From assembly GCA_016215605.1 (NCBI GenBank), contig JACRJB010000010.1, positions 1 through 64,000 on the forward strand: 64,000 nucleotides of DNA, read 5' to 3'. Made by a program: the position numbers and the translations under genes. The notes beneath the pieces are model-generated. The model worked only from the letters and a program-made list of their open reading frames with translations. It was not told the origin of the DNA and searched no databases. Source of the DNA: Rhodopseudomonas palustris (GTDB lineage: Bacteria > Pseudomonadota > Alphaproteobacteria > Rhizobiales > Xanthobacteraceae). Shown in pieces: positions 1 through 64,000 of this stretch; the stretch's first letter is position 1, and every line of letters starts with the position of its first letter.

Positions 1-376
1 CCGGGCGTCTCGAAGGATGGGGCAACGCATTCGCTGCGGCCCATGGTTCGAGACGGCGCTACGCGCCTCCTCACCATGAGGTTGTGCGCGTGGCAGACGG
101 TGTCGATCAGCTCTGATTCGATGAAAAACAGAACTGCTCTAACACGCGCCACTGCGGCGTATGGATTTCGGGCTCGCTCGCCTTGCTCGCGCCCCGGATT
201 GACAGCAAGCAAGTTCGTCATTGCGAGGAGCTCTTGCGACGAAGCAATCCAGGGCTGCGCGTGAAGACTGCGGTTGCCGCCCCTGGATTGCTTCGCTGTC
301 GGCCGACGCTTCGCGCCGCCCTCGGCTCGCAATGACGGCTGCGGGCGCGGTGCCTCGCCGAGACTCTAAGCCGTAA
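1..376. other. gene-free left edge
   Basis: I see no convincing gene here. The one open frame, at 43-264, has no ribosome binding site and no recognisable protein, and it runs into the palindromic repeat at 216-337. The stretch is the region downstream of the minus-strand ABC transporter operon that ends at 377. Confidence 0.6.
216..337. repeat. dispersed palindromic repeat, copy 1
   Basis: The ends are CGTCATTGCGAG and CTCGCAATGACG, with inner arms CGAAGCAATCCAGG and CCTGGATTGCTTCG, so the element can fold into a long hairpin. Two more copies with the same termini and inner arms lie at 16089-16170 and 63649-63730. This copy is longer and has a diverged right arm. It lies downstream of the ABC transporter operon. 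Elements of this kind are common between genes in the Bradyrhizobium group; the function is unknown. Confidence 0.85.
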
Positions 377-1222
377 CTACTTCACCGCCTGCTGGTCGAA
401 GGCGCGCAGGCTTTCGGCGCGGATCAGGTCGAGGCAGTCTTTCTTGTAGGCCGCATAGGCCGGCGACAGCACCAGATCGCTGCTGCGCGGGCGCGGCAGG
501 TCGATGCGCAGGTCGCGGACGATGCGGCCCGGGCCGGCGCTCATCAGCAGCACGCGATCGGCGAGGAAGATCGCCTCGTCGATGTCGTGGGTGACGAACA
601 CGATGGTGGTGCCGACCTGGGCCCACAACGCCAGCAAGCTCTCCTGCATCACCGTCCTGGTCTGCGCGTCGAGCGCGCCGAACGGCTCGTCCATCAGCAG
701 CACCGCGGGGCGGTTGGCCAGCGCGCGGGCGATCGCCACCCGCTGCTGCATGCCGCCGGACAGCGTGTGCGGATAGGCATCGGCGAAGCGGGTGAGGCCG
801 ACCATCGCGATCAGATCGTCGGCGATGGCGCGCGCCTGCTTGTTCGATCGTCCGGCCATGCTGGGGCCGTGCGAAATGTTGCTGCGCACCGACTTCCAGG
901 GAAACAGATGCGGTTGCTGGAACACCATGCCGCGCTCCGGCCCCGGCGCGGTCACCGGCTCGCCGGCGACGCGCACGCTGCCTTCGAACGGCGTCTCGAA
1001 TCCCGCGATGGTGTTCAGCACGGTGGATTTGCCGCAACCGGAAGGGCCGAGCAGACAGACGAATTCGCCGCGGCGGATCTGGAACGAGACCCGGTCGGCG
1101 GCCACCACCTGGCCCTTCGGGGTGTCGAACACGATGCTGACATCGTCGACCTCGATCTCGACCGGGTTCTGCGTCGCCGCCTTGGTCATGGTCACCTGTT
1201 CGTCCGCCAGATCCATCATCAT
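377..1222 (-). CDS. ABC transporter ATPase, nitrate/sulfonate/taurine (SsuB/TauB) family
   Basis: This is the ATP-hydrolysing subunit of an importer, 281 aa. Visible motifs are Walker A GPSGCGKST (residues 59-67), a Q-loop in VFQQPH, the signature LSGGMQQR (154-161), Walker B VLLMDEP (174-180) and the switch His in VTHD (H212). The C-terminal tail is typical of SsuB/TauB proteins. I chose the ATG at 1222 because it overlaps the permease stop (ATGATGATGG, 4-base overlap), which implies translational coupling; the ATGs at 1219, 1216 and 1189 are alternatives. It is the last gene of the minus-strand operon. The family is clear but the substrate is not; the neighbouring amidase suggests a nitrogen-rich organic compound. 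Confidence 0.93.
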   Translation of the reverse strand: MMMDLADEQVTMTKAATQNPVEIEVDDVSIVFDTPKGQVVAADRVSFQIRRGEFVCLLGPSGCGKSTVLNTIAGFETPFEGSVRVAGEPVTAPGPERGMVFQQPHLFPWKSVRSNISHGPSMAGRSNKQARAIADDLIAMVGLTRFADAYPHTLSGGMQQRVAIARALANRPAVLLMDEPFGALDAQTRTVMQESLLALWAQVGTTIVFVTHDIDEAIFLADRVLLMSAGPGRIVRDLRIDLPRPRSSDLVLSPAYAAYKKDCLDLIRAESLRAFDQQAVK

Positions 1223-2022
1223 CGCCACCAGACCAGTCGTTGCGTCAGTGCGGAAAATCCGCGATCGGCCAGGAACGAGATCACCCCCAGCGCCACCAGC
1301 CCGCCCATCACCTGGCCGGTCTGCAGATTCTGCTGCGCGATCTCGATCCGGTAGACGATTCCCGCGAACGCGCCGGCGAGTTCGGCGGCGACCAGCGTGT
1401 AGAACGAGATGCTGACCGCGGTGCGCAGCCCGACTGCGATGTAGGGGAGCGCGCCGAGCAGCACGATCTCGGTCAGCATGCGACGGCGCGGCGTGCCCAG
1501 CATCAGGGCGGCGCGGATCAGCCCGCGATCGATCTTCTGCACGCCGATGTGGGTCGTGAGCCACACGGTGAAGAACACGCCCCAGAACACCAGAAAGATC
1601 TTGCCGGTTTCCGACAGACCGAACCACAGGATCACGATCGGCACGAAGGCGATCGGCGGGATCGGCCGCAGGATGTGAAACACCGGCGAGAACAGGCTGG
1701 AGACGAATGCGAACTGCCCGGTCAGCACGCCGAACACCACGCCGATCGAGGCGCCGAGCAGATAGCCGGTGACCACGCGGGCGACGCTGTAGGCGAGGTC
1801 GATGGCGAACTCGCCGCTCTTGATCCATTCGCCCATCGCGACCGCCACGACGGTCGGCGGCGGAAACAGGATGATGTTGACGATCTGCGAGCGCGAGACG
1901 GCTTCCCAGATCAGCAGGAACAGCGGAATCGACAGGATCGAGATCGCCATATTGATCCGCTGCTGTCGCCCGCTGCTCATGATCGGCCTTCGGATTGTGA
2001 CGGTTGGTGGCGTGTGTTTCAT
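1219..2022 (-). CDS. ABC transporter permease, SsuC/TauC (NitT/TauT) family
   Basis: This is a 267-aa inner-membrane permease with about six membrane segments. The first, around residues 26-44, follows a polar N-terminus. The EAA-loop region appears as ALMLGTPRRRMLTEIVLLGALPY, shown here only to locate it near residue 175. It is followed by the ATPase with a 4-base overlap and preceded by the binding protein 174 bases upstream, so the three form one importer. The start is ATG 2022; MSSGRQQ, 14 codons in, is another possible start. Confidence 0.92.
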   Translation of the reverse strand: MKHTPPTVTIRRPIMSSGRQQRINMAISILSIPLFLLIWEAVSRSQIVNIILFPPPTVVAVAMGEWIKSGEFAIDLAYSVARVVTGYLLGASIGVVFGVLTGQFAFVSSLFSPVFHILRPIPPIAFVPIVILWFGLSETGKIFLVFWGVFFTVWLTTHIGVQKIDRGLIRAALMLGTPRRRMLTEIVLLGALPYIAVGLRTAVSISFYTLVAAELAGAFAGIVYRIEIAQQNLQTGQVMGGLVALGVISFLADRGFSALTQRLVWWR

Positions 2023-2196
2023 CGACTGGTCGACCCGTCTCGGTTGATTGTGCTGGTCGCCTGTCCCGCTCGCGGCGGAGAGGCCGACCGGCTGGGCGCA
2101 GCGAAGCCGGGTGGACGAGGGGCCTCCGCCAAGTCGTCCGGCGCGGAGACGCCCCTCATCAAGACCCTCTGTCCGGCAGCGGGACGATGGAGGTCG

Positions 2197-3189
2197 CTAA
2201 CCGCCCGCGGCCTTGTAGGTGACGCGCGACGGATCGAGCTTCTTCAGAATTTCCGGTGCGAACACTTTGGTGAAATCCGGCATGGTGGCGCCGGGCGGAT
2301 GGTTGCCGCTTTCCAGCCGCCAGGCGGCATGAGTCTTCAGAACGTCGAGCTGGCGGTCGTCGAGCCGGACTTGGTAGACATAGTCCTTCCAGATCGGCGC
2401 CAGATCCTCGCGCTTGATGGCCACCGCGGTCGCCACGGTGGTGATCGCCTCTTCGGGATTGGCTTTCATCCAGGTCTCGGCATCGATCATCGCCGCCAGG
2501 AATTTCTCCATCAAAGGCCCGTTCTTCTCCAGATAGTCGCGCATCACCACGATGTTGAAGGTCTCGGAATAGATCCCCTTGGTGTCGAGTTCGGCGACGT
2601 CGGCGCCGAGCGTTTTCTTGGCATTGGCGATATGCGGCTCCCAGGTGTCGAACGCGTCGATGCTGCCCGACAGCAGCGCCGGCAGCATCTCCTGCGGGCG
2701 CAGATTGACCAGCGTGACGTCCTCCTTCTTCAGCCCGGCGGCTTTCAGCAGCGCCAAAGTGTAGACCTCGCTGCCGGTGCCGGCGGTGAAGGCGATCTTT
2801 TTGCCCTTCAGCCCCGCTTTGTCCTTGATGCCCGCCTTGGTGGCGACCACGGTCTTCAGATCGGAATATTCCATCCGCGCCAGGAACGCGATCGGCTGCC
2901 CCGCCATCGCGGCGGCCGTGACCGGCGCTTCGGCCGTGGTGGCGATGTCGGCGCCACCGCCCACGACGGTGTCGAGGCATTGCTTGCCCGAGGTGAAGTT
3001 GCTCACCGTGATGTCGAGCCCGCGCTTCTCGAAGAAGCCCTGCTGTTTGGCGACGATGACGATGCCGGAGATCGGTCCGAGATTCTGCGCCAGCTTCGCC
3101 TTCAGCATTTCGGCGCTGGCGGCTTCCGGTCGTAGAACTGCGCTCAGTAGCAGCGCTGCGGTGATGGCGGCCATTCTTGCGTTCGACAT
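2197..3189 (-). CDS. ABC transporter substrate-binding protein, NMT1/SsuA-like
   Basis: This periplasmic binding protein of 330 aa begins with a cleavable signal peptide (about residues 1-26, hydrophobic core then PEAASAE). The mature part is a type-2 binding fold of the NMT1/THI5-SsuA class: an early segment GIVIVAKQQGFFEKRGLDI, then a GGADIA-type loop and the FDTWEPH segment typical of sulfonate/nitrate/pyrimidine binders. I chose ATG 3189 over the upstream ATG 3207 because AAGGAGGGG lies 5-13 bases before it. It should deliver substrate to the downstream permease and ATPase. The ligand cannot be read from sequence. Confidence 0.92.
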   Translation of the reverse strand: MSNARMAAITAALLLSAVLRPEAASAEMLKAKLAQNLGPISGIVIVAKQQGFFEKRGLDITVSNFTSGKQCLDTVVGGGADIATTAEAPVTAAAMAGQPIAFLARMEYSDLKTVVATKAGIKDKAGLKGKKIAFTAGTGSEVYTLALLKAAGLKKEDVTLVNLRPQEMLPALLSGSIDAFDTWEPHIANAKKTLGADVAELDTKGIYSETFNIVVMRDYLEKNGPLMEKFLAAMIDAETWMKANPEEAITTVATAVAIKREDLAPIWKDYVYQVRLDDRQLDVLKTHAAWRLESGNHPPGATMPDFTKVFAPEILKKLDPSRVTYKAAGG

Positions 3190-3336
3190 CGAGCCCCTCC
3201 TTGGCATTCCGTTGATGCCCGCATCGTGGTTCCTGGTGCGGAACGCTCAAGCAATTAATCCACCGCCTCGCGCTCGGTGCAGGGCTGAAGAATCATCAGC
3301 CGCTGCCCGTCGTGTAGTCAGGCTGCGCGGCCTGCG

Positions 3337-4719
3337 TCAGCTCGCCACAGCCAGCGCCGGCGTCGTGGCTCGTTCGAACCCGAGCGCCAGCGTCCGCAGC
3401 AGCGCGTCGTCGCCGGCACGGCCGACGAAGCACAGCGACGAGCGCAGGCCGTCCGCGCGGGTCTGCCCGGGAATTGCGACGGCGCACATGTCGAGCGGAT
3501 TGACGAAGTAGGTGTAGGTGCCCATCGCGGAGTTGAGCGCCATCGGATCGGCCAGCATCTGGTCGATGGTGAAGATGGTCGGCACCGTCGGCACCACCAT
3601 GGCGTCGCAACCCGCCAGCAGCAGGCTGGCCTCGCGCTGCGCCTGCTTGATCTGATACAGCGCCCGAAAAGCGTCGCGGGCGGTGTAGCCGAGGCCGGGC
3701 TGCAGCGCTCTCCACACCGCGGGATGAATCGCCTCGGGGTGATCGCGCACCACATCGGCGCAGTCGATCAGCCGCTCCGCCACCATCGCGCTCTGGAACA
3801 CCAGCCGTCCCGCGGTCTCGAACACCGTGAAGTCGACCGGCTTCAGCCGGTGGCCGAGGCTCTGCAGCACCGCCAGATCGGCCTCGTAGGCGCGGGCCGC
3901 CGCCTCGTCGCCGAAGAACGTCAACTGATCGGCGCGCGGAATCGCGATGGTCAGCGGCTGCGGCGCACGCGGGCGCAGCTCGATCGCATCGGCGTCGGTT
4001 CGGCTGAGCGGATCCAGCACGTCGAAGCCGGCGATATTCTCGAGGATCTCGTAGGCGTCGTCGGCGAATTTGCAGAACACCGGAATGCAATCGAACGAAC
4101 GGTTGTTGTAGACGAGGCCACGTGAGCTCACGAGGCCGATGGTCGGCTTCAGCCCGACGATCCCGTTGCAGGCGGCCGGCACCCGGCCGGAGCCGCCGGT
4201 GTCGGTGCCGAGCGAGAACGCCACGATCTCGCGCGCCACCGCGACCGCCGAGCCGGAGCTGGAGCCGCCGGGAATGTAGGCCGGGTCGATCGCGTTGCGG
4301 CACAAAGGATCGGGGCTGCGGGTGCCGTTGAGGCCGGTGGCGAACTGATCCAGCGTGTTCTTGCCGATCAGCACCGCGCCGGCGGCTTCCAGCAGCGTCA
4401 CGGCGTGCGCGGAGTCGGTGGGCTCGAGCCGCATCGCCGGGCAATTGCAGGTGGTCGGCAGTCCGGCGACATGGATGCTGTCCTTGACGGAGAAGGGCAG
4501 GCCGAGCAGCGGCAGCTCGGCGCCGGCGTCGGCGCGCGCCTGCAATTCCCTGGCGCGGGCGACGGCGACTTCCCGATCGACCAGCAGCGTGAAGACGCCG
4601 TCGTCGGCGCAGGCCTGCGCGCGGCGGCAGGCTTCGGCGATGATCAGCGGCGCGGCGATGCCCTGGGCCATGGCGCGGCGGATCGAGGCGAAGCTGAAGT
4701 CCAGGGCGGCGAGGGTCAT
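3337..4719 (-). CDS. amidase-signature hydrolase, allophanate-hydrolase-like
   Basis: This 460-aa cytoplasmic enzyme belongs to the amidase signature family. The triad positions are visible: Lys79 in SVKD, cis-Ser153 in GGSSSGS, and nucleophile Ser177 in GTDTGGS. The segments GKNTLDQFATGLNGTRSP and YIPGGSSSGSA match the amidase half of allophanate hydrolase (AtzF/DUR1,2 type), which splits allophanate to ammonia and CO2. The usual C-terminal second domain of AtzF, about 150 residues, is absent. It sits between a TauE-type exporter and an ABC importer, which suggests it attacks a compound brought in by that importer. The true substrate may be another ureide or amide. Confidence 0.88.
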   Translation of the reverse strand: MTLAALDFSFASIRRAMAQGIAAPLIIAEACRRAQACADDGVFTLLVDREVAVARARELQARADAGAELPLLGLPFSVKDSIHVAGLPTTCNCPAMRLEPTDSAHAVTLLEAAGAVLIGKNTLDQFATGLNGTRSPDPLCRNAIDPAYIPGGSSSGSAVAVAREIVAFSLGTDTGGSGRVPAACNGIVGLKPTIGLVSSRGLVYNNRSFDCIPVFCKFADDAYEILENIAGFDVLDPLSRTDADAIELRPRAPQPLTIAIPRADQLTFFGDEAAARAYEADLAVLQSLGHRLKPVDFTVFETAGRLVFQSAMVAERLIDCADVVRDHPEAIHPAVWRALQPGLGYTARDAFRALYQIKQAQREASLLLAGCDAMVVPTVPTIFTIDQMLADPMALNSAMGTYTYFVNPLDMCAVAIPGQTRADGLRSSLCFVGRAGDDALLRTLALGFERATTPALAVAS

Positions 4720-4747
4720 GCGCGATCTTCCTGTTGTTGACGCCGTC

Positions 4748-5515
4748 TCAAGCGACGGCTTTGGTCCAGATGGCCAGGCCGGCCGTGAGGATGGCGATAC
4801 TCATCGCCACGGTGAGCAACGCCAGCGACACCGAGCGATAGATCCGGCGCGGCATGTTGGCGAAGGTGACGAGGCCGAGACCGCAGCCGACCGCGGCGGC
4901 CGGCGCCATCAGCAGGCTGACCCGCCAGATCTCGGCCGAATAGGCGCCGCGCGCGGCCGACAACGCGATGCCGAAGCAGGCGCTCATGGCGATGAAGGCG
5001 ATCAGCGTCGCCCGCGCGCTCAGCATCGGCATGTTGCTGCCGAGCAGCGACACAATCACCGGCGGGCCGCTCATCGCGGTGCTGCCGTTCAGGCAGCCGG
5101 ACAGAAAGCCGATCGCGGCGAGGTTCGGTGCGCGCGTCGCCAGCACGTCGCGTTCGCCGCGCCAGGCCCGGAACGCCGCCACCGCGACCGCAAGGCCGAG
5201 CAGCAGCCGCATGATTTCGGCGGGCACCAGCGTCAGCACGGTGAGCCCGACCGGCGTGCCGATCACCGCACCGAGCGCAAGCCATTTCAGCACCCGCAGA
5301 TCGACGTGCCGCCATTCCGACGGCAGGGTCAGCAGTCCGATCGCGCATTCGAGCGGAAACACCGACGGCACCGCGGCGGCGGGCGACAGCGCCAGCGTCA
5401 GGATCGGCATCGCCGCCAGCGCGAAGCCGAACCCCGAATAGCCGCGGACGAATCCGCCGAACAGCCCCGCGATCAGGATGACGGCGATCCGGTGCGGATC
5501 TGAAAACTCGAACAT
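4748..5515 (-). CDS. TauE/SafE-family anion exporter/permease
   Basis: A 255-aa membrane protein with about eight hydrophobic segments and the family's two-fold repeat. The first half has LFGGFVRGYSGFGFALAAMP and the second has GFLSGCLNGSTAMSGPPVI, the paired glycine-rich motifs of the TauE/SafE (DUF81) family. Members move sulfite, sulfoacetate or other organic anions. It is the first gene of the minus-strand operon, 28 bases before the amidase. The start is ATG 5515, with no clear Shine-Dalgarno sequence. Its placement suggests export of an anion released by the pathway, or uptake of the substrate. Confidence 0.85.
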   Translation of the reverse strand: MFEFSDPHRIAVILIAGLFGGFVRGYSGFGFALAAMPILTLALSPAAAVPSVFPLECAIGLLTLPSEWRHVDLRVLKWLALGAVIGTPVGLTVLTLVPAEIMRLLLGLAVAVAAFRAWRGERDVLATRAPNLAAIGFLSGCLNGSTAMSGPPVIVSLLGSNMPMLSARATLIAFIAMSACFGIALSAARGAYSAEIWRVSLLMAPAAAVGCGLGLVTFANMPRRIYRSVSLALLTVAMSIAILTAGLAIWTKAVA

Positions 5516-5862
5516 GAACTATGCCGGCGGACTGGTGGTGGATCGAAGCGGACGAGTTCGCGCCGACAGGTTCCGGGATTTCCGGCTTCATTGTGAGCAA
5601 TTAATTGTCAGTTCGGCGCCGTGGACCAGGTCGGGGTCGGGGGGGCAGCGCTTGCGGGAGAAAACGATGAGTCCCCGCATCGCTCCGCAGCGCGCCCGCC
5701 GTCTCGATCTCGTCGGCTGCAATGCTCGGTCCCAACACTGCTCTCCAAGTCCAGCTGCGCAATTCTTCGGCGGCCGAACGGGGCAGGCGCGAGATAGCCG
5801 GACGGCCGGCGGTTACTCCGCCGCGGGCCGTTCGACAGCGAGCGTCGTGCTGATCGGAATCT
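5516..5862. other. intergenic region upstream of the TauE operon
   Basis: No gene is seen here. The stretch holds the promoter side of the TauE operon. It includes GAGCAATTAATTG near 5596-5608, and a related CAAGCAATTAATCC occurs near 3248-3261 upstream of the binding-protein gene. Both lie on the promoter side of genes in the same operon, so a shared operator is possible but unproven. The region also collects downstream sequence of amiR. Confidence 0.4.
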
Positions 5863-6450
5863 CTATCCGGCCGCGCGCGGCGTCTGGCTCTGGGCGACCA
5901 GTTCGGCGGCGAGCTGTTCGATGGTCTTGCGCTGTTCCATCGCCATCCGCCGCAGCAGCGCGAAGGCGGCCGGTTCGGGCAGTCCCTGCGCGTGCATCAG
6001 CTGAACCAGCGCCGCCAGCACCACGCGCCGCGCCCGCAGCCGCGCCTCCATCTTGGCGAGCTGCTGCTTCATGTCGGCGGTGCGCGCGATCCGCTCGAAC
6101 GCCATCACCACCGCCGCGTAGATGCCGGCGGAGCGCAGCGGCTTGACCAGGAACGACGACGGATCGAGATCGAGCACCAGCTTCAGCCGGCTCGGCGTTT
6201 CGGTGCCGAGCAGCACGATCACCGCGCAGCCCTCGGGCACGGCGAACGCGGCCGCTTCCGCGACCGGCAGGAAATCGTCGTCGATCAGGATCAGGTCGAC
6301 CGGGCGATCGAGCGGCTCGCCCGGCGCCCAGCTCGCGATCTCGATGCCGAGGCGATCGAACTGCCGGCGGACGATCGAGGCGTCGCGCTCGTCCTTGATG
6401 GCGAGGACGGCCTTGCGGCCGCGCAGCGAAAACGACGAGGGCTTGCTCAT
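5863..6450 (-). CDS. amiR: AmiR-type ANTAR-domain transcription antiterminator
   Basis: A 195-aa cytoplasmic regulator. Residues about 10-115 form a degenerate receiver-like domain (DLILIDDDF, LVKPL). It is followed by a coiled-coil (MKQQLAKMEARLRARR) and a C-terminal ANTAR helical bundle with the typical spacing around LMHAQGLPEPAAFALLRRMAM. In Pseudomonas, AmiR binds nascent leader RNA and prevents early termination, and AmiC holds it inactive when amides are absent. Its ATG overlaps the amiC stop by four bases (ATGA), so the two proteins are probably made together. The likely target is the leader at 7868-7906, upstream of the divergent amidase operon. Confidence 0.92.
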   Translation of the reverse strand: MSKPSSFSLRGRKAVLAIKDERDASIVRRQFDRLGIEIASWAPGEPLDRPVDLILIDDDFLPVAEAAAFAVPEGCAVIVLLGTETPSRLKLVLDLDPSSFLVKPLRSAGIYAAVVMAFERIARTADMKQQLAKMEARLRARRVVLAALVQLMHAQGLPEPAAFALLRRMAMEQRKTIEQLAAELVAQSQTPRAAG

Positions 6451-7604
6451 TTGACGATCCTCAGGTGAGGCGCATTCGGAATCCGTCCGTCCTTCGACGG
6501 CCGGACCGCGACATCGAGTTGCGACAAATAAGGGTCGGGCTTCACGGGAGCGTCCGCCTCCCAGAAGATATCGAACTGGCCTTGCGCGTTGGAGACGGCG
6601 AGACGTGGCGTAAGGACGCAGTGATTGTTGTCGCCGTCGATCCACACCGGACCTTGCGGCGAGTCGTAGCGATGGCCGGCGGCGGCGCGGCGCACCTCGG
6701 CGACCTTCGACGTGCCGGCGCGCTGCAGCGCGCGCGCCAGCAGGAACACCGCCACATAGGCGGACTGGCCGTCGACCGACGGGCTGCTGTCGTCGCCGTA
6801 GCGCGCCTTCCAGCGCGCCACGAAGGCGCGGTTCTCCGGCAGCCGGATGCTCTCGAAATAGGCCGACGAGGTGAGGCAGCCGGCGCCCGCCGCGCCGACG
6901 ATCTTCAGCTCCGGCTCGCACAGGCTGCAGCTCAGCATCGGAATGTCGAGGCCCGCGGTCGCCGCGTGGAAGGCGCGGATGAAATCGTAGCTCGAACTGC
7001 CGACCAGCGTGTTGAACACGATCGGCGGCCTCCGGCGCACGATCTCGTCGACGATGTGCTCGACCCGGCTCTCGCCGAGCTCGAGCAGGCGTTCGGCGAG
7101 GATGCGCCCGTCCGCGGCGCTCACCAGCTCGCGCGCGACGCGATTGGTCTCCCAGGTCCAGACGTAGTTGGAGCCGACGCAGAACAGCTCGCGCGACAGA
7201 TTGCCGAGCACGTAGCGCATCAGCGGCACCACGTTGTGATTGGGCGAGGCGCCGACATACATCACGTTGTCGGAGCATTCGAAGCCTTCGTAACGCGCCG
7301 GATACCACAGCAGCCGCTCGGTGCGCTCGACGATCGGCAGCACCTGCTTGCGCGACGCCGAGGTGTAGCAGCCGATGATGTGCTCGACGCCGACGTTGCG
7401 GATCAGGTCGTCGCAGGCGGTGTGATATTCGGCGATCACGCCGCCGGGATCGCGGACATGCGCGGCGAGCGTGAAGTCGAACTCCGCGCTCTGGTTGACC
7501 TCGTCGATCGCCATCAGCGCCGACTTCAGGATCTCGCGTCCCATCGCCTGATAGGGGCCGGATTTCGAACTGAGAATTCCGACAGGGATGGGCGGCTTCG
7601 TCAT
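6447..7604 (-). CDS. amiC: AmiC-like amide-sensing negative regulator
   Basis: A 385-aa protein with the type-1 periplasmic-binding fold but no signal peptide, starting MTKPPIPVGILSSKSGPY, so it should stay in the cytoplasm as AmiC does. The segments GCYTSASRKQVLPIVE, LLWYPARYEGFE and SPNHNVVPL are typical of AmiC/UrtA/FmdD proteins. The AmiC role is to bind short-chain amides and then release AmiR. It is co-translated with amiR and is transcribed away from the amidase operon. A separate exported relative (10458-11696) is the transporter's binding protein, so sensor and transporter proteins appear to derive from one ancestor. Confidence 0.9.
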   Translation of the reverse strand: MTKPPIPVGILSSKSGPYQAMGREILKSALMAIDEVNQSAEFDFTLAAHVRDPGGVIAEYHTACDDLIRNVGVEHIIGCYTSASRKQVLPIVERTERLLWYPARYEGFECSDNVMYVGASPNHNVVPLMRYVLGNLSRELFCVGSNYVWTWETNRVARELVSAADGRILAERLLELGESRVEHIVDEIVRRRPPIVFNTLVGSSSYDFIRAFHAATAGLDIPMLSCSLCEPELKIVGAAGAGCLTSSAYFESIRLPENRAFVARWKARYGDDSSPSVDGQSAYVAVFLLARALQRAGTSKVAEVRRAAAGHRYDSPQGPVWIDGDNNHCVLTPRLAVSNAQGQFDIFWEADAPVKPDPYLSQLDVAVRPSKDGRIPNAPHLRIVK

Positions 7605-8011
7605 GGATCGCTTTCATTGGCGCGCGGCGCGCATGAGATCATTAAGGCCGCGAACGGATCAAGAGCGCCGCTGCTGTTTTGCTGCGCAGCACTCGGGCAG
7701 GATTTGTGCAAGCTCCCTCGTTGACATTGCGAAGCTCCCCAACCTAGACTTTCGTCGTTGGGTGACAATCGAACTGAGCTTGAATTTGGCCGACGACGTC
7801 CGAATCCAAGCATGAGTGTCTCGGTCGATCGTCAACTCACACGTTAGATCATAGCCGCGGCATCCGAGCCATTCGCTCCTCGTTTTTGAGGGCGGGTGGC
7901 TTTTTTCGTTTGCCGTTCCAGAACAATTGGCGATGCGGGCGCGTCGTCGAAACGCTGATGCATGCCCGGCGACTGCCGGGCCGGCGTCGGCGCATGCGGG
8001 GAGTAACTGCC
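7605..8011. promoter_or_regulatory. divergent control region and amidase operon leader
   Basis: This 407-base region separates amiC (left) from the amidase operon (right). It should hold both promoters and the untranslated leader of the operon. A hairpin CCAAC...GTTGG is visible near 7739-7761, and the intrinsic terminator at 7868-7906 is the clearest element. I did not confirm the pair of A1/G4 hexaloop hairpins expected of an ANTAR target; a weak candidate is GGC-ATCCGA-GCC, which ends inside the terminator's 5' arm. No coding gene is supported. Confidence 0.6.
7868..7906 (+). terminator. leader intrinsic terminator, probable AmiR antitermination target
   Basis: The arms GCCATTCGCTCCTC and GAGGGCGGGTGGC pair almost fully (one bulge, several G-T pairs) around the loop GTTTTT, and TTTTTT follows directly. 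It lies about 105 bases before the amidase start and no gene ends nearby on this strand. That makes it an attenuator and not an end-of-gene terminator. With amiC-amiR next door, amide-dependent antitermination is the natural reading. The hairpin is seen in the sequence; the regulation is inferred. Confidence 0.75.
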
Positions 8012-9412
8012 GTGGGGACGCCGGATCTTCATTATCGCGGGCTGGTCGAGGTCGGTCGCGACATCCAGTCGAAAAAATTGTCGTCGGCCGACGTGACCAA
8101 AGCGATGCTGCAACGCATCGACAAGCTCGACGGCAAGCTGAAGAGCTTCGCGCATGTCACGCCCGAATTCGCGTTGCAGGAGGCGGCCGCCGCGGACAAG
8201 GAGATCGCCGCCGGAAAGCTGCGCGGGCCGCTGCACGGCGTGCCGATCGCCGTGAAGGATCTGTGCTGGGTCAAGGGCATGCCGGCGGCGCACGGCATGA
8301 CGATCCATCGCGACTTCATGCCGGGCGAGGACGCGACCGTGGTGACGCGCCTGAAGCAGGCCGGCGCGATCATTCTCGGCAAGCTGCAGCAGACCGAAGG
8401 CGCTTACGCCGATCACCATCCAAAGATCGACCCGCCGAAGAATCCCTGGAACACCGAGCTGTGGTCCGGCGCCTCGTCGAGCGGCTCGGGTTCGGCGACC
8501 GCCGCCGGGCTGTGCTTCGGCTCGCTCGGCACCGACACCGGCGGCTCGATCCGGTTTCCGTCGGCCGCCAACGGCATTACCGGGCTGAAGCCGAGCTGGG
8601 GCCGCGTCAGCCGCTACGGCGCCTATGAACTCGCCGCGACGCTCGATCACATCGGCCCGATGGCGCGCAGCGCGGTCGATTGCGGCGCGATGCTGAGTGT
8701 GATCGCCGGCCCCGATCCCAAGGACACCACGGCGGTGCCGCTCGCCGTGCCGAACTACACCGCGAACCTGTCCGGCGATCTCAAGGGCGTGGTGATCGGC
8801 GTCGATTGCCGCTGGACCAGCGAAGGCACCGACGAGCCGACCGCCAAGGTGCTCGACGACGCGCTGCGTGTCGCCAAGGATCTCGGTGCGACCATCACCG
8901 AGATCGTGTTCCCGGATGCGCAGGCGGTGACCGACGACTGGTTCCCGCTGTGCGGCATCGAGGCCGCGGTGGCGCACGAGGCGACCTATCCGGCGCGCAA
9001 GGACGAGTACGGTCCGGGCCTCGCCGGCCTGCTCGACCTCGGCTTGCAGCAATCCGGCACCGATTATCAGAAGATCGTGCTGCGCCGCGAGGCGTTCCGT
9101 GGCGCGGTCCGGGCGCTGTTCGAGACCGTGGATCTGATCGCGGTGCCGGCGCAGGCGTTCGCCGCGCCGACGCTCGCCAAGATGGCGTCGCTCGGCGAGG
9201 ACGCCTCGCTGATCGGCGGGCTGCTGCGCTTCACCTGTCCGTTCGACATGACCGGCAGCCCCACCATCACGTTGCCCGGCGGCTTCGCGGCGAACGGCGG
9301 CCCGGTCGCGTTTCAGTTCGTCGGCCGGCATTTTGACGAAGCCCGTCTGGTCGCCGCCGGCGACGCGTTCCAGCGCGCCACCGACTGGCACAGCCGCCAT
9401 CCCGCCCTCTGA
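8012..9412 (+). CDS. amidase (amidase signature family), copy 1
   Basis: A 466-aa amide hydrolase. The triad positions are Lys82 (AVKD), cis-Ser155 (GASSSGS) and nucleophile Ser179 (GTDTGGS). I chose the GTG at 8012 because GGGGAG lies eight bases upstream and the protein then begins MGTPDLHYRGL, which matches the start of the second amidase (MDLHYAS). The ATG at 7994 lacks a binding site, and the frame upstream of it runs through the leader. It is the first gene of the amide operon, 16 bases before the formamidase gene. It probably releases ammonia from small amides; the exact substrate is unknown. Confidence 0.9.
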   Translation: MGTPDLHYRGLVEVGRDIQSKKLSSADVTKAMLQRIDKLDGKLKSFAHVTPEFALQEAAAADKEIAAGKLRGPLHGVPIAVKDLCWVKGMPAAHGMTIHRDFMPGEDATVVTRLKQAGAIILGKLQQTEGAYADHHPKIDPPKNPWNTELWSGASSSGSGSATAAGLCFGSLGTDTGGSIRFPSAANGITGLKPSWGRVSRYGAYELAATLDHIGPMARSAVDCGAMLSVIAGPDPKDTTAVPLAVPNYTANLSGDLKGVVIGVDCRWTSEGTDEPTAKVLDDALRVAKDLGATITEIVFPDAQAVTDDWFPLCGIEAAVAHEATYPARKDEYGPGLAGLLDLGLQQSGTDYQKIVLRREAFRGAVRALFETVDLIAVPAQAFAAPTLAKMASLGEDASLIGGLLRFTCPFDMTGSPTITLPGGFAANGGPVAFQFVGRHFDEARLVAAGDAFQRATDWHSRHPAL

Positions 9413-9428
9413 GTTCGAAGGAGTCTCT

Positions 9429-10427
9429 ATGTCATCGGAAGATTGGTTGAAGAGTTCGATCATGGCGCAGCGCGGCGTCGCCAAGGGGGCGGCGGGCGCC
9501 GAGCACAGCCTGACGATCGAACAGCAGGGGGCGTTTCACTACGTCTACGGGCCCTACGCCAAGCCGACGCTGTCGATCGAGCCGGGCTCGGTCGTCGTGG
9601 TCGAGACCGAGGACGCGTTCGGCGGCGTCATCACCAGCGAGAGCGACAGCCCGACCGCGAAGCTGAACTTCCCCTACCTCAACCCGCAATGCGGCCCGAT
9701 CGCCGTCAAGGGCGCCAAGAAGGGCGACTGCCTCGCGGTCTACATCCGCGACGTCGAGACCCGCGGCGAGCAGCCGGCGGGCACCACCTGCATCATGCCG
9801 GAATTCGGCGGCCTGGTCGGCACCGCGCAGACCGCGCTGCTCAATCCGCCGCTGCCCGAACGCGTCAGGAAGCTCCATGTCGACCGCAACGGCATCAAAT
9901 GGAGCGACAAGATCACGCTGCCCTACGAGCCGTTCATCGGCACCATCGGGGTGTCGCCGGAGATCGAGGCGATCTCGTCGCTGCAGCCGGACTATCACGG
10001 CGGCAACATGGACCTGCCGGACGTCGCGCCGGGCGCGGTGATCTATCTGCCGGTGCACACCGAGGGCGCGCTGCTCTATGTCGGCGACTGCCATGCGACG
10101 CAAGGCGACGGCGAACTCTCCGGCGTCGCGCTCGAACAGCGCGCCACCGTGACGCTGCAGGTCGACCTGATCAAGGACTGGCACTTCGCCTGGCCGCGGC
10201 TGGAGACCAAGGACTTCATCATGACGATCGGCAGCGCGCGTCCGCTCGAGGACGCGGCGCGCATCGCCTATCGCGAACTGACGCGCTGGATGGCGTCGGA
10301 CTACGGCTTCGACGAGATCGACGCCTACATGCTGCTCAGCCAGGCCGGCCGCATCCGCCTCGGCAACATGGTGGACCCCAAATACACGATGGGGGCGTCG
10401 ATCCTGAAGAACTACCTCAAGGCGTAA
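9429..10427 (+). CDS. fmdA: acetamidase/formamidase (FmdA family)
   Basis: A 332-aa zinc-type acetamidase/formamidase, unrelated to the amidase signature family. It should convert formamide or acetamide to the acid and ammonia. Family features are EPGSVVVVETEDAFGG early, GPIAVKGAKKGDCLAVYI, the GTIGVSPE segment, and the conserved HTEGALLYVGDCHATQGDGE region (within residues 217-236) with Asp, His and Glu metal ligands. The start ATG 9429 follows GAAGGAG. It lies between an amidase and the transporter's binding protein, the usual FmdA-FmdDEF arrangement for uptake and use of short-chain amides. Confidence 0.94.
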   Translation: MSSEDWLKSSIMAQRGVAKGAAGAEHSLTIEQQGAFHYVYGPYAKPTLSIEPGSVVVVETEDAFGGVITSESDSPTAKLNFPYLNPQCGPIAVKGAKKGDCLAVYIRDVETRGEQPAGTTCIMPEFGGLVGTAQTALLNPPLPERVRKLHVDRNGIKWSDKITLPYEPFIGTIGVSPEIEAISSLQPDYHGGNMDLPDVAPGAVIYLPVHTEGALLYVGDCHATQGDGELSGVALEQRATVTLQVDLIKDWHFAWPRLETKDFIMTIGSARPLEDAARIAYRELTRWMASDYGFDEIDAYMLLSQAGRIRLGNMVDPKYTMGASILKNYLKA

Positions 10428-10457
10428 CTCGGGCTTTCAAGAAGGGGACGATCAGAC

Positions 10458-11696
10458 ATGCAAACCAGACATCTGCTCCGGACTGCCTTGCTGGGCTTCG
10501 CGCTCGGCGCTGCGGCTCCGTTCGCCGCGCTCGCCGCCGACCCGCCGCTCAAGGTCGGCCTGCTCGAAGACATCTCCGGCGACCTCGCCTTCATGGGGAT
10601 GCCGAAGCTGCACGGCTCGCAGCTCGCGGTCGAGGAGATCAACAAGAGCGGCGGCATCATGGGCCGACAGATCGAGCTGATCCATCTCGATCCGCAGGGC
10701 GACAACGCGCGCTATCAGGAATTCGCCCGCCGGCTGCTCAACCGCGACAAGGTCGACGTGCTGATCGGCGGCATCACTTCGGCGTCGCGCGAAGCGGTGC
10801 GGCCGATCGTCGACCGGACGACGACGCCGTATTTCTACACCAACCAGTATGAAGGCGGCGTCTGCGACGCCAGCATGATCAGCATGGGCGCGGTGCCCGA
10901 GCAGCAGTTCTCGACGCTGATCCCCTGGATGGTCGAGAAGTTCGGCAAGAAGGTCTACGTCATCGCCGCCGATTACAATTTCGGCCAGATCTCGGCGGAG
11001 TGGAACCGCAAGCTGATGAAGGATCTCGGCGGCGAAGTCGTCGGCGAGGAGTTCATCCCGCTCGGCGTCTCGCAATTCGCCCAGACCATCCAGAACATCC
11101 AGAAGGCCAAGCCGGACTGGTTGCTGACCATCAATGTCGGCGCCGCGCAGGATTCGTTCTTCGAACAGGCCGCCGCCGCCAATCTCAACCTGCCGATGGG
11201 CTCGTCGATCAAGGTGATGCTCGGCTTCGAGCACAAGCGCTTCAAGCCGCCGGCTCTCAACAACATGCACGCCACCGCGAACTGGTTCGAGGAAATCGAC
11301 ACGCCGGAAGCCGAAGCCTTCAAGAAGCGCTGGAAGGCCAAGTTCCCCGACGAGATGTACATCAACGACATGGGCTACAACGCCTACAACACGCTCTACA
11401 TGTACAAGACGCTGGTGGAGAAGGCGAAGTCGACCAAGCTCGAGGATCTGCGCAAGGTCATCGCCACCGGTGACGCCTGCATCGACGCGCCCGAAGGCAA
11501 GGTCTGCATCGATCCGAAGAGCCAGCACACCTCGCACCGGATGCGGCTGATCTCGGTCGGGCCGAAGCACGAGGTCAAGGTCGAGAAGGACTACGGCACG
11601 ATCCAGCCGTACTGGCTCGGCGAGATCGGCTGCGATCTCACCAAGAAGAACGACAAGGATCAGTACACGCCGAGCCATCTGCCGAAGAAATCGTGA
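10458..11696 (+). CDS. amide/urea-type ABC transporter substrate-binding protein (UrtA/FmdD-like)
   Basis: A 412-aa periplasmic protein. The signal peptide covers about residues 1-26 (…AALAADPP). The mature part is a Peripla_BP_6 (Leu/Ile/Val-type) binding protein starting LKVGLLEDISGDLAFMG. GGITSASREAVRPIV and the FYTNQYEGG segment place it in the urea/short-chain amide branch, close in plan to AmiC. The C-terminal KVCIDPKSQHTSHRM segment is typical of this branch. It is followed, after 100 bases, by two permeases and two ATPases that complete the importer. The start is ATG 10458, after AAGGGGA. Confidence 0.93.
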   Translation: MQTRHLLRTALLGFALGAAAPFAALAADPPLKVGLLEDISGDLAFMGMPKLHGSQLAVEEINKSGGIMGRQIELIHLDPQGDNARYQEFARRLLNRDKVDVLIGGITSASREAVRPIVDRTTTPYFYTNQYEGGVCDASMISMGAVPEQQFSTLIPWMVEKFGKKVYVIAADYNFGQISAEWNRKLMKDLGGEVVGEEFIPLGVSQFAQTIQNIQKAKPDWLLTINVGAAQDSFFEQAAAANLNLPMGSSIKVMLGFEHKRFKPPALNNMHATANWFEEIDTPEAEAFKKRWKAKFPDEMYINDMGYNAYNTLYMYKTLVEKAKSTKLEDLRKVIATGDACIDAPEGKVCIDPKSQHTSHRMRLISVGPKHEVKVEKDYGTIQPYWLGEIGCDLTKKNDKDQYTPSHLPKKS

Positions 11697-11796
11697 CGCG
11701 TCGCGGCACTGATCTTGCAGAGTAACTGCGTGCCTCATCACCATCGCCTCGGCGCCGCGAGCTTGCGGCGCCGGGTTCCGCAACTAGGAGCCCAAG

Positions 11797-12663
11797 ATGT
11801 CGGCTGAAGTGTTCTCGGTCTTCTATCAGTTCGCCGACGTCTTCGCCTTTTTGATCCTCTCCGCCGCGGGCCTCGCCATCGTGTTCGGCATGATGGGGGT
11901 GATCAACATGGCGCACGGCGAGTTCATCATGTGCGGCGCCTACGTCACGGTCGGCCTGGTCAATCTCGGCGTGCCACTGCCGATCGCGCAGATCGCCGCG
12001 GCGATCACCGCCGGGCTGATCGGCGTCGTGGTCGAATATCTGATCGTCCGCCGCTTCTACAAGCGCCCGCTGGATTCGCTGCTCGCGACCTGGGGCCTCA
12101 GCCTGATCGTGACGCAGTCGATGCTGCTGATCGTCGGCTCCTCGGTGCGCGGCATCGGCACGCCCGAAGGCAGCTTCGCCATCGGCGCCTACACCTTCTC
12201 GTCGTATCGGCTGGTGCTGTTCGCCGCCGCGGTCGCGGTGCTGGTCGGGCTGTACATCGTGTTCATGAAGACGCGGTTCGGCGTGATCGCGCGGGCGACG
12301 ATGCAGAACGCCGCGATGGCGCGGGCGCTCGGCGCGCGCACCGGGCGCATCTATGCGATCAGCTTCGGCATCGGCGCCGGCCTCGCCGGCCTGTGCGGCG
12401 CGCTCTATGCGCCGACCATGACGCTGATCCCGACGATGGGCGCGACCTTCGTGGTCGAGAGTTTCGTCACCGTGGTGATCGGCGGCGCCAATGTGCTGCT
12501 CGGCACCGCGCCGGCGGCGCTGCTGCTGGCGGCGATCCGGATGACGTTGAATGCGAGCTACGGCCAGATCATCGGCCAGATCGGCATGCTGGTGGCGGTC
12601 ATCCTGATCATCCGGGTGCTGCCCGAAGGCTTGTCGAGCGTGCTGGTGCGGCGTGGGCGCTGA
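11797..12663 (+). CDS. branched-chain amino acid/urea-type ABC permease (LivH/UrtB)
   Basis: A 288-aa inner-membrane permease with about eight hydrophobic segments. The family motifs GMMGVINMAHGEFIMCGAY (near residue 31) and ALGARTGRIYAISFGIGAGLAGLCGAL (near 167, cited to locate it) are clear. It forms the first half of the membrane channel and pairs with the next gene, 12 bases away. A good Shine-Dalgarno sequence, AACTAGGAG, precedes ATG 11797. With FmdA and AmiC/AmiR nearby, an amide importer is a better guess than an amino acid importer. Confidence 0.92.
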   Translation: MSAEVFSVFYQFADVFAFLILSAAGLAIVFGMMGVINMAHGEFIMCGAYVTVGLVNLGVPLPIAQIAAAITAGLIGVVVEYLIVRRFYKRPLDSLLATWGLSLIVTQSMLLIVGSSVRGIGTPEGSFAIGAYTFSSYRLVLFAAAVAVLVGLYIVFMKTRFGVIARATMQNAAMARALGARTGRIYAISFGIGAGLAGLCGALYAPTMTLIPTMGATFVVESFVTVVIGGANVLLGTAPAALLLAAIRMTLNASYGQIIGQIGMLVAVILIIRVLPEGLSSVLVRRGR

Positions 12664-12675
12664 GCGGAGGGGACG

Positions 12676-13746
12676 ATGATCAAACTGCTCGAAGGTCCGC
12701 AGACGCTGGGGCGCGGCCCGGTGTTCTGGTCGTGCTTCCTCGCCGTGCTGGCGGGGGCGCTGATCTATCCGCTGTTCGCCGATTCCTACGACGTCGGCAA
12801 TTTCTCCTACTTCCTGATCTGGATCTTCATGGCGCTCGGCCTGTGCCTGATGTGGGGCTATGGCGGCATGCTGTCGTTCGGCCAGACGCTGTTCTTCGGC
12901 ATCGCCGGCTACGCCTATGGGGTGCTGGCGATCAACATGGGCGGCGGCACCACCACGATCGCGGCGCTGCTGCTGTCGGTGGTGATCGCGATGATCGCCG
13001 CCGGCATCCTCGGCTATTTCATGATTTGGGGCGGCATCAACGGCATTTTCTTCGGCATCGTCACTTTGTCGGCGACGCTGGTGCTGGCGTTCTTCCTCGG
13101 CCAGACCGCGGGGCCCGAATGGCACATCGGCGATGCGCGGCTGAACGGCTTCAACGGCATGAAGGGCATGGACCCGCTGGCGATCGGCTCGGTCTATATC
13201 GAAGGTTCGGCGCTGTATTACGTGATGGTCGCGCTGATCGTGATCGTCTATCTGGCGCTGCGGATGCTGGTGAATTCCGGCATCGGCAATGTCATCGTCG
13301 CCACCCGCGAAAATCCGCAGCGCGCCGAAATGCTCGGCTACGACGTTCGCAAATATCAATTGCTGACCTTCGTGCTCGGCAGCGGCCTCGCCGGGCTCTC
13401 GGGCGCGCTTTATACCTCGTGGGGGCAGTTCATCACGCCGTCGAGCATCGGCCTGCCGGCCGCCGCGATGCCGATCGTCTGGGTCGCGTTCTCCGGCCGC
13501 AGCGATCTCACCGCCACTTTGGTCGGCTCGTTCCTGCTGCTGTTCGGCTTCCAGACCATCACGGTCTACAGCCAGCAGGCCGCATTGGTGCTGATGGGCG
13601 CGCTGCTGCTCGCCACCGTGATGGCGGCGCCGCAGGGCTTCGTGCTCGGCATCGGCAAATTCGTCGCCGATCGTTTGACAGGGCGAGGCAAGCGCGGCGA
13701 GGCCGACCTGTCGGCCGCGAGCACGCTGAAGACGGACGAGGCCTGA
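12676..13746 (+). CDS. branched-chain amino acid/urea-type ABC permease (LivM/UrtC)
   Basis: A 356-aa inner-membrane permease, the second channel subunit, with about ten hydrophobic segments. The LivM hallmarks are MWGYGGMLSFGQTLFFGIAG (near residue 56) and ATRENPQRAEMLGYDVRKYQ (near 209). The polar C-terminal tail of about 30 residues is unremarkable. GGAGGGG precedes ATG 12676. The next gene starts two bases after its stop, so translation of permease and ATPase is likely coupled. Confidence 0.92.
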   Translation: MIKLLEGPQTLGRGPVFWSCFLAVLAGALIYPLFADSYDVGNFSYFLIWIFMALGLCLMWGYGGMLSFGQTLFFGIAGYAYGVLAINMGGGTTTIAALLLSVVIAMIAAGILGYFMIWGGINGIFFGIVTLSATLVLAFFLGQTAGPEWHIGDARLNGFNGMKGMDPLAIGSVYIEGSALYYVMVALIVIVYLALRMLVNSGIGNVIVATRENPQRAEMLGYDVRKYQLLTFVLGSGLAGLSGALYTSWGQFITPSSIGLPAAAMPIVWVAFSGRSDLTATLVGSFLLLFGFQTITVYSQQAALVLMGALLLATVMAAPQGFVLGIGKFVADRLTGRGKRGEADLSAASTLKTDEA

Positions 13747-13748
13747 TC

Positions 13749-14468
13749 ATGTCGCTGGTCGAGGTCAAAGGCGTCTCCAAGCGGTTCGGCGGATTGAGAG
13801 CGGTGTCCGAGGTCGATCTGAGCGTGAAGGCCGGCGAGGTGCATTGCCTGATCGGCCCGAACGGCGCCGGCAAGAGCACGCTGTTCAAGCTGATCGTTGG
13901 GCTGTTCCCGCCGACCAGCGGCAGCATCCTGTTCGACTCCGTCGACATCACCGCAGAGCGGCCGTTCGCGCGGGTCCAGCGCGGCATGAGCATCAAGATG
14001 CAGGCGCCGAGCGTGTTCAAGGAACTGCCGGTGCTGCAGAACATCCAGATCGCCCTGCAGGAGCGCACCTCCGGCGCCGAGCGCGCGCGCGAACAGGAGC
14101 GGCTGCTCGAGCTGCTCGGCCTTGCGCAGGATCGTACCAAGATGGCCGGCGCGCTGTCGCATGGCCAGCAGCAATGGCTGGAGATCGGCATGGCGCTGGC
14201 GCTGCAGCCGCAATTGCTGCTGCTCGACGAGCCGACCGCGGGCATGTCGCCGGAAGAGACCTTCAAGACCGGCGAACTGATCAAATCGTTCAACGCCGAG
14301 GGCATGACGGTGCTGGTGGTCGAGCACGACATGGCGTTCGTGCGCCAGATCGCCCAGCGCGTCACCGTGCTGCATCTCGGCAAGATTTTTGCGCGCGGCA
14401 GTCTCGACGAGATCCTGCAGGACGAGCAGGTCGCCGAGATCTATCTGGGGAAGACCCATGCTCACTAA
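13749..14468 (+). CDS. ABC transporter ATPase (LivG/UrtD-like)
   Basis: A 239-aa ATP-binding subunit. The motifs are Walker A GPNGAGKST (36-44), a Q-loop in KMQAPSVF, the signature variant LSHGQQQWLEIGMAL, Walker B LLLLDEPTAGMS, and the switch His in VVEHDMAFV. The LSHGQQQWLE signature is typical of UrtD/LivG proteins. It overlaps the next ATPase gene by 11 bases. It works with the LivF-like partner to power the importer. Confidence 0.93.
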   Translation: MSLVEVKGVSKRFGGLRAVSEVDLSVKAGEVHCLIGPNGAGKSTLFKLIVGLFPPTSGSILFDSVDITAERPFARVQRGMSIKMQAPSVFKELPVLQNIQIALQERTSGAERAREQERLLELLGLAQDRTKMAGALSHGQQQWLEIGMALALQPQLLLLDEPTAGMSPEETFKTGELIKSFNAEGMTVLVVEHDMAFVRQIAQRVTVLHLGKIFARGSLDEILQDEQVAEIYLGKTHAH

Positions 14469-15183
14469 ATCCGGGTCCACCGATCGCATTCTCGACGTCA
14501 GGGGATTGTGGGCCGGCTACGGCGCCACCCCGATCCTGCAGGGCGTCGACATGACGATCATGCGCGGCGAGATCGTCGGCGTGATCGGTCGCAACGGCGT
14601 CGGCAAATCGACGCTGATGCGCTGCATCATCGGCCTGCTCGACTCCTGGCGCGGCACCATCGCGTTCATGGATCGCGACGTCACGGCGCTGCAGGCCGAC
14701 GCGCGGGCGCGCGCCGGCTTCGGCTACATCCCGCAGGGCCGCGACGTGTTTCCGCAGATGACCGTCGAGGAAAATCTGCAGGTCGGCGAACTGATCGGCG
14801 GCCCGAAGGGCAAGAAGCTGCCGGAAATGGTCTACGAGTATTTCCCGCGGCTGCGCGAGCGGCGCAAGCAGATCGCCGGCACGATGTCGGGCGGCGAGCA
14901 GCAGCAGCTCGCGATCGGCCGCGCGCTGATCGGCAATCCGGCGCTGATGATCCTCGACGAGCCGTCCGAGGGCATCCAGCCGTCGATCGTGCAGCACATC
15001 TGCGAGGCGCTGAAATCGTTCCGCAGCGAGCTCGGCACCACGATCGTGTTCGTCGAGCAGAATCTCGACACGATTCTGGCGATCGCGCAGCGCTGCTACA
15101 TCATGGAAAAGGGCCGGATCACGCATTCGCTGGTCGGCGACGAGGTCAACGAGGACAAGGTGCGGGCACAATTGCTGCTGTGA
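14458..15183 (+). CDS. ABC transporter ATPase (LivF/UrtE-like)
   Basis: A 241-aa second ATPase of the importer. The motifs are Walker A GRNGVGKST, the signature MSGGEQQQLAIGRAL, Walker B LMILDEPSEGIQPS and a switch region FVEQNLD. The Glu-for-His change there is usual in LivF/UrtE proteins. I chose ATG 14458 because the frame upstream (from 14389) reads antisense-like junk inside livG, while MLTKSGSTDRILDVRGL is a normal LivF start. Its start lies 11 bases inside the previous gene. The DEPSEGIQPS form is frequent in the urea/amide branch. Confidence 0.93.
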   Translation: MLTKSGSTDRILDVRGLWAGYGATPILQGVDMTIMRGEIVGVIGRNGVGKSTLMRCIIGLLDSWRGTIAFMDRDVTALQADARARAGFGYIPQGRDVFPQMTVEENLQVGELIGGPKGKKLPEMVYEYFPRLRERRKQIAGTMSGGEQQQLAIGRALIGNPALMILDEPSEGIQPSIVQHICEALKSFRSELGTTIVFVEQNLDTILAIAQRCYIMEKGRITHSLVGDEVNEDKVRAQLLL

Positions 15184-15262
15184 AGCGCGATTAGTTGGCG
15201 CATCATCAATTTTATCGGGGGAGCCGCCGCATCCGCGCGGCCGGCCACAGAGGGAGACGAAC

Positions 15263-16024
15263 ATGGATCTCGGATTGAAGGGCGCCAAGGTGCTGGTCAC
15301 CGGCGGCACCAAGGGCATCGGCCGCGCGGTCGCCGAAACCTTCGCGGCGGAAGGCGCCGATGTGGCGATCTGTTCACGCAATCAGGCGGAGGTCGACGCG
15401 ACCGTCGCGGCGCTGAAGAGCAAGGGCGTCGCGGCCTATGGCGGCGCGGTCGACGTGTCGAACGGCCCGGCGCTGAAGGCCTGGGTCGCCGACATGGCGG
15501 CCAAGCTCGGCGGCGTCGATATCATCGTCGCCAATGTCAGCGCGCTGGCGATCGGGCAGGACGAGGACAGCTGGGAGAAGGAATTCGCCACCGACATGAT
15601 GGGCACGGTGCGGCTGGTCGACGCCGCGATGCCCTATCTGGAGAAGAGCGGCGCCGGCGCGATCGTCACCATCTCAAGCGTCTCGGGCCGCGAAGTCGAT
15701 TTCGCCGCCGGCCCCTACGGCACCTTCAAGGCCGCGATCATCCACTACACCCAGGGCCTCGCCTATCAGCTCGCCGGCAAGAACATCCGCGCCAATTCGG
15801 TGTCGCCGGGCAACACGTACTTTGAAGGCGGCGTCTGGAACCAGATCAAGGACGGCAATCCCGACCTGTACAAGGCCGCGCTGGCGCTCAACCCGACCGG
15901 GCGGATGGGCACGCCGCAGGAAATGGCCAACGCGGTCGTGTTCCTCGGCAGCAAGGCGGCGAGCTTCATCACCGGCACCAACCTCGTGGTCGACGGCGCG
16001 CTCACCAAGGGCGTGCAGTTCTAG
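15263..16024 (+). CDS. SDR-family oxidoreductase
   Basis: A 253-aa NAD(P)-dependent short-chain dehydrogenase/reductase. The cofactor motif TGGTKGIG is at 13-20, NVSA (the NNAG equivalent) at 91-94, catalytic Ser139, and Tyr152-x3-Lys156 (YGTFK). The C-terminal TGTNLVVDGALTKGVQF is typical of the FabG-like branch. GAGGGAGACGAAC precedes ATG 15263. It lies 79 bases after the last ATPase and before the second amidase, so it probably works on the carbon part of the amide substrate (an alcohol, aldehyde or ketone). The substrate is unknown. Confidence 0.9.
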   Translation: MDLGLKGAKVLVTGGTKGIGRAVAETFAAEGADVAICSRNQAEVDATVAALKSKGVAAYGGAVDVSNGPALKAWVADMAAKLGGVDIIVANVSALAIGQDEDSWEKEFATDMMGTVRLVDAAMPYLEKSGAGAIVTISSVSGREVDFAAGPYGTFKAAIIHYTQGLAYQLAGKNIRANSVSPGNTYFEGGVWNQIKDGNPDLYKAALALNPTGRMGTPQEMANAVVFLGSKAASFITGTNLVVDGALTKGVQF

Positions 16025-16088
16025 CGCATAGCCGGGCCAAGTCAGGAGCCCCGCTGAGGAAGTTACGTCTGGACTGAAGGACTCTCCC

Positions 16089-16170
16089 CGTCATTGCGAG
16101 CGAAGCGAAGCAATCCAGCGCAGTGCACGGGGCTGGATTGCTTCGTCGGCTTCGCCTCCTCGCAATGACG
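16089..16170. repeat. dispersed palindromic repeat, copy 2
   Basis: This compact copy has termini CGTCATTGCGAG and CTCGCAATGACG, with inner arms CGAAGCAATCCAG and CTGGATTGCTTCG around a short centre. It is nearly identical in form to copy 3 at 63649-63730. It lies in the 191-base gap between the SDR and the second amidase, inside what otherwise looks like one operon. It could therefore act as a processing or stabilising hairpin in that transcript. Confidence 0.9.
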
Positions 16171-16215
16171 GGCTTCGGCGAGGAAATGAATTTCAAAACC
16201 AACAAGGCGAATGCC

Positions 16216-17610
16216 ATGGATCTGCACTACGCATCGATCACCGAGCTCGGCGACCTCTTCCGACGCAAGCAGCTGAAGCCCTCCGAGGTGACACAGGCTT
16301 CGCTCGATCGCATTGCGCAGCTCGACAAGCGCTTCAACGCCTATGCGACCGTGCTGGCCGAACGCGCGATGCAGCAGGCGAAGCAATGCGACGATGAGCT
16401 CGCCAAGGGCATCAGCCGCGGCCCGCTGCACGGTGTGCCGATCGGCCTGAAGGACCTCTGCTACACCAGCTTCGCGCCGAGCGCCGGCGGCACCACGATC
16501 CACAAGGGCTTCGTGCCGGCGTTCAACGCCACGATCGTCGACCGGCTGGAGCGCGGCGGCGCCGTCACGCTCGGCAAGCTGAAGATGACCGAGGGCGCCT
16601 ATACCAGCCATCATCCGGCCGATGCCGCGCCGCTCAATCCGTGGAATGTCGACTATTGGGTCGGTTCGTCATCGACCGGCTCCGGCGTCGCGACCTCGGC
16701 TGGTCTGTGCTACGGCGCGATCGGCAGCGACACCGGCGGCTCGATCCGGTTTCCATCGGCGACCTGTGGCCTGACGGGTATCAAGCCGACCTGGGGTCGC
16801 GTCAGCCGCCACGGCGTGTTTCCGCTGGCGGATTCGCTCGATCACGTCGGCCCGATGTGCCGCAGCGCGGCTGACGCCGCGGCGATGCTCGGCGTCATTG
16901 CCGGCGCCGATCCGAACGATCCGACGGCGCTGCGCGCGCCGGTGCCGAACTATCTGGCGCAGATCAACGACGGCATTCGCGGGCTGCGGATCGGCGTCGA
17001 TCGCAGCTACACGCAGCAGGGCATCGACCCGCAAGTGGTCGCCGCGCTGCTCGACGCCGAGCGCTTGCTCGCCGATCTCGGCGCGACGATTCGCGAGGTG
17101 CAGTTTCCCGCCTACGAGAAACTCGTCTCGCAGTGGATTCCGATGTGCTCGGTCGAGACCGCCGAGGCGCATCTCGCCACTTATCCGTCGCGCAAGGCGG
17201 AGTACGGCCCCGACCTCGCGCAACTGATCGAGCAGGGCCACGCCATGACCGGCGTCGAGATCGCCGCGATCCATCACGAGCGGCTGAAATTCTCCGGCGC
17301 GCTGGCGGCGTTGTTCGAGGAGATCGACCTGCTGCTGGTGCCGACCATGCCGGTGCCGATCCCGACGCTGACCAGGATGAGCGAATACGGTGCCGATCCG
17401 ACCGTGCTGTTGAACATCCTGCGCTTCACCGCGCCGTTCGATTTCAGTGGCAGCCCGACCATCACCCTGCCGATGGGGATGGCGTCCGACGCGATGCCGC
17501 TCAGCCTGCAGCTGGTCGGCCCGCACCTGTCCGAGCACGTGCTCGTCCGCGCCGGGCAGGCCTACCAGTCGGTCACCGATTGGCACACGCGGACACCTCC
17601 GATCGATTAA
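16216..17610 (+). CDS. amidase (amidase signature family), copy 2
   Basis: A 464-aa amide hydrolase, paralogue of the amidase at 8012-9412. The triad positions are Lys79 (GLKD), cis-Ser152 and nucleophile Ser176 (GSDTGGS). I chose ATG 16216 (AAGGCG nine bases upstream) because the protein then starts MDLHYASITELGDLF, matching copy 1. The frame extends upstream through the palindromic repeat, where no homology is expected, and ATG 16186 is a second option. Two diverged copies bracket the transporter, which suggests they act on different amides. An inverted repeat (17613-17619 with 17633-17639) just after the stop may end the operon. Confidence 0.9.
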   Translation: MDLHYASITELGDLFRRKQLKPSEVTQASLDRIAQLDKRFNAYATVLAERAMQQAKQCDDELAKGISRGPLHGVPIGLKDLCYTSFAPSAGGTTIHKGFVPAFNATIVDRLERGGAVTLGKLKMTEGAYTSHHPADAAPLNPWNVDYWVGSSSTGSGVATSAGLCYGAIGSDTGGSIRFPSATCGLTGIKPTWGRVSRHGVFPLADSLDHVGPMCRSAADAAAMLGVIAGADPNDPTALRAPVPNYLAQINDGIRGLRIGVDRSYTQQGIDPQVVAALLDAERLLADLGATIREVQFPAYEKLVSQWIPMCSVETAEAHLATYPSRKAEYGPDLAQLIEQGHAMTGVEIAAIHHERLKFSGALAALFEEIDLLLVPTMPVPIPTLTRMSEYGADPTVLLNILRFTAPFDFSGSPTITLPMGMASDAMPLSLQLVGPHLSEHVLVRAGQAYQSVTDWHTRTPPID

Positions 17611-18360
17611 ATCGCGACGGGAGGGGCGCCGTCGTCGCGGTTTAAACGCGCCGGTCTTGAGGCGCGCGCCGCCACAGGTTTGCCCGCGGTTTGCCGCATC
17701 CCGGAAAAACCCGGCGGGAATTCCGGATCACCTGGAAAATCCGGTGATTGCAGCGCCTTGCGCGGAGGCTACCGGCGAACGGAATGTCCGATCGCGTCCG
17801 TCCCAAAGCGGGAGCCGCCCGTGCCATGCTTTTGTGTGTCATCGCGGCCGTCATTCGCCGGGACGTGAGCGGCAGCGGCGTGGAATTTCAAAGAGATAGG
17901 CCTGCGAAATCAGCGCAACGTGCATTGCTGATCGGCGAACCAATGCCGAAAGACCGCCTGCGGCACTGAAACAAAAAACAAAAAATATCGTGATTTCGAC
18001 TTAATTAGTTCAATTTCGGTCGCCGTCTTATCGTTTTGTCAAGCCATACTTCAGATATCCGATCTCCGATTTGACCAAAGTCTTGGTCGCCGGCGCCTCC
18101 GGATTATCTGATTAAAGTCGCAGCAAGTTCCAATAATCGATCAAAAGCGCCTTCGCCGCGCCGAACGCTGTGCTTTAATTTTAGGCGATTGAACGCGTGC
18201 TGCAAACAAGACTTAAAATCCAAAACAGGAGGAGGTGTCGTCTGATAAGAAAATATACCCACAGGCCGGCATTGAATTCTTTCCCGAAAGTTGTGCCAAG
18301 CCATTGATACAATTTCAAATTCGTGGAAATCGTGAGAGAACTGGGAAAAGTTCGTGAAAA
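17611..18360. other. long gene-free region before the H-NS-like gene
   Basis: About 750 bases with no supported gene; the open frames here lack binding sites and recognisable proteins. The right half, especially 17965-18060 and 18240-18360, is clearly AT-rich (runs such as CAAAAAACAAAAAATATCG). That is unusual for this genome and probably marks promoter DNA, perhaps an H-NS-family target. Just after the amidase stop, CGCGACG and CGTCGCG form a short stem followed by GTTTAAAC. Confidence 0.45.
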
Positions 18361-18834
18361 ATGCTCGGGCCCGAAGGGACGCGCCTATCCCAGACGATCC
18401 AGCAGCTGGCCATGGAAGATGATGAAAAAACGGGCAACCGATTGGAGGGACTCTTGAAAGGGTTCGATCCGGAAGCAATGACCGTCGACGAGCTTTGGCA
18501 GGTGCACGAGAAGATCGAGAAGGTCCTGTGCTCGAAGATCCTGTCCGAGCAGGAAAGGCTCGACGCGCAGATGTCGCGGCTGCGGACTGGGCCGGCCCGG
18601 CTGACCGAGCTGCGAAGGCCCGTTGTTGCGAAGCCGGCCGCTCCCAAGGACGCGACCGCGCGCCGACCCTATCCCGAGGTCAAACCGAAATACCGCAGCC
18701 TGAAAGACCCGTCCCAGACCTGGGCAGGGCGGGGCAAGCAGCCGCGCTGGCTGATCGCGGAAATGAAGGGTGGCAAGACCCTGGAGGATTTCCTGATCGC
18801 GTCGAAGACCGGCGCCCGCAAGAAGGCCCGATAG
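18361..18834 (+). CDS. H-NS-like nucleoid protein
   Basis: 157 aa. The first half is helical and charged (VDELWQVHEKIEKVL… then SEQERLDAQMSRL), fitting an oligomerisation coiled coil. The C-terminal part, YRSLKDPSQTWAGRGKQPRW, has the H-NS/HvrA DNA-binding pattern Y-R-(D)P-x-x-TW-(S/A)GRGK-x-P-x-W. Such proteins bind AT-rich DNA and often silence acquired genes. The start is uncertain: ATG 18361 and ATG 18412 are both in frame and neither has a good binding site. Its position beside a long AT-rich gap and the lower-GC polysaccharide cassette makes a silencing role plausible. Confidence 0.8.
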   Translation: MLGPEGTRLSQTIQQLAMEDDEKTGNRLEGLLKGFDPEAMTVDELWQVHEKIEKVLCSKILSEQERLDAQMSRLRTGPARLTELRRPVVAKPAAPKDATARRPYPEVKPKYRSLKDPSQTWAGRGKQPRWLIAEMKGGKTLEDFLIASKTGARKKAR

Positions 18835-18909
18835 CGACCCCGGCCGCCTCCCGAGGGATGGCGGCTTTGCATATGCGCAGGCCGGTCCCGGTGCGGGATG
18901 ATCTCCGAA

Positions 18910-19272
18910 TCACTCGGGCAGCGAGGCCGGCCGCGGAGCCACGGTTCGCGCCAAACGCCCGAGCAGAACCCCGAGACACAGCGCCGCGCTGTCGACCAAA
19001 AGATCTTCCCAGCGTGCGTGGCGGGTGGCCAGCGGGATCTGCAGCACTTCAATCACGGCCGCGAAACCAACCGCCAGGACCAGCAGCAGTCCCAGCCTGC
19101 GCGCGAAAACGAAGCCGTAAATTAAACCCGTCAGGCAGAATGCCGCGAAATGTTCGAGGTCGTGCGGCAGAACGGTCACCGGCCGCTCTGCGGCCGGGAC
19201 AATGGTGAGGATCACCAGAATAATCGGGGCGAGCACCGCCAGCGCGCGCAGCAGGACGTTCAAATTCAGCAT
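18910..19272 (-). CDS. VanZ-like small membrane protein
   Basis: 120 aa with four hydrophobic segments. The family's loop HDLEHFAAFCLTGLIYGF follows the first segment, and the segment VIEVLQIPLATRHARWEDLLVDS carries the conserved E, Q, R and D pattern of VanZ-like proteins. I chose ATG 19272 (MLNLNVLLRALAV) because the upstream extension to 19563 overlaps another gene and shows no homology. VanZ-like proteins are often found beside polysaccharide genes; the biochemical role is not known. Confidence 0.82.
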   Translation of the reverse strand: MLNLNVLLRALAVLAPIILVILTIVPAAERPVTVLPHDLEHFAAFCLTGLIYGFVFARRLGLLLVLAVGFAAVIEVLQIPLATRHARWEDLLVDSAALCLGVLLGRLARTVAPRPASLPE

Positions 19273-19510
19273 TCCGGACTCAAACCACTGGGGAGCGCCA
19301 CGCCGGTCGGATCCTTCGGATGGTGATTGGGGCCAGTCAGACGATCTTAATCGATACCGTCGGGATCCAGCGCGAATTTTGTGACCGTTTTGAGCCTGCA
19401 GATCGGGCATCACCCTGGGCGCACCGCCGAGCGACACGACGCGCGGAACGGATCGCTGCACAGCCGATGTCAGCGGGCCGCTATACTTCCGGGCGCCGGC
19501 TCGATTCCGA

Positions 19511-19774
19511 TTATTTCCCATCCCCCGCTGGAGCCTGGACAGCCGGCTCGGAAGGAACGGCATTGCGCTCCCACGGCCGCTTGCCGTTCACATCCCGATC
19601 CCAGGGACGAGCTGTCGGGGCGGACCTCTCATCGTTTGCGGCCTTCGCTCGATCGGCCTTGACCTGTTCACGGCTGGTGAGCGGGGCATCCGCTGATCGA
19701 TTGGACTGTGCCGCAGCCGGAAAGGAAATGAGCAACGCAATAATCAGATAAGGACCCATCGCTGACGCTAACAT
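19511..19774 (-). CDS. short exported hypothetical protein
   Basis: 87 aa, not a family I recognise. A signal peptide is likely: residues 6-22 are hydrophobic and end FPAAAQS. The mature part is polar with many Arg, Asp and Pro residues (RPWDRDVNGKRPWERN). The starts ATG 19774 and ATG 19759 are both possible. It lies 74 bases after the large DUF4407 gene on the same strand, so the two may be co-transcribed. Confidence 0.55.
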   Translation of the reverse strand: MLASAMGPYLIIALLISFPAAAQSNRSADAPLTSREQVKADRAKAANDERSAPTARPWDRDVNGKRPWERNAVPSEPAVQAPAGDGK

Positions 19775-19848
19775 GGATGGGTCGCGAACGTCCGATTATA
19801 TTCGCGAGACGCAATCCGGCGATCGCGTGCGCCAACTGGCCGCGTGTT

Positions 19849-21999
19849 TCAACGAGACCCTAAAGCGCCGATCGCGACGTTCAAAGAAGGGCCGGACTGC
19901 GCCTCGAGGCTGGTATCCTGCGCATCCGTCTTTTCACTCGTGGCGGGTTCGGCGAGCAGATTGCTGCGAGCCGCCTTGATCTTCGTCCACCAATCCTCGG
20001 CGGTGGTGGGCGTGATCGTGTGCTCGACCGTCAGCTTGTTCCAGCGCTCGCCGTCGGCTTGTTCACCATGCTCCGCGAGAACGGCCGGAATCATTCGGGC
20101 GGAAGGCTCGATCGCGGCCGAGAGTTCCCTATCCGCTGCTCTGTTCTCATCTGAAGGCGCCGGTTCGCCGAGAGGAACTGACGCCGCGTCGACAGCAGCG
20201 TTCGGTGCTGCACTGATCGCTTCACTTTCCTGCCGCCAGGGTGTGAAGCGCACTCGGTCCGTGCTCGTCTGCTCGGTCGCGTGACCACTCTGCTGCTCTT
20301 GCTGCGGCGTGCTCGCCTCGGCGAACGTCACCTTCTGTGAGCCTTCGCCGCTTCCATTGTGGAGTGCGTGGTGAGACGCCGGAACCGATCCGCCGATGTC
20401 GTTGTCGAAGGGGCCGAACGTGACGGTCGAGCGCGACCTTGTGGGCGAGATCGGCGCGCGCGCCTCGTCGTCAGGTTGCCAAGACGTCCCGTCCGACATG
20501 CGTCGCCACCATCTGGCGAGAGACCATCGCGACGCCTCGCTGGGGTGTTCAGCCGTCGCGACGCGGCGCACGCTGAATTCCGCCGGCGGCTGCCAGCTTG
20601 CGCTGTAGTGACCGGACAGCAACGGCGCGCCTGCTGTTGCTACACGCGGTTCCGGAGCGGTCATCAGCCGGCGGACGTTCTGCCGGGCGCGCTTGTGTTC
20701 CGCCTGGACCTTCAGCGCGTAGACGCTCGGCGGCGAGAAGAAGATCTTCGCGACGACCGGGACGATCTCGAGGAAGATGATGAAGAACCGCGTCATCCAC
20801 GAGAACAGCGTCATGACCTGCCCGTCCTTGGGATCGCTCTTCAACTCCTGAAACGCCGCGATGCGTGTCAGTGGGTCGGCGGCGTCGCGCTTGGCCTGAA
20901 TGTGCGAGCGCTCCATGATCTTGCGGCGGAACTCGTCGAGCCGCGCGGTCTTGTCGGCCTCCGCCGTGTGCAGGTCGGCCCGTGCCGCGTCGACCTGGGT
21001 CCGCAGCGTGGCGCGTCTGATCGCGAGCGCGGCGCGGCTGTCGCTTTCGGCCTTCGACGCCGCGGCCAGGCGATCCGCCTCGGCCTGGCGGACCGCGTCC
21101 TGTTGGGCGATCAGCTGCGCCAGCTCGTCTTTGCGGGATTGCAGCAGCGGCTCGAGCGCCTCTTTCTGGCGCTTGGCGAATTCGTAGCGGGGGCCCTGGC
21201 CGGTGCGCCCCGAATTCATCGGACCGAGTTTCTGCCCGAGCTCCTCGGCGTTCATGTCGGTGGTTTGCTGCTGGATCGACAGTTCGATCTGGCGGATGTC
21301 GTTGCGCAGGGCCGCCTCGGTCTCGGACTGCAGCCTGGCCTTGTCGCCAGACACGTCGCGTGGTGGCGGCGGCGATCCGTCGGGCGTGGCCGCGAGCGCA
21401 TCGAGCAGGCTGCGCTCGAGCACTGCGAGGCTCTGCCTCCGCGCGGCAATCTCCTGATCGAGTTGATCTTCGTAGTTGGCGATCTGTTCGAACACCGGCC
21501 TGTTGTTGGCGACCCGGTCACGCTCGATCTTGTCGCTGATGGTGTCCGAGAACAGCGCGAGTTCGAGGAACAGCGCGATCACCCAGGCCAGCCCGAGCGA
21601 CATCGTCAACCGCACCGCGACCCGCAAGAACCGCCCGGCGAGCTGACGAAGATTATCGGTCGGCCGGACGGCCGCTTCGTCGTCGGCATAGAACGAGCCC
21701 TGCACGAACCAGTCCGACTGAAACAGGGCGCGGTCGAACATGAAGACGGTGGTCGCGATGATCAGAGCCATCAGGCCGCGCAACGGCCAGCTGTCGATCA
21801 TGTAACCGGTTGCGAAGAACGAGATCCCCAGCACCACCAGAAACGACAGACACAGCGAGAAGCCGATATGACTTGCCCACATGCGATCCGTCGCCGGGCA
21901 CTCCAGCATGGTCTTTCGGTCGACGCCTGCGATGAAGAACAGCAACCGATACATGGCAACGCTGTCGTTTGCTCGACGAACCTCCTTGGCGGATGCCAA
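19849..21999 (-). CDS. DUF4407-domain membrane protein
   Basis: 716 aa from a TTG at 21999; ATG 21954 (MYRLLFFIAGVDRKTM) matches the usual DUF4407 start better and may be the real one. AAGGAGG lies between the two, too far from the ATG. About four membrane segments lie within the first 180 residues (MWASHIGFSLCLSFLVV, GYMIDSWPLRGLMALII, then VAVRLTMSLGLAWVIALFL). A long coiled-coil of about 200 residues follows, then another segment (MTRFFIIFLEIVPVVAK) and a long polar, probably disordered tail rich in Ser, Thr and Ala. The function of the family is unknown. It sits at the left flank of the polysaccharide locus. Confidence 0.85.
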   Translation of the reverse strand: MASAKEVRRANDSVAMYRLLFFIAGVDRKTMLECPATDRMWASHIGFSLCLSFLVVLGISFFATGYMIDSWPLRGLMALIIATTVFMFDRALFQSDWFVQGSFYADDEAAVRPTDNLRQLAGRFLRVAVRLTMSLGLAWVIALFLELALFSDTISDKIERDRVANNRPVFEQIANYEDQLDQEIAARRQSLAVLERSLLDALAATPDGSPPPPRDVSGDKARLQSETEAALRNDIRQIELSIQQQTTDMNAEELGQKLGPMNSGRTGQGPRYEFAKRQKEALEPLLQSRKDELAQLIAQQDAVRQAEADRLAAASKAESDSRAALAIRRATLRTQVDAARADLHTAEADKTARLDEFRRKIMERSHIQAKRDAADPLTRIAAFQELKSDPKDGQVMTLFSWMTRFFIIFLEIVPVVAKIFFSPPSVYALKVQAEHKRARQNVRRLMTAPEPRVATAGAPLLSGHYSASWQPPAEFSVRRVATAEHPSEASRWSLARWWRRMSDGTSWQPDDEARAPISPTRSRSTVTFGPFDNDIGGSVPASHHALHNGSGEGSQKVTFAEASTPQQEQQSGHATEQTSTDRVRFTPWRQESEAISAAPNAAVDAASVPLGEPAPSDENRAADRELSAAIEPSARMIPAVLAEHGEQADGERWNKLTVEHTITPTTAEDWWTKIKAARSNLLAEPATSEKTDAQDTSLEAQSGPSLNVAIGALGSR

Positions 22000-22260
22000 G
22001 TTGCTCTGATCGAACCCCTTTTTTAAGCGCGCAGCAAGCTTGCATGTGGCTGGGAGACAAGAAGCTGGATTTAATTACCGTGAACGACCGAAGTCACATT
22101 AAATGGCGCCGCCGCCTGTCGACGGATTAAATTCGGCGCGAATCTGGAGCCAACTTGGATTCACGTCAGTTCCGCCACGCTCGGCTCATCGGAGTCGCGG
22201 AATGCGTTTGACCTCCGTTGAAGTGTGGCAATATACGGCTTGTCCGATTGGGAGAGTCAG

Positions 22261-22497
22261 ATGACGAAATTGCTCGGGATAGCCGCCGTAGCGCTGCTGG
22301 TGGCGGGTTCGGTCGCGCACGCGCAGGGGACGCGGGATGCGCCTCAGGGGGCGCCGACCTCGAACGTCAATAAAGGCGTTTCGAATACTGGCACCACTGA
22401 TCCGATGGGATCCGCGATGCGCGGGACTGGCGTGCCCACCTACGGCACGTCGCCGGGAATGGGCGGCGATACCCGGACGAATTCCAATCGGAGATGA
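22261..22497 (+). CDS. short exported protein, AQGxxD type
   Basis: 78 aa. The signal peptide MTKLLGIAAVALLVAGSVAHA is followed by a Gly/Thr/Asn-rich mature part starting QGTRDAPQGAP. GGGAGAG precedes ATG 22261. Its start resembles those of the proteins at 26722, 53206 (minus) and 59272 (minus): a signal peptide, then QG-x-x-D. No domain is visible. It is likely a periplasmic or surface protein, small and low in complexity. Confidence 0.72.
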   Translation: MTKLLGIAAVALLVAGSVAHAQGTRDAPQGAPTSNVNKGVSNTGTTDPMGSAMRGTGVPTYGTSPGMGGDTRTNSNRR

Positions 22498-22744
22498 GGC
22501 AAGGGTGACGGGTGGCGCCGGGTTTAATTGGCGCCGACGATCGTCCCGTTAAAATAGCAACACTCGCCATTTATTTTTAATGCCCGGTCGATGTCTCTTG
22601 ACCGCTTGTTCTGCTGCAATCATTTCTATGAGCGGAAGGGCGAATCCACGGCTCGATCGCAATCGCGTCTCTGGACCTGCCCCGACGTGATCCACCGGCG
22701 CATGGCATGCCGATGCCATGCGCTCGGTTCAGGGAGCTTCGGAA

Positions 22745-23020
22745 ATGCTTAAGAGCGTTACGGCAGCGGGGCTGCTCGCGGTTGCTACTTTGCTCGGTCC
22801 AGTGAGCGCTGCCAATGCGGCGATGCAGCTGCCTGGGACAGCGGCTTCCTTGGCGCAGCGAATCCAGGCGTCGCCGGTGACGTTCTGGGCGAAGCCCTAT
22901 CCCTACGGCTATGTGCCGTGGCGGCGTTGTCCCCGGGTTCGGGTCGAGACGCCTTACGGATGGACCTGGGAGCGCTTGTGCCCGGCCCCCCGCGGAATTG
23001 TCTTGCAGCGCGCCTATTAA
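22745..23020 (+). CDS. short exported protein with aromatic C-terminus
   Basis: 91 aa. The signal peptide covers about residues 1-27 (MLKSVTAAGLLAVATLLG… ending ANAAMQ). The mature part contains KPYPYGYVPWRRCPRVRVET, then WTWERLCP, with two cysteines that could form a disulfide. I chose ATG 22745 (CAGGGAG upstream) over ATG 22718. I do not recognise a family. It resembles other tiny Tyr/Trp-rich secreted proteins of this bacterial group. Confidence 0.65.
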   Translation: MLKSVTAAGLLAVATLLGPVSAANAAMQLPGTAASLAQRIQASPVTFWAKPYPYGYVPWRRCPRVRVETPYGWTWERLCPAPRGIVLQRAY

Positions 23021-23222
23021 TCGGTCGATTTTCGACCCGATCGGCGACCTCGATCCCGGAGACTGCCGGGCGGGGATCAGGCTTGGTTGCGTGGACGATC
23101 GCCGCCTGAGCGATCGAGTGGACGATTGAACGCGCGTTTCGGCGAAGCTCTTCGAGAGCAGCGGTTCCTATGGGATGTCGCAGCCGTGTGGCTCCAGCCG
23201 TGAGAGTTGTTCGACTTCGCCT

Positions 23223-23357
23223 CTAGCTCGGCCTCGGCCGGTCGATCGCATACTGCAGATACTTCTTGCGTCGATTGTTCGAAATGCGCGCGCGGAGCGC
23301 ATAGCCGGCGCACGCGCCGGCCAGGAAAACCAAAGCGAGAATTGCGATCGCTTCCAT
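23223..23357 (-). CDS. 44-aa single-span membrane protein
   Basis: This short reading frame starts with ATG 23357 after GAGAGGAG, seven bases upstream, a strong ribosome binding site. The protein begins MEAIAILALVFLAGACAGYA, one membrane segment of about 19 residues, then a basic tail (LRARISNNRRKKYLQYAIDR) and stop TAG. The layout (N-out segment, Arg/Lys-rich tail) is that of bacterial small membrane proteins. No homologue is claimed. The strong binding site and the hydrophobic-then-basic pattern are the evidence. Confidence 0.6.
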   Translation of the reverse strand: MEAIAILALVFLAGACAGYALRARISNNRRKKYLQYAIDRPRPS

Positions 23358-23734
23358 CGGCGGACTCCTCTCGGACTCATATCAGCCGACAACAATGACA
23401 AGACAAATACGCCGACGCTGAACCTTGGGATGCAGCGAAGCCTCCCGTGCCTGGGCCGATGTGCATGGCGCATATTTGGCTCAGCGAGGCGCTGGCCTGC
23501 GGCAGGTGAGCGCCTGTCAGGGCCGTCGCACATCATCCTTCGTCGGTAGAGAACTCCAGCGGCTGTCGTCCGAAGTGCCGTCCAGTCGTTGCGTTTGTCG
23601 CCTCGGCGGGGATCATTCGGCCGAGCATCGCAGCTGGATCTCGCCGGCCAACGCAAAACGGCGCCCTCGAGGGCGCCGCTTCGAATTCGAAAAGTCGTCG
23701 GCTGGAAAATCGACTGTGGGACGGGCCCCGTCGC
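23358..23734. other. gene-free region containing a terminator
   Basis: No gene is supported on either strand. The promoter of the 44-aa gene should lie at its left side. The right side holds a perfect palindrome at 23660-23677 and a second one, TTCGAATTCGAA, at 23680-23691, downstream of the gly-rich protein gene. Confidence 0.5.
23660..23677 (-). terminator. probable intrinsic terminator of the gly-rich protein gene
   Basis: A perfect 18-base palindrome, GGCGCCCTC-GAGGGCGCC. Read on the minus strand it is followed by GTTTTGCG. It lies about 57 bases past the stop of the minus-strand gene at 23735-24373. A second palindrome, TTCGAATTCGAA (23680-23691), stands just before it in that transcript. 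The T run is short, so termination may be partial. Confidence 0.55.
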
Positions 23735-24373
23735 TCAGCGCGGACTGACGCTGCCGCCGGCGCTCGACGTGCCGCCAACAGAGGCCGAGCCGGTGGTGAA
23801 GCCGGAATTGCTGCTTCCCCCCGTGCCGAAACCCGAGCCGCCGCCGCCAGAGTTCGAGCCACCGAATGCAAAGCCGGTCGTACCGGTGGATCCACCAACG
23901 CCGGTGCCGCCGCCACCGCCGCCGCCGGCCCCGCCCGTCGACGCGATCAGCGATGCGTTCACTGCCCCCTGATAAGCCGCCAAGATGGTCGGGTTATTGG
24001 TGTTTGCCACCGCGGCCTGGATCTCGTTCGCGAACGCCTGATCACCGGCTGCTGCCGCGAGGGTTGCGGCCTGCGCCAGGCCGGTTACCAGCGATTGGAC
24101 CTGCTGCGGGCTGGTCGATGAATTCGTCAGAAGTGAAATGACCAAACTCAGCGTCGACGCGTCGGAGGCCACCAGCAGCTTTGTCGCCTGGGTGAGGCTC
24201 GCGGCCGTGGTGTTCTGCGTCAACAGGGTCTGGGGAGAGTTCTTGAATTCAGCGATTTTTGCGTCCGCGACGCGCTGACTGGGGGGGAGCACTGCGGCGG
24301 AGGCAGACGCCGTCACATAGAGCGCCACCAGCGCTCCGGCCGCGGCCCGAACTGCGAAACGGTATAATTTCAT
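23735..24373 (-). CDS. exported protein with Gly-rich C-terminal tail
   Basis: 212 aa. The signal peptide covers residues 1-26 (MKLYRFAVRAAAGALVALY… ending ASASA). A helical Ala/Thr/Gln-rich middle follows (about 30-140, rich in LVxxLAQAATLAAAAG-type heptads), then a tail of about 70 residues made mostly of Gly, Ser and Thr. The start ATG 24373 follows GAGGAGG at five bases. Such proteins are common at polysaccharide loci of the Bradyrhizobium group; the function is unknown. A role at the cell surface is likely. Confidence 0.72.
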   Translation of the reverse strand: MKLYRFAVRAAAGALVALYVTASASAAVLPPSQRVADAKIAEFKNSPQTLLTQNTTAASLTQATKLLVASDASTLSLVISLLTNSSTSPQQVQSLVTGLAQAATLAAAAGDQAFANEIQAAVANTNNPTILAAYQGAVNASLIASTGGAGGGGGGGTGVGGSTGTTGFAFGGSNSGGGGSGFGTGGSSNSGFTTGSASVGGTSSAGGSVSPR

Positions 24374-24623
24374 CACGACCTCCTCATCCAGCCGTCAAGA
24401 ATTAAAATACGAAATGCTGTTGATCTAAACCTACCTAAAGCCGCTGCGGCTGTCCAATAAATCCAAACAATCGGTTAAGGGGCGGGCGTGGGCTGCCCCA
24501 TGGCGCGCCCGTTGCTCCTGCCGCTCCGCCGTAAGTCGCTGAAATAAATGGTAGATACCCGCCGGGCGCCATCGCCGGATTGGTGTGTCGAAGGCATCTC
24601 GCGCGCAGGGGGGGGGGCGGCTG

Positions 24624-24893
24624 TTAATTGGCGGGCGGTGACGCGGCCGGCGGGCCGCCGCTGGGCTTCGGCATGGACGAGAGGTCACCGTTCCTGGCGA
24701 TGCACTCCTGACGGAATTTGGTGCGATCGGCGATCCCGATCTTGGTGCCGACCTGTTGGCTGGGGAACGCCTTGAACGCGGCGGCATCGCATTTCTTGGC
24801 GAGCTCTGCGGTGATCGCGGCCGCCGGCGACACCTGAAATCCGGCAAATGCAGCAGCAAGTGCAACAAGATAGCGAAGATTAAATGCCACCAT
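24624..24893 (-). CDS. short exported protein with two cysteines
   Basis: About 89 aa. The signal peptide is MVAFNLRYLVALAAAFAG… cut near SPAAA. The mature part ITAELAKKCDAAAFKAFPSQ… has Cys residues that could pair (KKCD and QECIARNG), then a Pro/Ala tail. GGAGG overlaps three possible starts: ATG 24896, ATG 24893 and GTG 24890. I list the middle one. The pattern KKC…FPS…C resembles small periplasmic proteins of this group. Ten consecutive G bases lie at 24608-24617, just after its stop. Confidence 0.62.
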   Translation of the reverse strand: MVAFNLRYLVALAAAFAGFQVSPAAAITAELAKKCDAAAFKAFPSQQVGTKIGIADRTKFRQECIARNGDLSSMPKPSGGPPAASPPAN

Positions 24894-25246
24894 CATCCTC
24901 CAGAACAGAGCCGGCGCGTCAGGATCGGCGAGTCTCGTCAGGATCACGAATGGACCATCCGCGCCCACCAAATTCAAGCGCGATAAGTGGGCCGGTTCGG
25001 CCCCCGTCGGACAAGATGAACCGTTGGCGGCGATCGCCAGAATGGCGTGTCATGGGGGATTTAAATCGTCGTCGCGACCAAAACTCACGGGCCGAATTGA
25101 TGTTTTGTCGATTAAATCCCGGTTTGCGTTGCGAAACAGCAACAGATGCAAGTAAATAGTATGTAGATTCAGCCCGATTCAATCGTCGGGATTGCGAGCC
25201 GGAACCGCCCCGAGTAATCCTTGCTACATGGGCTCGGGGTGAATCG
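24894..25246. promoter_or_regulatory. divergent region upstream of the Wza-like gene
   Basis: About 350 bases between two divergent genes, with no gene in it. It is AT-richer near 25060-25170. It contains the inverted repeat GTTGCG-AAAC-AGCAAC at 25128-25143, whose near-identical twin lies at 32508-32523 in the other divergent region of this locus. It is about 104 bases before the start of the Wza-like gene, a good position for an operator. Confidence 0.5.
25128..25143. promoter_or_regulatory. inverted-repeat candidate operator, copy 1
   Basis: The sequence is GTTGCGAAACAGCAAC, with arms GTTGC and GCAAC. It matches 15 of 16 bases of the copy at 32508-32523. Both copies stand in divergent promoter regions of the polysaccharide locus and both are followed by A. 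I saw no third exact copy in the window. A shared transcription factor site is inferred. Confidence 0.5.
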
Positions 25247-26458
25247 ATGATCAAATCATTTATTTCCAAGAAATTGGCGTTCAACTGTCTGGTCGGGAGT
25301 TCGCTCGCTTTATTCTTGGCTGGCTGCGGGACAATCACCCCTTCGTCAGGTCCGCAAAGTGATGATATTCGCTCGCAGTATACCGAGAGCGGGCCCGATT
25401 ATTCTCTGGTCAAGGTGACGCCCGAGATCATCTCGATTCTGCACAAGTACGAGCCCAAGGGGCTTGCGGGCGCCTTTACCGATCGGCGGCCTCCGGCTTC
25501 GATCGTGTTCGGCATCGGCGATGTGGTCTCGGTGACGATCTTCGAAGCGGCGGCAGGTGGTCTGTTCATTCCTGCCGAAGCGGGCGTCCGTCCCGGCAAC
25601 TATGTGACGATCCCGGATCAGGCCGTCGACAACGACGGCAACATTTCCGTTCCCTACGCCGGTCTGATCAAAGCGAACGGTCGCACGAACGTCGAGATCC
25701 AGCGCTCGATCGTCGAGCGGATCGCGAACCGCGCGATCGAACCGCAGGTCGTGGTGGCGATGTCGTCGCAGCGGACCGGCTTGATCAGCGTGATCGGCGA
25801 GGTCAATGCGCCCGCCCGCTATCCGGCCAGCGGCTCCGGCGCAGAGGATCGGGTGCTCGACGCGATCACCCGCGCGGGTGGCATCAAGGGGCAGGGCTAC
25901 GAGACCTGGGTGATGCTGGAGCGCGGCGGCAAGCGCGCCACGGTGCCGTTCGAGAACCTCGTGATGGCGCCTCAGAACAACATCTATGTCCGTCCCGGCG
26001 ACCGAATCTACGTGTATCGGGAGCAGCAGAAATTCCTGGCCTTCGGGGCGAGCGGCCAGAGCGGCCTGTTCAACTTCGATGCCTGGCGGATCAATCTGGG
26101 CGAAGCGGTCGGCAAGGCGGGCGGGTTGCTCGACTCGCAGGCCGACCCCGGCGCGGTCTTCCTGTATCGCCGCGAGCCTCGTGAGGTCGCTGCTCAGCTC
26201 GGAGTCGACGTCGCCAAGTATCAGACCGAGACCGTCCCGGTGGTGTTCGCCATCAACTTCAAGGATCCGGGTGGATTCTTCCTGGCCACGAACGTGGTCA
26301 TGAAGAACCAGGACATCATCTACGTCTCGAATGCGAAGTCGGTTGAAGTGTCCAAGGTCCTGCAGTTCATGCGCCTGATCATGGCCACCGGCTCGGATGC
26401 GGTGAACCTCAGCAACGACGCGCTGATCTTCCGCAACAACATCAAACTTGCTCCGTAA
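25247..26458 (+). CDS. polysaccharide export outer-membrane lipoprotein (Wza-like)
   Basis: 403 aa. A lipoprotein signal ends in LAGC with Cys27 as the lipidation site. The Poly_export domain spans about residues 85-180 (FGIGDVVSVTIFEA, ISVPYAGLIKANGRT), followed by SLBB-type repeats (GLISVIGEVNAPARYP, LDAITRAGGIKG, YVRPGDRIYVYR). Such proteins form the outer-membrane channel for exopolysaccharide, coupled to the Wzc-type protein encoded at 35039-37297. The start is ATG 25247. It is monocistronic: a strong terminator follows at 26538. Confidence 0.93.
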   Translation: MIKSFISKKLAFNCLVGSSLALFLAGCGTITPSSGPQSDDIRSQYTESGPDYSLVKVTPEIISILHKYEPKGLAGAFTDRRPPASIVFGIGDVVSVTIFEAAAGGLFIPAEAGVRPGNYVTIPDQAVDNDGNISVPYAGLIKANGRTNVEIQRSIVERIANRAIEPQVVVAMSSQRTGLISVIGEVNAPARYPASGSGAEDRVLDAITRAGGIKGQGYETWVMLERGGKRATVPFENLVMAPQNNIYVRPGDRIYVYREQQKFLAFGASGQSGLFNFDAWRINLGEAVGKAGGLLDSQADPGAVFLYRREPREVAAQLGVDVAKYQTETVPVVFAINFKDPGGFFLATNVVMKNQDIIYVSNAKSVEVSKVLQFMRLIMATGSDAVNLSNDALIFRNNIKLAP

Positions 26459-26537
26459 CGGGGCAGGGTTGGGATAGGTCGCACCGGCCGACTGATGCAG
26501 TACAGGCCGGTGCAGTTTGGAACTCGAAGAGACATGC

Positions 26538-26571
26538 GGCCTCTCACCCGTCCGGGTGAGAGGCCCTTTTT
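26538..26571 (+). terminator. intrinsic terminator after the Wza-like gene
   Basis: Arms GGCCTCTCACCCG and CGGGTGAGAGGCC form a perfect 13-bp stem with a two-base loop (TC), followed by CTTTTTG. It lies 80 bases after the stop codon. It is the clearest end-of-gene terminator in the window. Confidence 0.9.
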
Positions 26572-26721
26572 GTGATCGGCGGGAATTTGGCCGAGGCGGG
26601 AACGAGCATCTGCTCGCGGCGTCGAAACGAAGCACGATCGCTCGCTGCGCAGCGTGCTGAAATCCTTGCTTTCAACCGGCCACTGTACAGAATGCGCAAG
26701 GGCATTCGCGGAGGGTTTGCA

Positions 26722-26961
26722 ATGAGGCTGCTGTTTGCAACGGTCATGGCCGCAATGGCCAGCATCGCTGTCCCGCCGAGCGTCTCCGCTCAAGGCGTCA
26801 AGGATCCAGCGAACTACGGACCGCCGACGCGACAGGCCACGACGCCGACCGAGGCGACGAGGCCGACCACGACCCAGAACATTCCGACCAATGCGCTGCC
26901 TCCCGGGGTCGCCATCCAGCGCACCTATCGTGACGGCACGCTCGTCCCGTACGTTCGGTGA
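26722..26961 (+). CDS. short exported protein, AQGVxDP type
   Basis: 79 aa. The signal peptide covers residues 1-28 (MRLLFATVMAAMASIAVPPS… VSA), then the mature start QGVKDPANYG, a Thr/Pro-rich linker (TTPTEATRPTTTQ) and the C-terminal PPGVAIQRTYRDGTLVPYVR. ATG 26722 follows GGAGGG at seven bases. The start of the mature protein matches the protein at 52961-53206 (AQGVNDPSTPN). Linkers of this kind suggest a surface or periplasmic protein; the function is unknown. Confidence 0.7.
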   Translation: MRLLFATVMAAMASIAVPPSVSAQGVKDPANYGPPTRQATTPTEATRPTTTQNIPTNALPPGVAIQRTYRDGTLVPYVR

Positions 26962-27145
26962 AAGCCGTGGCGGTCGGCAGACTGATCGCGATGATCACGG
27001 CTGTGCGGTCGCGTGACCACGTCTCGACGAGCAGCGTTGCTCTGGTCGTCCAGGTCGCCGGGCCTTGATGCCGGCGACCGATGGTCGTGTTCGACGTGGC
27101 GATGGCCGGAACGGCCGCCTGCGTTCATCATTGAGTGCTGCCGAC

Positions 27146-27634
27146 ATGGGCGGGAACGGCGGCGCCAGCGTTCGCAAGCCAGTAGTCGGTTGGACTTTGC
27201 TGGAGGCGAGCGGTGCGGCGCGCGGGCTGTGCGCCTGTCTTGCCATTGTCGCGCTGTTCAGCAGCTGCATGGCGATCGGCACCGCGCAAACACAGGAAGC
27301 GGATACCGATCCACCGTTGAACGACCCGGCGGTGACCATGACCCGGCCTGAATGGCAGCAGCGGATCGAGCAGGCGAGGCGGCGGGCCCGCGACGTTGCG
27401 CTCGATCGGCGGCTTCACCCGGAGCGCTACCTTCCACCTCCTCCGGAGGACCCGGAAATATCGGCGACCGCTCGTGTGCTCCGCGACGAGAGTCTGCAGC
27501 CGGGCGATATCGTCGCGACAAAGAAGGGGCTGATGATGTTTCGAGGCAGAAGCGATCAGCCCAGAAGCGAAGCGGACTTCGTTCCACTGCCGGGCGGTGA
27601 GACCCGCGAGGCTGCCAGGCCGGGATCCCGTTAG
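27146..27634 (+). CDS. exported or membrane-anchored hypothetical protein
   Basis: 162 aa from ATG 27146. A hydrophobic stretch at about residues 26-42 (GLCACLAIVALFSSCMAIG) could be a signal peptide or lipoprotein signal. A polar region with Arg-rich helices (QQRIEQARRRARDVALDRRL) and the motif PEDPEISATARVLRDESLQP follows. The segment PGDIVATKKGLMMFRGRS is compact and looks like a small folded unit. I do not recognise a family. The start is uncertain because an ATG 27 codons upstream is also in frame. Confidence 0.55.
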   Translation: MGGNGGASVRKPVVGWTLLEASGAARGLCACLAIVALFSSCMAIGTAQTQEADTDPPLNDPAVTMTRPEWQQRIEQARRRARDVALDRRLHPERYLPPPPEDPEISATARVLRDESLQPGDIVATKKGLMMFRGRSDQPRSEADFVPLPGGETREAARPGSR

Positions 27635-27737
27635 AGCGTTTTCGAGCGAAGTGGAAACCGGTTCGCGTGAAGAAAACGCGTCAAAACAAAAGTCTAGAGC
27701 TCCGGTTCTGATTCTATCAGAACCGGAAAAGCTCTAG
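27632..27737. repeat. intergenic repeat with terminal hairpin
   Basis: The unit begins TTAGAGCGTTTTCGAGCGAA, runs through AGAAAACGCGTCAAAACA and ends in a hairpin: CTAGAGCT (27694-27701) pairs with AGCTCTAG (27730-27737), and CCGGTTCTGAT (27702-27712) with ATCAGAACCGG (27716-27726). I recognise the wording as a repeat family widespread in Bradyrhizobium and Rhodopseudomonas genomes. It lies between two convergent genes and supplies the stop codon of the right-hand one. It could work as a two-way terminator. Confidence 0.8.
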
Positions 27738-28453
27738 TCGCTCCGCCTGAGGGACGTCGCAAACCGCGGGTTGATCGAATCGGCGGTGTCGAGGAGGAAC
27801 TTCCTCCCTTCCGGGGTTGCCTGTCGATAGGCCGTCGTCAGCGCCGTTTCATACGAGGGCCCGCGGGACAGCAGTGCCCTGAGGTCGGACTGCGCCAGGA
27901 TTTTGATTTCTTCATCGACCGCGGCGGGCGTGGTGATCAGCGCCCGGATCCGGGTGGCCATCGCCTCGGGCGGAAGGCGCCCGGTGAGGTACGACATCTT
28001 GAGAGCCGCCGCCGAAGGCTGATCGACGCTGCTCTCCAGCAAGCCAAGCATCAGCCACAACGCAGAATTGACGGGGCTTGCCGACAGCGCAGACCTCACC
28101 GCGCTCTGGGCGTCGCGGTTCACCTCTTTTCGATCAGCCTGGTCCGACGGGGCCGTCGCCAGGGCCAGCTTCGCCTTGTTCGCCGCGCTGTCGGAGAGAA
28201 TGCCGCTGTCGAACGAAAGGGCCGCGGCCAGCGCGCCGCTATCCGGAGCCGGCTTGGCATTGGTGAAGAAATCTGCCGTGCGAAACGCCGGGCGCACGAA
28301 CTCTGCCACGGCTTGGGAACATGCATACAGCGCAAGCGCAACGCCAAGGCCTGCACCGATGCTTCGGAGCAAGACGGTGGAGTTCAACGGCGCCCATCGG
28401 ACGGGCCGGGGGTGAAAGGCGCGAAATCCCGTCCCGTTGTCCGAGTTGCTCAT
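27734..28453 (-). CDS. membrane-anchored helical protein, paralogue of the 37281 gene
   Basis: 239 aa from ATG 28453; ATG 28507 is an alternative. One membrane segment lies near residues 28-52 (STVLLRSIGAGLGVALALYA), then a periplasmic or cytoplasmic helical domain. The part SALSASPVNSALWLMLGLLE… SYLTGRLPPEAMATRIRAL aligns by eye with AALAQAPTDAYLWAARYALA… SYQLGPREGWIALLRH of the protein at 37281-38048. This suggests a duplicated family tied to polysaccharide synthesis. Its stop codon lies inside the repeat hairpin. Confidence 0.7.
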   Translation of the reverse strand: MSNSDNGTGFRAFHPRPVRWAPLNSTVLLRSIGAGLGVALALYACSQAVAEFVRPAFRTADFFTNAKPAPDSGALAAALSFDSGILSDSAANKAKLALATAPSDQADRKEVNRDAQSAVRSALSASPVNSALWLMLGLLESSVDQPSAAALKMSYLTGRLPPEAMATRIRALITTPAAVDEEIKILAQSDLRALLSRGPSYETALTTAYRQATPEGRKFLLDTADSINPRFATSLRRSD

Positions 28454-28511
28454 CGAGACGGACTCATCTCTGCACGCCACACGCGTTGCACGAAGGACCT
28501 TCCCCACATCG

Positions 28512-29249
28512 CTAGATCGCCATCATGCTGTCGCCCTGCACCGACAGCAGGGTTAAATTGCCGGTCGCGTAAGCGCCCGTGTCGATGTTAATTCGATTCG
28601 GCCGGATATCCGGAACCGGAACCGGCGTATGGCCATGCACGATGTATTTGCCGAAATGGTCCTCGCAGGACAGGAATTCGTCGCGAATCCACAGCATGTC
28701 TTCGTCACGCTGCGCCTCGAGCGGAACCCCCGGTCGCACTCCGGCATGCACGAAAAAGTAGTCTCCGCAGACGAAGGACGATGGCAAACCCCGCATGAAT
28801 GCAACATGTGACTCGGGCAGAGCCGCATTCAAACCGGCAATCAGCTGGACCTGCTCCTCCGGCGACGGATTGATCGAGGGGTGAAGCCCGTAGGACATCA
28901 GCGTCGGCAGGCCTCCATACTGGCGCCACTCACCGACTCTCTTGGGGTTTTCGAGTGCGTCGAGCATGAACGCCTCGTGGTTGCCCTTCAGGCAGACGGT
29001 TTCACGGACCGAGCTCCGCCAGATCAACAGATCGAGCACGCCGCATGAATCCGGACCGCGGTCGACATAGTCACCGAGATAAACCTCGATGGCACGCTGC
29101 GGGGCCGAATTGGCGAGGTCAACGTCGATTACCCTGAAGACCTGGTTAAGGAGATCCGAGCGGCCATGGACGTCGCCAACGGCGTAAATTCGAATACCCT
29201 CGGGCAAGCGCGGCTTGATGATCTGGGTTTTTCGTCGAAAAAGTCCCAT
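28512..29249 (-). CDS. serine/threonine-protein-phosphatase-like metallophosphoesterase
   Basis: 245 aa. The metal-binding signature of PPP-type phosphatases is complete: GDVHG (25-29), GDYVDRG (59-65) and GNHE (89-92), with later His ligands in FVHAG and YIVHGHTP. Proteins of this size resemble PrpA/ApaH-like bacterial phosphatases. No signal peptide is present, so it is cytoplasmic. Within a polysaccharide locus that encodes a tyrosine autokinase it might control phosphorylation, although PPP enzymes mostly act on Ser/Thr. ATG 29249 is the only good start. Confidence 0.9.
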   Translation of the reverse strand: MGLFRRKTQIIKPRLPEGIRIYAVGDVHGRSDLLNQVFRVIDVDLANSAPQRAIEVYLGDYVDRGPDSCGVLDLLIWRSSVRETVCLKGNHEAFMLDALENPKRVGEWRQYGGLPTLMSYGLHPSINPSPEEQVQLIAGLNAALPESHVAFMRGLPSSFVCGDYFFVHAGVRPGVPLEAQRDEDMLWIRDEFLSCEDHFGKYIVHGHTPVPVPDIRPNRINIDTGAYATGNLTLLSVQGDSMMAI

Positions 29250-29446
29250 TTGTCGTCGAATCTTCCCATCGTCGCTTCACTGTGATCCGGCGGCGTACCT
29301 TTAAACCGGCCGGGCGACCTTCATATCATTAACAGAACACAACGGCATTGGAGCGGATTTGATTCAATAGAATGGCCGCGAAGGAGCGGTATTTCAAAAG
29401 CCGAGCGATACGCTTCCCAGAGATAAGGACATGGGGAGCGCGTCAA

Positions 29447-30064
29447 ATGCGTAAGATTCTGGGACTGATTGCGGCGTCTGCCGCGGTGTTTGCGATCGGC
29501 GTCAATAGCCCGGCCAAGGCCGGTCTCCTCGGCAGCCCTCTGGCGCTCCGCGGGGCTGTTCAATTCATTAAGTTCGACCGGCCGACGCTGCCGCCGATGA
29601 CCTTCACCCAATTCTGCCTGAAGTACGGCGACGAATGCAAACCTCGGCGGATGGTGTTTCGGGGCGGGCGTTCGAAATTGACCGCGGAGCGGTGGGCGGA
29701 ACTGAAGAGCGTCAATCGCGAGGTCAACACCGCGATCCAGCCGGAGCGAAATCTCGAGGGTCTCGCTGGAGAGAAATGGCTCATTCGACCGGTGAGCGGT
29801 GACTGCAACGACTACGCGGTGACCAAGCGCCATGAACTGATCGCGAAGGGGTGGCCGGCTCGCAATGTTCTGCTGAGTGAAGTCGTCACGGATTCGGGCG
29901 AGCACCACCTGGTGGTCGTTGTCCGGACGACTGCCGGCGATCTCGTGCTCGACAATCTTTCCGGCGGCATCACGCCCTGGCAGCGGACGCCGTATCAGTG
30001 GGTCCGAATTCAGATGCCCAAGAATCCGAACTACTGGGCGTCCCTCGAGCCCCGTAACGCGTAA
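29447..30064 (+). CDS. bacterial transglutaminase-like cysteine peptidase (BTLCP family)
   Basis: 205 aa with a signal peptide (1-25, …NSPAKA). The catalytic triad is visible: Cys120 in SGDCNDYA, His153/154 in GEHHLVVV, and Asp169 in LVLDN. BTLCP proteins (PF06035; LapG relatives) are periplasmic cysteine peptidases; LapG cuts a large adhesin. I chose ATG 29447 (GGGGAG upstream) because the frame before it does not look like protein. With exopolysaccharide genes all around, control of surface adhesion is a reasonable guess. The adhesin is not in this window. Confidence 0.9.
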   Translation: MRKILGLIAASAAVFAIGVNSPAKAGLLGSPLALRGAVQFIKFDRPTLPPMTFTQFCLKYGDECKPRRMVFRGGRSKLTAERWAELKSVNREVNTAIQPERNLEGLAGEKWLIRPVSGDCNDYAVTKRHELIAKGWPARNVLLSEVVTDSGEHHLVVVVRTTAGDLVLDNLSGGITPWQRTPYQWVRIQMPKNPNYWASLEPRNA

Positions 30065-30096
30065 GCGCGTCGACGACAACGCCGCCGCACGGACAA

Positions 30097-31380
30097 TCAG
30101 GACCGTGCGGACTGGCTGAAACCTTGTGTGAGCCCGAGTCCGACGATGATCCCGAGCACAGTCGAGACCATCGGATCATGCAGACCGTCGCCCATGAACG
30201 CGCTGACCGCCGCAATGGCGATCGCGCCGGCCGCGGCCCCCGAGTAGAACCAGTCTCTTCCGCGCCGCAGGGCGCCGGATAAGAGCCTCGCCAGCAGCGT
30301 CATGGCGATGATGACGGCGCCAACCAGGCCAAGCCAGCCAATCTCGATCGCCCAGGCCGCGGCTGTACTGGGAGCGGACAGGGTGCCGGACGCCTCACTG
30401 TCCTGGTAGAGGCGGGCCAAGGTCGCGAACGTGCCCGCGCCGGAGCCCAGCCATCGGACATCCGCGAGCATTCGCTCCAGTTCAGCATTGACGGTCGTTG
30501 CGGGAACGAAGTGAAGCAGCGCCGATCCGCTGGAGCTGCCGTTGGCGAGCCAGCCGAGCAGGATCATCACCGCTGCCAGGAACGCGACAGCGAGCGCCGC
30601 CACGAGCCACCGTCCGAGATCGAGGCGACGGATGACGACCAGCATGGCAAACAGCGCAATGCCGATCGCGACGCCTGCCCATTGCGCGGCTGGTCCGACC
30701 AGCAGCAGCGCCGCCGTATTCGCGACAAGCCCGACGCCGGCGCCAATCCCGATCAGCAGAAACGGGGTCGCGGCCTGATGCCGGGTTTCTCGACGCTCCA
30801 ACGCCATGGTCAGGAGCGCGAGATTGAGCAGGAGACCGATGCCGGCGAGTTCGACGGCGACATCGCGGGGAAAACTCAGGGGAAGATTCCCTGTAATCGG
30901 TTCGAGAACCTGCAGGATGACCGTCAACGCGGGCAACGTGACGGCGGCTCCCGCGGTCAGCAGGATCAGTTCGGCGCGCCAACGTTCTCGACCAATGCCG
31001 ATCGTCACCATGATGAGGCCGATCATGGAGAGGGTAGAGAACAACGAGGAGGTCGTGGCACCGCGATCGATCGTGATGTGGCCGAACCAACGATCGCCCA
31101 GCGCGTCGTTGGCGTTGCTCCACACAGGGTGGGCCAGGATCGTCGGCGCCGGCAGCAATTGGACCACGATGCAGAGCGAAACCAACAGGGGGATCCACCA
31201 CACCCCCTCGGTCGCGCGTTGCAGCCGCAGCGCATCGAGATGTCTGGCATTTGCCGCCATCGCAACGAGCGCAATCGCGACGACAAGCGTCTGAAAGAGG
31301 ATCGGGATCGCGCCGCTCCAGAGAGCGAGCGCGGGGCTCACGGCGATCAGGCCGATGATAATATTAAATGCGAGCGACAA
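30097..31380 (-). CDS. O-antigen-ligase-like membrane protein, probably degenerate
   Basis: 427 aa starting from a TTG, with about ten to twelve hydrophobic segments. It aligns in plan with the ligase-like protein at 33460-34893: the loop HPVWSNANDALG, then GSGAGTFATL where the other has GTGMGTFTWAF. The conserved His that follows this loop in Wzy/WaaL proteins (AHSTPLEL in the paralogue) is replaced by STAAAWAI. It may have lost catalysis and serve another role, such as a partner subunit. It is transcribed away from its paralogue. Confidence 0.72.
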   Translation of the reverse strand: MSLAFNIIIGLIAVSPALALWSGAIPILFQTLVVAIALVAMAANARHLDALRLQRATEGVWWIPLLVSLCIVVQLLPAPTILAHPVWSNANDALGDRWFGHITIDRGATTSSLFSTLSMIGLIMVTIGIGRERWRAELILLTAGAAVTLPALTVILQVLEPITGNLPLSFPRDVAVELAGIGLLLNLALLTMALERRETRHQAATPFLLIGIGAGVGLVANTAALLLVGPAAQWAGVAIGIALFAMLVVIRRLDLGRWLVAALAVAFLAAVMILLGWLANGSSSGSALLHFVPATTVNAELERMLADVRWLGSGAGTFATLARLYQDSEASGTLSAPSTAAAWAIEIGWLGLVGAVIIAMTLLARLLSGALRRGRDWFYSGAAAGAIAIAAVSAFMGDGLHDPMVSTVLGIIVGLGLTQGFSQSARS

Positions 31381-31495
31381 TTCCGACTATCGATCTTTTA
31401 AGCGATCGACGGACCATACAGCCCAGGAATTGCTTTGCAAGGCGGACGCCGATGTGGAACGGATCGGAAATGCGTCCAGTCGAAACCGGTTGTTG

Positions 31496-31780
31496 TCAGG
31501 TCTCGCGAACCCGGACGCCGGCGTGCGCCTCTCCGGTCCGGCCGGCGCGGGCCGCCGCAACGGTCCAGCGTGTCAGGGAGCCGAGGACGTAGCCACCCTG
31601 CATCGCCAGGATGACGATCGCACAACCGAGCAGGGCGCTCCCGATCCCATGGCCTAGGATCAATCCTACGACGATCGTATTCACGCCAACGAAAATCGAA
31701 AGCGGGAACAGGACGAGAATATTAAATCTCATCCCGAACACAGCACCAGCGAGCAAAGCCAAGATCGCGAGATTCGCCAT
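31496..31780 (-). CDS. small two-span membrane protein
   Basis: 94 aa. There are two or three hydrophobic segments (ANLAILALLAGAVFGM; ILVLFPLSIFVGVNTIVVGL; ALLGCAIVILAMQGGYVLG) and an Arg-rich tail. I chose ATG 31780 because GGAGG stands six bases before it; the frame extends 14 codons upstream without support. I do not recognise a named family. Small proteins of this plan are frequent in Bradyrhizobium-group genomes. It lies between two minus-strand genes of the same locus and could be part of their transcript. Confidence 0.7.
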   Translation of the reverse strand: MANLAILALLAGAVFGMRFNILVLFPLSIFVGVNTIVVGLILGHGIGSALLGCAIVILAMQGGYVLGSLTRWTVAAARAGRTGEAHAGVRVRET

Positions 31781-31848
31781 TCGAATCCTCCGATTCGAAT
31801 AGTTCCCGGAATCATTTAACAATGGCTTACGTCGACCTGTGAGTCGCG

Positions 31849-32448
31849 CTAGCGGGGGCAGCTGTCGAGGAGGTCGCGATAGGCCCGGGAAAAGCCCCGC
31901 ATATCGACGAATCCGTTGATGCTGCCGGTCTCGCCCTTCACCGCGACCGAAAGCGGCGGCGCCGTTTGCCAGTCCCGTGCCACGAGCGTCTGGGCGCCAT
32001 CAGACAGATTGATGCCGGCGCCGCCGGCCAGAATCGTTCCCTCGAGCGAGACGGCCGTCTCCCCCACGGCAAGCGTCACCGATGGACGGCTCCTTGGCGG
32101 AAGAGGACTGACGACCACAAGAATCAGGTCGATCTTGCCTTTCGGATCGCAGCGAAACATCAAGCCGACGAAGTCGGGGTCCGATCGCAAGGCCTCTGCG
32201 GTTTTGAGGATTGAAACGAAGGTTTCCCCTTCTTTCCGCCCGCTCGTGCGGGACAATTTCCAGCCCGATGGCTGTATCGGTCGCGATGGGGCTTTCCCTT
32301 GCTCGCCGTCGGTGAGCGGCGGTATTGCGGGCGCGCGCGGTGACGGCGGAGGTGACGACGAAAGCGGCTCGCTTCCAGCCTGGCCTGCACCGGCCAGCAA
32401 GATGACAGCTGCGACGGATCGAATTAAACACTTTCGTCCCAACATCAT
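31849..32448 (-). CDS. exported hypothetical protein
   Basis: 199 aa. The signal peptide (1-26, MMLGRKCLIRSVAAVILLAG… QAGSEP) is followed by a Pro-rich stretch (LSSSPPPSPRAPAIPP). A β-rich domain follows with SDPDFVGLMFRCDPKGKIDL and a C-terminal MRGFSRAYRDLLDSC; one Cys in each could pair. The start is ATG 32448. The closing pattern F(S/R)xAYRDLLxxC is reminiscent of small periplasmic proteins that follow an SH3-like or invasion-associated domain, but I cannot name a family. Confidence 0.68.
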   Translation of the reverse strand: MMLGRKCLIRSVAAVILLAGAGQAGSEPLSSSPPPSPRAPAIPPLTDGEQGKAPSRPIQPSGWKLSRTSGRKEGETFVSILKTAEALRSDPDFVGLMFRCDPKGKIDLILVVVSPLPPRSRPSVTLAVGETAVSLEGTILAGGAGINLSDGAQTLVARDWQTAPPLSVAVKGETGSINGFVDMRGFSRAYRDLLDSCPR

Positions 32449-32847
32449 TTATCCGATTTACACCTTCATCCTGACTGAAGAATAAAGGGCGCCAAAGCTG
32501 ATTGGATGTTGCGAAACCGCAACACTTTTGAATTTGCAACACTTTGTCGTAAACAGGTGTCGTTGACGATTGATAGAATTCAGCGGCCGGCTCGAGGTCC
32601 TTCGACAGCCGGTAACCTTCAACGACGGCTGCGACGGAACTCCAATTTAAATCGCGGCCGGTCGGCATATTCTCGGCAGAGTTGTCTTCGAGGGGCGTCC
32701 TGCCTTGGCGGGCGGGCTTAACGAAGGCGCGGTTTGACAGTCAATTGAGGTCGCTCTGGATTCATGATGATGACCGATCTGAAGCAGCCTTCGAACCGCA
32801 CGCGTTGCCGACCTGTTTCGAGGTGGATGTGGTCTGTGCGGAGACCC
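32449..32847. promoter_or_regulatory. divergent promoter region at the centre of the mirror-ordered locus
   Basis: About 320-400 bases with no supported gene. It drives a minus-strand group (31849 leftwards) and the plus-strand group with the ligase-like and Wzc-type genes. It contains the perfect inverted repeat GTTGCG-AAAC-CGCAAC at 32508-32523, the twin of the element at 25128-25143, plus a nearby TTTGCAACACTTTG (near 32533-32546) that repeats the half-site. Confidence 0.5.
32508..32523. promoter_or_regulatory. inverted-repeat candidate operator, copy 2
   Basis: GTTGCG and CGCAAC are perfect six-base arms around AAAC. The element is 60 bases from the start of the minus-strand gene. An extra half-site GCAACA follows about 15 bases on. 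It has one mismatch to copy 1 at 25128-25143. Confidence 0.5.
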
Positions 32848-33453
32848 ATGGCGCTGAACGCCTCGATCGCCAAGCTGGTCCTGGCTGTCACCACTGTAAC
32901 GTCGATGATTGCGGGGGCGGCATATGCGGCCCCCGAACTCGGTGTTCGCCATCGGCTCGACGTGGCAGTCTCCGCGCAACCCGGCGCGCCGCTCCTGAAG
33001 GATTTTGCGGCAGCGCGGGGATCGATCAGTCTGACCATTCGCCTGTCCGCGAACTCGCAAGAGACCAGGCATTTCGGAATCCTCAAGCCAGCGTTTTCGA
33101 ACGTCGTGATTCCCGACGCCCCCGGCACGACGCTGGTGAGACCGGAAACAGTCTGGGAGGAGCGGATCTGCCATCAGCGGCGCGGCTTTCCGAAAGCGAC
33201 GGTGATCGGACTTGGCGCTCGGTTCGAGGGTGGCAACAAACCCGTCGAGCTTGCCGCGGGCTTTCGCACCATCGGAAGGCCTGTCCCGTCGGATGAGATC
33301 ATGCCGGCGATCAGGATCGCCTCGGACCGCGATCAGGTCGGGCCCTTCTTCGTCTTCCGATCCGTCTCGAAAGCCAGTCGACTGAACGTCGACCTGAAGC
33401 TTTACACGATCGATTGCTTCATCGAAGCGCAGCCCGTGGGCGCGCTGCGGTAA
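32848..33453 (+). CDS. exported hypothetical protein
   Basis: 201 aa from ATG 32848, beginning MALNASIAKLVLAVTTVTSM and ending the signal near GAAYAAP. Other in-frame ATGs lie upstream at 32764-32770 and would add a basic N-terminal extension. The mature part looks β-rich (SISLTIRLSANSQETRHFGI; ASRLNVDLKLYTIDCFIEA). I do not recognise a family. It is followed seven bases later by the ligase-like gene, so the two are surely co-transcribed and probably act together in polysaccharide assembly. Confidence 0.65.
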   Translation: MALNASIAKLVLAVTTVTSMIAGAAYAAPELGVRHRLDVAVSAQPGAPLLKDFAAARGSISLTIRLSANSQETRHFGILKPAFSNVVIPDAPGTTLVRPETVWEERICHQRRGFPKATVIGLGARFEGGNKPVELAAGFRTIGRPVPSDEIMPAIRIASDRDQVGPFFVFRSVSKASRLNVDLKLYTIDCFIEAQPVGALR

Positions 33454-33459
33454 CGAGCC

Positions 33460-34893
33460 ATGACCGCAGCTTTGAAGATCCAGTGGTCGAGAAACTTGCT
33501 GTCCGCGACCATCGTGTTCTTCGTCGTCGCGGCGGCTCCGTTTCCGTTCGGTTCCACCAACGATATCGCCATTGCGTTCTGGTGCCTGTGCCTCGGGGTG
33601 GCGTTGACTTTCGTCTCGACCGCCGGCTTGCGGCGGAGGCACCTGAGGCTTCTGGGCGGCATCGGATTGATCGCGGTCGGCTACGCCTTCGTTCTGCATG
33701 AACAGCTGTCGGATCACCCCTGGATCGCGCCCTTCCAGCAGGTTTGGACCCAGACGGCCGAACTTCTCGGCACGCCGATTTCACCGTCGGCATCGATTGT
33801 CAAAAGCCAGCCGCTGTTCGCGCTGGGGGCGCCTCTTGCCAACATCCTGGCGATCACGCTGGGGATCATCATCTGCGCCGACCGCGGACGGGCGCGACAG
33901 CTGTTGTGGGTGATCGCGATCTCGGGGGCCGCCTATGCGGCCTACGGCGTGCTGTCGTTTCTGATCGAACCGACCATGATCCTGTGGCGGGACAAGAAGG
34001 CGTATCTGGGCAGCGTCACCGGTACCTTCATCAATCGCAACACCGCCGCCGCCTATTTCGGCTCGTGTGCGATCATCTGGGCGCTGCTGATCATTGAACA
34101 GATCCGCAGAAGGATCCCGGAGCGTCGTCTGATCTGGAACCGGCTCGCTCAGGATATCTCGGAGCTTCCGCCGCGCGAAATCGTGCCGCAGGCGGCGGCG
34201 TTGCTGATCTGTCTGATCGCGATGTTCATGACGGTGTCCCGCGCCGGTGTCGGCCTGTCGCTGCTCGCCTTGATCGTCTCCTGCGTGGTGGTGTTGCGGA
34301 AAGACCTGCCGCCGCGAGTCGGTGTCGGGATCGCGCTGGGGGCCGGCGGGCTGGTGGCGCTGGGGCTGCTGCAATTGTTCGGCGGTCAGGTCAGCAGCCG
34401 GTTCGATTCCCAGGGGCTGGTCGACGAGGGCCGGATCGAGGCCTGGAAATCGACGCTGCGGATCATCGCCGACCATCCGTGGTTCGGAACCGGCATGGGC
34501 ACCTTCACCTGGGCGTTTCCGCCGTATCGGAGCCCCGACATCTCGATCCGCGGCGTCTGGGATGCGGCGCATTCGACGCCGCTGGAACTCGCCTCCGAGG
34601 TCGGGCTGCCGTTGAGCCTGCTGATCGCGCTGGCCTGGGCGATCATGCTCACCCTCCTGGCGAGGGGTATTTTCGCGCGGCGGCGGGACGCGATCATTCC
34701 GCTGGCGGCGGCGGCGACCGCGTGCGTCGCGCTGCTGCATTCCGCGATCGACTTCACGCTGCAGGTTCCCGGCTATTCGATTCCGTTCTTCGTGCTGTTC
34801 GGCGCCGGGCTGGCGCAGTCGTTCGGTTCCGCCGGCAAGACTGTGCCGGAGTGCACGGAGCCGGACGCCGCCGGCGTCGTTAACTCCGTTTAA
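33460..34893 (+). CDS. O-antigen ligase/polymerase family protein (Wzy/WaaL-like)
   Basis: 477 aa with about twelve membrane segments and the Wzy_C signature. The large periplasmic loop contains DHPWFGTGMGTFTWAFPPYR, then AHSTPLELASEVGLPLSLLI with the conserved His. In Wzy/WaaL proteins this loop binds the undecaprenyl-linked sugar. The start ATG 33460 follows the exported-protein gene closely. It stands just upstream of the Wzc-type chain-length/kinase gene. The product may polymerise the exopolysaccharide repeat or attach it; which one cannot be read from sequence. A second polymerase-like gene is at 43915-45237. Confidence 0.88.
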   Translation: MTAALKIQWSRNLLSATIVFFVVAAAPFPFGSTNDIAIAFWCLCLGVALTFVSTAGLRRRHLRLLGGIGLIAVGYAFVLHEQLSDHPWIAPFQQVWTQTAELLGTPISPSASIVKSQPLFALGAPLANILAITLGIIICADRGRARQLLWVIAISGAAYAAYGVLSFLIEPTMILWRDKKAYLGSVTGTFINRNTAAAYFGSCAIIWALLIIEQIRRRIPERRLIWNRLAQDISELPPREIVPQAAALLICLIAMFMTVSRAGVGLSLLALIVSCVVVLRKDLPPRVGVGIALGAGGLVALGLLQLFGGQVSSRFDSQGLVDEGRIEAWKSTLRIIADHPWFGTGMGTFTWAFPPYRSPDISIRGVWDAAHSTPLELASEVGLPLSLLIALAWAIMLTLLARGIFARRRDAIIPLAAAATACVALLHSAIDFTLQVPGYSIPFFVLFGAGLAQSFGSAGKTVPECTEPDAAGVVNSV

Positions 34894-34937
34894 TATTTCG
34901 CGGCGAATTAAATCCAGATTCGCGTTGAATATTTCGC
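34892..34937. promoter_or_regulatory. direct repeats upstream of the Wzc-type gene
   Basis: AATATTTCGC occurs at 34892-34901 and again at 34928-34937, a 36-base spacing. Between them lies CGAAT-TAAATCCAG-ATTCG. The pair sits about 100-147 bases before the start of the Wzc-type gene in a 145-base gap. Spacing near three and a half helical turns is compatible with a protein-binding site. The function is inferred. Confidence 0.35.
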
Positions 34938-35038
34938 ACAGCCGAGCGGCCATGCTATCTTCGCGGCGCGGCCTCGCGCGCTTTGGCGTGACGGCTCGAA
35001 GAGCAGTGCATTTGAGAAGCCGATTTAAGTGAGGGCGG

Positions 35039-37297
35039 ATGCTGCAGGTCACGAAAACGCCTGAGACCGAACGCGACGGGTTCGAGTCGTCCGCGTCGCC
35101 GACGGAAAGCCTCGCGTCCTATCTGGAAATCGTCCGCCGGCAGTTCCCGACGATCCTGACGATCGTCGCGGTGTCGCTGCTGCTCGCCGTGCTCTATCTG
35201 TTCACCGCGGTTCCGCAATTCACCTCGACCGCGTCGATGGTGATCGACACCCGCAAGGTGCAGCTGTTCCAGCAGCAATCCATCCTCGGCGACATCGGCG
35301 TCGATTCCGCGACGATCGAAACCCAGGTCGAGATCCTGAAATCCGAGAACATCAGCCTGGCGGTGATCCGCGAGCTGCGCCTGACCGAGGATCCGGAATT
35401 CGTCGGCTCCGGCGGCGGGCTGCTCGGCGCGATCGCGCGGCTGCTGTCGAGCGCCGACGAGAAGTCCGAACTGGAGCTGACCCGGACGGCGCTCGAACGG
35501 TTCGAGAAGAACCGCACCATCAAGCGGCTCGGCCTGACCTATGTGATGGAGATCGGCTTCACCTCGATCGATCCGCAGAAGGCGGCGCGGATCGCCAATG
35601 CGATCGCCGACGCCTATATCGTCGACCAGCTCGAAGCCAAATATCAGGCGACCCGCCGCGCCAGCGTCTGGCTGCAGGACCGGATCAAGGAGCTGCGCAC
35701 CCAGGCGTCGGTGGCGCAGCGCGCGGTGGTCGATTTCAAGCAGACCAACAACATCGTCGACACCGGCGGCCGGCTGATGAACGAGCAGCAGCTCGCCGAG
35801 GTCAACAGCCAGCTGATCATGGCCCGCGCCGCCAGCGCCGAGGCCAAGGCGCGGCTCGACCGCATCAACGACATCGTCCGCCAGGAAATCCCCGACGCCT
35901 CGGTGGGGGACGCGCTGAAGAACGACACCATCGTCAAGCTGCGCAACCAGTATGTCGACATGGCGAACAAGGAAGCGATCTGGTCGGCGAAATACGGCCG
36001 GGACCATCTCGCCGCGGTGAACCTGCGCACCCAGATGGGCGAGATCAAGCGCAACATCACCGACGAGCTGAAGCGCATCCAGGAGTCCTACAAGAGCGAT
36101 TACGACATCGCGCAGACCCGCGAGGAGAGCATCCGCTCCAGCCTGACCGGGCTGGTGTCGGAATCGCAATCCACCAATCAGGCGCAGGTCCAGCTGCGCG
36201 AGCTGGAAAGCAACGCGCAGTCGTATCAGGCGATGTACGACAATTTCCTGCAGCGCTACATGGAATCGGTGCAGCAGCAGTCGTTCCCGATCACCGAGGC
36301 GCGGGTGATCAGCGCGGCCTCGAAGCCGCTGAAAAAGAGCTATCCGAAGACGCTGATCATTCTCGCCGCCAGCCTGTTCGGCGGGCTGCTGCTGAGCTTC
36401 GGCGCGGCGATGGCCCGCGAACTCGCCGACAACGTGTTCCGCACCGGCAGCCAGATCGAGGACACGCTCGGCACCAATTGCATCGCCATCGTGCCGGACA
36501 TCCGCGCCCCGGGCGCGCGGTCGCCGGCGATGCTGCGCAGGCTCGGCAGGGGCCAGGGCGCCGACGCCAAGGTGCTCGAGCCGGACCTGCTGCGCCATGT
36601 CGTGGCCAACCCGCTGTCGCGCTTCTCCGAGGCGATCCGCTCGCTCAAGGTGGCGATCGATCTGAATTCGATCGTGCGCGAAAATCGGGTGATCGCGGTC
36701 ACCTCGACGCTGCCGAACGAGGGCAAGAGCACGATTTCGACCAATCTGGCGCAGCTGATCGCCCACAGCGGCGCCAAGGTGCTGCTGATCGACAGCGATC
36801 TGCGCAATCCGTCGCTGTCACGCGAGCTCGCGCCGAAGGATGCGGCCGGGCTGGTCGACGTCGTCGGCAAGAAGGTCCGGCTGCAGGACGTGATGATCCG
36901 CGATCCCGAAACCGGCCTCGCCTTCCTGCCGGCGGGGTCGACCAACACCCGGCTGCTGCACACCAACGAGATCCTGGCCTCGAAGGCGATGAACGAGCTC
37001 GTCGCGACGCTGAAATCGCAATTCGACTACGTCATTCTCGACATGCCGCCGATGGCGCCGGTGGTCGACGTCCGCGTCACCTCGAACTACGTCGAATCCT
37101 ACGTCTTCGTGGTGCAGTGGGGCGCGACCAAGATCGACGTGGTGAAGCACAATCTGAAGAGCGCGCCCGAGCTGTACGACCGCCTGCTCGGCGTCATCCT
37201 CAACAAGGCCGACACCAAGCTGCTGGCGCGCTACGAGTCCTACCAGGGCAAGTACTACTACAGCAAATATTACGCCCGCTATGGCTACACCGAATAG
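35039..37297 (+). CDS. polysaccharide co-polymerase/tyrosine autokinase (Wzc-like)
   Basis: 752 aa. The Wzz chain-length domain has its first membrane segment near residues 39-60 (ILTIVAVSLLLAVLYLF), a long coiled coil (about 190-400) and a second segment near 440-460. The cytoplasmic BY-kinase domain follows: Walker A in TLPNEGKST (about 557-565), Walker A' in VLLIDSDLRNPS, and Walker B in YVILDMPP. Nine tyrosines lie in the last 21 residues, the usual autophosphorylation cluster. It controls polymer length and couples to the Wza-like channel. ATG 35039 follows GAGGGCGG. Confidence 0.94.
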   Translation: MLQVTKTPETERDGFESSASPTESLASYLEIVRRQFPTILTIVAVSLLLAVLYLFTAVPQFTSTASMVIDTRKVQLFQQQSILGDIGVDSATIETQVEILKSENISLAVIRELRLTEDPEFVGSGGGLLGAIARLLSSADEKSELELTRTALERFEKNRTIKRLGLTYVMEIGFTSIDPQKAARIANAIADAYIVDQLEAKYQATRRASVWLQDRIKELRTQASVAQRAVVDFKQTNNIVDTGGRLMNEQQLAEVNSQLIMARAASAEAKARLDRINDIVRQEIPDASVGDALKNDTIVKLRNQYVDMANKEAIWSAKYGRDHLAAVNLRTQMGEIKRNITDELKRIQESYKSDYDIAQTREESIRSSLTGLVSESQSTNQAQVQLRELESNAQSYQAMYDNFLQRYMESVQQQSFPITEARVISAASKPLKKSYPKTLIILAASLFGGLLLSFGAAMARELADNVFRTGSQIEDTLGTNCIAIVPDIRAPGARSPAMLRRLGRGQGADAKVLEPDLLRHVVANPLSRFSEAIRSLKVAIDLNSIVRENRVIAVTSTLPNEGKSTISTNLAQLIAHSGAKVLLIDSDLRNPSLSRELAPKDAAGLVDVVGKKVRLQDVMIRDPETGLAFLPAGSTNTRLLHTNEILASKAMNELVATLKSQFDYVILDMPPMAPVVDVRVTSNYVESYVFVVQWGATKIDVVKHNLKSAPELYDRLLGVILNKADTKLLARYESYQGKYYYSKYYARYGYTE

Positions 37298-38048
37298 CGA
37301 CCGATCGGGCGCGGCCCGGCTCCGCCTCGTCACCGGCCTGTGCGGCGTCGCCGCGGCCGCCTGGGCCGCCCTGCTGCTGCCGGGGGTCTGGAATGCCGCC
37401 CCGGTCGAGAGCGCCGCGCGCCGCATCCTGGCCGGCGACAGCTTCAAGCGCGATGCCACCGCCGGTCTGGTCGAGCAGCTCGCCCGCGCGCCGCTGCCGG
37501 CGCTGCGGCCGGCGTCGCTGACCCGGGCCGAGGCGGTGCTGCAGCTGAACCTGGCCGAGCGGGCGCTCGCCACCGAGGCCGACGCCGAGCCTCGGCTGGC
37601 CGCCGCCGCCGCCGCGATCGACGCCGCGCTCGCCCAGGCGCCCACCGATGCCTATCTGTGGGCGGCCCGCTACGCGCTCGCCACCTCCCGGCTCGGCGCC
37701 GATCCCGCGCATCTGCCGGATCTGGTCCGCTCCTATCAGCTCGGTCCGCGCGAGGGCTGGATCGCGCTGTTGCGCCACCCCCGGGGGCTGGCGGTGTTCG
37801 CCCAGCTCGACCCTGCCACGCAGCAGCGCGTGGTCGCGGAATTCGCCGGCCTCGTCTCCGCGCAGCTGACCCGCGACGCCGTGCTCGCCCTCGCCGGCCT
37901 AGGCTGGCCGATCCGCGATCGGCTGCTCGCCGGCCTCGCGGAGGTCGATCTGGAGCCGAAGCAGGCGCTGGTGAAGGCGATGCGCCGCGAGGGCGTGCGA
38001 ATCGAGGTGCCGGGCGTGCCGGAACAGGAGGAGCGGCCATGGCGATAG
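37281..38048 (+). CDS. membrane-anchored helical-repeat protein
   Basis: 255 aa. It has a single N-terminal membrane segment (LVTGLCGVAAAAWAALLLPG, about residues 13-33) and then an Ala-rich helical domain that resembles TPR repeats (LTRAEAVLQLNLAERALA; IDAALAQAPTDAYLWAARYA). It overlaps the end of the Wzc-type gene by 17 bases, so expression is coupled. A diverged paralogue lies at 27734-28453. A scaffold role for the polymer export complex is a reasonable guess. No named family is recognised with confidence. Confidence 0.75.
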   Translation: MATPNSDRSGAARLRLVTGLCGVAAAAWAALLLPGVWNAAPVESAARRILAGDSFKRDATAGLVEQLARAPLPALRPASLTRAEAVLQLNLAERALATEADAEPRLAAAAAAIDAALAQAPTDAYLWAARYALATSRLGADPAHLPDLVRSYQLGPREGWIALLRHPRGLAVFAQLDPATQQRVVAEFAGLVSAQLTRDAVLALAGLGWPIRDRLLAGLAEVDLEPKQALVKAMRREGVRIEVPGVPEQEERPWR

Positions 38049-38422
38049 CGTCCGTGCGCGCGATGGCCGCTGCACTTATCCTGGCCGTCTCTGGTAGCGC
38101 TTGCAACGCCCAGACCACTACGCCTCGGCTGACGATGCAGGGGCCTGCGGAAAGATCCATCGCGCCCGTTCCCCGTGACGCCCTTGGCCGCGCGTGCCTC
38201 GACGTTGAAGCGGCAGCCCGCCGGCAATCGATAAATTCCGATATGCTCGATCATGTGGTCAGCTTCAAAAATAGCTGTCCGCGTCAGATCAAGGTGAAGG
38301 TCTGCTATCTCAATTCAACGCGCTGTAACGACTTGGATATCCAGGCCTACAAACGAGTCGACACGATACTCGGACAAATGAAGGGTGTTGGTTTCTTCAG
38401 GTACACCGTAACGCAGCGCTAA
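38039..38422 (+). CDS. short exported protein with cysteine pairs
   Basis: 127 aa. The signal peptide covers about residues 1-24 (MAIASVRAMAAALILAVSGS). The mature domain, about 70 residues, holds four Cys (ACLD, SCPR, VCYL, RCND), fitting two disulfides. ATG 38039 has GGAGGAG six bases upstream and overlaps the previous stop by 10 bases. The frame reads open far upstream (to 37340), but that is the shadow of the previous gene. It is the last clearly high-GC gene before the lower-GC cassette, and its 3' half already has mixed codon use. The function is unknown. Confidence 0.72.
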   Translation: MAIASVRAMAAALILAVSGSACNAQTTTPRLTMQGPAERSIAPVPRDALGRACLDVEAAARRQSINSDMLDHVVSFKNSCPRQIKVKVCYLNSTRCNDLDIQAYKRVDTILGQMKGVGFFRYTVTQR

Positions 38423-38482
38423 ATGAGCTCGAAACCGATCGATCGGCTCAAAGTCGTAGTAAAATCGACCATAGTGAAGCAA

Positions 38483-39634
38483 ATGAAGATCGCCATAGTG
38501 AGCTACCAGATAGCCACGAGCCGTAAGCGCACGAGTTTTCATTTCATTGCTGAGGGGATGCATGAAATCGGCTGGGATGTGCGGTTTATTACCACGGGAA
38601 TCTCAAGACTTGACCAAATCCAACGCCGAGAGCGCTGGTATGATGCAGTCGCCCACGGTCTAAACACGCTGCGCATTCGCGACGATCGGTTCGCCTCATA
38701 CGTTCATTGCCCGCTCGTGCATCCGAAGGCTACTTCCACGGCTGCCCTCAAAGAGCTCATGGGTGTCTTTACAAGACCGTATCAAAGGTCATTAGCTGCA
38801 AGCGTCGTGCCGCTCCTGAATGATTCCGACGTCGTTCTATTGGAAAGCTGCGACGGCGTTCTGATGTTAAATGAAAAAGCGCAAGCCTACGCCGCAGATG
38901 CCTTGATTGCTTATCGACCTTCGGACCTCCTCACCGCAATAGGGATCCACAGAAGCGTACTCGATTCATTCTTAAAATCACGAAGCCGTATCGACAGAGT
39001 TTTTCTGCCAAGCGCGCTGATGCGGTCTTCTGACGAAATCGCGGGGATCGATCCTGACAAAATCTCCGTGCTTCCGCACGGAACGCCGAGAGTTGTGATT
39101 GAGCTGCGAGGAAAAGCGCCCACCAATCCGTTTGGCTTCTCAAGTCAGCATCTCAATGTGATGACCGTCGGAGGGATGTCTTTCGATAGCGAATTTGTAT
39201 CGTCTTCGTTGCCATTAGTTGATGAATACACTTTCCATCTATTTGGCGAACTACCAGGTGTGAAGCAGTCACGCAACGTGTTGCTCTATGGCGAGCAAAA
39301 GTACGAAAAAATCGTCGCCCAAGCCGCCAGCGCGGACGTTGGCGCGGCTTTCTACAAGGCGGGAAGTCCCTCGTATCTGCTCGAGACAAGCAATAAGATC
39401 AGGATATTTCAAGCTTTAGGTAAGCCTGTGGTCTGTCCCTTCGAACTGGATTCTGCGGCCGAAAGTCGTGGGCTATTCTCTTACTCGCCGCACTCAATTG
39501 ATAGCTTCAGGGCGTCGCTTGGTAGGGCACTGAAGTACAAAGACAAACGGTTAGAAGGCGGAAACTCATGGGATGACACATGTCGACATCTGAGTGGCGC
39601 CCTGATGGATGATTTGGAGGCGCGAAAACGATGA
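38483..39634 (+). CDS. GumK-like glycosyltransferase
   Basis: 383 aa from ATG 38483. ATG 38423, right after the previous stop, would add 20 residues, but a GT-B protein should begin near MKIAIVSYQ. The early motif RKRTSFHFIAEGMHEIGWDV followed by RFITTGIS is the GumK/GT70 N-terminal pattern; GumK adds glucuronic acid in xanthan synthesis. A C-terminal nucleotide-sugar domain is present (LPHGTPR, LNVMTVGGMSF, TSNKIRIFQALGKPVVCPF). It is the first gene of the lower-GC cassette and overlaps the next gene by four bases. Confidence 0.82.
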   Translation: MKIAIVSYQIATSRKRTSFHFIAEGMHEIGWDVRFITTGISRLDQIQRRERWYDAVAHGLNTLRIRDDRFASYVHCPLVHPKATSTAALKELMGVFTRPYQRSLAASVVPLLNDSDVVLLESCDGVLMLNEKAQAYAADALIAYRPSDLLTAIGIHRSVLDSFLKSRSRIDRVFLPSALMRSSDEIAGIDPDKISVLPHGTPRVVIELRGKAPTNPFGFSSQHLNVMTVGGMSFDSEFVSSSLPLVDEYTFHLFGELPGVKQSRNVLLYGEQKYEKIVAQAASADVGAAFYKAGSPSYLLETSNKIRIFQALGKPVVCPFELDSAAESRGLFSYSPHSIDSFRASLGRALKYKDKRLEGGNSWDDTCRHLSGALMDDLEARKR

Positions 39635-40533
39635 ATCCGTTAGCCCCTACAGTGATAGTGCCATACAGCGGCAATTCAGCATTCTGCGAAGTCGCTCTAC
39701 GGGCGGCTGCGGCGGCAGGCTTCGTGACGGTCGACTTGAATGATCTGGCGGAATTTAGCAGCAATGAATGGGAGTTGTTTGCGGGCGGCTATTCGCACTC
39801 TTCACTAAATTCTGTTGCCTTCGAAATGTTATGTTTCAAAAGGTACTTCAGAGTGAAAGCGTTTGCAGAGCGAGCACGGATTGAATCGTTCATTATGATA
39901 GATACTGATGTAATGCTTTTTCCTGCAGCTCTTAGTCAGGCAGAGGCGTTATTTGAGCGAATGAAATCGGATCGATGTGTCGCCTTGTTGAGTGTAGTAG
40001 TGCGTCCTAAAGAATTCTGGCATGCTTCACCACATTGCTCCTTTTGGACATTTGCTGGACTTGAGCAATTTGTCGCATACCTTCTAAATCTATCATCCTG
40101 TCCCGAAGCAATGTCTGACTTAGTTGCGAGCAATAGGTCTCTTAGGAATTACACTGGATTCTCAGATATGGTCGCCTTGGGCGCCTGGATGAACGCCAAC
40201 TCGCTGGTCAGGAGTATCTTGGATGTTCCAAGCGCGGGGCTTTGGGATCACAATATAACTATGTCTGCGCAAAACTCTCGCAGGTACGTTTCTAGCTTTG
40301 GATCAAAAGTGGTCTTGGTGTTGGGCGACGGAAGGCCTCTAGCTTTCGAATGGAGTGGTTGGCGCCCTAAAGCGACAACAGTGAACAATCTACACCTGCA
40401 AGGAAAAGCGAAGCTGGCGATGCGATTGATAGATCAGAAGAAGACAGTCGCGGCGAACCTTTTGCTTGCAGTGTTGGGCCTCGCAAAATGGGTAAGACAG
40501 CTCTTTCGGAGCGCTCAGAGAGCGGCTTCATAA
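39631..40533 (+). CDS. putative GT-A-type glycosyltransferase
   Basis: 300 aa, clearly low in GC for this genome. I do not recognise a named family. The segment FIMIDTDVMLFP holds an Asp-Thr-Asp triplet (91-93) in the position of the DxD motif of GT-A glycosyltransferases, after a β/α stretch with a hydrophobic core. The acidic and His-containing GLWDHNITMS later could close the metal site. The ATGA overlap with the upstream glycosyltransferase gene supports a role in making the same repeat unit. A basic C-terminal helix (LAKWVRQLFRSAQR) may bind the membrane. Confidence 0.65.
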   Translation: MNPLAPTVIVPYSGNSAFCEVALRAAAAAGFVTVDLNDLAEFSSNEWELFAGGYSHSSLNSVAFEMLCFKRYFRVKAFAERARIESFIMIDTDVMLFPAALSQAEALFERMKSDRCVALLSVVVRPKEFWHASPHCSFWTFAGLEQFVAYLLNLSSCPEAMSDLVASNRSLRNYTGFSDMVALGAWMNANSLVRSILDVPSAGLWDHNITMSAQNSRRYVSSFGSKVVLVLGDGRPLAFEWSGWRPKATTVNNLHLQGKAKLAMRLIDQKKTVAANLLLAVLGLAKWVRQLFRSAQRAAS

Positions 40534-40622
40534 GGCAGATCTATGACACGGGCGCGTTGCTCGTTAGCGAAATTCAGGCGCAGTAGATGCATTCACCGAT
40601 GTTTGTTTGATAGGTAGCCGAA

Positions 40623-41762
40623 ATGGGGATAGCACTCTCTGCGAATTTTATAAGGCCAGGGCGAGTGGGGGGGGTAGAGCAAGCGTTTTACAATTTGGTT
40701 CTTGGATTGCTAGACTGCGGCGCAAATACGACGATTGTCGGGGGAGAAGGCCGTCTAGCGCGCGGCATGAAGGAAAATCTGGTTGCAAGGGGGGCGATCG
40801 TTGACTCGAAGGCGTTCGTAAATAATCGCTTTCTAGCAGAAGAGATGTTTGCTGCGACCGAGTCGAGAGATTTTGTTGGCACCGTCTTTCCCAACTATTA
40901 TCTCCCAATGACGAAGAATCGACGTCTAGGAACGACAATCACCATAGTGCACGATCTCCAGCACCTCCATTTTCCTCAGAATTTTAGTCTCGCAAAGAGG
41001 CTGTGGCTCGAAAAGTGCATTCCTCATGCGCTAAGAGCCAGCGACATTGTGGTATGTATCTCCGATGCAACTCGTGTTGACGTCGAGGCCAATTATGGCG
41101 CTGGACGAAGTCGGATTGTAACAATTCCAAATGCAGTGGACTGGTCAAGATTGGAAATCCGCGATGGAGGCGCTCAACCTGAAACAGTTGAGCACCCCTA
41201 CGTGCTGTCCGTAGCGCACCATTTTGCTCACAAGAACCTGGACACCTTGATCCGCGCAGTTGGGGAGATTTCAAAAACGCGCGACGACTTGAAGTTGGTT
41301 CTCGTCGGGCAACTTTCGAACGCGCTGGGCTCCGGCTCTTACTCTAACCGCCTAACCGAGACCATTAGAGAGGGGCAACTTGAGAATGTGGTCCGGTTCA
41401 CCGGTCTGATCGACGACGCGACGCTAGGTCGCCTCTATCGGTCGGCGGCGGTATTCTGTTCGCCATCGTTGTTCGAAGGCTTTGGACTTCCTGCCGTCGA
41501 GGCGATCGGCCTAGGCGTGCCTACCATTGTCAGTGGGATCGAGTCTCTAAAGGAAGTGACTCTCGGGCGGGCCGAATACGTGTCCAATCCACTATCTGTA
41601 GACGAGTGGAGTGCGAGAATATCCCGAGCTATCGAAGATCCCAAGAACGAACACGATAGGCAGTTGGACGCTGCCAGGGTGCGCGCGGCCTACTCGCGAA
41701 GCGTGATCGCCCAAAAATATCTAAGTCTGCTGGGAGCCGGAAACAAAGGGACGGTAGGTTAA
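40623..41762 (+). CDS. GT4-family glycosyltransferase
   Basis: 379 aa with a GT-B fold of the GT4 family. The N-terminal part has PGRVGGVEQAFYNL, the middle PNAVDWSRL, then SVAHHFAHKNLDTLIRAV, and the C-terminal nucleotide-sugar motif SPSLFEGFGLPAVEAIGLG with the E-x7-E pair. It transfers a sugar from a nucleotide donor to the growing lipid-linked unit in the cytoplasm. ATG 40623 lies in a run of G and A with no strong binding site. Codon use is unlike the flanking conserved genes. The next gene starts two bases after its stop. Confidence 0.88.
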   Translation: MGIALSANFIRPGRVGGVEQAFYNLVLGLLDCGANTTIVGGEGRLARGMKENLVARGAIVDSKAFVNNRFLAEEMFAATESRDFVGTVFPNYYLPMTKNRRLGTTITIVHDLQHLHFPQNFSLAKRLWLEKCIPHALRASDIVVCISDATRVDVEANYGAGRSRIVTIPNAVDWSRLEIRDGGAQPETVEHPYVLSVAHHFAHKNLDTLIRAVGEISKTRDDLKLVLVGQLSNALGSGSYSNRLTETIREGQLENVVRFTGLIDDATLGRLYRSAAVFCSPSLFEGFGLPAVEAIGLGVPTIVSGIESLKEVTLGRAEYVSNPLSVDEWSARISRAIEDPKNEHDRQLDAARVRAAYSRSVIAQKYLSLLGAGNKGTVG

Positions 41763-41764
41763 AG

Positions 41765-43000
41765 GTGCTTCCGCGAAAGCTGATTCAGTATGCAATGAGT
41801 AATGTCGGTGCGCAAGTAGTTGCATTTGGCATGTCACTCGCGTTAGCGAGATTGGTAAGTGTTTCGACCTTCGGTGTCTATGGCATCTTCTTGGCGATCA
41901 GCTCTGTTGGGTCGGCCCTCCTTCTCTCCAGGCTTGATATCGCAGTAGCGCTTTCAAAAGATCGATCTGAACTAGTGCACGCAACTCTCGGCGGGCTGTC
42001 GTTCATCGTAATTGCTGGAGGCGTTCTTACGCCGTTGGCAATAGCCAGCCTGGTCTGGTGGAGCAGTGTACCGATATCGACGAGCTACGCCGTCTCCATT
42101 GGAGTGACGATCTGCTTCACATCCGTCTACCAAGTGCTGCTAATGGTTGCGGCCAATACGAAACAGACGATTGTCTACGGTGTAGGACGGCTTCTCAACA
42201 TCTTCGTAATTTCAGCATTGCAGCTCGTCAGTGTCGCAACCGGCAGCTCGATTGAGTTATCGACCGCTCATGCCGTCGGCCAGGCTGCGTCAACCGTGTG
42301 CTTGTCTTTAGCCATCCTGCCGTCGCTGATCGCCGTTGGGAAAGTGCGAAAGAATGATGTGGTGTTCGCCGAGATCTGGCGACGACTATCGAAATACATC
42401 ATGTTCGGCGGAGTGGCAGCGGGTGTAAATATCCTAGCCCAGCGAGAAGTGCTGGTGCTGTTAGTTGGCGCTGTCTATGGGCCAGCTGCTGCTGGATTGG
42501 TAACGTTCTCACTTAGAACTGTTAACGGGGCGCTCGGTATGCTTTCCGTTGCAGTGCTTCATTATCTCACTCCCCAAATCGGAGCTGCAGTGGCGCCTGG
42601 AGGGGTCCGAGCCTTGTTCATTAAATACGCTCCTCTGCTGATGGCTATTGTCATATCTGCAGTCTTGCCATTAATAACCTTCGGGAGCGAGCTATACGAG
42701 GCAATCTTCGGAGCGCAGTGGAGCGCCGTGGGCGGGTACGTGAGAGCCCTTGCACCGATATTTATATGTCAGTTTGTAATTTCGCCGTTCTCGGTCGCCC
42801 TCTTGGCCCGTGATGAGCATCTATTTGTGATCTTCTGGGATATCAGTCGGATCGCCGTCGCGTGTATAATGGCTTGGATTGCAATCGTCAGTGATCTAGC
42901 AGTGCTGCCATTCCTACTGTGTGTCGCGGGAATCTACGGATTGTTCTATTTTTGGATACTGCTGCGTGCGATTGGCGGCGGCCGGCCGAAAGTCGGTTGA
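41765..43000 (+). CDS. Wzx-like oligosaccharide flippase
   Basis: 411 aa with about twelve hydrophobic segments, in the polysaccharide transporter (MATE-like) superfamily. The N-terminus YAMSNVGAQVVAFGMSLALA and VSTFGVYGIFLAISSVGSA is the common RfbX/Wzx start. The later FSLRTVNGALGMLS fits the family's second half. It should flip the undecaprenyl-linked repeat unit across the inner membrane for the polymerase at 43915. It begins with GTG 41765. It ends the plus-strand run of the cassette. Confidence 0.85.
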   Translation: MLPRKLIQYAMSNVGAQVVAFGMSLALARLVSVSTFGVYGIFLAISSVGSALLLSRLDIAVALSKDRSELVHATLGGLSFIVIAGGVLTPLAIASLVWWSSVPISTSYAVSIGVTICFTSVYQVLLMVAANTKQTIVYGVGRLLNIFVISALQLVSVATGSSIELSTAHAVGQAASTVCLSLAILPSLIAVGKVRKNDVVFAEIWRRLSKYIMFGGVAAGVNILAQREVLVLLVGAVYGPAAAGLVTFSLRTVNGALGMLSVAVLHYLTPQIGAAVAPGGVRALFIKYAPLLMAIVISAVLPLITFGSELYEAIFGAQWSAVGGYVRALAPIFICQFVISPFSVALLARDEHLFVIFWDISRIAVACIMAWIAIVSDLAVLPFLLCVAGIYGLFYFWILLRAIGGGRPKVG

Positions 43001-43051
43001 GGACGCCGTCTAGGTCTTCCGGAGAACCGCTCCTCGCGTTCGCGCGGGTTG

Positions 43052-43786
43052 CTATCGCCAATCGTTTTCGTAGTCTCGCAGCGCATTCAGGTACGATGTT
43101 TCATCGTATTCAGTTGCCCTCTTGAATACTGCCATTCGTCCCACGAAGAATTCGAGCTTCGCGAAGTTCTCGACGACTTTGTAGTAGTCGCGGCCGACAT
43201 AGTCATCGACGACGATTGTCCATCCCTCCCGGTGGCGAAGTGCCTGTATAGCTTTAAGTGCGCACGCAACACGAAAGCGGCCGTCGATCAGAATAAGATC
43301 GGGATTACCACCGTCGTTAGTGAACTCTGTCCGAAATCGAGAATACTCAGAGAAGCCGCGAAGCCGTTCTCGTGAGCAAAAGAGAAGAAAAATCGGTTTT
43401 CCCCAACTTGATGTCGGACCAATATCAACGTGGACAAAATTCTGATTGTTCTCATTGTAGAGCGCATCGTCCTGAATACGATCCTTAACTGCCGCCAGGA
43501 AATGGCGGTCGGAATCAACCGAGGTAAAAGGCTTCCCGCATTTGGCCGCGGTGTATGTTGACCCACCTGACCCATACTCAAGGTAATAGCGGCAGTTCGC
43601 CAACGTCTGCATGAACCATGCGGTTGTCTGCTCGGAATCGAAATATGGGGCAGTCGGCACATCGAAGCCTTTGATGCGTTGAATATAGAGGAAGCGGAGC
43701 CTGTCGATCCAAAGCAACCTCGAAGCTGTTCGCAGAACTGACAAGAATGTGCTGTAAATGCGCGGCTGAGCGATGTTGGATTGCAT
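43052..43786 (-). CDS. putative class I SAM-dependent methyltransferase
   Basis: 244 aa. YLEYGSGGSTYTAA is a good SAM-binding loop (motif I), SVDSD the acidic end of the next strand, and PDLILIDGRFRVACALKA a motif IV-like strand with Asp. VVDDYVGRDYY closes the fold. It has no signal peptide. Methylation of a sugar in the repeat unit fits the context, but proteins of this subfamily are uncharacterised. It is lower in GC and transcribed against the flippase. Confidence 0.75.
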   Translation of the reverse strand: MQSNIAQPRIYSTFLSVLRTASRLLWIDRLRFLYIQRIKGFDVPTAPYFDSEQTTAWFMQTLANCRYYLEYGSGGSTYTAAKCGKPFTSVDSDRHFLAAVKDRIQDDALYNENNQNFVHVDIGPTSSWGKPIFLLFCSRERLRGFSEYSRFRTEFTNDGGNPDLILIDGRFRVACALKAIQALRHREGWTIVVDDYVGRDYYKVVENFAKLEFFVGRMAVFKRATEYDETSYLNALRDYENDWR

Positions 43787-43914
43787 GATGTGACCTGTTC
43801 AGAGCGGTTTCAAATGAAAGTGCTCTAGTTGCTCGGTATTTGACTCTATCTTAGCTATCCAATCACGGTCTTTCCGGCGTCGATTTCCGATTAGTTCCAG
43901 AATCAATGATTGGT

Positions 43915-45237
43915 TTAGGCGTCGCGGGTCGGTGTTGGGCCTGGCCTCCAGCTCGACGCGAGTTGTGGGGGGAGTGTAGACGGTCTCAATCGAGATATTG
44001 GGCGTCGCAGGAGGGATCCGAGAGTGCCGCGCCGAGGGCGAATCAGGGCCGCGATCATTACAAAAGTGGCTCCCAGCAGAAATCCGTAGCCGTTGTAGAA
44101 ATAGTTGAACCGCGCATACTCGAAGATGGCCACGAAGCAGATGGGATACAAGCAGAGACCGATGCGGTGCCCATTGTCGAAGAGTCGCCCCAAGCGTCCA
44201 AATATGTAGAATTTCGCGATTACAACGGGGAGAAAGAAGTACCAAAAATCGCTAAAATCCTGTGCGAGGCCTCCGGGATTGCTCAGTCCGGGATCTGTGA
44301 TCCCAAGAGAATGGAGCTCGCGTAGGAAATATTTTGTAGCTAAGCCGACGTCAGTTACGGTCCCGGCCCCCAACAGTTTATACACGGGATCGGCGATGTA
44401 GAGAGAGCTCGACGTGAGTCCTTGAAAGATTCCAATGTACAATTTGTTGATTGTGTCTGCGTAGTAGATGAGCGCGTTGTTCATTTCAAAGGTGATCGAA
44501 TCAAAGAGGCCGTTGCTCAGACGAAATCCTTGTGTTGTTAAACGATCGCGGAGCGACAGTGCCATGTATACGAGCACGACAGGGGCGGAATAGAGTGCGT
44601 ACTTCAGCAATGAAATTCGTGTTACAAAATGGTAACAAACGGAGAACACGAGGGCAAATTCGATGAGAGCGGACCGCTCGCTGATCGCGATGGCTCTCAG
44701 AAAAACGCTGAATCCAAGTAATATGACAGCATATGTTGCCTCCCGATTGAAGCGGCCAACGAGCGCGAGATACAAGGGGAGCCCTGCAATGTATAGTCGA
44801 AGAACAACGCCAACACCTTGAAAATCCAAAGCTGCGCGTGCGGTGAGAAAGCTGCCCGTACGGTAGGCTGCGAACGTGTATAGTCCCACAGCGATGCTGC
44901 TTACAACGCAGGTCCAAAGGAGTGTACGTGCAATGCGCAACGACCACGGTGCATATTGCGTCAAGAGCCGCGTGTTGTTCTGCGGCTCGGTTGTGCGTCG
45001 ATGCTGTAGTCGAAGTCCGCCTCGTGAACGAGGTTTATGCTGATATCCTAGATGGGCGGCACAGAACAATAACAGAAGCAATGGAAGCGATACGAGAGTG
45101 TGTTCGATAGGAGATAGTATTGGATTGATGGAGAAGATCACGTTGTTGTTCGCTACGAGGTAAGGCAAAAATGTTGCTACGACGAAGAACGATACTGGAG
45201 CGTATGGGGTGGCTAACCAAGGCAGCGTTCGTTTCAT
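43915..45237 (-). CDS. Wzy-like polysaccharide polymerase
   Basis: 440 aa with about twelve membrane segments and a large loop around NNALIYYADTINKLYIGIFQ. The segment NPGGLAQDFSDFWYFFLP is like the acidic loop of O-antigen polymerases (oligosaccharide repeat unit polymerase type). Wzy proteins are poorly conserved, so this rests on topology and on the presence of a Wzx-like gene nearby. It would join repeat units on the periplasmic side. The low-GC composition and antisense orientation to Wzx suggest cassette exchange. Confidence 0.75.
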   Translation of the reverse strand: MKRTLPWLATPYAPVSFFVVATFLPYLVANNNVIFSINPILSPIEHTLVSLPLLLLLFCAAHLGYQHKPRSRGGLRLQHRRTTEPQNNTRLLTQYAPWSLRIARTLLWTCVVSSIAVGLYTFAAYRTGSFLTARAALDFQGVGVVLRLYIAGLPLYLALVGRFNREATYAVILLGFSVFLRAIAISERSALIEFALVFSVCYHFVTRISLLKYALYSAPVVLVYMALSLRDRLTTQGFRLSNGLFDSITFEMNNALIYYADTINKLYIGIFQGLTSSSLYIADPVYKLLGAGTVTDVGLATKYFLRELHSLGITDPGLSNPGGLAQDFSDFWYFFLPVVIAKFYIFGRLGRLFDNGHRIGLCLYPICFVAIFEYARFNYFYNGYGFLLGATFVMIAALIRPRRGTLGSLLRRPISRLRPSTLPPQLASSWRPGPTPTRDA

Positions 45238-45312
45238 GGGGTGTCTTCGTTGATCGAGCGGCGACGCTTGGTCGCTGTATGGTCCGGACGGTGATTGGGC
45301 AGCAGGCCGTTA

Positions 45313-46371
45313 TCAGGGGCGGACGGCATCCTTCAATCTCGCAAGCTGCGCTAGCGTCTCATCTCCAAGGTATCCTTCTTGGTAGATACCAACGTTAAGA
45401 CTGACGGCGGCCCCGATTCGGGTCCAATAGGATACGAAGGAGAATAGCTCATTGTCGGTATACCGGGGCGGCGGCATATTGCCGGGCGAGTCGTGGCTCC
45501 ACTTTCCACTACAGTCGATCGGAGTTAGGGCATGATACAGGCAATTGGAATTGGGCACCATTGAAGTGGATGGTCTAAAGGAGTCGTTGGAATTGCGACC
45601 CACCGACGCTCCCTCGTCGATTATCCGTTCGAATTCGCCGGATAGAAAGTCCTGCTCTGGGCTTAAGGGGGCGAATTTCTTCGAAAGGAATGAGCCGTCG
45701 TTGAATGAGACAACGGCGTCAGGATTGCCACTTCTTGCGGCGGCCGCCCATGCTTGCCATGCGCGAGCCGCATGAGGATAATTCCGCGAATCGTAGCATC
45801 CGTCGTAGAACCAGCCGGCGCAGTTCTTCCCCAGATGATCTGAATAAGCTCTTACCAGCGGAAGATAGGCTGTTTCAAAAGCGCCTTTGTCCGGTTTATT
45901 CCAATCGAAAAGCTCTTGGACGCGCCGGGACCCGCCTACTTCAGCTGGTAGATAGGCGATGAGATGTCTTCCATTCTTCACCAGGGCGGATGCGATCTCG
46001 CCAGTTAGATCTCGTGACGATTGAAGGTCGTTGGCGCCGAGCTTCGTAAGGTAGCTATTGTTCCCGAGATATAGCCCGGTATTTTGTCCTAGTGTAAATA
46101 TTACCCAAGATGCTCCGGAGTCCCGCACATTTGATATGAATCTGTCCAAGTCAAACCGTTCGACCGCTTTAGAGAGATTGGTGATGCGGTCACCGAATTG
46201 AGGGGCTGGGCCGGGGGGTATCCAATGAACCATTATGCCCCAGCGCCCTGACATCCAGTTAGCGCGCCTTCTTCCCAAACGGGATGGTGAGTTGCTTTCC
46301 TCTGCTACGCAGGGGGAAGCTACAGTCGCTGCTGCGCCGAGCGCGATAAAGTGCCGCCGAGTCACGAACAT
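45313..46371 (-). CDS. secreted GH29-like (alpha-L-fucosidase-like) glycoside hydrolase
   Basis: 352 aa. The N-terminus MFVTRRHFIALGAAATVASP has a twin-arginine-type signal (RRHFI). The domain begins NWMSGRWGIMVHWIPPGP, which parallels the FGMFIHWG start of GH29 enzymes, and GWFYDGCYD puts Asp190 where the GH29 nucleophile sits (WFDGG). I chose ATG 46371 because the twin-arginine signal then starts the protein. It probably cuts the polysaccharide in the periplasm, as hydrolases in other polymer loci do. The specific linkage is unknown; Pfam-style similarity is by eye. Confidence 0.68.
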   Translation of the reverse strand: MFVTRRHFIALGAAATVASPCVAEESNSPSRLGRRRANWMSGRWGIMVHWIPPGPAPQFGDRITNLSKAVERFDLDRFISNVRDSGASWVIFTLGQNTGLYLGNNSYLTKLGANDLQSSRDLTGEIASALVKNGRHLIAYLPAEVGGSRRVQELFDWNKPDKGAFETAYLPLVRAYSDHLGKNCAGWFYDGCYDSRNYPHAARAWQAWAAAARSGNPDAVVSFNDGSFLSKKFAPLSPEQDFLSGEFERIIDEGASVGRNSNDSFRPSTSMVPNSNCLYHALTPIDCSGKWSHDSPGNMPPPRYTDNELFSFVSYWTRIGAAVSLNVGIYQEGYLGDETLAQLARLKDAVRP

Positions 46372-46480
46372 ACTGTTGGCCCAATTTGCTGTTGGTTCGG
46401 TTGTGTTTGATTGGCAAACTGGCGCTGGCGCCAGACGCAGGACTCGCCGGTACGAGCTGGTTGGCAAGCCAAACAGAGAG

Positions 46481-47197
46481 TTAGGACTGGCGGTGAGCGA
46501 TAAACAGTTTTTCGCCTCGGATTAGACCATATGTGCTCACGTCGGGCTCTGTTGCTGTGAACTCATCCACCGTAAAGCCAGCCATGCGGATATCTTGGCG
46601 GATGTGGCGACCGAACAACTGTGAATGGTCGCATTGTCCAAAATGTAGTTCGCGGTCTTTCGGTGTAGTGATTGTGTCATTTGAGTAAGTGTCGTCCCAG
46701 CCCTCGACAATCGGAAAGAGGAGTAACAGATCGCCATTGGGACGAAGGACTCGCCTCAGTTCGGAAAGGGCTTGCCGGTAGTTCACGTGTTCAAGGACAT
46801 GGCTACATAGGATCGCGTCGATGGAGTTGTCCGGAAGATCGATGTGCTCGATGTTCAATACGATATCGGCTGACTCGGGATTCAGGTCGGCGGTCTGATA
46901 ATGCGCTGCTAACGGCTTTAATATCTGGGTAAGGATCCCCTCCGGTGCAAAATGCAAAAGCTGCCGACCGGCGATGAGGGATGTGTTCTGCTCAAGCCAT
47001 AGTCCAAATAGTCGATGACGCTCCAGTGATCCACAGTGCGGACATTTCGCGTCGAAGCGCGGCGGTGTGCCGAACGCGTGAAAGGACCCACTGAAGCCGC
47101 ATAAATTGCATTTTCGAGGGAAGACGCCAAACATATTCTTGGCCGTCCTTGCAATATAGCGGAGCATTTTCACGTGGGAACTATATTCCAATTTCAT
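46481..47197 (-). CDS. SAM-dependent methyltransferase with N-terminal zinc ribbon
   Basis: 238 aa. Two CxxC pairs (CNLC 30-33 and CPHC 52-55) form a zinc ribbon. The methyltransferase 11 domain follows: LLHFAPEGILTQIL in place of motif I, then ADIVLNIEHIDLPDNSIDAI and CSHVLEHV (the D/E-H pair of motif IV), and LRRVLRPNGDLLLLFP. Similar proteins are found in O-antigen loci and may methylate a sugar. It is transcribed toward the GH29-like gene. The ATG at 47197 is the best start. Confidence 0.85.
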   Translation of the reverse strand: MKLEYSSHVKMLRYIARTAKNMFGVFPRKCNLCGFSGSFHAFGTPPRFDAKCPHCGSLERHRLFGLWLEQNTSLIAGRQLLHFAPEGILTQILKPLAAHYQTADLNPESADIVLNIEHIDLPDNSIDAILCSHVLEHVNYRQALSELRRVLRPNGDLLLLFPIVEGWDDTYSNDTITTPKDRELHFGQCDHSQLFGRHIRQDIRMAGFTVDEFTATEPDVSTYGLIRGEKLFIAHRQS

Positions 47198-47269
47198 CTA
47201 GAACTCCGATAGAGACGCCGATTGGAAGTGAGCTCGAAAGATCATATTCCCCAACTCAATAGCAGGGTA

Positions 47270-48769
47270 TTAGTAAGCTTGGCGTTGCCAAAAGCCGTTG
47301 ATGCAGGTCCTGAGCACAACGACCAGATCAAGCCACAAGCTCCAATTGTTGATGTACCAAAGGTCCAATTCGACGCGCTTTTCCATCAAGTCGATCGTGG
47401 TTGTTTCACCGCGAAGTCCGTTGATCTGGGCCCAGCCGGTGATGCCGGGTTTGACGTGGTGGCGGAAGGCGTAGGGGGCGATCAGCTTTTCATATTCCGA
47501 ATTGTGCGCGGCGGCGTGCGGGCGCGGGCCGACCAGTGACATCTCGCCCCGCAGCACGTTGAACAGCTGCGGCAGCTCGTCGATGCTGGTCTTGCGCAGC
47601 CAGCGGCCGACGCGGGTGACGCGCGGATCGTGCCGCTTGGCCTGCGCGATGATCGGGCCGTCCTCGGTCACGCTCATGCTGCGGAATTTGAAGATCCGGA
47701 AGGCGCGGCCGTTGAAGCCGTTGCGGGTCTGCCGGAACAGGATCGGGCCGCGGCTGTCGGCCTTGATCAGCAGCGCAGCCGCCAGCATCACCGGCGAAAA
47801 CAGCAGCAGCGCCAGGCTGGCGCCGGCGAGGTCCATGGCCCGCTTCAGCGCCCGCTCGGACAGCGTCAGCGGCGCCCGGCGCAGCTCGGCGGTCCAGATC
47901 GCGCCGGTGCCGATCTGCGGATAGCGCATGAACCGCGCCACGTGCACGTCGGGCACCAGATGCACCGGCAGCGGCAGGATCTTCAGCGCGTCGAGCAGGC
48001 TGTCGATCGCGTGCTGGCGGTCCCAGCGCATCAGGATGAAGATCTGCTCGATCCGGTTCTGCCGGGCATAGTCGATCAGCCGGTCGAGCCGCGGCCCGAT
48101 CCGCGACATCAGCAGCGGCGAACCGAGGTCGTCGGGCGCGATCTCCAGGATCTGCTCCAGCCGGTAGCCGTTCTGGCGCAGCTCGGCCATCGCGCGGGAG
48201 CCGGGCGGCATGCCGAATTCGGCGATCACCACGGCGCGGCTGTTGGCGAAGGTGCCGGCGCGCAGCGCATGCGCCAGCAGCCGCGCGGTGGCGGCCTTGC
48301 CGGCCAGCAGCGCCGCCAGCCCGACGGCGAAGAACGTCATCACCGTGCCGCGGGAGAATTCCTCGCTCACCTTCATGCTGAAGCCGATCGCCAGCAGCAC
48401 CGCGAACACCGTGCTCCAGGTCGCCGCCGTCATCCGCGCCTGCCGGCCCCGCTCGGCCAGCTTGCTCAGCCGGTAGCCGTGCTGCACCGCGATCAGCAGG
48501 CAGAAATTGATCGCCACCAGCACGCTGGCGGCGGCGTAGACGTTTAGTTTGCCCAGGCCCACGCCGGTATATAAATGATAGGCGGCGGCGCTGCCGATGC
48601 CGCAGCCGATGATCAGCAGCGCATCGAGCAGTGGCAGCGCGCGTTCCACCAGCGCCGGCCGCAGCCAGCGCCGCGACGGTTGCGATGCAGTCTCGACAAG
48701 TCCCTCGGCTACCGGCAAAGCATCATCACGGTTTGAAATCGGGGCGGGTCTGGTCGCGGAAATTGTCAT
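47270..48769 (-). CDS. undecaprenyl-phosphate sugar phosphotransferase (WcaJ/ExoY family)
   Basis: 499 aa. Four membrane segments lie in the first 175 residues, then a Rossmann-like CoA-binding domain (about 180-290). The bacterial sugar transferase domain spans about 305-495, with KRAMDLAGASLALLLFSPVM, FKFRSMSV, SIDELPQLFNVL (the catalytic Asp-Glu), SLVGPRPHA and PGITGWAQINGLRG. It should start the repeat unit by placing a sugar-1-phosphate on undecaprenyl phosphate. Codon use returns to the high-GC type, so this gene belongs to the conserved frame and not to the cassette. Confidence 0.94.
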   Translation of the reverse strand: MTISATRPAPISNRDDALPVAEGLVETASQPSRRWLRPALVERALPLLDALLIIGCGIGSAAAYHLYTGVGLGKLNVYAAASVLVAINFCLLIAVQHGYRLSKLAERGRQARMTAATWSTVFAVLLAIGFSMKVSEEFSRGTVMTFFAVGLAALLAGKAATARLLAHALRAGTFANSRAVVIAEFGMPPGSRAMAELRQNGYRLEQILEIAPDDLGSPLLMSRIGPRLDRLIDYARQNRIEQIFILMRWDRQHAIDSLLDALKILPLPVHLVPDVHVARFMRYPQIGTGAIWTAELRRAPLTLSERALKRAMDLAGASLALLLFSPVMLAAALLIKADSRGPILFRQTRNGFNGRAFRIFKFRSMSVTEDGPIIAQAKRHDPRVTRVGRWLRKTSIDELPQLFNVLRGEMSLVGPRPHAAAHNSEYEKLIAPYAFRHHVKPGITGWAQINGLRGETTTIDLMEKRVELDLWYINNWSLWLDLVVVLRTCINGFWQRQAY

Positions 48770-48955
48770 AGTTTAATGACCAAATTCATGACGCGCGGCA
48801 AAATAGGATAACTCGTGGGTAAATTCGAGCGGAATTCAAACCGCGCCGCGGTTTGCCGATTTTAGCCTTACCATTAAAAACAGCGGACTCGGGTTTGTCA
48901 TTATATACCGCGATCGGGTGTGGCGTGAGGCGGCGCACATTGGATCGCGCGGACG

Positions 48956-50092
48956 GTGAAGTCGGTCGGCATGGGTGAGACACGGTCCTCTCGCAGGCGG
49001 CGCAGCAGCCCGGGCCCTCGGCGCGGGGCGCGGCTGCGGCTGCGGCTGCTCGGCGCGGCGCTGCTCGGCGTGCTGGCGGTCGTGGCGGTGGCGGCGCTGC
49101 TGCTGCGGCCGGAGCCGGTTCCGGTGGCGGGGCAGGGGGCGGAGTCGGGCGCTGCCGGGCGCGGCGGCGCGGCGCCGCTGGCGATGCTGATCGACGGCGC
49201 CTATGGGGCGCGCTTCGCCGGCGAGATGGCGGCGTTCCGCAACGGTTACTTCCCCCCCGGGACGACGCTGCAGGCCGATCCCGGCGACGCCGATTTCGTC
49301 GCCAAGGTGGCGCGGCAGAATGCGGTCGGCGTCACCAGCGCGGTGAAGTTCCTCGAGGCGGCGTGGCGCGGCGTGCCGGTGGTCGCCTTCGCCGGCAGCC
49401 TGCTGGATACGCCGGTGCGGGTGTTCGCGCCCGCCGCCGCCGATCTGCGCCGGCCCGAGGACCTGGTCGGCAAGCGGATCGGCTACCGCACCGGCGACGC
49501 CGACGGTGTCATGGTGGTGGACGCGATGTTCGCGCAGCTCGGCCTGCCGCGCAGCCGCATCACGCTGGTGCCGCTCGAAGACCCGTTCGCCGCGCTGCAG
49601 GCTGGTACCGTCGACGCGGTCATTTCAGAAGCCGGCCGCCAGCCGCTCCCGCCCGCACGTCCCATAAGCTCCCCAAGTCCCATAATCCCCCCCCTCCACC
49701 TCCCCCCCCAAACCTATTTCGCCAGCGCCGCCTTGGTCCGGGAGCGCCCCCAGGCAATTCTGGGGATGCTCGAAGCGCTCATCAAAGGCTGGCGGTTTGT
49801 CTATGCGGACGAAACGCGAAGTGTCCCAATGCTCACGGGATTCGATCCCGGACGCTTGGCTCCAGACCGCGTTGCATTCGAATTGCAGCAGCAGCGATCG
49901 CTCGTATTGCCGACCGGGGGACGCATCGGCGAATACGATGAGAGTAGATGGCGCACGCTGCGGGATATTTTGCTGTTTGCCAAGCGTGGCGAGGAGACAG
50001 TTCCGCTGGCTCAGATCGTCAATTATCAATTCCTGCGAGAAGCCTATCGTCAAAATCCCGACGGAGGCCGTAGCGGCCGAACTGAAGACTAG
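48956..50092 (+). CDS. ABC-type substrate-binding-like protein with an abnormal internal segment
   Basis: 378 aa. There is an N-terminal membrane anchor (about residues 28-50) and then an NMT1/SsuA-like binding fold (MLIDGAYGARFAGEMAAFRNGYF; VGKRIGYRTGDADGVMV; TYFASAALVRERPQAILG). Between GTVDAVISEAG and TYFAS the protein reads PLPPARPISSPSPIIPPLHL, which is unlike any binding-protein loop. The DNA there (49655-49713) is C-rich, with GTCCCATAA twice and two C8 runs. The 5' part is very high in GC and the 3' part lower. The gene may be a mosaic or damaged copy. No permease is next to it. Confidence 0.72.
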   Translation: MKSVGMGETRSSRRRRSSPGPRRGARLRLRLLGAALLGVLAVVAVAALLLRPEPVPVAGQGAESGAAGRGGAAPLAMLIDGAYGARFAGEMAAFRNGYFPPGTTLQADPGDADFVAKVARQNAVGVTSAVKFLEAAWRGVPVVAFAGSLLDTPVRVFAPAAADLRRPEDLVGKRIGYRTGDADGVMVVDAMFAQLGLPRSRITLVPLEDPFAALQAGTVDAVISEAGRQPLPPARPISSPSPIIPPLHLPPQTYFASAALVRERPQAILGMLEALIKGWRFVYADETRSVPMLTGFDPGRLAPDRVAFELQQQRSLVLPTGGRIGEYDESRWRTLRDILLFAKRGEETVPLAQIVNYQFLREAYRQNPDGGRSGRTED

Positions 50093-50461
50093 GCGGCTTA
50101 ATCCGTCGAAATATTCAGCCCGCTTTAAATAGTTCCACCGCCGTCCGACCTCGGTGGCTTCGCCGATTTCGCGCGCCGCTGCTCGCATTTTCTTCTATGC
50201 GAGTGGAGGAACTCGCCATCTTGCGGCGCCCGGAGATTAATCGATTGCCCATTTCGATGGCACGTCCGTCCGTAAATGAGGTTCCGGAGGTGAGCGGGCG
50301 TTGGCATCGCCTTTTTAATTTAAACCGTAGTTCCAGAAAATGATTGGCTCCGCTGCCGCGAGGTTTAATGTTGAGGACCATTGCACCGTTTATCCGGGGC
50401 TGCGTTAGAGGGGTCGCTTTTGTGCGGCGGCAGGTGTTGAGGGCGACGCCCAGAGGCATTG
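50093..50461. other. gene-free region before the WcaI-like gene
   Basis: No supported gene in about 370 bases. Open frames here lack binding sites and domains. The stretch includes short AT-rich patches near 50305-50330. It should hold the promoter for the WcaI-like gene. Confidence 0.4.
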
Positions 50462-51775
50462 ATGAAAATATTGCTGGTCGGAATTAATTACGCGCCCGAT
50501 CTTGTCGGTGTACCCAAATATAACACTGAGCTTTGCGAGGCTCTTGTCGATGCGGGGCATGAGGTGCGGGTAATCACCGCTCCTCCCTATTATCCCGCCT
50601 GGAAGGTTCCGGAAGAACACCGTGCACTTCAGATCCGCCGACGCAGCTTGAATGGCGTTCGTGTCCGGCGGGTGCCGATCTATGTGCCGAGCCGACCGGG
50701 AGGGGTGAACCGGCTGCTGCATCATCTTTCCTTCGCGCTCGCCAGCGCTATCCCTCTCTTCCGGCAAGCCCTGATCTGGCGTCCCGACGTCATGTTTGCC
50801 GTGGCGCCTTCGTTGATGTCCTCGGCACTGGTTGCCGTGCTGGCGCGGCATGTCGGGGCAAGATCGTGGTTGCACGTCCAAGATTTCGAGGTCGACGCGG
50901 CCTTCAACCTGGGGCTTCTGCGCGCTCCTCGCTTGCGCAAGACGATGATCGCCGTTGAGCGGAAGATCCTTCTGGCGTTCGATCGGGTGTCGTCAATCTC
51001 GCCGCAGATGCTGAACCGGCTCAGTACCAAAGGCGTGCCGGCGGACCGAATTCGTGAGCTCCGAAATTGGGTCGATGCCATAGGTACGGAAAGTCAACGC
51101 AACTCGGCTTCATTCCGGCAAGAACTGGGCCTCTCTGAGAAGCATTTCGTCGCGCTCTATTCCGGCACGATGTCGCACAAGCAAGGGCTCGAATTGATCG
51201 TCGAGGCCGCTGCGGCGTTGGAGGCAAGGCTGCCTGAGGTGCAGTTCGTCCTTGCGGGAGAGGGCCCGTATCGCGAGACTCTAGCGAGGATCGCCGGCGG
51301 GCGTCGCAATGTTCATTTTCTTGGCCTCCAGCCCAATGACCGTTTCGCCGAATTGCTCAAGACAGCCAATGTCCATTTGGTGCCTCAACGAGCTGAGGCG
51401 GCCGACCTGGTGTTACCTTCGAAATTGGGTGGGATTTTCGCGTCGGGCCGACCGGTGATCGCGATGGCAACGCCCGGTACCGGTTTGGCGGGTGAAATCG
51501 AGGGGTGTGGAGTCTTGGTCCCCCCGGGGGACTCCGCCGCGCTTGCAGAAGCAATTGTCGATCTGCAGCAACAGCCGGAGCTTTGTCGTCGGTTGGGTGA
51601 GAGCGGCCGCAAACGCTCACTCGAGCGTTGGGACCGTGGTGGCATCATCACGCAACTGATCGGCGAACTGTCGAATCTGACGAAAGGCGAAGCTGCAGTT
51701 GCGGCCGAGGCGTTTGTTCAAACACCACCCCCTGTCGCTGCCAGCTACGATAGTTTGAACGTACGACGTGGCTGA
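50462..51775 (+). CDS. WcaI-family colanic-acid-type glycosyltransferase (GT4)
   Basis: 437 aa. The N-terminus MKILLVGINYAPDLVGVPKY followed by NTELCEAL is the WcaI signature. The middle has YPAWKVPEEHR and RVRRVPIYVPSRPGGVNRLL, and the C-terminal donor site is LVLPSKLGGIFASGRPVIAM. WcaI adds fucose in colanic acid; here it adds an unknown sugar. ATG 50462 follows GAGG, and the preceding TTG is in frame. The protein is standard in length, with a polar tail of about 25 residues. Confidence 0.9.
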   Translation: MKILLVGINYAPDLVGVPKYNTELCEALVDAGHEVRVITAPPYYPAWKVPEEHRALQIRRRSLNGVRVRRVPIYVPSRPGGVNRLLHHLSFALASAIPLFRQALIWRPDVMFAVAPSLMSSALVAVLARHVGARSWLHVQDFEVDAAFNLGLLRAPRLRKTMIAVERKILLAFDRVSSISPQMLNRLSTKGVPADRIRELRNWVDAIGTESQRNSASFRQELGLSEKHFVALYSGTMSHKQGLELIVEAAAALEARLPEVQFVLAGEGPYRETLARIAGGRRNVHFLGLQPNDRFAELLKTANVHLVPQRAEAADLVLPSKLGGIFASGRPVIAMATPGTGLAGEIEGCGVLVPPGDSAALAEAIVDLQQQPELCRRLGESGRKRSLERWDRGGIITQLIGELSNLTKGEAAVAAEAFVQTPPPVAASYDSLNVRRG

Positions 51776-52119
51776 CGTTGCCGACGGACGCGATCTCCCG
51801 AGGATGGACCAAGCGGGGCGCTCGATAACTGCTGCGCCCTTTGAAGCCGGTACGTGCAGCAGAGCCGCGGCCCGCTCTGAATTATCCCGAGTCTGCGTCG
51901 CACGATGTTTGCGGGAATGCTTGCGTAGGAGGAGATTGGGGGGACTGCGCGGCTGCGATCCTCACGTGATTTAATCACGTGGAGGCGACCCAGGGTGGTC
52001 GCGCAGCCAATCGTTCTGGATCGTTGCGTAGGCTGCAGTGAGAACAGACGGCGCTGCTTCGATGAAAATTAATATTCTGTCGGCAGGGTCGCTGGAGGTT
52101 TGGAGAGCGGGACATCATC
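51776..52119. other. intergenic region with an inverted repeat
   Basis: About 344 bases with no supported gene. It contains the inverted repeat at 51963-51981 and leads to the transglycosylase gene. Low-complexity antisense frames were ignored. Confidence 0.4.
51963..51981. promoter_or_regulatory. perfect inverted repeat between glycosyltransferase and transglycosylase genes
   Basis: CACGTGATT and AATCACGTG are nine-base arms with a single T between them. No T run follows, so an operator is more likely than a terminator. It lies about 140 bases before the transglycosylase start. Confidence 0.5.
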
Positions 52120-52926
52120 TTGCAGTGCGCTTGGCTGACAGCAGCGACGATTGTGACGGCCAGTGTGGTCGCTATTCCATCCCTTGCGTCGCCCGTAGCT
52201 GTCAAGACTGAGACGACGGCCTCGCTTGACGGTTCTGCGACGACGGGGAAGGCGCCGAGGCTTGAGCAACCGGCCACGGCGCTCGTTCGGGTGCAGAGAG
52301 CCCCCTCAGCGCCTCCCGCGATCCGGGCGCTGATCGAACGCGAGGCGCTCTCTCTCGGTCTCCCGGTGGATGTCGCCGAGGCGGTGACCTTCGTCGAAAG
52401 CAGCTTCAATCCCGCGACCATTGGTCTCGTCGGCGAGATCGGTCTGATGCAAGTGCGGCCCAGCACCGCGGCCATGCTGGGCTTCCGTGGATCGCCCGAC
52501 GAACTCGCCCAGCCCGAGACCAATATCCGCTTCGGCGTCACATATCTGGCCAAAGCCTGGCGTCTGACCAATGGCGACCTTTGCCGTGCTTTGATGAAAT
52601 ATCGTGCCGGGCACGGCGAGGAGACGATGACGCCATTGTCGGTACGCTACTGTGCCCGCGCGCGCAGCTATCTCGCCGCGCTCGGGTCGCCTTATGCCGG
52701 GTCGGAGGTGCCGCCGCCGATGACCGCGCCACCACGGCCGGTGGTTCAGCCCACACCACGCTCTGTCGCTGTTGCCGGCGTGCCGGCCTCACCGAAATCC
52801 GTCTATGCGCGTTTCCGCCAGGGGACGGCCGCCGCCAGCAGGGCTTATTGGCAGGCCCAGGAGGCTCGGGTTGCGGTCATCAAGGCCCAGCTTCGCGCTA
52901 AATGGAGTAGAGTTGCGTCGCGGTGA
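52120..52926 (+). CDS. lytic transglycosylase (SLT domain), exported
   Basis: 268 aa from a TTG at 52120; the start is uncertain because no ATG is in frame nearby. The signal peptide covers about 1-23 (…PSLAS). The SLT domain spans about residues 68-190: catalytic Glu93 in VTFVESSFNP, then GEIGLMQVRP and ETNIRFGVTYLAKAW. The tail is Pro-rich with a basic helix. It cuts peptidoglycan, probably to let the polysaccharide export machinery pass the wall. The role is the usual one for such genes in export loci. Confidence 0.85.
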   Translation: MQCAWLTAATIVTASVVAIPSLASPVAVKTETTASLDGSATTGKAPRLEQPATALVRVQRAPSAPPAIRALIEREALSLGLPVDVAEAVTFVESSFNPATIGLVGEIGLMQVRPSTAAMLGFRGSPDELAQPETNIRFGVTYLAKAWRLTNGDLCRALMKYRAGHGEETMTPLSVRYCARARSYLAALGSPYAGSEVPPPMTAPPRPVVQPTPRSVAVAGVPASPKSVYARFRQGTAAASRAYWQAQEARVAVIKAQLRAKWSRVASR

Positions 52927-52960
52927 GCATGCTCGGCGGGAGACCGTGAGGGAGTAGCCG

Positions 52961-53206
52961 TCAGCGGCCACGGCCGTCCCGACGGTAATTTCGATAGTTG
53001 TAATTCGGGTCGCGGCGCACGCCGAGTGGGACATCGGTATTCGCCGGCGGTCTATTGGGAGTTGCCGTCGAGCGCGGCTCTGATGGCGCCGGGACGACGA
53101 TGATCCTGCCGGCGTTGGGTGTGGATGGGTCATTGACGCCCTGGGCCAGCGCCGCTGACGACATCAGGCCTAGACTTGCGGTGACCACTAAAATCCAAGT
53201 TCGCAT
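52961..53206 (-). CDS. short exported protein, AQGVxDP type
   Basis: 81 aa. The signal peptide MRTWILVVTASLGLMSSAAL is followed by AQGVNDPSTPNAGRI, a Pro/Thr linker and the C-terminal RRDPNYNYRNYRRDGRGR. ATG 53206 has GGGAGCAGG upstream. The mature start matches the protein at 26722-26961 and the Arg/Tyr tail is similar in flavour. It lies convergent to the transglycosylase gene, 34 bases away. Confidence 0.7.
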   Translation of the reverse strand: MRTWILVVTASLGLMSSAALAQGVNDPSTPNAGRIIVVPAPSEPRSTATPNRPPANTDVPLGVRRDPNYNYRNYRRDGRGR

Positions 53207-53336
53207 GACCTGCTCCCGACGCTGAAGGTTCCGCCGCCCATGGGGTTCGAAACTCGCGCCGGTGGGCATCGTTCCTGAGACGATAAATGGTATGGCGCAG
53301 AGTTCGGTCGCTGTTGGAGCCCGCGCTTGCCGGCTT

Positions 53337-53663
53337 TCAGTTGCCATCACGGGAGTAAAACCCCGGCGCAGCGCTGTGATCCGGGCTGACGTCGGAGCTG
53401 GCCAGCGGGAACTGTCGGGCCGATTGGCGAATGAGCGAGGAATGCCATGCGTCATTGTGCTTGTGGTAGAGTTCAAGCCAGCGCTGTTCGCGCAGCTTGG
53501 GCATACCCTTCGTGTCCGCGGCCAAGCCTTGATCGCCGCCCTCATGTGACGGGGTATCGAGCTGTTCGAACTCGGACGTCTCTTCCACCGAGAGGCCGAC
53601 GAGAATGCGCTCGCCGCAACCGTTGACAAAATACCGGCGCGGAGCAGCGAACTCAATGGCCAT
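53337..53663 (-). CDS. conserved-looking hypothetical protein
   Basis: 108 aa from ATG 53663 with GAGG six bases before; the frame extends upstream to 53705 without support. I do not recognise a family. The start MAIEFAAPRRYFVNGCGERI is β-like, and residues 45-95 are polar and helical (KLREQRWLELYHKHNDAWHS). The gene starts 11 bases inside the small membrane-protein gene (53653-53781), so the two form a coupled pair. Confidence 0.6.
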   Translation of the reverse strand: MAIEFAAPRRYFVNGCGERILVGLSVEETSEFEQLDTPSHEGGDQGLAADTKGMPKLREQRWLELYHKHNDAWHSSLIRQSARQFPLASSDVSPDHSAAPGFYSRDGN

Positions 53664-53781
53664 CGCCAACCTCGTCCCGGGTGATCCAGGGCCCTGTGAG
53701 CACATCCAGGCGCCGCTGATACACCCAGATGAACAGCGGCACGGCCACGATGGAGGCGCCGACCAGGCCCAGGATCCACAT
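53653..53781 (-). CDS. 42-aa single-span membrane protein
   Basis: ATG 53781 follows AAGGGAG at six bases, a strong binding site. The protein MWILGLVGASIVAVPLFIWV has one membrane segment at the N-terminus and then a polar tail (YQRRLDVLTGPWITRDEVGD). The frame upstream of this ATG shows nothing useful. It overlaps the next gene by 11 bases. It is a good example of a small membrane protein with a soluble partner. Confidence 0.62.
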   Translation of the reverse strand: MWILGLVGASIVAVPLFIWVYQRRLDVLTGPWITRDEVGDGH

Positions 53782-53981
53782 ACGCAACTCCCTTCGTTCG
53801 CTGATCTGCGTCAGCGTTTTCAGTGTGGCCAAGAATAAATATCGCGGCAATCGCGATGCCGCTTCGATTTAATCGCTTCGTGATTTAACCTAAATGGCAG
53901 GGTCGTCGGCCTCAGCGGCGCGCCTCAACTCGTTTCCTTTAATTTTGGCGTGCCGGAACCCGGCTGCTTTCATCGAGTCAG

Positions 53982-55214
53982 ATGTCGGATCTCACGGACA
54001 GGCCTCAATCGCAAATCCCCGGGGAAACGTCCCTGGAGGTCAACTTCGCTCTGACCTTGTCGCGTCTGATCGATGAGGCACAGACCGATCCCGCACAACT
54101 TCGCCACACCGTTTATCAGCTCGCTCGGGTCAAGCTGCGAGAGCAGTTTGGCCGCGAGGATGCCAAGGACGTCAGCCGCATGGTGGACGCTCTGGAGAGC
54201 GCCATTCAGGGCGTGGAGGAGTTTTCCCGGCGTGCCGATCCAAACGTGCCGACCCTCCAAGCGCCTGAAGCTGCGCGGGATGCAGGCCAATCCGAGTCGG
54301 GAGCGTCGGTTTCGCTGCGGGATCCAAGCGAGGGAGGCGTGCCGACGCAGATGGCGGAGGCCAGCCGATATGCGAGCACCGATGCTGACAAGATCACGCC
54401 GACGTCGGTCGCTGCCGAGCCAGAATCGAGCCGGTCAGGATGGGGACCACAGGCATGGTTGATCCGTTTCGTGCTGGTGGCAGCGATTCTGACTGCAGGT
54501 GTGGCGGTGGCGCTGAACTGGAGCCGCATTCGGGATGTCACGGTGGCCGTCCGCCCGATCGCCGAAAAGCTCATTTCGACCGGCAATCTGTCCGCCCCGG
54601 CCGAGCGAAAGCCGATGGCCGGGGAGACGTTGCCCGTCAGCAAAGAGCCGGAACGTAGTGCTGCTTCGCCACCCCAGCCTGACCCGGGGTTTCCCATCCC
54701 GACGAACTTCGGCGTCTACGCGCTCGACGGTGACCAACTCGTCGAGCTGAAAGCCATCCCAGGCCGCGTGCCCGACATGCGCGTGGCAATCTCGGCAGCA
54801 ATCAACACGCCAAGCGAGGCCAGCATCTCCGGCGCCCAACCGCGTTTCATCGTCTTCCGACGCGATCTCGTCGCCTCTGCCCCGGATGCGGCGCAACTGC
54901 GGATCATGGCGCAAGTTACGCGGGTCGCCGGAGCCGATCCCTCCGGAAAACCGGCGTCGCGATCCCCGGACGGCTGGGTGATCCGTAACATCGCCGTTCC
55001 CTACAAGGTCGGGCCTGTCGAGGGGCGTCCCGAAATGATTCTTCTCCAACCCGAAACTGAGGGTAGGCCTTTGCCTGGCGGCCGTTATGCGCTGGTGATC
55101 AAGGGACAGGGTTTCGACTTCAACATCGAGGGACCGGTCAACGACCCTCAGCATTGCCTGCAGCGCTTCAACTCAACAAATGGAGCGTTCTACGCGCCCT
55201 GTCCCGAACGATGA
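53982..55214 (+). CDS. single-span membrane protein of unknown function
   Basis: 410 aa. The N-terminal cytoplasmic part (1-155) begins with a helical region (LIDEAQTDPAQLRHTVYQLA) and ends in a disordered Ser/Glu stretch. One membrane segment lies near residues 160-182 (WLIRFVLVAAILTAGVAVAL). The rest is periplasmic and β-rich with two Cys near the end (QHCLQRF, APCPER) that could pair. I do not recognise a family. The start is ATG 53982. It closes the polysaccharide region before the tRNA. Confidence 0.72.
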   Translation: MSDLTDRPQSQIPGETSLEVNFALTLSRLIDEAQTDPAQLRHTVYQLARVKLREQFGREDAKDVSRMVDALESAIQGVEEFSRRADPNVPTLQAPEAARDAGQSESGASVSLRDPSEGGVPTQMAEASRYASTDADKITPTSVAAEPESSRSGWGPQAWLIRFVLVAAILTAGVAVALNWSRIRDVTVAVRPIAEKLISTGNLSAPAERKPMAGETLPVSKEPERSAASPPQPDPGFPIPTNFGVYALDGDQLVELKAIPGRVPDMRVAISAAINTPSEASISGAQPRFIVFRRDLVASAPDAAQLRIMAQVTRVAGADPSGKPASRSPDGWVIRNIAVPYKVGPVEGRPEMILLQPETEGRPLPGGRYALVIKGQGFDFNIEGPVNDPQHCLQRFNSTNGAFYAPCPER

Positions 55215-55559
55215 TGAAGCGGAGCGCGCAGGCGCAGAGCTCGGCCTCGCGCTCGTGCTGCCGCACCTTGAATGCGGGATCCAGCCAGTTGCGGATCGTC
55301 GTTCGCCGAACGCGAACGGGTCGACGATCGAGGCCCGCGCTACCCTGTGGTCGTCGCCGTCGGCAGTCCGGACGTCTCTGGGATCGAAAGACAAACGTGC
55401 ACGTCGGGCGGTCGAGCACGTCCAATTTTCCGCCGCGCGTGATGGTCCTGGTCTGTTCGCACGTTCGGTAGCCCCCCGCATCGACAGGATCGGAGACCCG
55501 CGCAACGGCCTCGAACCGCGTAAGCGACTGTTATATTACATGATTTTTGGAAGATGGGC
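55215..55559. other. gene-free region before the tRNA
   Basis: About 345 bases between the hypothetical gene and the tRNA 3' end. Frames on both strands are Arg-rich shadows with no binding sites, and I see no gene. A small AT-rich patch (ATTACATGATTTTTGG near 55534-55549) lies just beyond the 3' end of the tRNA and may include its terminator. Confidence 0.4.
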
Positions 55560-55634
<75 letters not shown>

Positions 55635-55827
55635 ATAAACCGCTCCGGGAATCGGCCTCGACGGCCCCGTGCGACGGGCGATCCTTGCCACAGGGCATCC
55701 GGCGGCGCAAGCGTGCCGCGCAATTGGAGCGGGGAAAATGCGGTCGCTGCCCGGAAGTGCCCTGTTCGGCAAACCGCAAGTCATGGCAAGGGGATGCCCG
55801 AGCGGCGGCGCCTGCTGCGGTTCGACG

Positions 55828-56274
55828 TCAACCCGGGTCGGGTTTCAGCTTCATTTGCAGCAATTGCGGACCGATCCGGCTCCCGACGGCTTCGGCGAGT
55901 GCCGACAGGGCTCGCAAAGGCCGCATGATCACCTCGAATTCCACCACCAGTCCGTCGGCATCCAGCCGCATCAGGTCGACCCCGGTGAGATGGAGCTTGC
56001 CGACATCGCCGCTGAATTCCAGCGCGACCTCACACGGGCCGCCGACGAAGGTGCGGTGATAGCTCATGTTGTCGAGGACTTCGGCAACGGCGGTCAGCAC
56101 CAGGAAAGCCGCGTCGCGGCCCTTGATGGGGGACTGCACCGCCGGTGAGTGAAACGTCGCGTGCTCGGCCAGCAGCGGTTTCAACAGCTCCACATTTTTG
56201 GAGGGGAGGGCCCGACGCCAAGCCGCTATGGTCTGTTGCGACTTCGCCGACAGCGCATAATTGTCATTGGGCAT
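55828..56274 (-). CDS. NTF2/SnoaL-like protein
   Basis: 148 aa with a cone-shaped NTF2-like fold. A helical start (QTIAAWRRALPSKNVELLKP) is followed by LLAEHATFHSPAVQSPIKG, then a run of β-strands (TFVGGPCEVALEFSGDVGKL; GVDLMRLDADGLVVEFEVIM). Such proteins bind small ligands or act as hydrolase-like or accessory enzymes. The function is unassigned. ATG 56274 is the start. Confidence 0.75.
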   Translation of the reverse strand: MPNDNYALSAKSQQTIAAWRRALPSKNVELLKPLLAEHATFHSPAVQSPIKGRDAAFLVLTAVAEVLDNMSYHRTFVGGPCEVALEFSGDVGKLHLTGVDLMRLDADGLVVEFEVIMRPLRALSALAEAVGSRIGPQLLQMKLKPDPG

Positions 56275-56365
56275 ACGCCTCTCCGAAATCGATCAATCAA
56301 ATGCAGGCCAGTGACCGCATCATGACCAGGGCGACAACCGCCGACGATCGCAAGCAAAGCACGCC

Positions 56366-56557
56366 ATGAGCGAGACGCCTATTCGACCGCCGAAGGATGC
56401 AGCCGGCCGCCATGCGCGGCTGCGTGACGCGCTGCGCGAGAACCTGAAACGTCGCAAGCTGCAGGCGCGTGGCCGAGCGGATCCCGGCCAGCATTCGGAT
56501 GCTGGCGTCGCAATCGTTCAAGACAACACCGTCAGGGAAGCCGATGAGTCGAACTGA
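56366..56557 (+). CDS. short basic hypothetical protein
   Basis: 63 aa from ATG 56366. It is Arg/Lys-rich and helical (HARLRDALRENLKRRKLQAR), with an acidic tail (READESN). It resembles the small basic conserved proteins of the Bradyrhizobium group, but I cannot name it. It ends 24 bases before the FAD-oxidoreductase gene and may be its operon partner. Confidence 0.6.
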   Translation: MSETPIRPPKDAAGRHARLRDALRENLKRRKLQARGRADPGQHSDAGVAIVQDNTVREADESN

Positions 56558-56581
56558 CACGACAGCATTCAAGATCGAGGG

Positions 56582-58285
56582 ATGGGATCGATGACCGGCG
56601 GTGAGGCTGAGGGATCGGGCCTCGATGACGGCGCGCGGGCCAATCCGCGTCATGATCAGACCTTTCCGGAACTGACGCCGGCCGAGATCGAGCGGATGTG
56701 CCGATTCGGCGAAGTGCGGCGCTTCGTCGACGGCGAGATGTTGTTCGAGACCGGCAAGCCCGGTCCCGGCATGTTCGTGGTGCTGTCCGGCCATGTCGCG
56801 GTCACCCAGCGCGACGGCCTCGGCCGCGTCACCCCGGTGGTCGACCAAGGCCCCGGGCAGTTCCTCGGCGAGATCAGCCAGTTGGCCGGTCGGGTCTCAC
56901 TGGTCGATGGCCACGCCGAGGGCGATGTTCAGTGCCTGCAGATTCCGCCCGACCGGTTGCGTGCGCTGCTGGTGGCGGAAGCCGATCTTGGCGAGCGCAT
57001 CATGCGGGCGTTGATCCTGCGTCGCGTGAACCTGCTGCAGGGGGGCGTCGGTGGTCCGGTTCTGATCGGCTCCGCGCTGTCCTCCGACGCCGTTCGGCTG
57101 ATGGGCTTTCTGACCCGCAACGGCTTGCCGCATCATCTGCTCGATCCCGCGGTGGATCGCGACGCCGCCGATCTGATCGCGCGCTATTCGCCATCGCCGC
57201 GTGACCTGCCGCTGGTGGTGACGCCGGACGGCAAGGTGCTGCGGAACCCGGGGGAATCCGAATTGGCCCGCGCCGTGGGCATGATCGGACAACTCGACAG
57301 CAGCAAGGTCTACGACGTCGCCATCGTCGGCTCCGGCCCCGCGGGATTGTCGACCGCGGTGTACGCGGCGTCCGAAGGCCTGTCGGTCGCAGTCTGCGAC
57401 CAGCGCGCGTTCGGCGGTCAGGCCGGCGCCAGCGCAAGGATCGAGAACTATCTCGGCTTTCCGACCGGCATTTCCGGTCACGCGCTGACCGCGCGTGCAT
57501 TCAATCAGGCGCAGAAATTCGGCGCCGACATCCTGATCCCGATCGAGGTCAAGTCACTCGAATGTGGCCGTGACGACGGCCTTTTCGCGCTGGCGCTCGA
57601 CGACGGTGAGGAACTGCGCGCGCGGGCGATCGTCGTCGCCAGCGGCGCCCGCTATCGGCGGCCGGACATCGACGGTCTCCCGAAGTTTGAAGGCCGCGGC
57701 GTGTATTACTGGGCATCGCCGATCGAGGCGCGGCTGTGCAAGGATCAGGAGGTGATCCTGGTCGGTGGCGGCAACAGCGCCGGGCAGGCGGCGGTGTTTC
57801 TGTCAACGCATGCCGCGCGCGTCCATATGGTGATTCGCGGCGGTGGCCTCGCCGCCAGCATGTCGCGCTATCTGATCGAGCGGATCGAATCGACCCCGAA
57901 TATCGAACTGGTCTTCAACACGGAAGTCGTCACGCTGGATGGTGCGTCCGAGGGCGGGCTGGAGAGGGTCACGCTGCGGAGCCGTCTGTCTGGCGAAGAC
58001 TGGACGATCAATGTCCGCAACCTGTTTCTGTTCGTCGGCGCCGATCCCGCGACCGGTTGGCTCGACGGCTGTGGCGTCACGCTCGACCGCGCCGGCTTTG
58101 TCCTGACCGGTGCGCCGGCTGAGAACGGCCGCCGCCCGACCCAGGCGCTGGAGACCTCGGTGCCGGGGGTGTTCGCGGTCGGAGACGTGCGTTCCGGCTC
58201 GGTCAAGCGAGTCGGCGGCGCGATCGGCGAGGGCGCTCAGGTCGTCGCCGCGCTGCACGGCTATCTGGCGGATGCGCTCGGCTGA
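56582..58285 (+). CDS. cyclic-nucleotide-binding/thioredoxin-reductase-like fusion
   Basis: 567 aa from ATG 56582; ATG 56591 is an alternative. A cyclic-nucleotide-binding domain spans about 22-145 (FPELTPAEIERMCRF; GEISQLAGRVSLV). A short glutaredoxin-like region without cysteines follows (about 155-235). Then comes a thioredoxin-reductase FAD/NAD fold with GSGPAGLSTAVYAASEG and VGGGNSAGQAAVFLS. The redox CxxC of true reductases is missing; the site reads YYWASPIEA. The protein may sense cAMP-like ligands and carry out a flavin reaction of unknown type. It is probably cytoplasmic. Confidence 0.85.
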   Translation: MGSMTGGEAEGSGLDDGARANPRHDQTFPELTPAEIERMCRFGEVRRFVDGEMLFETGKPGPGMFVVLSGHVAVTQRDGLGRVTPVVDQGPGQFLGEISQLAGRVSLVDGHAEGDVQCLQIPPDRLRALLVAEADLGERIMRALILRRVNLLQGGVGGPVLIGSALSSDAVRLMGFLTRNGLPHHLLDPAVDRDAADLIARYSPSPRDLPLVVTPDGKVLRNPGESELARAVGMIGQLDSSKVYDVAIVGSGPAGLSTAVYAASEGLSVAVCDQRAFGGQAGASARIENYLGFPTGISGHALTARAFNQAQKFGADILIPIEVKSLECGRDDGLFALALDDGEELRARAIVVASGARYRRPDIDGLPKFEGRGVYYWASPIEARLCKDQEVILVGGGNSAGQAAVFLSTHAARVHMVIRGGGLAASMSRYLIERIESTPNIELVFNTEVVTLDGASEGGLERVTLRSRLSGEDWTINVRNLFLFVGADPATGWLDGCGVTLDRAGFVLTGAPAENGRRPTQALETSVPGVFAVGDVRSGSVKRVGGAIGEGAQVVAALHGYLADALG

Positions 58286-58393
58286 GTGATCTGCCGCACA
58301 ATGCGGCGCGTCAGTGGGGGCGGCCGCATCGCTGTGCACGCGCTGCCGATCATTGAGGCGGCCAGCCAGTTACGACTGAGTTGCATGTAGATG

Positions 58394-58415
58394 ATGTTCA
58401 TCATATGATGAACAT
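58394..58415. promoter_or_regulatory. perfect 22-bp palindrome, candidate operator
   Basis: ATGTTCATCAT joined to its reverse complement ATGATGAACAT, perfect over 22 bases. It is 21 bases before the GTG start at 58437. The position and symmetry fit a repressor site controlling the membrane-protein gene. No regulator gene is adjacent. Confidence 0.7.
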
Positions 58416-58436
58416 GGGCATTTGCAGGAGAGCGCC

Positions 58437-58940
58437 GTGGTCCTCGGAATGGATTTGACGACGTTCACGCTGGTCCACGTGGTGATCAGTCTGGTCGCGA
58501 TCGCCGCGGGTCTGGTCGCAATGGTCGGTTTGTTGATCTCCAGACCTCTGCCCGGATGGACCGCCGTGTTCCTGGCGACCACGATCCTCACCAGCGCCTC
58601 CGGATTTCTGTTTCCGTTCTTCCAGCTGCTGCCGTCTCACATCGTCGGCATCATTTCGCTGGTGCTGCTCGCGGTCGCGGTGGTTGCGCTATATGTCGGA
58701 CGACTCGCCGGGCGATGGCGGCCCGCCTACATCGTCACTGCATTGCTGTCGCTCTATCTGAACGTGTTTGTGCTGGTCGTGCAGGCGTTTCAGAAAGTCA
58801 CCTTGCTGCGCGATCTCGCCCCCAATCAAAACGAGCCGCCGTTTCTCGCCGCGCAGGCCGTCACGCTGGTGTTCTTCGTGGGGACGATTGTTTTCGCCTT
58901 GCGGCGCTTCCATCCGGCACCGGCCTATTCGCGCGCCTGA
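58437..58940 (+). CDS. five-segment membrane protein of unknown function
   Basis: 167 aa, starting with GTG 58437 after AGGAG at seven bases. There are five hydrophobic segments (FTLVHVVISLVAIAAGLVAM; TAVFLATTILTSASGFLF; VGIISLVLLAVAVVALYV; YIVTALLSLYLNVFVLVVQA; AVTLVFFVGTIVFAL). I do not know the family; the plan is like small DoxX/DUF2306-type proteins. It stands alone behind the palindromic operator. Confidence 0.78.
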   Translation: MVLGMDLTTFTLVHVVISLVAIAAGLVAMVGLLISRPLPGWTAVFLATTILTSASGFLFPFFQLLPSHIVGIISLVLLAVAVVALYVGRLAGRWRPAYIVTALLSLYLNVFVLVVQAFQKVTLLRDLAPNQNEPPFLAAQAVTLVFFVGTIVFALRRFHPAPAYSRA

Positions 58941-59272
58941 GGTTCACGCCGATCCCGCTGACAAAGGAAAGGTCGCGGCTGAGCCGAGGCCCTTTCGGCT
59001 GATGCGGCGGCTGATCGGCGGGCCGCCAGACCCGCGCGCGTTCCGTTGCTGCTGCCGCCCGGACCGAAGTCGCCCTGCGCCGACGAGGGAGTCGGGTGGT
59101 TGGGGCCGGTGCCGCTGCGGCCCGTGGTCGTGCTGGGCGCCATCGCGCCGGGATGACCGTTGCCAACTTTCCACGAACCTATCGCGTTGCCGCAGGAATC
59201 AGTCTCGCCCTGGGTCGCCGCCCGGGTGGTGGCGAGCAAGGTCGTGGCTGCGATACCGGTGATCTTGGGCAT
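58925..59272 (-). CDS. short exported protein, QGxxD type
   Basis: 115 aa. The N-terminus MPKITGIAATTLLATTRAAT is followed by QGETDSCGNAIGSW, then a Ser/Thr/Gly/Pro-rich tail (APSTTTGRSGTGPNHP). It resembles in start and plan the protein at 22261-22497 (MTKLLGIAAVALLVAG… AQGTRDAP). It overlaps the end of the plus-strand gene by 16 bases. No binding site is obvious, so confidence is moderate. Confidence 0.48.
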   Translation of the reverse strand: MPKITGIAATTLLATTRAATQGETDSCGNAIGSWKVGNGHPGAMAPSTTTGRSGTGPNHPTPSSAQGDFGPGGSSNGTRAGLAARRSAAASAERASAQPRPFLCQRDRREPQARE

Positions 59273-59472
59273 GACTTCAAAAGACCTGCAACGGGCTGTG
59301 TTCGTTCAGTATTTGCCCCACGGTAGAATTGTTGGCCGTTCCGAAGGAACATGCGTCGTGTTGTCAGAGGCTGGCGCCTGCCCATTGCGATGACATATGA
59401 AAGAGCGCGAACGGCCGAGCTGAGGAACGAGTGCGGGGGATCGGGTTTGTCGACGATCACGGAGAAAAACAG

Positions 59473-59766
59473 ATGAAGTACGGTTTGAAGACCATGATCC
59501 GCCGCCCGACCGGCGCAGCGATCGCGCTGGCTGCGGCGATGGTCGCGGGCGGGCTGTTGGCCGCCGCCCCGGCGGAAGCGCGCGACTATCCCTACTGCCT
59601 GACCTCGCCGGGTTACGGCTATCCGGGCGACTGCAGCTATGCCACCTACAACCAGTGCAGGGTGGCCGCATCGGGGCGGCTGGCGGATTGCAGCGTCAAT
59701 CCGCGCGTGTCCTTCCGCGAACCGCGCCGCCGGGATTACCGAACCTATGGCGGAGACCGCTGGTAA
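59473..59766 (+). CDS. DUF3551 exported protein
   Basis: 97 aa with a signal peptide ending AAPAEA and four Cys in a conserved order: [16 protein letters not shown] and DCSVNPR. This is the DUF3551 pattern, found in many copies in Bradyrhizobium-group genomes. Function is unknown; the cysteines probably form two disulfides in the periplasm. ATG 59473 follows GGAGAAA. Confidence 0.85.
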
Positions 59767-59933
59767 GGCTCGCTCCGGCCTGTCCCATTTTTGACAGGGC
59801 TGGCGTCCACCGATTCGGTCGTGGGCGCGGCCCTTGTCGCCCGTCAGCCCATGAAATCGCCTTAAATTCCACGCTTTTGCCACCAGCGGCGCTCCTGCCG
59901 TATATACTTCCACGGCAACAAGCGGGAATCGGC

Positions 59934-61219
<1,286 letters not shown>

Positions 61220-61223
<4 letters not shown>

Positions 61224-61693
61224 GCGATGCCGCGGGGGTTGCCTTGGGCCAGTTGAAGCTTCTCGCTCTGGATCCGGACGATCTCGCGGTGATCTCTGCC
61301 CATGTCCAGGACGCACGCGTCGAGACCGGCGACATTGTCTGGCGTCAGGCCGAAAAGCGGCTGGTGGTCGGGCTGCATCGGCTCGATTGGGAGCAGACGC
61401 TGTCGGGTGAGCCGATCCCAGGCCGGCTGATCGCGGCGCTACGATTCGATCGTGTGCTCGCCTGCAAGTCCCGCAACATCGCGATCGACGCGCCCGAGAC
61501 TCCCCTCGAACTGCTCGGGATCGAATTCTACCCAGCGCAGGAGGCGCCTTCCGGAAGCGTCGTGCTGATGTTTTCCCGCGGCGGCATGCTGCGGCTCGAC
61601 GTCGAGTGCCTGGAGTGCGCGCTGACCGATCTCGGGCCGGACCATCTCGGCACCGGGGATGCCGACAGTGATGACCTCGGCGGCCTTGCGTGA
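61220..61693 (+). CDS. DUF2948 protein
   Basis: 157 aa, cytoplasmic. The start [20 protein letters not shown] and the later [19 protein letters not shown] and [17 protein letters not shown] are hallmarks of DUF2948. The gene is regularly found between murA and hisD in alphaproteobacteria. ATG 61220 overlaps the murA stop (ATGA). The function is unknown. Confidence 0.92.
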
Positions 61694-61827
61694 GCCGATG
61701 AGCGGCCGGCCTGGGGCCGTCCGGCAAGTCATGCATAACCCTGTCGGCATAAGGGTTGACGGCGGTAGGGCGGCGCGCCATTGAGCATTTGCGGCCGCGT
61801 GGGCCTTTGTGACTCCGGAAGCTTCCA

Positions 61828-63123
61828 ATGCCAGTTCGTCTCGACACCGAAGCCAGCGATTTCGCCCAGCAATTCAAGGCCTTCCTGGCGATCAAGCGCG
61901 AGGTCGCGGCGGATATCGAGGCGGCCACGCGGGCGATCGTCGACGACGTCGCGGCGCGCGGCGATGCGGCGCTGCTGGAGGCCACCGCGAAGTTCGACCG
62001 GCTGACGCTGGACGCCGCCGGCCTGCGGGTCACCCCGGCCGACATCGACGCCGCGGTGCAGGCCTGCGACCCCGATACCGTCGAGGCGCTGAAATTCGCC
62101 CGCGACCGCATCGAATTCTTCCACCGCCGGCAATTGCCGAAGGACGACCGGTTCACCGATCCGCTCGGCGTCGAGCTCGGCTGGCGCTGGAGCGCGATCG
62201 AGGCGGTCGGGCTGTACGTGCCGGGCGGCACCGCGGCGTACCCGTCCTCGGTGCTGATGAACGCCATCCCCGCCAAGGTCGCCGGCGTCACGCGCGTGGT
62301 GATGGTGGTGCCGTCGCCGGACGGCAAGCTCAATCCCCTGGTGCTGGCGGCGGCGCAGCTCGGCGGCGTGACCGAAATCTACCGCGTCGGCGGTGCGCAA
62401 GCCGTGGCGGCGCTGGCCTACGGCACCGCGACGATCGCCCCGGTGTCGAAGATCGTCGGCCCCGGCAACGCCTATGTGGCAGCCGCCAAGCGCCAGGTGT
62501 TCGGCCGCGTCGGCATCGACATGATCGCCGGCCCGTCCGAGGTCGTCGTCGTTGCCGACGCCACCGGCAATCCGGACTGGATCGCCGCCGACCTGCTGGC
62601 GCAGGCCGAGCACGACGCCAATGCACAGTCGATCCTGATCACCGACGACGCAGCGCTGGCGGCCGCGGTGGAGCGCGCGGTGACGGCGCAGCTCACCACG
62701 CTGCCGCGCGCCGAGATCGCGCGCGCCTCGTGGGAGGCCTATGGGGCGATCATCAAGGTCGCCCGGCTCGACGATGCGGTCGCGCTGGCGGATGCGATCG
62801 CCGCCGAGCATCTCGAAATCATCACCGCCGATCCGGAAGCGTTCGCGGCCAAGATCCGCAATGCCGGCGCGATCTTCCTCGGCGCGCACACGCCGGAGGC
62901 GATCGGCGACTATGTCGGCGGCTCCAACCACGTGCTGCCGACCGCGCGCTCCGCGCGGTTCTCGTCCGGCCTCGGCGTGCTCGATTTCATGAAGCGCACC
63001 TCGATCCTGAAATGCGGTCCCGAGCAGCTCGCGGCGCTGGGCCCGGCGGCGATGACGCTCGGTCACGCCGAAGGCCTCGATGCTCACGCGCGCTCGGTGG
63101 GACTGCGTCTGAATCGGCGATGA
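61828..63123 (+). CDS. hisD: histidinol dehydrogenase
   Basis: 431 aa, usual length. It oxidises histidinol to histidine with two NAD+, the last step of histidine synthesis. The family patterns are [31 protein letters not shown] and [10 protein letters not shown]. The Zn-site residues lie in [11 protein letters not shown] (Gln and His), VLDFMKRTS (Asp) and [10 protein letters not shown] (His). ATG 61828 has a spacer to AAGCTTCC and is the common start. The UPF0262 gene overlaps its stop by four bases. Confidence 0.97.
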
Positions 63124-63611
63124 GCACCTCGCAACCAGACGATTCCAACAATCGCATCGTCGCGGTGACGCTCGACGAGGAATCGATCGGACGCTCCGGT
63201 CCGGACATCGAGCACGAGCGCGCCATCGCGATCTACGATCTGGTCGAGAAGAACCTGTTCGCGCCGGAAGGCGCGGGCGAGGGGCCGTTCACGCTGCATA
63301 TCGGCATCACCGGCTCGAGGCTGATGTTCGACATCCGCCGCGAGGACGGCTCGCAGGTGATCGTGCATCTGTTGTCGCTGTCGCCGTTCCGCCGCATCGT
63401 GAAGGACTACTTCATGATCTGCGACAGCTACTACCAGGCGATCCGCACCGCGACGCCGGACAAGATCGAAGCCATCGACATGGGCCGCCGCGGCATCCAC
63501 GACGAAGGCTCGCGGACGCTGCAGGAGCGCCTCGCCGGCAAGGTCCGGATCGACTTCGAAACCGCGCGCCGGCTGTTCACGCTGATTTCGGTGCTGCATT
63601 GGAAGGGGTGA
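63120..63611 (+). CDS. UPF0262 family protein
   Basis: 163 aa. The recognisable segments are [40 protein letters not shown], and a C-terminal [17 protein letters not shown] followed by [19 protein letters not shown]0262 proteins occur between hisD and a phosphatase gene in alphaproteobacteria. ATG 63120 overlaps the hisD stop. The function is unknown. Confidence 0.93.
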
Positions 63612-63648
63612 GGCGGATGATCGTGGCAACTGCGTCCCCTGGATCTTC

Positions 63649-63730
63649 CGTCATTGCGAGCGAAGCGAAGCAATCCAAAATCCAGTGCACCGAGCTGGAT
63701 TGCTTCGTCGCTGCGCTCCTCGCAATGACG
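63649..63730. repeat. dispersed palindromic repeat, copy 3
   Basis: Same layout as copies at 216-337 and 16089-16170: termini CGTCATTGCGAG and CTCGCAATGACG, inner arms CGAAGCAATCCA and TGGATTGCTTCG. It lies between the UPF0262 gene and the phosphatase gene, within the conserved hisD run. Confidence 0.9.
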
Positions 63731-63751
63731 ATCTGATGCAGGGCTGACCGG

Positions 63752-64000
63752 ATGGCGGGACGCGCGCCGCAAGCGGTGCTGTTCGCCTGCGGCATGAACA
63801 GCGTGCGTTCGCCGATGGCCGAGGGGCTGCTGAAGCAGATCGCGCCGCGGACGATGTATGTGCGCTCGGTCGGGGTGAAGACCCAGGAGCTCGACCCGTT
63901 CGCGGTGGCGGCGATGGCCGATCTCGGTCTCGATATCTCGAAACACAAGCCGACCACCTTCGAGGAGCTCGAAGATTACGAGGGGCTGAATTTCGACCTG
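63752..64000 (+). CDS. low-molecular-weight protein tyrosine phosphatase, partial (cut by window edge)
   Basis: The first 83 residues are present; the gene runs off the right edge. The P-loop CGMNSVRS (Cys13, Arg19) has the C-x5-R-S pattern of low-molecular-weight phosphatases and ArsC-like reductases. The segment GVKTQELDPFAVAAMADLGL followed by DISKHKP fits this family. ATG 63752 is the start. The order hisD, UPF0262, phosphatase is conserved in the group. Confidence 0.9.
   Translation, partial: MAGRAPQAVLFACGMNSVRSPMAEGLLKQIAPRTMYVRSVGVKTQELDPFAVAAMADLGLDISKHKPTTFEELEDYEGLNFDL

Follow-up and report, generated by a model that had tools for sequence, protein, structure and literature searches.

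The ami genes of Pseudomonas aeruginosa are arranged in the order promoter, leader, intrinsic terminator and amidase gene, and a similar order is found at the Rhodopseudomonas palustris locus described here. RNA targets with two hexaloop hairpins are known for the ANTAR proteins EutV, NasR and NasT (PMC3369931, PMC8934654, PMC7496416) and, in these targets, the two hairpins neighbour one another and both loops carry A1 and G4. For EutV, lengthening the linker by 20 nt is reported to have abolished action (PMC8934654). Within the same family, the NasS/NasT leaders of Bradyrhizobium resemble the present case in placing an SBP-type sensor and an ANTAR protein on a leader terminator, but differ (PMC6759348) in sensing nitrate, in their target genes and in the RNA itself.

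The window, the whole 64,000-nt stretch of DNA that was analysed, contains on its minus strand amiR (5863-6450), encoding a 195-residue pseudo-receiver and ANTAR RNA-binding protein in which both AmiR_N (35.1 bits) and the C-terminal ANTAR domain (41.8 bits) score above the Pfam cut-off, and amiC (6447-7604, minus strand), encoding a 385-residue AmiC-type ligand-binding protein that is presumed to repress AmiR (Peripla_BP_5, 369.6 bits). The PDB matches of the pair include AmiR (1qo0_D, E = 1.8e-10) and AmiC (1pea, E = 3.8e-63) of P. aeruginosa, and residues 8-360 of the AmiC homolog can be aligned with 1pea. A sequence-only reading of this DNA had proposed that amiC and amiR overlap by four bases and that the pair diverges from a nine-gene operon; the shared bases are 6447-6450, and nine co-directed ORFs do lie at 8012-17610. 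The regulators are homologous to those of P. aeruginosa, but here the pair is divergent from the operon.

The first operon gene, with a GTG start at 8012, encodes an amidase-signature amidase (8012-9412; Pfam Amidase, 342 bits), and is followed on the same plus strand by an FmdA/AmdA-type formamidase/acetamidase (9423-10427; PF03069, 124.6 bits), a transporter substrate-binding protein (10458-11696) that reaches 632.3 bits with the urea model TIGR03669 (urea_ABC_arch; cut-off 494.8), two permeases (11797-12663 and 12676-13746), two ATPases (approximately 13743-14468, read as an ORF only, and 14452-15183), a short-chain dehydrogenase/reductase (SDR; 15263-16024), and a second amidase-signature amidase (16171-17610). 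Urea-type NCBIfam models score under their cut-offs for the transporter genes at 11797-15183. The nine genes (8012-17610) presumably form one transcript. Unlike the ami system of P. aeruginosa, the matched operon genes include no AmiE-type (nitrilase-family) amidase, and amidase-signature and FmdA enzymes together with a urea-type transporter are found instead.

The leader at 7751-8011 is very probably an antitermination switch run by the divergent AmiC/AmiR pair, judging from comparative sequence evidence. Its putative promoter is of the sigma-70 type (TTGACA-18-TAGACT, 7721-7750, plus strand) and is the only promoter-like site found in 5700-8100, where 0.2 are expected. TTGACA lies 142-158 nt upstream of GCCATTCG in 57 of 58 sequences; in the remaining one, L100, the leader is present and the -35 element is altered next to an insertion. 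In L100, as in L106, amiC is naturally damaged. The strong leader terminator that had been placed upstream of gene 1 stands as an intrinsic terminator at 7867-7906 on the plus strand (stem 7867-7901, T-run 7901-7906, -24.1 kcal/mol for 7866-7901), ending 105 bases before the GTG. A strict script called it as the sole plus-strand terminator in the 64-kb window, and a simple scan detected only its inner 7-bp part; because 1.7 such small sites are expected by chance, the evidence for the terminator is its conservation. In 38/38 non-redundant leaders, GCCATTCG reads identically, as does CGGRTGGCT (R, G or A). A conserved 10-bp hairpin, P3 (7927-7950, plus strand), predicted by fold and consensus fold, lies 3' of the terminator and would be present in read-through RNA only.

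Overlapping the terminator is the hairpin P2, GGC[AUCCGA]GCC (7859-7870, plus strand), the 3' arm of which is common to the terminator 5' arm, and GGC[6 nt]GCC overlaps the terminator 5' arm in all 57 aligned leaders. That P2 and the terminator exclude one another is judged on paper, from this sharing of bases, and because the P2 arms are invariant, covariation gives P2 no support. The loop carries A1 in 48/48 leaders of the window's clade, with G4 in two and G5 in 47 (mostly A-U-Y-N-G), and the nine deep relatives have A1 in eight, G4 in eight, and both in seven. In a background control, which is weak because its loose hairpin rule already passes 15% of randomly chosen positions in the window, an overlapping hexaloop was found at 0/8 terminator calls other than ANTAR leaders, all eight of which resemble chance calls. 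The other four of the 12 calls in this control are ANTAR leaders, and by the rule an overlapping hexaloop occurs in two, both AmiR leaders; in the NasT leader of the same genome (L046), which has GACAGC[AACGCU]GCUGUC at its terminator, and in a class B leader (L048), the hairpin is present in a register that the rule missed. Alternatively, the stem might simply terminate a short RNA, or attenuate constitutively, with the operon promoter located downstream of 7906. The approximately 105 bases between terminator and gene 1, with their conserved hairpin at 7927-7950, speak for this, but it is highly improbable given that the sole promoter-like site found in 5700-8100 is at 7721-7750, with TTGACA and its spacing conserved, and that P2 has the same GGC arm, one outside the terminator stem, in 57/57 leaders.

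Upstream of P2, a long hairpin, S1 (7768-7829, plus strand, with arms at approximately 7768-7778 and 7820-7829), encloses a second hairpin, P1 (7784-7805, plus strand), which consists of a stem, a C.U mismatch, a C-G pair, and the hexaloop GACGAC (7792-7797; N-A-Y-G). S1 is supported by folds of the window and by consensus folds of 47 close leaders and of nine deep relatives, and a helix of at least 4 bp encloses P1 in 56/57 single-sequence folds; the closing pair of P1 appears in the best single-sequence fold of only 51/57 leaders. The P1 loop follows N-A-Y-G-N-Y (A2/G4), and its positions 1 and 6 are G-C, A-U or G-U in 37 of 38 sequences. Two-sided changes occur in some sequences at six of the eight P1 pairs. 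Across P1 and the terminator there are 39 two-sided cells, all in P1, as against 10.4 in shuffles (0/500 reach 39), slid controls giving 1-12, and at the level of pairs the covariation is marginal (six two-sided pairs versus 4.3 in shuffles, 32/500 as high).

The two hairpins resemble the targets of EutV, NasR and NasT in that the 3' arm of a hexaloop hairpin is the start of the terminator 5' arm and a second conserved hairpin of hexaloop size lies upstream. They differ from the neighbouring hairpins of those targets in that P1 lies upstream at 66-74 nt from P2, measured between loop starts in 57 leaders, and in that the loops, there A1/G4 in both, read N-A-Y-G in P1 and mostly A-U-Y-N-G in the P2 of the window's clade. 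Within 7749-7906, no hexaloop having A1/G4 sits on a stem of 3 bp. The sequence-only reading had expected two A1/G4 hexaloops overlapping the terminator, of which the overlap and the A1 of P2 survive, but P2 has G5, and P1 has A2/G4 and is far upstream; a conserved hairpin pair is present in homologous leaders, with P2 in 57/57, though in a non-canonical form.

Other structures were considered for this region and set aside. Visual inspection of 7830-7858 and a listing of hairpins across 47 aligned leaders were used to look for a canonical P1 adjoining P2, which was rejected. The linker between P1 and P2 contains the motif CATAG (7850-7854, plus strand), the ATA of which is invariant in the 38-row alignment; its reading as a loop AUAGCY was rejected by eye, as a single closing pair is possible in the window's clade. 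A kissing contact of the P1 loop AYGA with UCAU in GATCATAG was dropped by eye, the U-to-C change in the Rhodopseudomonas loop being unmatched, and an interpretation of the loop ACGA as guanidine-II-like was dropped in view of the single hairpin, AUGA in most relatives, and the lack of an Rfam match.

The leader RNA is present in the window and at all 57 AmiC-ortholog loci read, mostly of Bradyrhizobium and Rhodopseudomonas; the leaders come largely from close relatives and the genome sets overlap, so these counts are not independent. A model of the leader finds one strong site in its own genome (121.3 bits; the next reaches 16.8 bits), and in the family strong sites (E<1e-17) occur in 13 of 292 genomes, the same 13 that have an AmiR at at least 44% identity in a 296-genome search. 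A conserved, covarying domain of 80 nt before a terminator also resembles the layout of a riboswitch, and the leader might bind a metabolite or another protein, with AmiR acting elsewhere or redundantly. This is very unlikely: nothing in 7500-8200 exceeds an Rfam gathering threshold, no Rfam riboswitch appears there up to E 10, and the one match, to an sRNA, is at chance level (14.2 bits versus a gathering threshold of 40). Furthermore, the P1 motif and P2 recur at urt-type AmiR operons with otherwise different leaders, and leader and AmiR go together in 13/13 genomes, with the caveat that the operon co-occurs as well.

AmiR-dependent read-through of the divergent leader, restrained by AmiC, is a circuit well supported by comparison, because the leader occupies a fixed place, co-occurs with AmiR in all 13 genomes, and, like known ANTAR targets, has a hexaloop hairpin on the terminator 5' arm. 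The antitermination proposed earlier for this locus is supported as a circuit, but not in the exact hairpin form predicted. In the absence of inducer, AmiC would hold AmiR, and transcription started at the 7721-7750 promoter would end at 7906. Binding of a ligand to AmiC, with a short amide or a compound resembling urea as the probable ligand, would free AmiR to bind the emerging P1 hairpin and then P2, which would capture the GCC needed by the terminator, block it, and allow all nine genes to be read. AmiR binding, AmiC control and the ligand are presumed in this scheme. With it, a conserved operon for amide uptake and hydrolysis in soil and symbiotic bacteria gains a probable switch.

An AmiC/AmiR antitermination that responds to an inducer other than an amide, such as urea, a thio- or sulfonamide, or an amino-acid derivative, would be compatible with this switch. 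The transporter binding protein exceeds the cut-off of the urea model, and AmiC differs from that of P. aeruginosa in two stretches that presumably lie at the amide pocket (YPTPYEG is YPARYEG here, and IYPRESN is VWTWETN), but the operon encodes two enzymes with the amidase signature and one of the FmdA type, and a non-amide inducer is on balance somewhat unlikely.

The kind of switch is already known, and what is new here, on the best reading, is AmiC/AmiR antitermination on a diverged and widely spaced RNA target. Among the RNA-contact positions of EutV, R142, E160, M172 and R175 are retained in 57/57 AmiR sequences, R replaces K143 and F replaces Y164 in all 57, and K147, K149, N173 and R177 are retained in none. 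The lysine that helps to hold G4 in EutV is a point of difference, being present in 0/57. It is conceivable, as a tentative suggestion, that the RNA code read by this branch of AmiR is a different one, in which the distant P1 recruits the protein, the key G of P2 has shifted from position 4 to position 5, and the lysine that contacts G4 has been given up. The idea that losing the lysine is coupled to the G4-to-G5 shift was rejected: the deep relatives also lack the lysine, yet have G4 in 8/9 loops, so that the changes did not happen as a single event.

A similar P2 is seen in other AmiR systems of the family, and their P1 is either close by, at 22-24 nt, or 70-78 nt off. The same genome has an amiC-amiR-urt locus (G000:C67, L047) at which a hexaloop hairpin occupies the same place at the terminator, as it does in 9/10 relatives of that locus and in the NasT leader. 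This locus and its relatives share with the window a P1 with a pyrimidine mismatch, a C-G pair and an N-A-Y-G hexaloop, and a P2 with a GGC/GCC stem overlapping the terminator; the locus itself likewise lacks any hexaloop having A1/G4 on a 3-bp stem. It differs in that its genes are co-directed with the leader between amiR and urtA, that the P1 and P2 loops are 24 nt apart (22-24 in seven relatives with both), and that its AmiR keeps the lysine and has I where EutV has R142. At further amiC loci, GGC[6]GCC lies 34-65 nt before the T-run in 16/17, and where co-directed amiC-amiR loci have P2, a hexaloop hairpin is found 70-78 nt away in 10/12. Class B has a different hexaloop hairpin as its P1, and a search of L017-L033, L048 and L049 turned up no N-A-Y-G P1 combined with P2 and a terminator.

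If correct, the spaced hairpins (70-78 nt in 10/12 loci) would amount to a second architecture for ANTAR antitermination, unexplained by the model of adjacent hairpins. The leaders of Bradyrhizobium and Rhodopseudomonas provide a concrete set of candidate AmiR target RNAs, with matched natural variants (G4 versus G5, near versus spaced hairpins, lysine kept versus lost) that could help to decide in what way an ANTAR dimer engages its two hairpins, which the EutV structure leaves open. Weaker matches to the leader model (E 4.5e-4 to 0.01) occur in five family genomes and at a second site in G135. The divergent layout of the regulators is one of several, as in relatives the leader lies before amiC or between amiR and urtA.

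Contig C56 of a 5.79-Mb genome contains the window, whose minus strand carries amiR (5863-6450; AmiR_N and ANTAR domains, the latter being the RNA-binding domain of AmiR, EutV, NasR and NasT) and amiC (6447-7604; Peripla_BP_5 domain), both of whose products match P. aeruginosa proteins of solved structure. As the sequence-only reading had claimed, the two genes overlap by four bases and are divergent from nine co-directed plus-strand ORFs (8012-17610). Ahead of these ORFs lie a promoter (7721-7750) and, downstream of it, an intrinsic terminator located by RNA folds (7867-7906). A strict script called no second plus-strand terminator in the window, the same script having missed 21 of the 57 relatives of the leader terminator; the absence of a further call fits a single transcript for the nine ORFs and does not prove it. 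Upstream of the -35, the blocks TTTGCTGCGCA and ATTTGTGCA (7677-7711) are conserved in aligned relatives and are possibly an activator site, perhaps for nitrogen control. Reading of ORFs also places an additional amidase-like gene (3337-4719) on the minus strand, adjoining binding-protein-, permease- and ATPase-like ORFs (the set spanning 366-4719); no close copy was found among the 57 relative loci, where matches reach just ~30%.

An AmiC search of genome contigs gave 58 loci, and removal of L107 (26% identity, residues 6-90) left 57 for comparison with the window. A divergent amidase-signature gene starts within 2 kb of amiC in 55 of these (the rule fails in L096 and L100), and by reading of gene content the AS1, fmdA, binding-protein and urtB genes are all present in 49. 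The pattern running from TTGACA to GCCATTCG, with a spacing of 142-158 nt, occurs in 57 of 58 sequences, the window included; the exception, L100, keeps the leader, with its -35 altered beside an insertion. Because nine deep loci (67-71% AmiC identity; L090-L096, L098 and L105) retain the leader ahead of the same or different amidase and transporter genes, regulator and leader seem to move together as a module. L100 (ORFs 7195-8030 and 8672-9946), from Bradyrhizobium barranii subsp. apii, is a natural strain with a damaged AmiC: amiC is interrupted by an ORF that is transposase-like by inspection, and a second such insertion adjoins the leader -35, whose TTGACA is altered, with leader and operon persisting. 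In L106 (Bradyrhizobium sp. JYMT SZCCT0428) the amiC match is limited to residues 264-385, as if the front part had been deleted, and the leader is intact.

The predicted pair of A1/G4 hexaloops, named for the bases at loop positions 1 and 4, was borne out in one respect: a hexaloop hairpin, GGC[6 nt]GCC (P2, 7859-7870), overlaps the terminator 5' arm in 57/57 leaders. The loop code did not hold, as no A1/G4 hexaloop with a 3-bp stem was found in 7749-7906. Among 48 sequences of the window's clade the P2 loop has A1 in 48, G4 in 2 and G5 in 47; for the nine deep loci the corresponding counts are 8, 8 and none. Since the 3' arm of P2 is the 5' arm of the terminator, the two structures are mutually exclusive. 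When window and relatives, 348 kb in all, were scanned with the strict script, 12 other terminators were called, 4 in ANTAR leaders and 8 not; an overlapping hexaloop occurs in 2, both AmiR leaders, and in 0/8 of the others. The overlap rule is loose, being satisfied at 15% of random places, so this control is not discriminating alone, and the case for P2 as a putative regulatory hairpin rests on its invariance here and its recurrence in separate ANTAR systems. Just past the T-run, UGCCG (7910-7915) can pair with CGGCA (7858-7863), and read-through RNA could thereby lengthen the terminator hairpin.

The same genome holds a second amiC-amiR locus, ahead of urtA, and between amiR and urtA lies a P1 motif (the upstream hexaloop hairpin, 7784-7805 in the window) with a pyrimidine mismatch, followed by GGC[UGUGUA]GCC over a terminator. 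Its loops are 24 nt apart, whereas the P1 and P2 loop starts of the window's leader type are separated by 66-74 nt; the leader ahead of urtA has no A1/G4 hexaloop either. Ten urt-type relatives (AmiR 75-96% identical) show the P1 pattern in 8 (not L114 or L115) and GGC[6 nt]GCC at the terminator in 9 (not L123), with a loop distance of 22-24 nt in the seven that have both. Of 17 further amiC loci, 16 carry GGC[6 nt]GCC upstream of amiC, 34-65 nt ahead of a T-run (none in L019); 12 of these are co-directed amiC-amiR-binding-protein loci, and ten of the 12 show, 70-78 nt upstream, a hexaloop hairpin with 4 bp or more, L017 having none by this rule and L031 ending too early. A hexaloop hairpin is likewise present at the terminator of the genome's NasT leader. 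The combined P1-P2-terminator pattern, searched on both strands of 21 loci, gave one more, chance-like match, in L046. In L119-L122, another AmiR subtype, several small hairpins precede the leader terminator, examples from L119 being CCCC[AAUAGC]GGGG, GGCGGC[GACACA]GCCGCC and GGC[AACGAA]GCC.

Covariation was scored in 38 non-redundant leaders (alignments designated A1 and A2). P1 includes there a G-C pair, a C.U mismatch that is C.C in one leader, a C-G pair and a six-base loop, N-A-Y-G-N-Y; 6 of its 8 pairs show two-sided change in some sequences, and 92.4% of cells pair. For P1 and terminator together, 39 cells are changed on both sides, every one in P1, the terminator pairs being nearly invariant; shuffles gave 10.4 +/- 2.8 and slid controls at most 12. 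Counted by pairs, the 6 with two-sided change compare with 4.3 in shuffles, of which 32/500 reach 6. Whether built from the close set or from the nine deep leaders, the consensus fold encloses P1 in a longer helix; single-sequence folds have this helix in 56/57 leaders and the P1 closing pair in 51/57.

AmiR residues were scored in EutV numbering in the 57 sequences whose ANTAR domain is complete, leaving out L078, in which the domain ends at the contig edge. R142, E160, M172 and R175 are kept in 57/57, K143 is R and Y164 is F in all, and K147, K149, N173 and R177 are absent from all. EutV K149 holds G4 together with R142 and E160 (PMC8934654), and NasR K347R binds about tenfold more weakly (PMC7496416); by numbering offset we place K347 at the K149 position. 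Unlike the window's AmiR, the genome's NasT and second AmiR retain this lysine. In that alignment, however, I replaces R142 in the second AmiR, so the residues that contact RNA are variable within the family. A joint loss of the lysine with the G4-to-G5 shift is ruled out, since the deep loci lack the lysine and keep G4.

The best reading is that the leader works by antitermination as in P. aeruginosa: AmiC would sequester AmiR, ligand would free it, and the freed AmiR would bind both hairpins, P1 and P2, of the emerging leader RNA, where P2 formation would block the terminator. The published ANTAR target has A1/G4 in both loops and a variable linker (PMC3369931), and EutV action is abolished by a linker longer by 20 nt (PMC8934654). 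Because the window's leader departs from this dual-hexaloop target in both P1-P2 spacing and loop code, we file it as a variant that would act like such a target, outside strict membership. Among the matches listed for ANTAR, AmiC/AmiR and Bradyrhizobium, no title or abstract concerned this leader; NasT in Bradyrhizobium is treated in PMC6759348. An operon of amiE, amiC and amiR that also has ABC transporter genes is described from a Klebsiella plasmid (PMC13209695), and thus linkage of AmiC/AmiR to an operon including a transporter is not novel alone.

A leader model of 148 positions has one match in the window's genome at 121.3 bits, the next scoring 16.8. Strong matches (E<1e-17) occur in 13 of 292 family genomes (G000, the window's own, and G067, G075, G129, G135, G141, G156, G159, G196, G207, G215, G220 and G280), and weak ones in five more (E 4.5e-4 to 0.01). 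A protein search of 296 genomes found AmiR of the window's branch in the identical 13. With one strong site and matching genome sets, this AmiR therefore seems, within reach of the leader model, to have one target per genome.
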